This document shows, piece after piece, positions 1-21,709 of a stretch of 21,709 bases of DNA. Within the stretch, counting starts at the first letter, position 1. The number at the start of each line of letters is the position of its first letter. The DNA is from a virus. The notes under the pieces were generated by a model. It searched no databases. It saw nothing but the letters and a program-made list of their open reading frames with translations, and had not been told where the DNA came from. The DNA lies in the IMG/VR virus record IMGVR_UViG_3300025889_001088, positions 1 to 21,709 of that record, one strand, 5' to 3'. The position numbers and the translations under genes are program-made.

Positions 1-19
1 CTCGCGGGGAGGAACACCC

Positions 20-64
20 AACCCCGCAACGAAGGCCCTCTCTGATAAGGCGCGGGGGTTTTCC
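20..64 (+). terminator. Terminator-like hairpin at the left edge
   Basis: AACCCCGC (20-27) can pair with GCGGGGGTT (52-60), with one extra G bulged, and the 3' arm runs into a short T-rich stretch (TTTTCCC). A competing pairing is GCGGGG (4-9) with CCCCGC (22-27). This could end transcription of a gene lying left of the window. The loop is long (24 nt) and the T-run is short, so the call is moderate to weak. Confidence 0.35.
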
Positions 65-65
65 C

Positions 66-96
66 TTGACAAGGAGCCGTTTTCAGCGGCTACCCT
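66..96 (+). promoter_or_regulatory. Candidate promoter (TTGACA, TACCCT)
   Basis: A perfect TTGACA sits at 66-71, and TACCCT at 91-96 fits the loose TANNNT -10 pattern with a 19-bp spacer, at the long end of the usual range. An inverted repeat AGCCG (75-79) / CGGCT (87-91) fills the spacer and could be an operator. It would drive the module beginning at 301 through a leader of roughly 200 nt. The -10 is poor, so this is only a candidate. Confidence 0.3.
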
Positions 97-300
97 CAAA
101 GTAAAGACTTGGTTAAGATATTATTAAGAAAACTTAATGATGCAACTTTGTGCAAAAACCCCCCGTTTTTCTGGTTATATGGGGGGAGATAAAGAGGGGG
201 GCAACGAACCCTACCTTCTAGGATTCGGTCTCACACTCAATAAGGGTTCGTATCCAGCCGCTAGGCTGGTTTAGTAAAGGGTTATAGGGAGAAATTAAGA
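97..300 (+). other. Non-coding leader rich in inverted repeats
   Basis: No gene is supported in this stretch. By eye it holds ATTAAG (123-128) / CTTAAT (133-138) around AAAA; AAAAAC (154-159) / GTTTTT (165-170) around CCCCC; the alternative CCCCCC (159-164) / GGGGGG (181-186); a purine tract at 181-201 bounded by two G6 runs; a perfect 9-bp stem 204-212 / 243-251; and CCAGCC (254-259) / GGCTGG (264-269) around GCTA. A GGGAG ribosome binding site at 287-291 serves the gene at 301. The 5' untranslated RNA would therefore be heavily structured. It does not fold as a tRNA. Confidence 0.5.
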
Positions 301-939
301 ATGGCGAAGAGCGAGTACCTCCAGCGCGAGGAGACCGCCAAGAAGCAGCTTGGCAAGAAGGGCGTCCAGAAGCGCGTCAAGCAGCTTCCACGGGCTACCC
401 GTGCCACTGCCCGTGGCCTATTGAGAGAAGTCACTGGGATCGACGTCAGCCGTAAGGGTGTGTCGGTCAGCCCAGAGAGCCTAGCGATGGCCCTGCCTGT
501 AGGAAAAGTTATTAGGGCAGCTAAAGCCCTGAGGGCCGCTGGTAAGGTGGGACAGGCTGCGGCACTTGAGGGACGAGTTGCAGCAAAGACTGCTGGAAAC
601 AAGATCTCAAGCAATATTAACTTCTGGGAAAGAAATTTCAATAACGGGAGATTCCCTGTTAATTCTGATATTCCTGGGAAGATTCGTGGCGCTCAGACAA
701 AAAGATCTGTATCAGAATCAGTATTCCCACGAGGAACTGATCTTGCCAAGCGAGCATTGAAAGCAAAGGCGGAGACTACAACCGCAATTAAAGAGAGTAT
801 GAACTACCAGTTCCCGTTCAATCGAGTTATTAATGAATCAGAAAGAATTGAACGTAAGTATGGTCTGACTATGAGAACAGCAGAAGAAGGACTCAGGCAG
901 GCTGCAAAGCGAGTAAAGCGAAATACTGGTAGTCGCTAA
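301..939 (+). CDS. Hypothetical basic protein, 212 aa
   Basis: I do not recognise this protein. It begins with ATG after a good ribosome binding site (AGGGAG, 9 nt upstream). Residues 1-45 are strongly basic (many Lys and Arg), residues about 60-100 are Ala/Gly/Val-rich with regularly spaced Lys and Arg, and the C-terminal third is helix-prone and again basic, ending in VKRNTGSR. No signal peptide, membrane helix or catalytic motif is visible. It is the first gene after the leader and precedes a cluster of small lysine-rich proteins, so a nucleic-acid-associated or virion role is possible but unproven. Codon choice visibly changes near 600, from GC-rich codons to A/T-ending ones (AAT, ATT, AGA). 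Confidence 0.75.
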   Translation: MAKSEYLQREETAKKQLGKKGVQKRVKQLPRATRATARGLLREVTGIDVSRKGVSVSPESLAMALPVGKVIRAAKALRAAGKVGQAAALEGRVAAKTAGNKISSNINFWERNFNNGRFPVNSDIPGKIRGAQTKRSVSESVFPRGTDLAKRALKAKAETTTAIKESMNYQFPFNRVINESERIERKYGLTMRTAEEGLRQAAKRVKRNTGSR

Positions 940-997
940 AAGTTACAGCGCGACCGTTTTAGTGGGGGATGTAGTTTAAGTCCATTTCGGAGGTAGT

Positions 998-1390
998 ATG
1001 CGGGAGAAACGACTCAAAGACTACCTCGACCGTGCAAAGCGCATCCTCAACTTGAGCCACTGGGAGATTAAGATCTCCTCAGATCCGCCTCCAGATGATG
1101 CTTGGGCCGATGTCGAGGTATCTCAGAACCTTTACGCAGCTACAATCCGCTTCTCCCCTGGTCTCTGGAAGGAAAAACCAGAGGAAATTAGACGGGTGAT
1201 CGCACACGAGCTGATCCATTGCCACTATGCGGGGGTCGAACGCCTGGTGGAAGTGGTCCAGGACTCCCTCGGCACCGCTGCTGGGGAGATCGTGGAGAAG
1301 ATTTGGGACGTAGAGTCCGAGCGGGGAGCTGATTCGCTCTCAACAGCCGTGGCAGAGCTGCTACCACTGCCAACATTTGGAGAGAAATAA
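998..1390 (+). CDS. HExxH zinc metallopeptidase-like protein
   Basis: A 130-aa protein with a zincin-type signature HELIH at residues 70-74 (HExxH, preceded by hydrophobic VIA). Two downstream glutamates, E105 and E107 in the WDVESERG stretch, are candidates for the third zinc ligand. The size and the short N-terminal half with a central HExxH resemble the small phage and prophage metallopeptidase-like proteins of the SprT/ImmA type. Substrate is unknown; processing of a virion or host protein is only inference. The start is ATG after a strong GGAGG (989-993). The stop overlaps the next start as TAATG, suggesting translational coupling. No signal peptide or membrane segment is seen, so it should be cytoplasmic or packaged. 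Confidence 0.75.
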   Translation: MREKRLKDYLDRAKRILNLSHWEIKISSDPPPDDAWADVEVSQNLYAATIRFSPGLWKEKPEEIRRVIAHELIHCHYAGVERLVEVVQDSLGTAAGEIVEKIWDVESERGADSLSTAVAELLPLPTFGEK

Positions 1391-1722
1391 TGCCCAAGAA
1401 GAAGCAATCTTCTGCAGATAAGGCGCTCGTTATTGGAGAAGGACGCAAGCGACTTGCTGGAATTGAAAATTATGCCGTCGGCGTCAACCGTTATATTAGC
1501 CATCTAAACGTTGGAAAGAAATACAACGTCGGCTATAAGGCTACGTGGGGAAAGAACGTCCCATATGAACTGGACACCAAACTTGTGACCTCAAAGAAGT
1601 TTGGCGAGAAGCCGATTACTGGACCGAAGGCGTATAAAAAGGCGATGATGAAGTCAAACGCAATGCCAGGAGATCAGTACGCGCCAACTGGAAAAAAGAA
1701 AACAAATCGAGGAAAGGCATAA
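1390..1722 (+). CDS. Small lysine-rich hypothetical protein, 110 aa
   Basis: Unrecognised. The protein starts [11 protein letters not shown] and ends KKTNRGKA, with basic tails flanking a more mixed centre (residues about 20-70) that contains several Tyr and Gly ([17 protein letters not shown]). It has no membrane helix or catalytic motif. Both ends overlap neighbours in the TAATG arrangement, so it is the first member of a translationally coupled run of four basic proteins (1390-2162). A nucleic-acid-binding or virion-internal role would fit the charge, but nothing in the sequence proves it. Confidence 0.7.
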
Positions 1723-1868
1723 TGCCGTTGAAGAAGGGTTCTAGCCAGAAGACGATCTCCGCGAACATCCGCAAGGAGATGAAGGCGGGCAAGCCACAGA
1801 AGCAAGCGATTGCTATCGCCCTCTCGGCTGCTGGAAAATCCAAAAAGAAGAAGAAAGGGTCACGATAA
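1722..1868 (+). CDS. Small basic protein, DUF6496-like, 48 aa
   Basis: Translation from ATG 1722 gives a 48-residue protein starting [16 protein letters not shown], with [16 protein letters not shown] in the middle and a K5 run before the terminal GSR. The pattern of MPLKKG, then TIS.NI, then a KQA.AIALS.AGK helix is one I associate with a widespread family of short phage and bacterial proteins (DUF6496-like) of unknown function. Thirteen of 48 residues are lysine. Start and stop both overlap neighbours as TAATG. The conserved motif supports it as a real gene despite its length. Confidence 0.7.
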
Positions 1869-2011
1869 TGCCGATGGTCGAAGGTAAGAAGTTCCCATAC
1901 ACGAAGAAGGGCATCGCCGCTGCCAAGAAGGCCCAGGCCAAGCACGAGAAGACTGAGGGCAAGAAGGAGCGCGAGATGGAGTACGGCAAGAAGGGCAAGC
2001 GTGCCAAGTAA
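1868..2011 (+). CDS. Small lysine-rich phage protein, 47 aa
   Basis: ATG at 1868 overlaps the previous stop (TAATG). The product starts [20 protein letters not shown] and continues as an almost uninterrupted charged helix; 14 of 47 residues are lysine. The opening MPxVxGKKFPYTKKG is a motif I recall from many short uncharacterised proteins of aquatic phages, which supports coding. Function is unknown. Its last 11 bases are shared with the next gene, in another frame. Confidence 0.65.
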   Translation: MPMVEGKKFPYTKKGIAAAKKAQAKHEKTEGKKEREMEYGKKGKRAK

Positions 2012-2162
2012 GCCAGGTCTCTACGCCAACATCCACGCCAAGCGCAAGCGGATCGCCGCTGGATCTGGCGAAAAGATGCGTAATCCAGGGAACAAGGGCG
2101 CTCCTACCGCCAAAGCATTTAAGGAATCAGCCAAGACAGCAAAGGGTCGTAAGGGGAAGTAA
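2001..2162 (+). CDS. Small basic phage protein, 53 aa, GTG start
   Basis: A GTG at 2001 opens a frame encoding MPSKPGLYANIHAKRKRIAA, then GEKMRNPGNKGAPTAKAFKE, and ending GRKGK. The opening GLYANIHAKRKRI with a later KMR.PG.KGAPT segment is typical of a short uncharacterised phage protein family (GLYANI.AKR). The start lies inside the preceding gene, with an 11-bp overlap and the purine-rich AAGAAGGG just upstream as ribosome binding site. The stop overlaps the fibre gene as TAATG. There is no in-frame ATG near the conserved start, so GTG is the sensible choice. Eleven of 53 residues are lysine. Function is unknown. Confidence 0.65.
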   Translation: MPSKPGLYANIHAKRKRIAAGSGEKMRNPGNKGAPTAKAFKESAKTAKGRKGK

Positions 2163-3472
2163 TGGCAACATTTAAGTTTGGACGAACGGTCGACATCCAC
2201 TGGAATGGATACGACATTGTCGGTCCAGCGGATACCGTATTCTCTATCCCAGATCAGCTCTATGAGGAGTTCGATGGCGACATTGCCCCAGTAGAGCCGA
2301 CCCTTCAGTGGATTGACACGAACGAGTTCCTCACCCTATCCAACAGCGTCTCCGCGTCAACCCTTTCCGCCACCTTCCCAATCTCTGCGACCACGACGAC
2401 CAGTGGTAAGCTGATCTCCATCGTCTCCACCTCCGCCTCGGACGGATATGTCCTGACGGCAAACGGATCTGGTGGGGTTGCGTGGGAGCCACTTCCGGCC
2501 GATGCGACCGGAATCACAAGCATCATCGGAACCTCACCGATCAGCGCAGCGGTGTCAGGCAGCCAGGCCACAATCTCAATTGATCAGACGCTTATCACCG
2601 CCGGTGCAGCCACCACCGCAGAGGGGTTGCGTACCTACGTAAAGAATACGAGCGGATCTGCAATGACCAAGGGTCAGGCCGTGTATGTTAGCGGTGCAGA
2701 TGGAACAAACGTCACCATCCAACTTGCAACCGCATCTACTGAAGCTGGATCGTCAAAAACTCTTGGAATCCTCTATCAGGGTCTGGCAAACAATGAGTTC
2801 GGATGGGTCGTCGAGAGCGGATACCTTGGCGGGATTGATACGAGTGCCGCAACCGCTGGTGACTCTGTCTGGCTTGGCAATACACCTGGATCGCTGGTGT
2901 TCGGCGCTCCTCCCGCCGAACCAAGCAACTCCGTATATATTGGGGTTGTAGCACGGTCAAATATCAACAACGGCGAGATTCTTGTCAAGGTGCAGAATGG
3001 ATACGAGCTGGATGAACTACACGACGTATTCGTCGGTGGCGTCAGCACGGCCCTTCCGCTTGTCTACAACAGCACATCATCTGGCTGGGTCGCACAGGCG
3101 CTGACCTCAGTCGGGATCGCGGACAACGCGGTCGTCGCAGCAAAGATCGACGCTGGTGCAGTAACATCCGCAAAGATTGCAGATGATGCCGTATTTACGT
3201 CAAAGATTATTGACTCTGCGGTTACATCTTCCAAACTAGCAGATGGATCGGTAGTTGCGGCAAAGATCTCTGCTGGTGCAGTTGGGTCAGCGGCTATCTC
3301 CGCTGGCGCAGTTGGATCTGCTGCAATTGCTTCTGGTTCAGTAAATACGTCGGCAATTAACTCTGGTGCAGCCGCGAGTGGCACCGTCCTCACCGCAAAT
3401 GGAACAGGTGGGGCAACTTTCCAGTCAGCAGCGGCTGCTGGCTTCAATCCATTCTTAACAGTGGGGATGTAA
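2162..3472 (+). CDS. Tail-fibre / receptor-binding appendage protein
   Basis: A 436-aa beta-rich protein (Ser, Thr, Ala, Gly, Val). Residues 1-60 may form the virion-attachment part. A VLTANGSGGVAWEP motif near residue 96 recurs near the C-terminus as VLTANGTGGATFQ; this is a common phage fibre motif. Residues about 160-295 (YVKN.SGS...KGQAVYV, ..TLGILYQGLA, ..VKVQNGYELDELHDV) match a domain I recall from phage fibre proteins. Residues 319-408 are nine tandem 10-residue repeats (see the repeat entry), consistent with a trimeric fibrous shaft. The likely role is host recognition at the tail or capsid. The following two genes look like further parts of the same apparatus. Confidence 0.75.
   Translation: MATFKFGRTVDIHWNGYDIVGPADTVFSIPDQLYEEFDGDIAPVEPTLQWIDTNEFLTLSNSVSASTLSATFPISATTTTSGKLISIVSTSASDGYVLTANGSGGVAWEPLPADATGITSIIGTSPISAAVSGSQATISIDQTLITAGAATTAEGLRTYVKNTSGSAMTKGQAVYVSGADGTNVTIQLATASTEAGSSKTLGILYQGLANNEFGWVVESGYLGGIDTSAATAGDSVWLGNTPGSLVFGAPPAEPSNSVYIGVVARSNINNGEILVKVQNGYELDELHDVFVGGVSTALPLVYNSTSSGWVAQALTSVGIADNAVVAAKIDAGAVTSAKIADDAVFTSKIIDSAVTSSKLADGSVVAAKISAGAVGSAAISAGAVGSAAIASGSVNTSAINSGAAASGTVLTANGTGGATFQSAAAAGFNPFLTVGM
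3116..3385 (+). repeat. Nine 30-bp (10-aa) tandem fibre repeats
   Basis: In the fibre frame the sequence reads as nine consecutive decapeptides of the form I-A-D/A-G/D-A-V-x-x-x-K/A, from IADNAVVAAK through IDAGAVTSAK, IADDAVFTSK and LADGSVVAAK to INSGAAASGT. Two adjacent units (ISAGAVGSAA) are identical in protein. The strict 10-residue period without gaps is typical of fibrous phage shafts. The DNA copies differ at synonymous positions, so the array is kept by selection on the protein rather than being a recent duplication, apart possibly from the identical pair. Confidence 0.85.
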
Positions 3473-3802
3473 ATGGCTACAAATTATAAGGTCCTAGGTC
3501 AAGTGAAACCAGCGGCGGATACACTAACGACAGTATACACCTGCCCAGCAGCGACTGAGGCAGTTGTGGCAAATATCTGCATTACGAATCTTTCTAGTGC
3601 CCCTGCTGCATTTAGGATTGCAATTCAACCAAACGGAGATGCAATCAACGACAAGCACTATATTGTGTATGACGCAGGTATAGACTCATATTCTTATGAA
3701 TTTCTAACAATGCCGATTACACTTGACGCTAACGATGTCATCTCTGTGTATTCAACCACAGGAGCAGTCTCATTTAATGTATTTGGATCGGAGATTTCAT
3801 AA
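3473..3802 (+). CDS. Small beta-rich virion-associated protein
   Basis: A 109-aa protein starting MATNYKVLGQVKPAADTLTTV, with CPAATEAVVANICITNLSSA, then FRIAIQPNGD and ending VFGSEIS. Short proteins opening YKVLGQ..P.A.TLT..YT.P and alternating beta-strands are common next to fibre genes in environmental phages, where they are presumed appendage or fibre-tip components. No catalytic motif is seen. Its ATG shares no base with the fibre stop, which ends at 3472, and the stop overlaps the next gene (TAATG). Codons are noticeably more A/T-ending than in the terminase and portal genes. Function is inferred from family resemblance and context only. Confidence 0.65.
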   Translation: MATNYKVLGQVKPAADTLTTVYTCPAATEAVVANICITNLSSAPAAFRIAIQPNGDAINDKHYIVYDAGIDSYSYEFLTMPITLDANDVISVYSTTGAVSFNVFGSEIS

Positions 3803-5091
3803 TGTCTGTTGGACGCAATCACCTTACACGAGCGCCTTTTTATAAGTTTGGATCAGTTCCTATCCACGGAAGTGGACTTCGCGGTTACATCAGGGATCTT
3901 GCTGCATCGCCAACGTGTATTATCGCAGTCGGAGCAAATACAGCAACTAGAACATCATCAGGTGGCGGATCAAGGATGTGGACTAGCACAGACGGAAAGG
4001 TGTGGACGGCCGTCTCCACAACATCGTTTGGAAATTCCAGCGTCGATTTTATTGCATATGGAAACAACACATTTGTTGCACTCGGTGGAGACAATCTCAT
4101 TGCAACATCACCAGGTACAAGTGGCACATCTTGGACACAGAGAACAAGTCCAGTAGCAGGATCAAGTCCCTGGAATTACATTACATTCCAAAACGGTCTT
4201 TTTGTTATCCAAAATAATGCTTCATACACATTGTATTATTCAAGTGATGGAATTACGTGGTCAACAGGACCAAACCCAAATAATGCAATTGGTAAATTCC
4301 ACCAAGATTTTAGTCGCGCTGGAGGAATATTCTACATAGATAGTAACGACTCAACAAGCAGATGGTTGGTGGCTGTTGGGAACGAATATAATACTACGGC
4401 TGGATTTACTCATTTTATCGTCCTTGACGCTATGAGCAGCACAGGAAGTAGAACAGATATTACGGCTTCTGGGTTTGCATCTTTTGCTCCATATTGGGAA
4501 CCATCCGTAAGAAAATTTATTGTTGCAACATCACCAAATTCAGCCACAGCAAATGCTGGATTTCACAACCTTGTTGCCGTTAATTATCAAACTGCATCTT
4601 TAAATCAGTCTCCAGATGTTGGTTCGCAAGGACAAAGATTCTTTCCAGTTCTCGCTCCAAGAGAAATTATCCAGCAATACACAACAGCAGGCACTATTAT
4701 GAGCAATCATTTGACAACGATGAGAATTAATGCGACTCCAACTGCCGCATTGAGAAAGTCAGTATATTTCTTTAACGATGGATGGTGGAACTGCATTTTT
4801 ATTAATCAAGGTGACCAGGTTAACAACGGGTATGATAATCATTATATTAATGTTGCGTTCCATAATGACACAACGGAGTATGCGTCTGACATCCAAAGAT
4901 TTGGAGGCGGCAAAGGAAGTTCTGAATCACAGGTCACCTCAACGGATCTTAACAATCTTACTTATGTTGCACAGGTTCAATTTAAGGATTTAGCAATTAT
5001 AATGCCAAATGCCACGAATGGTAATGCTGTTGGAAGATCGTACCTTCTAGGAAAGCGTTCAATTAAGGGCGTCACGACGTTCCTCCCATAA
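3802..5091 (+). CDS. Asp-box / propeller-like adhesion protein
   Basis: A 429-aa protein with Asp-box-like motifs (S-x-D-G-x-x-W) at residues 62-68 (STDGKVW) and 147-153 (SSDGITW) and a degenerate one ending at W111. Each follows a stretch of hydrophobic strands (FVALGG, LFVIQN), the arrangement seen in sialidase/BNR-type beta-propellers. The C-terminal half (about 230-429) has no motif I recognise. The position directly after two fibre-type genes makes a receptor-binding or glycan-binding tail protein the best guess. No obvious sialidase Arg triad is identified, so enzymatic activity is not claimed. The DNA is clearly more A/T-rich than the flanking packaging genes, as often seen for variable host-range genes. 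Confidence 0.65.
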   Translation: MSVGRNHLTRAPFYKFGSVPIHGSGLRGYIRDLAASPTCIIAVGANTATRTSSGGGSRMWTSTDGKVWTAVSTTSFGNSSVDFIAYGNNTFVALGGDNLIATSPGTSGTSWTQRTSPVAGSSPWNYITFQNGLFVIQNNASYTLYYSSDGITWSTGPNPNNAIGKFHQDFSRAGGIFYIDSNDSTSRWLVAVGNEYNTTAGFTHFIVLDAMSSTGSRTDITASGFASFAPYWEPSVRKFIVATSPNSATANAGFHNLVAVNYQTASLNQSPDVGSQGQRFFPVLAPREIIQQYTTAGTIMSNHLTTMRINATPTAALRKSVYFFNDGWWNCIFINQGDQVNNGYDNHYINVAFHNDTTEYASDIQRFGGGKGSSESQVTSTDLNNLTYVAQVQFKDLAIIMPNATNGNAVGRSYLLGKRSIKGVTTFLP

Positions 5092-5105
5092 AGGATTGAT
5101 ATAAT

Positions 5106-5285
5106 ATGTATACCTATGAAATAAACGGATTGTTCGCAATCATTTACCTTAACGGAACAGAGGTAAACAGGGTTGGTCCGTGGGACCACGATAACCCAAA
5201 CGGACCTGGGATCTGGGCAGAAAACTTTTGTATTGAAAGCAACAAGCCAAAACCTGATCCAGCACCAGAAGAGACGCCTGAGTGA
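5106..5285 (+). CDS. Small hypothetical protein, 59 aa
   Basis: An ATG at 5106, preceded by AAGGA about 10 nt upstream, opens a frame for MYTYEINGLFAIIYLNGTEV, then NRVGPWDHDNPNGPGIWAEN and an acidic, Pro-rich tail (KPKPDPAPEETPE). A GPW...IWA pattern is one I associate with short ORFs beside phage fibre genes, but the function is unknown. The stop overlaps the next start (GTGA), which supports expression as part of the operon. It has a mixed hydrophobic N-terminus but no true membrane helix. Confidence 0.6.
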   Translation: MYTYEINGLFAIIYLNGTEVNRVGPWDHDNPNGPGIWAENFCIESNKPKPDPAPEETPE

Positions 5286-5770
5286 CCGAGCTGGCACCAG
5301 TCCTCACGGGGTGCCACGTCTGCCGTAGCCCCTTCGTCGAGACCATCAATAAGAAGATGCGCGACGGGGTGCCAGACATCAAGATCTCCGAGTGGCTTGA
5401 CGAGAATGCGCAGTACATCAGCCGCATCACCCTCGGCAACCACAAGCGAAAGCACCTCACTGAGCCGCACGAGCGCCTACGACAGCAGGCCGTCAAGGTA
5501 ATGCAGAAGCAGGCGAAGACCATCAAGGCAACGGGCGACCTTGCCTCGCTAGTCCGCGACCACGTTCACGCGGCAGTTGAGCAGGGATTAATGACACCGA
5601 CGCTGGCAGAGGGCCTGCGGGCGCAGGAGATGATTGACCGCCGTCAGGAGAAGGGAGCAGACCGAGAGGTTGCCCTTACGCTCGCTGGAATTTTAGGTGG
5701 CGGGACCACGTACCAAGTAATCGAAGCTACTGAAATAAAACCAATTTCGGGCGGAGAAATGGAACCGTGA
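5282..5770 (+). CDS. Zn-finger/HTH protein, candidate small terminase
   Basis: A 162-aa protein starting at GTG within a GTGA overlap. C11 and C14 (CHVC), together with H54 and H58 (HKRKH), form a plausible Cys2-His2 zinc site around a helix-turn-helix-like stretch (residues about 30-52: IKISEWLDEN..YISRITLGNH). Small phage proteins with this C..C, HTH and H...H layout are seen at packaging loci and have been taken as small terminase subunits or DNA-binding regulators. The rest (65-140) is helical and suitable for oligomerisation. If it is the small terminase it would recognise the packaging site and load the large subunit encoded 3.4 kb downstream, with lysis genes in between. A transcription regulator is the alternative. 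Confidence 0.5.
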   Translation: MTELAPVLTGCHVCRSPFVETINKKMRDGVPDIKISEWLDENAQYISRITLGNHKRKHLTEPHERLRQQAVKVMQKQAKTIKATGDLASLVRDHVHAAVEQGLMTPTLAEGLRAQEMIDRRQEKGADREVALTLAGILGGGTTYQVIEATEIKPISGGEMEP

Positions 5771-6841
5771 TTGCACCGCTTAACCGCAATTATCGTACTG
5801 GCCCTCGTCACATTCTTCCCGTTCAGCATCGCGGCGGCACTGGAAAGTCCCGACGACTGGACGCTGGAGACCGACTCGAATGGAACCTTGACCCTATCGG
5901 AGGACGGCTCTTTTACACTCACTGGAGCGGACAACCCGCCACCAGGGTCAATCACGCAGAACGCCGAAACAAAGTACACCACGCTCGTGGTGGAAGATCA
6001 GGCAATCGGCTTCACCTGGGCCTACTCTACGACCGACTCATCGTATTGGGATACACCGTACTACACAAACTCGGACTCGTGGATCCCGTTCGTGTCGGAA
6101 CTTACGCAGACGGCGAGCGGGTATATCGAGTTGCAGTTGATCGCAGGAAGCCTCTTCGGCTTCAAGATCGTCAGCAAGGACTCGTGCTGCGGGGCAGGAA
6201 ATCTGACCATCGGCGGGATCGTCACACCGACACCTACGCCGAGCCCGACTGCGGAGCCTAGCGTTGAGCCCACACCGACTCCAACGCCTGAGCCGAGTCA
6301 AGAGCCGACGCCGACTCCGACTCCTGAACCTACTCCAGAGCCGACTCCAGACCCAACACCTGAGCCGACTCCTGAACCTACACCAGAACCCACGCCTGAA
6401 CCTACAGTAGAGCCAGAACCGACAGATGAGCCAGAGCCGATTGCCGAACCCGAACCGTCGGAGGAACCGTCAGAAGAGCCTGAGACGACTCCTGACCCTA
6501 CTGACGAGCCTAGCATTGAGCCTGAGCCTAGTGTTGAGCCTACTGACGATCCTGACACCGATCTGCCAACCGTAGAGGAAGCAGTCGGGGAGGCAATTGA
6601 ATCAATAAGTGAGGCATTTGAGAATATCCTTGCGATCACGGAAATCGGTAGTGATCTTAGTGACGAGGAAAAAGAAGGGTCACAACCAGTAGCGGTGGCG
6701 ATTATCTCAAGCCAAATCGCAAGCTCCGCAGCAGCCTCGGCAGTCCGATCAATGGGCGGCAGTAGTGGCGGCGGTGGGGGCGGCGGTGGCGGCGGGATGG
6801 ACAAGCCCCGCAGCAGCCGAAAGGGGATTCGCCGTGATTAA
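5771..6841 (+). CDS. Sec-signal protein with long TP/EP repeat
   Basis: A 356-aa protein of unknown function. The start is TTG directly after the previous stop; no ATG in the frame would keep the signal peptide. Residues 1-23 form a classic signal peptide (basic start, hydrophobic core, cleavage near AAALES). Residues 24-150 form a compact beta-rich domain with [13 protein letters not shown] and a CC pair (DSCCGAG). Residues about 152-266 are a low-complexity Thr/Pro/Glu array. Then comes a probable amphipathic helix ([20 protein letters not shown]), an Ala/Ser-rich helix, a run of ten glycines, and a basic tail ([12 protein letters not shown]). The layout suggests an exported protein spanning or extending through a thick cell wall. 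It lies just upstream of the lysis genes and overlaps the next gene by 8 bp. A role in lysis, surface exclusion or adhesion is speculation. Confidence 0.65.
6224..6570 (+). repeat. Low-complexity TP/EP-coding repeat
   Basis: This stretch codes about 115 residues made almost only of Thr, Pro, Glu, Asp, Ser and Val in two- to six-residue units ([13 protein letters not shown]). The DNA is a degenerate array of CCNACN and GAGCC units, with varied third positions. It also gives a long artefactual open frame on the opposite strand (Gly/Ser/Val repeat), which is not a gene. Such arrays typically form extended wall-spanning linkers and are prone to length change by slippage. Confidence 0.85.
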
Positions 6842-7004
6842 GAACGTTATCCTTGACCTCATTAGCGGAGCGTGGACTGTACTCGGTCTTCTCTTCGCAG
6901 TGGTCGTCCTGCCAGAAGGGCAGACGCAATCAACGATGGCAACACTGTTTATTCTACTCACAATCGGATGGCTTGTCACAGGGCCACTACGCTGGAAGGA
7001 ATAA
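6834..7004 (+). CDS. Small two-helix membrane protein, holin-like
   Basis: A 56-aa protein starting at GTG 6834, chosen because AAGGGG lies 7 nt upstream; a longer upstream start at 6765 would sit wholly inside the preceding gene's Gly-rich coding. It has two hydrophobic segments, about residues 4-26 ([20 protein letters not shown]) and 35-51 ([16 protein letters not shown]), separated by a short polar turn (LPEGQTQST), and a basic end (LRWKE). This is the size and topology of a small holin or antiholin, but I recognise no family. It lies immediately before the lysin gene and, with the r1t-like holin after it, brackets the lysin. Confidence 0.6.
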
Positions 7005-7005
7005 G

Positions 7006-7614
7006 ATGAAGTTCAAAGTCAAGTCACAACTAGACCACGTAGAGAAGGGCGGCATCCTTGATGACTGCGGCCCGTCCAGCACGGCAGCCGCCGTGGCGTG
7101 GGCGTCCAAGTACACCGTTGACCCGTCCGCTGGCGATGGCATCAAGGCGAAGGCGAAGGCAACAGGGTTCGTGGAGAAGGAAGGCGTGTCCGACAACGGC
7201 TCGTCCCTCATTGACTTGATTAAGACCGCCAAGGAGATGGGCGCCAAGGCACGATACGCCAAGTCGTGGGACGACGTCGTCCTCTCGGCGCACCGTGGGG
7301 CTGGTCTCATCGTGTGGGTACAGCAGGCTGTTGACTACCCGCCAGTGGAGATCAGCGAGTGGCACAAGAAGTGGCAGAACTACTGGCTAAAGAAGGACAA
7401 GAAGCATATTGTGGTCGGGTATGGTCATATGACGGCAGCGGGTTGGGACGCTGTTGACGGATGGCAGTGGTCGTGTCCCACGAGGAGCGGCAAGGGCAAG
7501 GAGAAGTTCGGGGTCTCCGTGACCGAGGAGCAGCTCAAGCAGATCGCATCAAGCAAGAAGAAACTCACTGGCGGCGCGGCCCACAAGCACGTCGTCATCG
7601 TTGAGTGGAAGTAA
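7006..7614 (+). CDS. C39-like cysteine peptidase, probable endolysin
   Basis: A 202-aa protein starting at ATG 7006, one base past the previous stop. Residues 19-23 read DDCGP, the hallmark of C39-type papain-like peptidases; C21 is the expected nucleophile. The downstream VVGYGHMTAAGWDAVDGW (about 136-153) would supply the catalytic His (H141), and an Asp such as D148 or D151 could complete the triad. Actinophage LysA proteins often carry such a domain to cut peptidoglycan stem or cross-bridge peptides. No signal peptide is present, consistent with release through a holin. The C-terminal ~45 residues are basic (KKKLTGGAAHKH) and could bind the wall. Direct neighbours on both sides encode holin-like membrane proteins. 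A virion-associated or processing peptidase is the alternative. Confidence 0.65.
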   Translation: MKFKVKSQLDHVEKGGILDDCGPSSTAAAVAWASKYTVDPSAGDGIKAKAKATGFVEKEGVSDNGSSLIDLIKTAKEMGAKARYAKSWDDVVLSAHRGAGLIVWVQQAVDYPPVEISEWHKKWQNYWLKKDKKHIVVGYGHMTAAGWDAVDGWQWSCPTRSGKGKEKFGVSVTEEQLKQIASSKKKLTGGAAHKHVVIVEWK

Positions 7615-7623
7615 GGAGTCCCA

Positions 7624-7917
7624 ATGTATAACGACATCAAGGCAGGCATTCGCTGGGTCATCGACAACACGGGTGTTGACGAGGCGCTCATCGAGTTCGG
7701 ACGAACATTTATCACGGTATCCATCTCCGTTGCCCTCGGCTTGGGCATCCCGCTTCTGGACATCAGCGGCGGCGACTTCCGCACCATCATCTCGGCTGGT
7801 CTCGCATCTGGACTCCAGATCTTGATCAAGTTCCTTGACCCGAAGAACACGCAGTTCGGCATCAAGGAGAAGACGCCAGAGGACAAGGCTGCGGCAGAGA
7901 AGCAGTTTGACATCTGA
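7624..7917 (+). CDS. r1t-like holin
   Basis: A 97-aa protein with two hydrophobic segments, about residues 22-44 (ALIEFGRTFITVSISVALGL) and 52-71 (RTIISAGLASGLQILIKFL), joined by LDISGGDF and followed by a charged tail (KEKTPEDKAAAEKQ). The pattern of R-T-F in helix 1, a L-D-x-x-x-x-D-F/W turn and a Gly/Ala/Leu-rich helix 2 matches the r1t-type holin family common in actinophages and lactococcal phages. It would pore the inner membrane to release the C39-like lysin encoded 10 bp upstream. AAGGAG lies just before the start. The last 11 bp overlap the next gene. Confidence 0.75.
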   Translation: MYNDIKAGIRWVIDNTGVDEALIEFGRTFITVSISVALGLGIPLLDISGGDFRTIISAGLASGLQILIKFLDPKNTQFGIKEKTPEDKAAAEKQFDI

Positions 7918-8365
7918 TCGTTGGATCTACGTTGGGGGGACGTTTGACCTATTCCACTACGGACACGCTCGATTCCTTGAGCAGTGTTCCAAATACGGAA
8001 AGGTCATCGTCGCCATCAACACCGACGACTTCTGCGAGCGGTACAAGCGAAAGCCAGTCCTGACGCTGGGAGAGCGGATTGAGTCCGTCGCAGCGTGCAA
8101 GTGGGCAGACGAGGTCATCGTCAACATCGGGGACGAAGACAGCGGCGTCACGATTGACACGATCAAGGACAAGAAGGTCACCCACATCGCCCACGGGGAT
8201 GACTGGACTGGCAACTCGCTCATTGAGCAGCTTGGCATCAGCCAGGAGTGGCTAGACGAGCGGGGTATCTCAATGCTCTACGTTTCATACACCAAAGGTA
8301 TTTCTACAAGCGACATCATCGGGAGAATCAATGGCGACGTTCACGGCGGTTGTCACTGCGCATAA
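7907..8365 (+). CDS. TagD-like cytidylyltransferase
   Basis: A 152-aa nucleotidyltransferase-superfamily protein. Residues 9-20 (VGGTFDLFHYGH) contain the GxFDxxHxGH nucleotide-binding signature with H17 and H20. GDDW at 97-100 and GISTSDIIGRI at 131-141 match the later conserved motifs of glycerol-3-phosphate cytidylyltransferases (TagD) and relatives acting on choline- or ethanolamine-phosphate. It should join CMP from CTP to a phosphorylated polyol or amino alcohol, making a CDP-activated donor; the actual substrate cannot be read here. The start is TTG 7907, the only start codon close to the conserved N-terminus, overlapping the holin by 11 bp. It overlaps the following glycosyltransferase by 35 bp, so the two are coupled and probably work together. 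Confidence 0.8.
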   Translation: MTSDRWIYVGGTFDLFHYGHARFLEQCSKYGKVIVAINTDDFCERYKRKPVLTLGERIESVAACKWADEVIVNIGDEDSGVTIDTIKDKKVTHIAHGDDWTGNSLIEQLGISQEWLDERGISMLYVSYTKGISTSDIIGRINGDVHGGCHCA

Positions 8366-8879
8366 CGACGAGGCTGGGCTTCGCCGCGTGCTAGGCGACC
8401 TCCTGGCGTGGCAGGTACGTAAGCCAGACGAGATCATTGCGCTGGCGTCAGAGATTGACCTGACCAGCCTACGACACGAGTTCCCTTCGGTCATCTTCCA
8501 CGAAGAGCCGAACAAGGAGGACTGGGGCCACGATAAGCGTGCCAAGGGTCTTGACCTTGCCACTTCAGACTATATCGGCTGGTTTAATCACGACGACTCT
8601 TACAACCCAGACTACATCTTAGAGATGATGTGCCACGCCGAAGAAGGCAATGATGTGGTATACTGTGGGTGGTCCAGAGGACACAACCCAGAGTTCAGGT
8701 CAGGAAATTCCACGTCTGGAAATTACATCGTCAGGACGCAGGTTGGCCGAGACGCTGGATATAGTGACCGTCACTATGAAGCTGACGGCACATTCATCAA
8801 CCGCATTGCGGCACTGACCACTTTCATCAAGTTTGTCAACCGCGTCCTGTATTACCACAATGAGGTAAAGTATGCCTAA
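8331..8879 (+). CDS. GT2-family glycosyltransferase
   Basis: A 182-aa protein with a GT-A (family 2-like) fold signature. The N-terminus FTAVVTAHNDEAGLRRVLGD is the nucleotide-sugar-binding start, and WFNHDDSYNPDY (residues 84-95, D88/D89) is the DxD-like metal site after a typical ATSDYIG strand. YEADGTFINRI (149-159) sits where the acceptor-side catalytic acid and the arginine motif usually lie. It is short for the family, essentially just the catalytic core. ATG at 8331 has GGGAG upstream (8321-8325). The partner cytidylyltransferase overlaps its 5' end and the DUF6321-like gene overlaps its 3' end. It may glycosylate a virion protein or a host surface polymer; the acceptor is unknown. Confidence 0.75.
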   Translation: MATFTAVVTAHNDEAGLRRVLGDLLAWQVRKPDEIIALASEIDLTSLRHEFPSVIFHEEPNKEDWGHDKRAKGLDLATSDYIGWFNHDDSYNPDYILEMMCHAEEGNDVVYCGWSRGHNPEFRSGNSTSGNYIVRTQVGRDAGYSDRHYEADGTFINRIAALTTFIKFVNRVLYYHNEVKYA

Positions 8880-9180
8880 GACAGCAGCGTGGCAACGCAA
8901 AGAAGGTCAGAATCCAAAGGGCGGGCTAAACGCTCGCGGTCGGGCTTCGTACAAGGCACAGACTGGTGGCACATTGAAGGCCCCAGTCAAGAGCGGCGAC
9001 AATCCACGTCGCGCTTCGTTCCTTGCTCGTATGGGAAATATGCCAGGTCCTGAACGCGACGAGAAGGGGCGCCCGACCCGACTCCTTCTCTCGCTTCAGG
9101 CTTGGGGTGCTAGTAGCAAGGCGGATGCTCGCACAAAAGCCAAGAATATGTCAGATCGCCTCAAGGCGAAGAAGGCTTGA
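8872..9180 (+). CDS. DUF6321-like basic phage protein
   Basis: A 102-aa basic protein containing TAAWQRKEGQNPKGGLNARG near the N-terminus, then GGTLKAPVKSGDNPRRASFL, RMGNMPGPERDEKGRPTRLL, and LQAWGASSKADARTKAKNM near the end. I recall this conserved set as the DUF6321 family of phage proteins, often encoded right next to the terminase large subunit. The ATG lies inside the end of the glycosyltransferase gene, and the stop overlaps the terminase start as TTGA. Function is unknown. Its charge and position allow a packaging-accessory or DNA-binding role; it is a rival candidate for the small terminase. Confidence 0.7.
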   Translation: MPKTAAWQRKEGQNPKGGLNARGRASYKAQTGGTLKAPVKSGDNPRRASFLARMGNMPGPERDEKGRPTRLLLSLQAWGASSKADARTKAKNMSDRLKAKKA

Positions 9181-10676
9181 AGCCGCTCGATAACGATATT
9201 GCCAGAGACCTTGCTCGCGGTCGGAATGACATCGCATTCTTTGCAGAGCGATGGCTTGGCGTAAGGGGGAACCCTGGGCAGATCAGATGGTGGGAAGCGT
9301 GCGCAGAGCGTGACGATACTGGTTATCGACCGAAATACATCACGACGGTCGTCTCCGCTGGGAACCGTGCAGGAAAGACTCTTGCTATGGCTGTTGTGTG
9401 CCTCCATCACGCGCTATACAAACTAGGGATTGCCAGCCCAGACGCCTCTGACCCACAGTCCTACAAGCGGTGGAGCGACACTCCATACGAGTGGTACCAC
9501 GTAGGAATCCAGCAGGAGACCGCAGAACTGGTCTTCCGCGAGATTGAGACCTTGCTAGGCGGAAGCCATCCAGCGCAGAAGGGTCGCGGATGTGCTATCA
9601 TCAAAGAACTTGGCAAGGTCATTGATACCCAGAAACGGTATCGCGGTGAGTATGCGTGGGTTAAGTTCAACCCCGTGGTCGGCGGCGCAAGCATCCACTT
9701 CCGTACTACCCAGGACCGAGCCAAGGCACTCCTGGGTAAGGATATGAACGGCATCTCGTTTGACGAGGCGGCCTTTGAGCCGCACCTGCTGATGATCTAC
9801 CAAGAGGTGCTCAACCTCCGCCGACTCTCCACTGGTGGTCCACTCCACTTCATCGGGACACCGAGCGAGGGCATCAACGACTACGCGGAACTCTGGGAGA
9901 AGGGCAACCTAGACAACCCAGCGCGAGATGAGAAGTTCATCAGCTTCCGACTCTCCACCCGCGACAACATCGGCTACGGACTGACGCAGGAAAACTTTGA
10001 TGACGTCGTCCGCCAGCAGGCAGAGTACCTGATCCCACAGAACATTGACGGGTACTTCATCGAGGCGCGAGACGCCTTCTTCTGGAGTCAGTCAGTCCTC
10101 GCGCTGTACAAGACGCTTGAGGATGACGTCAAGCCAGTTAGAAACCACCGCTACATCCAAGGCGTAGACCCAGGAATCTCGCACGATGCGACGTGGGCCA
10201 TCACGCTGGACATCACCAGCCGCAACAAGATTCGCGGCGTGCGGATCAGGAAGCGAAGCGGCAAGCAGAGCATCTCCGCAGTGGTGAATATGGTCCGCGA
10301 GGGTCACCTGCTCTACAGCCAAGACGGCGCCTTCTGCACCACCATCGTGGATTCCACTGGTCTAGGTGGCAGGCTCTTCCAGCAGGAGTTCTCAATGATC
10401 CGCCCGCTCCGAGGGTTTGACTTCGGCGGCACGAAGGCGAAGAAGGTGGAACTCCTCAATGACCTCAAGGCAGTGATTGACAAAGGTCAACTGGAACTCC
10501 CAATGGGCGGACCGTGGGATGAACTGAGGAGACAACTCCTGATTTATAAACTAGACGACAAGAAATTAGAACAAGATGCAGTAATGGCATTGGCAATCGC
10601 GGTGCGACACGCACTGAGAAATCCTGAGAAGGGCGTGGAGAATCCCACCTTCACCTATTTTGGAGTGAGTGATTAA
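9177..10676 (+). CDS. terL: Terminase large subunit
   Basis: A 499-aa packaging motor with ATPase and nuclease domains. Walker A is AGNRAGKT at residues 61-68 (K67, T68) and Walker B is GISFDEA at 192-198 (D196, E197). The coupling motif is FIGTPS at 225-230. The RNase H-like nuclease has D331 (IQGVDPGISHDATW), D392 (TTIVDSTGLGG) and D467 (EQDAVMALAI) as likely metal ligands. Length is normal for the family. It drives DNA into the prohead through the portal encoded immediately downstream (TAATG overlap) and cuts the genome. The start is TTG in a TTGA overlap, with AAGAAGG upstream; no ATG lies before Walker A at a sensible position, so TTG is preferred. Confidence 0.95.
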   Translation: MKPLDNDIARDLARGRNDIAFFAERWLGVRGNPGQIRWWEACAERDDTGYRPKYITTVVSAGNRAGKTLAMAVVCLHHALYKLGIASPDASDPQSYKRWSDTPYEWYHVGIQQETAELVFREIETLLGGSHPAQKGRGCAIIKELGKVIDTQKRYRGEYAWVKFNPVVGGASIHFRTTQDRAKALLGKDMNGISFDEAAFEPHLLMIYQEVLNLRRLSTGGPLHFIGTPSEGINDYAELWEKGNLDNPARDEKFISFRLSTRDNIGYGLTQENFDDVVRQQAEYLIPQNIDGYFIEARDAFFWSQSVLALYKTLEDDVKPVRNHRYIQGVDPGISHDATWAITLDITSRNKIRGVRIRKRSGKQSISAVVNMVREGHLLYSQDGAFCTTIVDSTGLGGRLFQQEFSMIRPLRGFDFGGTKAKKVELLNDLKAVIDKGQLELPMGGPWDELRRQLLIYKLDDKKLEQDAVMALAIAVRHALRNPEKGVENPTFTYFGVSD

Positions 10677-12976
10677 TGGCTAAGGTACGTAAGATTCCAG
10701 CGGCGTTCCAGGATACACGAGGTGTACCAGCGCAGTACACCACTGACCCAGAGGTCGCTAAGCCAGAACAGATTGCCGCCATCGGCAAGGCCATCGACAA
10801 GGCGCGACGACTACAGAAGGGCGCGACAATCCGCGACCGCGTTGATCGAACCGCCCCACTTGCGACATCACCAGCAAAGCTCAATAGCACCAGCGGAAGC
10901 ACCCTCCGCTCACCCGCTGGTGCGCCTAACGCACCGCTCCCACGAACTGCACCAGTGGCAAATGCCCCTGTTGCAATGAACGCCACCTCCAAGGGCAGCC
11001 GACGCGCCCCTGGGGGTTTTTCTGCTGGTCTTCGTGGCGGTCAGGGAACCCTTCGAATCCAGCCAAACGTAGAGAAGCTGTCTGCATCGGAAGCCGCATC
11101 CCTAAAGATGCTGGAGTCCTCACTGGTTGCGCAGGAACTTGATCCAAAGCAGAACGACGACTACACCTTGCTCCAAGAGATCCTCGGTCGCAAGCAGTTG
11201 GTTGACCCAGAGCAGAACCGACTCAAGGCGCTGTTCCGCCGTATGGACAACCTCTACCATCCAGAGACAATGACGCTCGGTGGTGCCGACCACTGGTCAG
11301 AAGACCCAAGCGCACGGCTTGCTGGCCGCGCTCACGTGTCGGTCAATATCCACCACGCCTACGTCCAGATCCCTGCCGCCATTCAGGCGGTGCGACCTGT
11401 CATCAACTATGTCCCAACGGGAAGCACAGAGGAAGAGCGACAAGCCGCCGCACTACGCGAGCGGCTATACTTCCGTTGGTGGGATTCCAACGAGATGGAC
11501 CTTCTGAACGAGCAGGCTGCACTCCTCAAGGAATTGTACGGACACACTGCCGCCAAGGTCTACTGGGATCCGATTGAGCGCGTGCCAAAGATCTCCATCA
11601 TTGAGCGACCTGAGAACCTTTACCTCGGATTCGGCAACAGCGACTACAACCGCCTAGACTGGGCGCTCTACACCTATGGTATGTCGCCACAGTCAATCCA
11701 AGAGGACTACGGCGTTGATGTAATCCCCGTCAAGCAGGGAGAGAAGTGGTTCCCATATACGAGTCGTGGCAGCCACGCTGACCCAATCGGCAACGTGTGG
11801 GCGAACGCCTTTGAGCGCAATCCACTTCGCCGCGAGACCGCCTACGAGCAGATGCAGGTGGAAGTCTACGATTACTGGTACAAGGTTCCAAAGGGTCCAG
11901 GCAAAGCACCTCTGGTGTACAACGCCATCTACGTAGGTAATACGCTCGTCAAGAATGACGCGCACCCAGAGTACGGAGGACAGATTCCGTACATCCACCT
12001 CCCGAACGGCAAGATCCCAGGTAGCCCATACGGCAAGCCCGCTCTGTACGATCCTGAGCAGCTCCTCCGCGAGAAGGACGAGCGGGTCACTGCGATGGCG
12101 CAGATGATCCAGTCCATCGTTGGTGGGCAGATGTGGCAGTTGGTCGGCGCCGAGGCTCCTGACGAGGTACCACCTAACGCGCTTCCAAAGCCTGGTCGCG
12201 TGGCAACCCCTGGACCTGGCAACGAACTCCGCGCTATCCAGCCGTTCATTCCACAGTTCCAGATCGAAGCATACGTCGCCCGCATTGACCGCGAGTTGAC
12301 GGTGGCAACTGGACTCAATGACTTGCTTCTTGGCCTTGCGCCAGCGCAGGTGTTGGGTTCGTCGCGTGCCATCGCCGCGTTGATTGCCAACTACGAGTCC
12401 CGCCTTGCCCCAAAGCGCAAGGTGTTCTACTCGTGGATGAAGAAGATCTGGGAAATGTGCGCCCGCATCTGGGAGGCAAAGGACCCAGCCGTCAAGTCGA
12501 TCATTGCTGGTGAATATCGCATTGAGATCGTCGCCCCAGAACTGACGCCACGAGACACGCTGGAACTCGCAAGCACCGCGATCAACCTCGTACAGAACCG
12601 CATCTGGAGCGCAGAACGCGCAATGGATCGCGTTGGCGTGGAAGATCCGATTGGCGAGAAGGAACTCATCCGCGACGAGCAGACGGATGCAACCCTCAAC
12701 CCTGCCGCTGTTGCCACGATGGCAAACGTGATGGGAACATTCCAGCAAATGCAAATGGCAAATCAGCAACAGATGCAACAGCAAATGATGATTACACAAG
12801 AACAGGCCGCGAACGCACAGCGAACGCTTCAGTCTGGCGTTCCTGGAAGTCAGTCGCTAAACCAACCAGAGAATCAAGCGCAGTTGCCGCCTGAAGCAAC
12901 GGCTGCCAATGCGGCGGCGCCAGGAGAGGAAAACCTCGTCCCAGCGCCGACGGGAACGAATGAGGTACAAGCCTAA
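10676..12976 (+). CDS. Portal protein
   Basis: A 766-aa protein, large for a portal. Residues 1-about 135 are a low-complexity basic, Pro/Ala/Arg-rich extension (GSTLRSPAGAPNAPLPRT and similar). The portal fold follows, with an alpha-beta clip or wing around residues 200-480 and the helical VATGLNDLLLGLAPAQVLGS segment (about 540-560) typical of the stem and crown region of long portals. The C-terminus is Gln/Met-rich (FQQMQMANQQQMQQQMM, about 686-703), then disordered and Pro/Ala-rich. It would form the dodecameric vertex ring for DNA entry and exit. Position directly after the terminase and size support the call; individual residues cannot prove it. Confidence 0.85.
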   Translation: MAKVRKIPAAFQDTRGVPAQYTTDPEVAKPEQIAAIGKAIDKARRLQKGATIRDRVDRTAPLATSPAKLNSTSGSTLRSPAGAPNAPLPRTAPVANAPVAMNATSKGSRRAPGGFSAGLRGGQGTLRIQPNVEKLSASEAASLKMLESSLVAQELDPKQNDDYTLLQEILGRKQLVDPEQNRLKALFRRMDNLYHPETMTLGGADHWSEDPSARLAGRAHVSVNIHHAYVQIPAAIQAVRPVINYVPTGSTEEERQAAALRERLYFRWWDSNEMDLLNEQAALLKELYGHTAAKVYWDPIERVPKISIIERPENLYLGFGNSDYNRLDWALYTYGMSPQSIQEDYGVDVIPVKQGEKWFPYTSRGSHADPIGNVWANAFERNPLRRETAYEQMQVEVYDYWYKVPKGPGKAPLVYNAIYVGNTLVKNDAHPEYGGQIPYIHLPNGKIPGSPYGKPALYDPEQLLREKDERVTAMAQMIQSIVGGQMWQLVGAEAPDEVPPNALPKPGRVATPGPGNELRAIQPFIPQFQIEAYVARIDRELTVATGLNDLLLGLAPAQVLGSSRAIAALIANYESRLAPKRKVFYSWMKKIWEMCARIWEAKDPAVKSIIAGEYRIEIVAPELTPRDTLELASTAINLVQNRIWSAERAMDRVGVEDPIGEKELIRDEQTDATLNPAAVATMANVMGTFQQMQMANQQQMQQQMMITQEQAANAQRTLQSGVPGSQSLNQPENQAQLPPEATAANAAAPGEENLVPAPTGTNEVQA

Positions 12977-15774
12977 TGGCACGACGCGGACGTTTCGGTA
13001 GGGCCGAGGCAGGCTCATCCAATCTTTCATCGTTGATTCAGCAACTCATCCGTGAGCAGAAAGCTGCGGAGGAGCGGCTGCTGCTTGAGGCGTTCTACAA
13101 CGGGTCAGCACTGTACGGCAGTGTGCCAACGATGAACGATGTCATTGCGTTCTACAAAGATCTAGCCGATCTTGGAGGGTTTGATGAGAACTCAATGGAG
13201 TGGCAGACGCTCCTCCAGAAGATTGAGCAGGCTAATAACTTTGACATCAATCGAGAGTACAATAGGCTTACCGATGAATTTGAACTAACAAATGGTGCAA
13301 ACTACGAACAACTAAATGCTTTCCTTAAGGGGAGAGCAATGGACTCTACAAATCAAGATCATCTTTCCACGTATCAAAAGGCAGTATCGGATTATGCTTT
13401 CTCGTACCTGAATCTTAAGGGCCAAGTAGATCTCAAGGGTGGGGCAATTACGGTTGAGGAGTATCGATCACTGGTCGGTGGCCTGCTTGAGACAATTGGG
13501 AAAGATAGCCCAAATTACTACAACGCTCTCGTAACCGCATATACACACGAGTGGAACTCTGAAAACCAGAAATATTACGATAGGTTCCAGGCTGGATATA
13601 TTAGCAAGGGCCAGTATCTTTCCTTTGTTAAGGAGTTCCAAAACTCTGCTGTTGCTGCTGGCATTGACAAAAATTCAACGCTGTACACTGGGACGCTCTC
13701 TGCTGCGGCAACCGTTCGCCAGTCTGGTGGTGGCGGCGGAACAAGCGCATCAAGAAAGAGGTACGACAAGTCTCTAGATAACCTAGCCGCCATTTGGAAT
13801 ACAATCAATGACTCGCTTGGCATTGACAGCGGTTTTGATGCTGGCCCAGCGTTTGAAAGCCAAGATTCTGTCCTTGAAAAGATTAGGAAAAATCCAGAAT
13901 CAGCCGCGATGTATGCGGCATACATTGACGACAATCCTTGGGCAATTCCATCTGAACTTCGCAAAGCTGGCGTAACCGACGGAACATCATTCCTTGAACT
14001 GTGGGACAATGGCATTAAGGAACTAAAGAATAATGCCGATGCCGCGTACACAACTGGCGCATTGCCAAAGAGTTCCTGGGACAAGGTTGGCTCGGTGTGG
14101 ACAGTTACTGGTTCGGCGACGTATCAAGACGAGATTCAATACGTTGGAAACAAGTATCTTGACGATAGGACCAGTGCAAAGGCAAACCCGTTCCTTATGG
14201 GATTCTACGACAGGGAATACGAGAAGTATCTCCTTGGAAAAGATTCCTATTATGGCAAGATTCCAGAAGACGCCCGAATGTTCAATCCAGAGCTTATTAA
14301 TGTTGAACTTGCTAAACTTCGCGGGGATCAGAGCGCGCGGAATGCTCTTGGCATTACAACTTGGGGCCTTTCTAGTACTGAAACGGATGATGCGAACTCT
14401 ATCATCTACGCTGCACAGCCAACGAAAGAGGAGATTGCACAACTTAAATCTGGTAAACTGGTAAATACTTGGGACGAAAAGGCTCAGGGATGGGTTGCAG
14501 CCGCGCCGCAAGGCAACGGGTTTAAGGACGGCGTATACCAGTACGTTAAGGTTGAGCGACTCCCAGACGGGAGCTACTATTCGTTCACTGCTGTTGCCTT
14601 CGGGAGTAGGGTAAACAAGTCTGACGGATCGCTGCTCGGATATAGATACGAGGTCCCAGACGCCCTTGGGGCAAATCAGCCAGTTGTCATTGGCGTTGAC
14701 GGAACAATGTATGACGCCGACAACTTTAGGCAGTCTGGCGCCGATTGGGTTGTCGGAACAAACGGACCAGTTCCAAACCTTGGAAAAGCACCGCGGGTAG
14801 ATTATTCTCAGGCAACATATCAGGGATATGATAGAACAATTGGAACTCTTGATCGAACTGGGGTCGTTCCATCATTAACGCCAGAGGCGATGATTGAGAT
14901 TCAACGGGCAGCACAGGATGGTCTTGCTGGTCTTCCAGAGACAGAACGGCAAGAGGCAGAGGCAGGCATTGCAGATGTTGAGGCTCAGGCATCTGCGGTT
15001 AAAGCACTTCGTATTCAAGAGGCAATTGGAAACGGATCTCTTGAAGATACTCCAGAGGTTAGGCTTGAGATTATCGGTCTTACCAAGGGGATTGATTCTC
15101 AGGAATATAGGGATCAGTCTTGGATTGTACAGAATCAAGACAACCTTGTTCAGGTCGGTCCTTATGATTGGCGATTTAAGTCTGACTATCAGTCACCTGG
15201 CAAACAAGGGCTTGATCCAGCAACGTCCGCAATTGCTGGATTTACCGCTGGTGCGGCATCTGGTGCGCTAGTCGGGTCACCGCTTGGACCTCTGGGAATT
15301 GGTGCTGGTGGACTTATCGGCGGTGCCGTTGGCGCCATTGGCGGCCTTGGGGCAAGCGTTCTATCTGGAGTAGAGGGAAACCCCCAGCTTGAAGCACTCG
15401 CAGTTTCTGAGCGACTTAAGCCATCAGAATATAAAAAGGCGCAAAGGGAACGAGTTGCAGCTTCTGCGCAAGATCAGCAATACAAGCAGACTGGATACCC
15501 TGCTGGGTCTAACGTGTTCTTTAGAAACGTTCCGACACCTAAGCAGCCAGCATCATCTCCAATTTCTCCGTCTGGGTATCTTGGGCTGCAGGCAAACATT
15601 CCAATGCCAAAGACACCGTCTATCCCGACCATTCCAAAGCCTCAAGCTTTTGGATTTAAGGCACTTATGGGATTTTCTGGTGACAGCCTAAGGGAAAGAA
15701 GGGAATCTGCAATTCGAGCGACAGCAAACCAGCCAGCATCAACACCTGTATACCGTAGGCCTGGAGGGGTTTAA
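12976..15774 (+). CDS. Large putative internal virion / ejection protein, 932 aa
   Basis: I do not recognise a family. Residues 1-270 are helical and rich in Tyr, Asn and Gln, 270-480 are mixed, and about 500-600 look beta-rich (GVYQYVKVERLPDGSYYSF). Residues about 750-802 form a Gly/Ala/Leu segment resembling a glycine zipper (GAASGALVGSPLGPLGIGAG and the following GG-rich part), long enough to cross a membrane twice. The tail is Pro/Ser-rich. No transglycosylase, lysozyme or peptidase motif was found. It lies between the portal and an even larger protein. The zipper-like segment resembles those in phage ejection proteins that insert in host membranes, so DNA delivery is a reasonable but unproven guess. 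Coupled to both neighbours by TAATG. Confidence 0.6.
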   Translation: MARRGRFGRAEAGSSNLSSLIQQLIREQKAAEERLLLEAFYNGSALYGSVPTMNDVIAFYKDLADLGGFDENSMEWQTLLQKIEQANNFDINREYNRLTDEFELTNGANYEQLNAFLKGRAMDSTNQDHLSTYQKAVSDYAFSYLNLKGQVDLKGGAITVEEYRSLVGGLLETIGKDSPNYYNALVTAYTHEWNSENQKYYDRFQAGYISKGQYLSFVKEFQNSAVAAGIDKNSTLYTGTLSAAATVRQSGGGGGTSASRKRYDKSLDNLAAIWNTINDSLGIDSGFDAGPAFESQDSVLEKIRKNPESAAMYAAYIDDNPWAIPSELRKAGVTDGTSFLELWDNGIKELKNNADAAYTTGALPKSSWDKVGSVWTVTGSATYQDEIQYVGNKYLDDRTSAKANPFLMGFYDREYEKYLLGKDSYYGKIPEDARMFNPELINVELAKLRGDQSARNALGITTWGLSSTETDDANSIIYAAQPTKEEIAQLKSGKLVNTWDEKAQGWVAAAPQGNGFKDGVYQYVKVERLPDGSYYSFTAVAFGSRVNKSDGSLLGYRYEVPDALGANQPVVIGVDGTMYDADNFRQSGADWVVGTNGPVPNLGKAPRVDYSQATYQGYDRTIGTLDRTGVVPSLTPEAMIEIQRAAQDGLAGLPETERQEAEAGIADVEAQASAVKALRIQEAIGNGSLEDTPEVRLEIIGLTKGIDSQEYRDQSWIVQNQDNLVQVGPYDWRFKSDYQSPGKQGLDPATSAIAGFTAGAASGALVGSPLGPLGIGAGGLIGGAVGAIGGLGASVLSGVEGNPQLEALAVSERLKPSEYKKAQRERVAASAQDQQYKQTGYPAGSNVFFRNVPTPKQPASSPISPSGYLGLQANIPMPKTPSIPTIPKPQAFGFKALMGFSGDSLRERRESAIRATANQPASTPVYRRPGGV

Positions 15775-18700
15775 TGCCAGAACGAGTAAATCTTGGACAG
15801 ACGACTCCGTCTGGTAGCCAGAACTACCTTCGTGGTGGAGTAAAGTCCACAACGAATCAGTCTGGTCTTACGCGGGAACAGATGTCCAACGTCGGGCAAG
15901 TTGAGGTTTCCGTTAGCGACCCCAATAAAAGCATTCAGCAATCTATTGGAAATCTTAACGCTGGATTCATTGGTCTTGGAAAGGGACTGGTCTCTATCGC
16001 GGAGAATATCCCCGTGGTCGGCGGAATCGCAAAGCCAGTCATCGGTTTGTTCGGCAGCATTATGGACAACACGATTGGTCGTGGGGTTAGCCTGCTTGAA
16101 CAGATTCGAATCGGAGACTCCAACCTAGCGCAAGCAACGGTCAAGGGACTTGAGGTGCTTGGGACTCCGCTTGCTGTCGGTATGAACGTCATTGCGGCAC
16201 CAGGAAGATTTGTTGAGCAACGGGTTGCCGAGGCAAGGATTATTAATAGCAGATCTGGCAAGAAGGATTTTATTACGGACATCTTTGGGGAGGCACCTAA
16301 GGCTGCTCTAAATGCAATCCAGAACGGAGCAACCGTTGAGGAGGCCGCACTTGAGCTTGCAGACTCAAACGCTGGGTTCAGTGCAGACGGCGCACACAAT
16401 TTCCTCTGGTCACTTCTCCTTGACCCAGTAAACATCATTGCCCCAGGTGTTGGTAAAGCGGTCGCAATCGGCTCCAAGGCATCTGCGTTTTCAAAAATAG
16501 TCAATGCCGACGTTATCGCCAAGATCGATTCAGCAAGGAAGGCTGGACAACTAGATACCGTTAGAGAACTCTCCGATGCCCAGATGTTCCTTGAAAAGTG
16601 GGATTGGGCTGGAAAGGTCTACGACGCCACGCTTGGGAACATCAAGAGCTTTACTAAAAGATTTGCCTCAAAGCCAGCGGTAGAGGCTGCTCGCGCAGCG
16701 TACCGAGTCCATTCGCCAAAAGTAATTGATGCACTTCTAAACCAGATTGTTTTAAAGACTGGAAAAACACGGGATGTTGCGGAGCGGGGACTGCGAAACT
16801 TTGCAGTTACAGCGGCAAACGCAACTAGGTCTGGCGTTGTTCGGGCAGTCGCAGCAATAAAGAGAGGAAACTCGGAAACATTTGCCAAGAGCGCGGTCTC
16901 GTTTATTGAGGATCGTCTCCGTAAGGGTGATACCGCCCAAGACATTCTTACTAAGCCACTAGAAGAAGGGTCAATGTCTCTTGGGGAGATTATGACAAAG
17001 TCTGGTTTCTCCTCAGCAGATCAACAGTCCCTTATTGAAGTAATTATCAAGAACAAGGATCAAGTTCGACCAGAGGAACTTCTTCGCATTGACGAGGTTC
17101 TTGGGCTTAGGAAGAAACTTGCCGACGGCCACGCAAACTGGGTTGTGAAAGAACGTGCTCCAGCAATGAAGGCAATTGCAAAGTTCAGGGAACAACTTGA
17201 CGCCAGAATGGCTGGAGAGGAAGCATTCAGGGTCTTGTCGGAGAGCAAGGCAGATCGACTTGCGTCCGCCCAAAATCTTGTTAAGGCAAAAGAGGAACTT
17301 ATCCAAGACCTTGTCGGCGGATTTGGTATGAAGCAGGATGATGCAGCCGATGTTGCCGAGTGGGCAATTAAAACATACGGCAATGATCTTCGTGCGCTAC
17401 AAGACGTACTGTCAATCGCACGAGGTTCAAACTATGGTCAAGCAGTTAGAACCCTTGCTGGCATTAGGGCTGGATTAACTGGTAAACTATCTCGGCTTAC
17501 GATAATCTCCAAGCGAAATATTACTGGTGCTGAGGCCGCAAGAATCCTCAAGGAGATCACTGGAATCAAGTCAGAACTTGCGTCGGCAGAGGCTGCTGGA
17601 GATGCCGCAAAGGTAGCGGAACTAAAATCTGTCCTCAAGGAATATGCAGACCGACTCGTGTCTTCATATGACGACTTCGCCGCAAGTTTCCCTGCTGGGA
17701 AATATACCTATGAGGAAGTATTTAACTTCCTAGGAAAGTCAGAGCGTCGCACGGTTCAGGAGATCACACAGAAGGAACTTGCGCAAGAGGCAGCAAAGCT
17801 CCCAGATCAAGGGGCATCCATCCTCAAGGTGGCTTCAGAACTTGAGAAGATGGGCTATCGCCTTGGTATTGCCCCAAAAGATGAGGTCATCAATGCAACC
17901 GTCCTGAAGGGAAGCGATGATGGAGCGGAGGTTTGGAGCGATGTATTGCTTCCATTCTCTGACACGCTTGACCTTGAAGACATCAGCAAACTTGACGCTG
18001 GGCTTGGCAAAGTTCGTCTACAGCCATCTAAGCTAGATAGGATTGCAGACAAACTTACCAGGCCATACGGCGCAGAGGTCACCAAGGCAAATGTCGCAGA
18101 ACGATTTGTCACTGGCCTCATAAAGTCAACCACTAGGGTTGGTGAAGATGGCGTCATTACCTCTGGGGTGTCCGTCAACCGCGCCCGTAAAATCCTTGCG
18201 GAGATCAGTGGGCTTGCGGCTGCAAAGAACGTACAGATTCGAGGTCTGTTCCTTGAGCGAAAAGAAGTTCAGGAAATCTTTAAGGCCAATCTCACACCTG
18301 GTGAGTTCTCCGCGTTAGCACAAAACGGATCAGATGGAATTACCGAAATCGTTCGGGCAGCCGCTGGTGACTGGTCAGCCGTTGGTATCACTGCTGGAAT
18401 CAGTGGTCGCGTAAAGGCCATTGCGCCAGCAATTACGGTGCTGACAGACCGCATCTATCCAGAGGTTCGTTTCGGTCGACTTAATCCGTACTTCAACCTT
18501 GTAATGGAGCGCATTGAGACACAGTTCCAATTGCTTGCTCATAACATTAGGAAAGAGGTTTATGACAACTTTGCTGGCGACCTAAGGGGGACGGTCGCTA
18601 TGCGCGGATATATGAACCCTCTAAACGTAAACCGAGAGTTTGCGGACGGGGTGACATATCTTGGGAAAACATCGGCAAGGAATACCGTTCGTGCAGTGTA

Positions 18701-19787
18701 TACTGCCAACGGATTTAGACAAAGAGTTTCTGGGGTTATTCGCGGCGTTAAGGCAACCTTTAGTCAGGAAAACTTGGCACGTCTCAGGAGCTTTGACGAC
18801 GTGCGAATTGTCAAAGAAGCAGCCCGCGATATGACGGCAGATAGGTTTGCCACAAGAGAGATCATTGATCTTCTTGAGCAGGCTGCGCCTGGAAAATTGC
18901 AGGAACTTGCAATCCACTATAATGTTAGCAAGGCGGACGACGTTGTCGAACTGCTCCTGGGCGAGTACATTATGCACTCCGACCCGCTTCTAATGGCCCG
19001 ACACGTTGAGCGAAACGGGAAGGCTGCGCGGTCATTTACCGCCAAGGCGGTAGTTGAGGGGATTGCCGACTCCTTGGTGCAGACCAAGAATATCTCTCGT
19101 GAGCAGGCGCTTGTTCAGGCGCAGAAGCTTGCGGATGATTTGGCAAACACCGTCATTGGCGCCTACGAAGTTGCTATTATGCGTGCAACACGGGCCGCAG
19201 ACAAGGCGCAGTTCTTTGCCAGCCACCGAACGTGGCTTGAGCGAAGCCTTAATCACCCGTTCCTTGGCCTGTATCCATATTCCTATATGGTGCAAAAGGC
19301 AATTCCATCCCTAATGAAAATTCTTTTCTTGACGCCTGGGGCAAAGGGAATCGTAATGCCTGGTCTTGGATACTCCAAGTACGAGATGGTAATGGAATAT
19401 CTTGATAACAAGATGAACTCAGACTCTGATGTTCTGGATCAGATCCTTCAGAACGATGCGTTGATCTGGGCGATCTCCAACCTATTCCCAGCAAACCCAG
19501 AGGCGATTGGGTTCACAACGCCAGCATACTTGCGGCGAAATGTGATCCAAGAAGGTCTCAGGGGAACCGCCCTCACTCCAGGAAACCTGGCCCCAGCACT
19601 GTCAGAAGCGTGGGCGACGCTTGGTCGAGGTACTGCGTTTGGCCAGGTCAGAAACCTCATTGAGGGTGTACAGACTATTGAAGACGTCACAAAGATTAAC
19701 CCACAATTGTCCGAAGGCATTCAGCAGTTTGCTGAGGGTGCTTCGGAAACGTTGCAGGATCGACTCCAGCAACTTCGCAATCCATAA
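15774..19787 (+). CDS. Giant putative internal virion protein, 1337 aa
   Basis: The largest gene of the window; family not recognised. Residues about 50-135 contain alternating Gly and hydrophobic segments (NLNAGFIGLGKGLVSIAENI, VVGGIAKPVIGLFGSIMD) that could be membrane-active. Most of residues 240-900 are charged helices with repeated Ala, Lys and Glu, giving a coiled-coil look (AGDAAKVAELKSVLKEYADR). Near the C-terminus, RTWLERSLNHPFLGLYPYSY (about 1149-1168) and the following hydrophobic stretch (IPSLMKILF) are the most conserved-looking part; I recall similar unannotated segments in large phage proteins. No enzyme motif was seen. It may be an ejection or minor capsid-associated protein made with its 932-aa neighbour. 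A virion RNA polymerase was considered but no polymerase motifs were identified. Confidence 0.6.
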   Translation: MPERVNLGQTTPSGSQNYLRGGVKSTTNQSGLTREQMSNVGQVEVSVSDPNKSIQQSIGNLNAGFIGLGKGLVSIAENIPVVGGIAKPVIGLFGSIMDNTIGRGVSLLEQIRIGDSNLAQATVKGLEVLGTPLAVGMNVIAAPGRFVEQRVAEARIINSRSGKKDFITDIFGEAPKAALNAIQNGATVEEAALELADSNAGFSADGAHNFLWSLLLDPVNIIAPGVGKAVAIGSKASAFSKIVNADVIAKIDSARKAGQLDTVRELSDAQMFLEKWDWAGKVYDATLGNIKSFTKRFASKPAVEAARAAYRVHSPKVIDALLNQIVLKTGKTRDVAERGLRNFAVTAANATRSGVVRAVAAIKRGNSETFAKSAVSFIEDRLRKGDTAQDILTKPLEEGSMSLGEIMTKSGFSSADQQSLIEVIIKNKDQVRPEELLRIDEVLGLRKKLADGHANWVVKERAPAMKAIAKFREQLDARMAGEEAFRVLSESKADRLASAQNLVKAKEELIQDLVGGFGMKQDDAADVAEWAIKTYGNDLRALQDVLSIARGSNYGQAVRTLAGIRAGLTGKLSRLTIISKRNITGAEAARILKEITGIKSELASAEAAGDAAKVAELKSVLKEYADRLVSSYDDFAASFPAGKYTYEEVFNFLGKSERRTVQEITQKELAQEAAKLPDQGASILKVASELEKMGYRLGIAPKDEVINATVLKGSDDGAEVWSDVLLPFSDTLDLEDISKLDAGLGKVRLQPSKLDRIADKLTRPYGAEVTKANVAERFVTGLIKSTTRVGEDGVITSGVSVNRARKILAEISGLAAAKNVQIRGLFLERKEVQEIFKANLTPGEFSALAQNGSDGITEIVRAAAGDWSAVGITAGISGRVKAIAPAITVLTDRIYPEVRFGRLNPYFNLVMERIETQFQLLAHNIRKEVYDNFAGDLRGTVAMRGYMNPLNVNREFADGVTYLGKTSARNTVRAVYTANGFRQRVSGVIRGVKATFSQENLARLRSFDDVRIVKEAARDMTADRFATREIIDLLEQAAPGKLQELAIHYNVSKADDVVELLLGEYIMHSDPLLMARHVERNGKAARSFTAKAVVEGIADSLVQTKNISREQALVQAQKLADDLANTVIGAYEVAIMRATRAADKAQFFASHRTWLERSLNHPFLGLYPYSYMVQKAIPSLMKILFLTPGAKGIVMPGLGYSKYEMVMEYLDNKMNSDSDVLDQILQNDALIWAISNLFPANPEAIGFTTPAYLRRNVIQEGLRGTALTPGNLAPALSEAWATLGRGTAFGQVRNLIEGVQTIEDVTKINPQLSEGIQQFAEGASETLQDRLQQLRNP

Positions 19788-19838
19788 ATATATAACCCTG
19801 ACATTGGGTCGGGGAAAGAAATAAAAAGGAGAAATGCT
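19788..19838 (+). promoter_or_regulatory. Short intergenic spacer with hairpin and RBS
   Basis: TATAAC at 19791-19796 resembles a -10 box but has no -35 at normal spacing. CCCTGAC (19796-19802) pairs with GTCGGGG (19808-19814) through seven pairs, including one G-U, around ATTGG; no T-run follows. AAGGAG at 19826-19831 sets the GTG start of the scaffold gene. It is one of the few gaps in this otherwise overlapping operon and comes right before the capsid pair, so it may tune expression by a new promoter or an RNA processing hairpin. Confidence 0.3.
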
Positions 19839-20402
19839 GTGGCTGAAGAAGTCGTGAACAGCGTCGCACCTGAGTCGCAGGAGTCCACCGCGCCAGTCGC
19901 GGAGGTCGCTGCTGCCACTGAGAGCGAGGCAGACGTCACCACTTGGAAGAAGCGTCTAGCAGGTAAGGATCAGGCGCTCACCGCTACTAAGAAGGAACTT
20001 GATGAGATCAAGTCCAGGGCGGAAGAACTCGCTCGCTGGAAGGCAGAGCAAGAGCAGGCTCAAATGACTGAGTTCGAGAAGGCGCAAGCCAAGATTCGAG
20101 AACTTGAGCAGAAGGCCGCTGCTGCCGAGCAAGCCGCGAAGGAGGAGCGTCTCGCACGGGAATACCCACTCGCATATCAGTTCCTGAAGGACACTGGTGG
20201 TCTGGATGAAGTTGGCAAGGCTGCTGCCTTGGAAAACTTTGTCAAGCAGGCTGCCGCTGTGGCCTCAGTCCCTGTTGAGTCGGAACCAGCGCCAGTGGAT
20301 CCAAATAATGCGCGTCGGGCAACTGCCGCGCCTGTTGAAAAGCCCAACTCTAAGAGCATCTCTGATGCGCTGAAGGCGTTGGGAAATCCATTCGCTGAGT
20401 AA
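19839..20402 (+). CDS. Capsid scaffolding protein
   Basis: A 187-aa acidic, helical protein starting at GTG 19839, set by AAGGAG 7 nt upstream; a nearby ATG at 19834 leads to an early stop. Residues about 1-30 are Ala/Glu/Val-rich and disordered. Residues 35-110 form a heptad-like coiled coil rich in Lys, Glu, Gln and Ala (KELDEIKSRAEELARWKAEQ). The tail has NARRATAAP followed by SKSISDALKALGNPFAE, a C-terminal helix of the kind scaffolds use to bind coat protein. Its place directly before the major capsid gene is diagnostic. It would assemble the procapsid and leave before or during packaging. No protease gene is seen next to it, so how it is removed is unknown. Confidence 0.8.
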   Translation: MAEEVVNSVAPESQESTAPVAEVAAATESEADVTTWKKRLAGKDQALTATKKELDEIKSRAEELARWKAEQEQAQMTEFEKAQAKIRELEQKAAAAEQAAKEERLAREYPLAYQFLKDTGGLDEVGKAAALENFVKQAAAVASVPVESEPAPVDPNNARRATAAPVEKPNSKSISDALKALGNPFAE

Positions 20403-20418
20403 GAAGGAGTAGCATACA

Positions 20419-21390
20419 ATGGCTACGACAACGACCAGCACAACGAACTTTTCTGATCTAGTCACGCAGCTTGTTGCTGCGCGTGCTGAAGAGGAATTGC
20501 GCGCTCGTGCTGTACACGCGATGCCAGGACTTTATGTCCCAGCTCGCTTCATCAAGGGTACGAACACCCTTCGCTATGCTCGTTACGCCGACCTCTCGGT
20601 CAGCACAACGACACTGACTGAAGGCACCGCTCCTACGGACGATGCCCTCACGATTTCATCCGAGTACTTCACCGCTGCGCAGTACGGCGCGACGGTCGCG
20701 GTCTCGGACCTCGCCAACCTTGACTCGCCACACGACCTCATCAGCATCGCTGCTGAGCGTGTTGCCTACAAGGCTGTTCGCTCGATGGACCACCTGGTCC
20801 GCGACGAGATCCACAGCTCCGCTGCAACCAGCGCCATCTTTGGTGCCACAGGTGCAACGACGCTGACGGCAAACACTGCCAATTCGGCTGTTGCCACGGC
20901 GGGCGTGCTTTCTGGCGCGTTCGTTAAGCAGATGGTTGCTCGACTTAAGGGTGCAAACGTTCCTCAGTTTGCTGACGGAACGTATCGCTGCATCATTCAC
21001 CCTGCGCAGGAGTATGACCTTGTGTCCGATACTGCTGTGAATGGCTGGATTGAGTCCCGCAAGTATGTTGACAACACTGGTCTGCTCACGGGCGAGATCG
21101 GTATGTTCGCTGGCGTGCGCTTCATCGTATCTTCAGATGCGAAGGTGTACACCACGGCTGGCGCTTCAAGCGGCAACGTGTACAACGCGCTGTTCCTTGG
21201 CCCAGACGCATACACCATTGGTGACTCGCAGACCCTCCAGAGCTACTTCGTGGCTCCAGGTGGCGATCACTCTGACCCACTCGCTCAGAAGGCGATTGTG
21301 GGCTACAAGATGCGCTTCGGCACCCTCCTCCTTGACGAGGCTGGCGCCCGCTATCGCATCCTGAAGACTCAGGCCACGGTCTCAGTCTAA
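20419..21390 (+). CDS. Major capsid protein, N4-gp56 type (HK97 fold)
   Basis: A 323-aa protein that fits the N4-gp56 major capsid family. It has a Thr/Ser-rich start (MATTTTSTTNFSDL), then GTNTLRYARYADLSVSTTTL, then LTEGTAPTDDALTISSEYF and AAQYGATVAVSDLANL. These are the E-loop and early P-domain features of the family. A VRDEIHSS segment lies near residue 130, and KAIVGYKMRFGTLLLDEAGA near the end is the usual closing strand and helix. Length is normal for the family. ATG is preceded by AAGGAG 9 nt upstream (20404-20409). It forms the icosahedral shell together with the scaffold upstream. Codons favour G/C-ending choices, as expected for a highly expressed gene here. Confidence 0.9.
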   Translation: MATTTTSTTNFSDLVTQLVAARAEEELRARAVHAMPGLYVPARFIKGTNTLRYARYADLSVSTTTLTEGTAPTDDALTISSEYFTAAQYGATVAVSDLANLDSPHDLISIAAERVAYKAVRSMDHLVRDEIHSSAATSAIFGATGATTLTANTANSAVATAGVLSGAFVKQMVARLKGANVPQFADGTYRCIIHPAQEYDLVSDTAVNGWIESRKYVDNTGLLTGEIGMFAGVRFIVSSDAKVYTTAGASSGNVYNALFLGPDAYTIGDSQTLQSYFVAPGGDHSDPLAQKAIVGYKMRFGTLLLDEAGARYRILKTQATVSV

Positions 21391-21536
21391 TCGGTACTGG
21401 GGGTTCCGATGACCCGCTCCCCTCTTAACTGAGGGGGGCGGGACCCCCGCCATAAAATCAACGTAGAGGCATCCAGGACGCGCCAGGAGCCTCGAAAAGG
21501 TCGGGGGTGGTATGTAGATACCCCCAGGAGGGTCGG
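21391..21536 (+). other. Structured intergenic region after the capsid gene
   Basis: No ORF is supported here. A 12-bp stem 21413-21424 / 21431-21442 (one G-U pair) around TTAACT is enclosed by GGGGGT (21399-21404) pairing ACCCCC (21443-21448). Then GAGGC (21466-21470) / GCCTC (21489-21493) and GGGGGT (21503-21508) / ACCCCC (21520-21525). The last hairpin ends directly at the ribosome binding site AGGAGGG (21526-21532) of the next gene. The first structure is strong enough to be a terminator, but no T-run follows it, so an attenuator or RNA-stabilising element is equally possible. Confidence 0.55.
21399..21448 (+). terminator. Strong GC hairpin downstream of capsid gene
   Basis: The inner stem CCCGCTCCCCTC / GAGGGGGGCGGG has 12 pairs (one G-U) and a 6-nt loop. 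The outer stem GGGGGT / ACCCCC adds six pairs after an 8-nt one-sided bulge. It sits 8 bp after the capsid stop. It is followed by GCCATAAAAT rather than a run of T, so rho-independent termination is uncertain; a 3'-end stabiliser of capsid mRNA would look the same. Confidence 0.4.
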
Positions 21537-21709
21537 ATGAACGTTCTTGTATGGGGTACTGCCGAGCAGGGACCCTGCGCCTACTTCCGTGGTCATATGT
21601 ATGACGAAGAGTGGAAGAAGATGGGCATCAACGTCAGGCACATTGACAAGGTCAACTTCATTGCCAAGCCTGGAGCGGAAGGGCTATCGCAGGACGAGGC
21701 AATGCGCAA
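21537..21709 (+). CDS. Partial gene, possible GT-B glycosyltransferase N-terminus
   Basis: The frame opens at ATG 21537 after AGGAGGG and remains open to the window edge (57 codons seen). The visible start MNVLVWGTAEQGPCAYFRGH, then a WKKMGINVRHID stretch, has the shape of the first strand, glycine loop and helix of a GT-B fold glycosyltransferase, where a G.x.YxR pattern followed by a hydrophobic strand is common. Only the first fold unit is present, so the call is tentative; other Rossmann-type enzymes start similarly. If right, it would be a second glycosyltransferase in this phage besides the GT2 at 8331. Confidence 0.45.
   Translation, partial: MNVLVWGTAEQGPCAYFRGHMYDEEWKKMGINVRHIDKVNFIAKPGAEGLSQDEAMR

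Follow-up and report, generated by a model that had tools for sequence, protein, structure and literature searches.

The window, by which we mean the whole 21,709-base viral record analysed here, carries podovirus-like genes, and the stretch of non-coding DNA at its left end holds an element that is real and, as far as can be judged, undescribed. Two stems of this element, designated P1 and P3, are shown by compensatory changes among its relatives to be paired, and the comparative record indicates that the stretch is kept by evolution in part for its paired shape. The interpretation that we favour, with slightly better than even confidence, is that a regulated late promoter stands here, and that behind it comes a structured 5' leader of the late mRNA that may include a pseudoknot. 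An earlier sequence-only reading of this DNA had pointed to several structures, some of them competing pairings, at a module border and had suggested a regulatory RNA, a packaging site or a replication element; its individual claims are taken up below where the evidence bears on them. The coordinates of the features are collected in Table 1.

Table 1. Features of the window, with positions counted from its first base
Feature	Position	Strand	Basis or remark
Direct repeats TGATAAGG (43-50) and TGACAAGG (67-74)	43-74	+	upstream block conserved in relatives (alignment)
AT-rich palindrome TTAAGAAAACTTAA	124-137	n/a	left half almost always kept, right half disrupted in some relatives
Dyad TGCAACTTTGTGCA, TGY-N8-RCA	141-154	n/a	presumed protein-binding site
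C6 run in gap-free promoter-like block	159-164	+	CCCTCC in L062, GGGCCTG in L065 type
Promoter-like element TGGTTATAT	172-180	+	putative promoter, inferred
Purine mirror tract G6, AGA, TAA, AGA, G6	181-201	+	conserved in relatives
P1, 5' arm CGAACCC, pairs with 244-250	205-211	+	covariation
Pyrimidine tract CCTTCT	214-219	+	possible partner of second G-run, candidate pseudoknot helix; duplex calculation
GTCTC	228-232	+	possible partner of GAGAT 186-190, candidate pseudoknot helix
P1, 3' arm GGGTTCG	244-250	+	covariation
Hairpin P3, CCAGCC-GCTA-GGCTGG	254-269	+	covariation
AGGGAGA, likely ribosome-binding site of ORF at 301	286-292	+	sequence; AGGAG in relatives at same place
First ORF after leader, small basic protein	301-939	+	differs between relatives; without family match
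Terminase large subunit	9177-10676		
Portal	10676-12976		weak match
Major head protein	20419-21390		

Genomic context and relatives of the leader

A comparison with 50,697 named phage records gave no match for the terminase and portal of the window, and the head protein finds only distant matches in named phages, all below 60% identity. Public viral contigs contain 343 terminase relatives of the clade, which is a group of unclassified, uncultivated podovirus-like phages with genomes of about 41 kb. A scan of SprT-like proteins against a genome collection, made in search of a host, gave no match. Despite the lack of a named match for terminase and portal, a short lysine-rich coding stretch at 2002-2170 is about 70-75% identical at the DNA level to cyanophage genes, the counterpart of which, for example in S-CBP3, lies between the photosystem II D1 gene and a capsid gene. 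Sugar-related genes occur in the late region both of the window (nucleotidyltransferase-like and glycosyltransferase matches, 7835-8879) and of the related genome G012 (dTDP-rhamnose-type and epimerase genes, L039 116-1791 and 4413-4976).

The element occupies an operon border, as the sequence-only reading had surmised: in L002 and G012, the two relatives with ORF listings, it is flanked by minus-strand ORFs on the left and by plus-strand late genes on the right, and in the window it adjoins the 5' end of a run of late genes on the same strand. The first late gene is variable, while the leader on its 5' side and the SprT-like gene on its 3' side (998-1390 in the window, where the match is below the Pfam cut-off) are kept in the window, L002, L007-L037 and L065; in L078 the SprT-like gene follows the leader directly. 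Feedback control by a single gene product is therefore unlikely.

When the ORF at 301-939 was used as a query, three related contigs were found, the leaders of which are strikingly alike. A pattern derived from the G-rich core retrieved 31 contigs, with a selection bias, as it requires GGTTATATGGGGG and uninterrupted G-runs. The neighbouring SprT-like gene was also used as a query that makes no use of the core; this search, in which GGTTATATGGGGG was not demanded, added L062, L065-L067, L078 and L081. Relatives were taken from the best 80 of 121 in the SprT-based search, the best 80 of the 343 terminase relatives and the best 80 of 112 in another search for relatives. Altogether, 28 distinct full versions of the leader core were recovered from public viral contigs, the partial copies in L016, L037 and L061 not being counted. 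The core is present in a single copy, at one mismatch or less, in every one of the 31 records that the pattern search retrieved, some of which are fragments.

The leader is far better conserved than the four-fold sites of the terminase gene, with 70-94% identity in its aligned columns compared with 29-67% at those sites in 11 genome pairs (for instance, 0.81 vs 0.42 for the window and G012, and 0.77 vs 0.30 for the window and L150). A model of the element, R1, run over 78 sources, placed it in the window's clade and in the L067 type, with one weak match in L133 (15.3 bits). In pieces taken from three genomes, scores of 116-150 bits were obtained for the known copies, and the runners-up had 11.9 and 9.1 bits. 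Across 78 further sister-clade sources, found via the L100 terminase, the best score was 11.7 bits, although the region need not be present in all of these, and L308-L310, found by an upstream pattern, had no match to the element. The L065-L067/L150 group appears to be a mosaic phage: its SprT-like gene groups with that of L023 on the tree, its terminase is only 70% identical to that of the window, and its leader is the most divergent.

Two stems re-paired through both-sided changes

Both stems that the sequence-only reading had drawn here are present in the window, namely a perfect 9-bp stem (204-212/243-251, ACGAACCCT/AGGGTTCGT), of which 7 of the 9 pairs are kept in most relatives and constitute P1, and the CCAGCC (254-259) and GGCTGG (264-269) arms of P3. 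Compensatory changes, which that reading had named as the check on its structures, are found for both of these and for neither of the pairings that it had proposed for the C6 run. In the alignment used for the counts (A3, 27 rows, L065 omitted), P1 and P3 have standard pairs in 98.6% of cells, all five unpaired cells being accounted for by row L013, which is one base out in P1; 8 of the 13 pairs have changed on both sides. None of 500 shuffles reached the observed pairing, the number of both-sided pairs or the covariation score, while the number of pair types was matched by 27 of the 500. Shifting the partner by one column lowers the pairing to about 40%. Another alignment (A6) does not include L017, L028, L036 and L065, has L007 misaligned and was not used for counts.

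Exact strings tell the same story. The P1 arms are complementary in 28/28 versions across four sequence types, CGAACTC (16), CGAACCC (9), GATCCAGTG (2) and ACCTCCCCG (1), and so are those of P3 in all 28 across the types CTGG (17), CCAG (10) and CCCTCC (1). In a 27-row tree built from the SprT-like gene, which the contig of L020 lacks, P1 needs four changes per arm and P3 six per arm. L007 and L026 share an identical promoter block and have wholly different, yet perfectly paired, P1 stems. Since the P3 types travel with their flanking bases, recombination probably explains some of the recurrences and may inflate the number of changes.

It is this conservation, together with the re-pairing of the two stems, that sets the region apart from chance, rather than the folding of the single sequence. 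The plus strand of 97-300 folds at chance level (z = -1.33, 20/200 shuffles as good) and the predicted transcript 181-290, folded without a pseudoknot, no better (z = +0.45, 131/200); of the two strands, the minus strand gives the stronger fold (z = -2.58, 2/200).

RNA leader or DNA site

Once the misplaced row L013 is set aside, G-U pairs are absent from P1 and P3, and the pair counts thus do not separate an RNA stem from a DNA inverted repeat. We considered that the stems and repeats might be recognised on the genome itself, as a site for packaging or replication, a reading that we hold to be unlikely. The absence of G-U pairs suits it, as do a change in the sign of the GC skew near the element in the three genomes profiled and the fact that, of 32 records (the window plus 31 related contigs), 13 have a contig end within 320 bp of the element, where about one is expected. 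These ends, however, are spread to either side of it over several hundred bases, so that assembly breaks fit at least as well as a cut site, and we read the clustering as breakage of assemblies at G/C-runs or in sequence shared between strains. Moreover, the skew merely tracks the strand of the genes, G012 closes on itself elsewhere, with a 127-bp overlap of its ends, and the arms of P1 are about 30 bases apart, which is unusual for a DNA site and makes RNA the likelier form of P1.

If the leader acts as RNA, it could also yield a discrete small RNA that works in trans, for example in packaging. Its compact structured core and its persistence while the next gene changes are compatible with such a role, but a terminator-like site is absent after P3, and a ribosome-binding site and an ORF follow directly 3' of the leader; we regard this possibility as quite improbable.

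A promoter-like block at fixed spacing

To the left of the stems, the dyad has TGT/ACA arms in 17 of the 28 versions, TGC/GCA arms in 7 and imperfect arms in 4. Its distance to TGGTTATAT is 17 bp in 28/28, in a block that is free of gaps even though the C-run within it shifts, which is what would be expected from recognition of DNA by a polymerase or an activator. A scan of the plus strand from 1 to 1000 for sigma-70 sites (-35 and -10 hexamers at a spacing of 16-18 bp) found none, and because good hexamers are absent the putative promoter probably depends on an activator. Activator sites are commonly centred about 40 bp upstream of the start of transcription; if TTATAT serves as the -10 element, the start would fall at about 187-189 and the dyad centre about 40 bp upstream of it.

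A T7-like promoter at GGTTATAGGGAGA (280-292) was also considered and discarded. The window contains a single exact copy of this string, and relatives have AGGAG at that place, on which ground we read it as a ribosome-binding site. The left block shares with T7-like promoters a TATA-like string with G-rich sequence and AGA after it; such promoters, however, would be expected in many copies per genome, and here there is one copy in 31/31 records, and the single-subunit RNA polymerase family PF00940 was found in 0/10 genomes, in a search in which the control genomes gave no match either.

Two further features lie to the left of the leader in relatives. In L039 (14569-14587) and others, TTGGCACGATTTATGCC is found upstream of the leader; it resembles a sigma-54 promoter in the 12-bp distance between its GG and GC, reads as an inverted repeat as well and is altered in some relatives. 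Repeated short hairpins of the form GACAAG-N4-CTTGTC are present in the intergenic stretch of L039 (14526-14564) and L045 (6641-6678), and the contig of the window begins after this hairpin part.

That a structured RNA heads a long run of genes on the same strand invites comparison with antitermination. Leader RNAs with paired stems head the phage transcript in the HK022 put system, and the leader could, in the same manner, make RNA polymerase resistant to terminators. The likeness lies in the paired stems at the head of the (predicted) transcript, and the empty search for a single-subunit phage polymerase, silent control included, would agree with it. Here, however, there is no excess of terminators to bypass: positions 900-20800 contain 12 terminator-like sites, two of them on the plus strand, compared with 19.6 in shuffles. 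For the late genes of the window this is weak evidence against antitermination. We give this reading little credence.

The G-runs and the C-run

The purine tract GGGGGGAGA-TAA-AGAGGGGGG at 181-201, described previously as close to a mirror repeat capable of forming a triplex, is present and conserved. Exact GnAGA/AGAGn arms occur in 26 of the 28 versions (25 by script, L020 by eye), L062 and L065 being the deviating ones, and the tract is a purine mirror repeat of the kind seen in H-DNA, with arms of only 8-9 bases. The two G-runs are equal in length in 27/28 (5/5 in 19 versions and 6/6 in 8, with 8/6 in the remaining one). Each run needs four changes on the SprT-like gene tree, and the three independent pairs that lie on well-supported branches each show the two runs changing in the same way, a number too small for significance.

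The C6 run (159-164) and the G6 runs (181-186 and 196-201) are likewise where the sequence-only reading had placed them, and its proposal was that the first pairs alternately with the other two, which in a single RNA would form a switch. Most of the 28 versions have the C-run and both G-runs, RNAalifold pairs the C-run with the second G-run, and the equal lengths of the G-runs could reflect a shared partner. Yet no pair has changed on both sides in either register, the length of the C-run (2 to 7) does not track that of the G-runs, and the most divergent type, that of L065, represented by four contigs identical here, has no C-run. The pair counts and the L065 type thus lead us to reject a conserved C6/G6 helix in spite of the RNAalifold drawing; the constant 17-bp spacing around the C-run also suggests that it functions as DNA, and we regard the switch as highly improbable.

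The coupled lengths of the G-runs might instead mean that the two form one device, a two-state switch that couples the start of the late promoter to the folding of the leader, with the runs at equivalent positions in a triple-stranded or alternating structure. It could take the form either of a purine mirror triplex in the DNA of the start site or of runs that trade pyrimidine partners in the nascent RNA. We put this forward as a decidedly speculative and rather improbable idea; if true, it would be a mechanism not described for phage late genes, and the joint changes in length in any case make the structures that G-tracts adopt at a promoter a concrete question.

A candidate pseudoknot and a model of the leader

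The P1 loop contains a pyrimidine tract of 5-7 bases in 28/28 versions, the core of which varies by C/T only, as would be expected opposite G. Within the loop, an RTCT string has a first base that suits the base after the first AGA, the combinations being C/G in 17 versions, T/G in 5, T/A in 4 and A/G in 1, with one not placed. Duplex calculations show a weak tendency to pair the same segments (mean z of -1.54 for 23 distinct loops; leaving the first G-run out of the transcript gives -1.11). A second helix crossing P1, which would give an H-type pseudoknot, is possible.

In the interpretation that we favour, of a regulated promoter and a structured leader, the stretch from about 124 to 180 would act as DNA, with the dyad and TGGTTATAT, held at fixed spacing, forming a promoter that probably needs an activator. 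Transcription would probably begin within the first G-run or immediately beyond it (about 181-189), and the right part would be a 5' untranslated leader that folds as RNA into P1 and P3, followed by the ribosome-binding site. Pairing between the G-tracts and two segments of the P1 loop, the pyrimidine tract and GTCTC, may cross P1. The most likely role of such a leader would be to shield the 5' end and to govern how a long late mRNA, with a first gene that varies between phages, is translated or decays. The element probably marks the start of late transcription in these genomes, and it offers a conserved, testable control element for a clade without named terminase or portal matches.

Comparison with known elements and other sequences

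The leader pseudoknot of T4 gene 32 mediates feedback by the gene's own product. The present element resembles it in having a candidate pseudoknot close to the 5' end, in the leader of a phage mRNA; the differences are that here the first gene varies between relatives and that the pseudoknot is only a candidate. Also near in kind are manA and wcaG, structured RNAs that comparative genomics has revealed in metagenomes and phages, upstream of genes, and that adjoin metabolic genes in T4-like cyanophages (PMC2864571). They share with the leader the character of a conserved structured phage RNA upstream of genes (PMC2864571) and differ in that the leader precedes late structural genes, belongs to another phage clade and has no Rfam family.

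No part of the window matches Rfam 15 at gathering thresholds, and a relaxed search of positions 1-320 returned only CRISPR-DR20, at 15.8 bits vs the 42 required. The open-licence literature searched contained no description of the element. It is best regarded as a clade-restricted example of a broadly familiar type of element, and the leader RNA, if confirmed, would constitute a new structured RNA family.

Two groups of sequences resembling the leader were set aside. A blastn search of 97-300 against named phages matched two records of Bacillus phage phiAGATE over one 37-base stretch, which at an E-value of 0.01 was judged to be due to chance, and twelve contigs retrieved with a degenerate pattern (L133-L137, L141 and L143-L148) have different flanks. 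Eight of the latter (L133, L134, L136, L137, L143, L145, L146 and L148) contain an 11-bp inverted repeat, GTTCTTGTAGC/GCTACAAGAAC, around TGGTTAAAAGGGGGGATTACAGGGGGG, that is, a hairpin with two G6 runs in its loop, in phage contigs whose flanking sequences are unrelated to the leader.

Follow-up and report, generated by a model that had tools for sequence, protein, structure and literature searches.

The closest described system to the locus analysed in this work is the virion glycosylation of mycobacteriophages. PMC12619734, which cites Freeman 2023, places glycans on the C-termini of the capsid and tail-tube proteins of these phages, and Corndog carries glycosyltransferase and methyltransferase genes inside its head-gene region (PMC4351075). 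The present locus is similar to that system in that phage glycosyltransferase genes lie in or near the head-gene region together with accessory enzymes. However, it differs in that a nucleotidyltransferase subfamily (CT) is coupled to interchangeable glycosyltransferases (GT), with RmlC-like, RmlD-like, and epimerase-type enzymes in addition, and its glycan is putative. An earlier sequence-only reading of this DNA knew of no described system with exactly this pair in this position, and we likewise found no paper that describes the pair. However, it is more widely spread than that reading knew and is already annotated, with its function undescribed, in Streptomyces and Arthrobacter phages.

The window, which is the whole stretch of DNA that was analysed, is a 21.7-kb IMG/VR virus record (21,709 nucleotides) of a freshwater phage and covers roughly half of its genome. 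The genes of its late operon are tightly packed on the same strand (+) throughout, and overlapping gene pairs run from the holin to the portal. A small membrane protein (7624-7917) is considered holin-like from its position in the lysis region and its only clearly hydrophobic stretch (mean hydropathy 2.0 at residue 29); it has no family match in the Pfam and PHROG searches. Its gene overlaps by 11 bp the gene of CT (7907-8365), which starts with TTG at 7907, ends with TAA at 8365, and encodes 152 aa. The gene of GT (8331-8879), a minimal GT-A (GT2-type) glycosyltransferase, starts with ATG at 8331, ends with TAA at 8879, and encodes 182 aa. The overlap between CT and GT is exactly 35 bp (8331-8365). 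The gene of a DUF6321 protein (8872-9180; PF19846, 3.4e-23), which is kept across the lineage, overlaps GT by 8 bp and the gene of the terminase large subunit (TerL, 9177-10676; phrog_2, 4.9e-17) by 4 bp. TerL has no match among phage GenBank records. The major capsid protein (MCP) is encoded at 20419-21390 (phrog_1357, 1e-44; PF25209 and PF13252), about 11.5 kb from the CT-GT pair, and directly after it lies the 5' part of a GT-B-type glycosyltransferase gene (21537-21709) that is cut by the end of the window. The coordinates, the motifs, and the overlap of CT and GT agree with the sequence-only reading. Its placement of the pair between holin and terminase holds for the gene order, but the DUF6321 gene intervenes between GT and TerL and the holin is the protein without a family match.

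Upstream of the lysis genes, the window encodes a small conserved protein (5282-5770, CHVCRSPFVETINKKM...), the gene of which lies directly before CT in other clades, and a protein with a long Pro/Thr/Glu repeat (5771-6841). A conserved protein ahead of the holin-like gene (7006-7614) resembles, by eye, an endolysin or a peptidase of the C39 type, and it has no Pfam match and no significant PHROG match. The boundary between the lysis genes and CT looks like a recombination point in this lineage. Two relatives have additional genes between GT and the DUF6321 gene (L005, 3975-4730; L012, 8946-9332).

CT belongs to the cytidylyltransferase-like superfamily (PF01467). It scores 70.1 bits against PF01467 where the cut-off is 21 (E 2.7e-19), and the motifs GGTFDLFHYGH, GDDW, and GISTSDII are all present. 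The predicted structure (pLDDT 88) has the Rossmann-type fold and exhibits Z scores of 14-17 to superfamily members. H17 and H20 are invariant, and the HxGH motif, K47, and R57 are kept in all aligned relatives. GT belongs to glycosyltransferase family 2, as indicated by its score against PF00535 (44.3 bits, cut-off 23.3; E 2.4e-11), its GT-A fold (pLDDT 87), its Asp-rich metal site, and its catalytic Asp; H87-D88-D89 (HDDS) and A151-D152-G153 are invariant in 28 sequences. The best fold match of GT is the WrtF fucosyltransferase (Z 20.5), and the GT-A core is common to WrtF, RmlT, TarP, and SpsA (Z 17 to 20.5). However, GT is only about 15-20% identical to these enzymes and ends after the GT-A core. 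The median dN/dS is 0.083 for CT and 0.136 for GT, values comparable with the 0.094 of TerL, and both CT and GT are under purifying selection. The confident folds, the purifying selection, and the kept catalytic residues indicate that CT and GT are not chance open reading frames.

The substrate of CT was considered by comparison with characterised enzymes. The sequence-only reading had called CT TagD-like and CDP-donor-making, and neither label is retained here. CT is similar to TagD (1coz) in fold (Z 16.9, rmsd 1.8 over 125 residues) and in the HxGH, GDDW, and GIST motifs. However, it scores 53.3 bits against the TagD model (TIGR01518), far under the equivalog cut-off of 165.4, and the Arg of RTEGISTT is replaced by a Tyr that is invariant in 35 relatives. 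It also has an extra segment of about 11 residues (QLGIxxEWLDE). Its lineage encodes sugar enzymes alongside, and no polyol-phosphate polymerase was found among 93 larger open reading frames of three relatives, an incomplete list. Heptose-1-phosphate adenylyltransferase was rejected as an identity too (TIGR02199, 55.8 bits, cut-off 181.5), and the scores for the two models are nearly equal, both well below cut-off. The top-scoring equivalog-level NCBIfam model of CT is RfaE_dom_II (4.4e-15), and its fold resembles HldC (5xf2, Z 14.9), but CT is below the HldE-C cut-off and the HldE-C of E. coli sits on a long branch of the CT tree. Among solved structures in a PDB search by sequence, CT best matches ECT (3elb, 2e-26) and CCT (3hl4, 7.6e-12), then TagD and Fom1; ECT and CCT are about 30% identical to CT, have no counterpart of the inserted segment, and differ from CT at the Arg that is Tyr in CT. 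In fold, TagD, Fom1, the Thermoplasma protein 3glv, ECT, and HldC all lie within about 2 Z units, and the fold comparison is thus not decisive as a guide to the substrate. CT is about equally near to ethanolamine-, choline-, phosphonate-, and heptose-type enzymes, and the label that is justified is a nucleotidyltransferase coupled to glycosylation. A survey of Patescibacteria for cellular contexts of CT matched 8 of 374 genomes and was uninformative on the substrate.

CT belongs to phrog_7878, a GT-linked CT subfamily, by its profile match (3.4e-23) and by the segment of about 11 residues, Q[LM]G[IF]xxEWLDE, between GDDW and GIST. This segment was found in the CTs of freshwater phages, of actinophages, of L100 (a phage-like contig from the bin of a SAR202 genome), and, in a looser form, of a Gottesmanbacteria polysaccharide locus (L116). 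It is absent in the alignment from TagD, HldE-C, ECT, CCT, and the LicD-linked bacterial relatives of CT. The family phrog_7878 is annotated as 'bifunctional heptose 7-phosphate kinase/heptose 1-phosphate adenyltransferase'. However, CT has no kinase domain and does not reach the cut-off of the HldE-C model, and the 'bifunctional heptose kinase/adenyltransferase' label that databases give to CT-type proteins is a transferred annotation. The replacement of Arg by Tyr was dropped as a marker of GT-linked CTs, as Tyr also occurs in LicD-linked relatives and Arg is kept in actinophages. The tree neither supports nor rejects a single clade of GT-linked CTs (AU p 0.39).

IMG/VR was scanned with CT, and 80 relatives were kept as the lineage set. 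A GT gene directly follows CT in all 80 loci, of which 60 have the type of the window (type A) and 20 have type B. Type B is about 211 aa in length and matches PF00535 weakly, below the cut-off, and the profile comparison of the two types exhibits a weak likeness (E 2.6e-4, probability 42%). Neither type has a match among phage GenBank records, for type A even at E 0.01. Changes between A and B number eight on the TerL tree, seven of them forced by well-supported branches, and six on the CT tree, all forced, and the two types have been swapped at least six to seven times. For example, L015 (A) and L030 (B) have closely related CT and TerL. The tail of CT (H..C.C) lies mostly within the 35-bp overlap and is absent or different where type B follows, which places a cassette boundary within the overlap. 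In one relative (L059, 730-1623), the CT frame continues into the GT frame; this apparent CT-GT fusion could be natural, or a sequencing or assembly frameshift. The functional coupling that the sequence-only reading had proposed is borne out by the 80 of 80 loci. That reading had also named homologues found apart and catalytic residues lost in relatives as findings that would speak against it, and both the association and the residues of CT and GT are kept.

GenBank phages with CT relatives are mainly Streptomyces phages (63 records) and Arthrobacter phages (4). The five annotated actinophages that were examined (Atuin, Mimi, Coruscant, Faust, and Daubenski) all exhibit the order GT-GT-CT with short overlaps. 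Their CT-GT genes neighbour replication and other non-structural genes, the MCP gene is not adjacent, and kinship of their GTs with types A and B was not shown by profile comparison. In L100, two GT-like genes precede CT, and in L116 a GT2 gene overlaps CT; these GT labels come from reading the sequences.

A second phage group was identified by scanning IMG/VR with the CT of L100, which gave 80 loci; 81 loci were tabulated. These phages are HK97-type. An MCP and a GT-B glycosyltransferase occur together with CT in 48 of the 81 loci, mostly with a GT2 enzyme too, and many of the remaining loci are fragments of the same gene order. The commonest order is prohead protease (PF04586), MCP (PF05065), GT-B glycosyltransferase (PF00534), small GT-like protein, CT, and adaptor. 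The small GT-like proteins, of which a locus has one or two, match PF00535 or phrog_29879, and the adaptor that follows CT is a head-tail adaptor (phrog_442, PF05135). The CT of this group also belongs to phrog_7878 (1.1e-31), and a loose pattern located the QLGIxxEWLDE-type segment in 77 of its 81 CTs. When the products were compared by BLAST with those of the window lineage, only CT was similar (43%, E 2e-42); the MCP, GT-B glycosyltransferase, GT2, and adaptor were not. Therefore, the association of CT with unrelated GTs arose repeatedly.

Two loci encode a protein after CT that looks sulfotransferase-like (L148, 4414-5094; L149, 4401-5105). Two scanned downstream genes, probably the same ones, match phrog_3347 (galactose-3-O-sulfotransferase), and this is possibly another modification enzyme linked to CT. 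In L225 (4001-4705), the open frame of CT extends without interruption through a phosphatase-like domain of the HAD type, and in L153 a HAD-like gene directly follows CT and a NeuB-family gene (PF03102) directly precedes it. These contexts might hint at a sugar-phosphate substrate of CT.

Phages of the window lineage carry a GT-B gene in the interval from MCP to an adaptor of the SU10 type. The window from 21537 onward reads MNVLVWGTAEQGPCAYFRGHMYDEEW..., which resembles the start of the full gene of a relative (L121, 16273-17541; PF13524, 7.8e-7; phrog_7162, 3e-22); the window fragment by itself has no Pfam match. This GT-B gene is present in 14 of the 20 relatives tested. GT genes are hence physically linked to capsid genes, as in phage virion glycosylation modules. 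In all six relatives of at least 37 kb, the GT-B gene after MCP is accompanied by genes for two SDRs and for an RmlC-like protein (PF00908). In the four genomes that were read, the motifs of one SDR (STDYVFD-type and YGxxK-type) mark it as RmlD-like, and the second SDR has SSASVYG and YxxxK but no dehydratase TDE motif, a signature of the epimerase type. Partners of this kind speak for sugar chemistry in the lineage of the window. Their genes lie in the early half of the genome, and their absence from the window is uninformative since the window is only about half a genome. No RmlA-type nucleotidyltransferase was found in the six near-complete relatives (control positive in 14 of 14), which makes CT the obvious nucleotidyltransferase candidate. 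Coruscant and Atuin are without RmlC, and Coruscant is also without an SDR; CT therefore need not feed the RmlC/SDR branch, as Coruscant has the CT-GT genes.

On balance, we consider it probable, if by a modest measure, that CT and GT act at two steps of a phage glycosylation pathway that decorates the virion, probably the capsid, in late infection. From the genes and their neighbourhoods we infer the substrates, the nucleoside triphosphate (NTP), the acceptor, and the biological benefit of this pathway. CT would couple an NTP with a small building block that carries a phosphate, in the likeliest case a sugar phosphate. The phage RmlC-like, RmlD-like, and epimerase-type SDR enzymes may shape this donor or a second one. 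Transfer of the donors to a phage protein would then fall to two enzymes, the soluble GT-A glycosyltransferase next to CT and the GT-B glycosyltransferase next to MCP; the gene neighbourhoods in two unrelated lineages suggest a virion protein, for example MCP, as the most likely acceptor. The same neighbourhoods strengthen the virion modification that the sequence-only reading had favoured, which is plausible. The non-structural neighbours of the pair in actinophages, its distance of about 11.5 kb from MCP in the window, the early-half position of the sugar enzymes, and the two actinophages without RmlC speak against this pathway, as do the LicD-linked relatives in SAR202 bacteria. The GT slot would act as an A/B cassette that is exchanged among close relatives next to a constant CT, so that the transferred glycan or its linkage varies and the supply step does not. 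Such exchange agrees with selection that favours changes in the sugar that is added or in its linkage.

Other roles have to be weighed against virion decoration. The pair might modify the host envelope, where an altered surface glycan of the infected cell would exclude superinfecting phages or stop progeny from re-adsorbing to debris, and such a role has been offered for the GTs of freshwater phages (PMC10202952). The position in the late operon adjoining the lysis genes agrees with this role, as do the fold of GT, which is close to the teichoic-acid and O-antigen glycosyltransferases RmlT, TarP, TarS, and GtrB, and the overlap of CT with a GT2 gene inside the polysaccharide locus of L116. RmlC- and RmlD-type enzymes, which are found in the relatives, commonly make surface sugars. 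However, CT and GT have no obvious membrane segment, the 21 Pfam families that three relatives yielded include no flippase, ligase, or GtrA-type family, and the module of the second group lies between MCP and the head-tail adaptor, as does a GT gene of the window lineage, and we regard an envelope role as unlikely. A teichoic-acid-like or phosphoalcohol decoration is less probable again. Here, CDP-glycerol, CDP-ethanolamine, or CDP-choline would be the product of CT, and its transfer to an acceptor of the phage or of the host would fall to GT or to an enzyme of the host. This reading would agree with ECT, CCT, TagD, and Fom1 as the best solved relatives by sequence. In the four bacterial contexts that were read for such neighbours, from Chloroflexi (SAR202) and one gammaproteobacterial genome (L101, L102, L119, and L111), CT relatives of about 40% identity adjoin LicD-family-like genes (GTCLGAVRDGELIPWDDDIDI), which fits CDP-alcohol chemistry over sugar. 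However, these LicD-linked relatives lack the insertion common to GT-linked CTs, and the low TagD score and the invariant Tyr speak against such chemistry. GT-A enzymes of family 2 normally use NDP-sugars. A scan of 93 larger open reading frames of three relatives at E 1e-4, from an incomplete list that missed CT itself, found none of the LicD, polyol-phosphate polymerase, TagF/priming-type, and CDP-alcohol phosphotransferase families, while sugar-modifying enzymes are encoded in the lineage. Overall, the teichoic-acid-like or phosphopolyol product that the sequence-only reading had proposed is not supported.

Phage GTs can also glycosylate DNA, and GT and CT could in principle glycosylate modified bases of the phage genome as protection against nucleases. 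The actinophage CT-GT genes lie near DNA-metabolism genes, and DNA glycosylation has been proposed for the GTs of freshwater actinophages (PMC10202952). However, no thymidylate-synthase-type hydroxymethylase was found in the six near-complete relatives (control positive in 9 of 14). Proteins of the thymidylate-synthase family are the usual source of hydroxymethyl-pyrimidines, and DNA hypermodification appears very improbable. A search of the six for a Tet/JBP oxygenase gave no match, but its control was silent everywhere. The least credible reading, to which we give hardly any weight, is that CT and GT are unconnected cargo that stay together only through operon architecture, as every gene from holin to portal is tightly packed and overlapping. 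It is at odds with the coupling of CT to different GT families in several unrelated genome contexts and with the 80 of 80 loci in which the GT slot is occupied by a GT and never by a non-GT gene.

The reading of CT and GT as steps of virion glycosylation can be extended, tentatively and with considerable doubt. The specificity of the GT-linked CT subfamily may be new among nucleotidyltransferases, with an uncommon donor as its product (e.g., a CDP-activated alcohol or an NDP-heptose-like sugar). Small GT-A enzymes that replace one another would transfer this donor onto capsids as a widespread modular 'capsid serotype' system in unrelated aquatic and soil phages. If the pathway is true, many aquatic and soil phages would bring their own donor-making step for virion decoration and exchange the transferase as a cassette, much as bacteria exchange O-antigen genes. 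The dozens of cultured Streptomyces and Arthrobacter phages that carry CT with GTs would offer a tractable system. The abundant phage family phrog_7878 would gain a function, and the pathway would help to explain the GTs that lie behind phage capsid genes.
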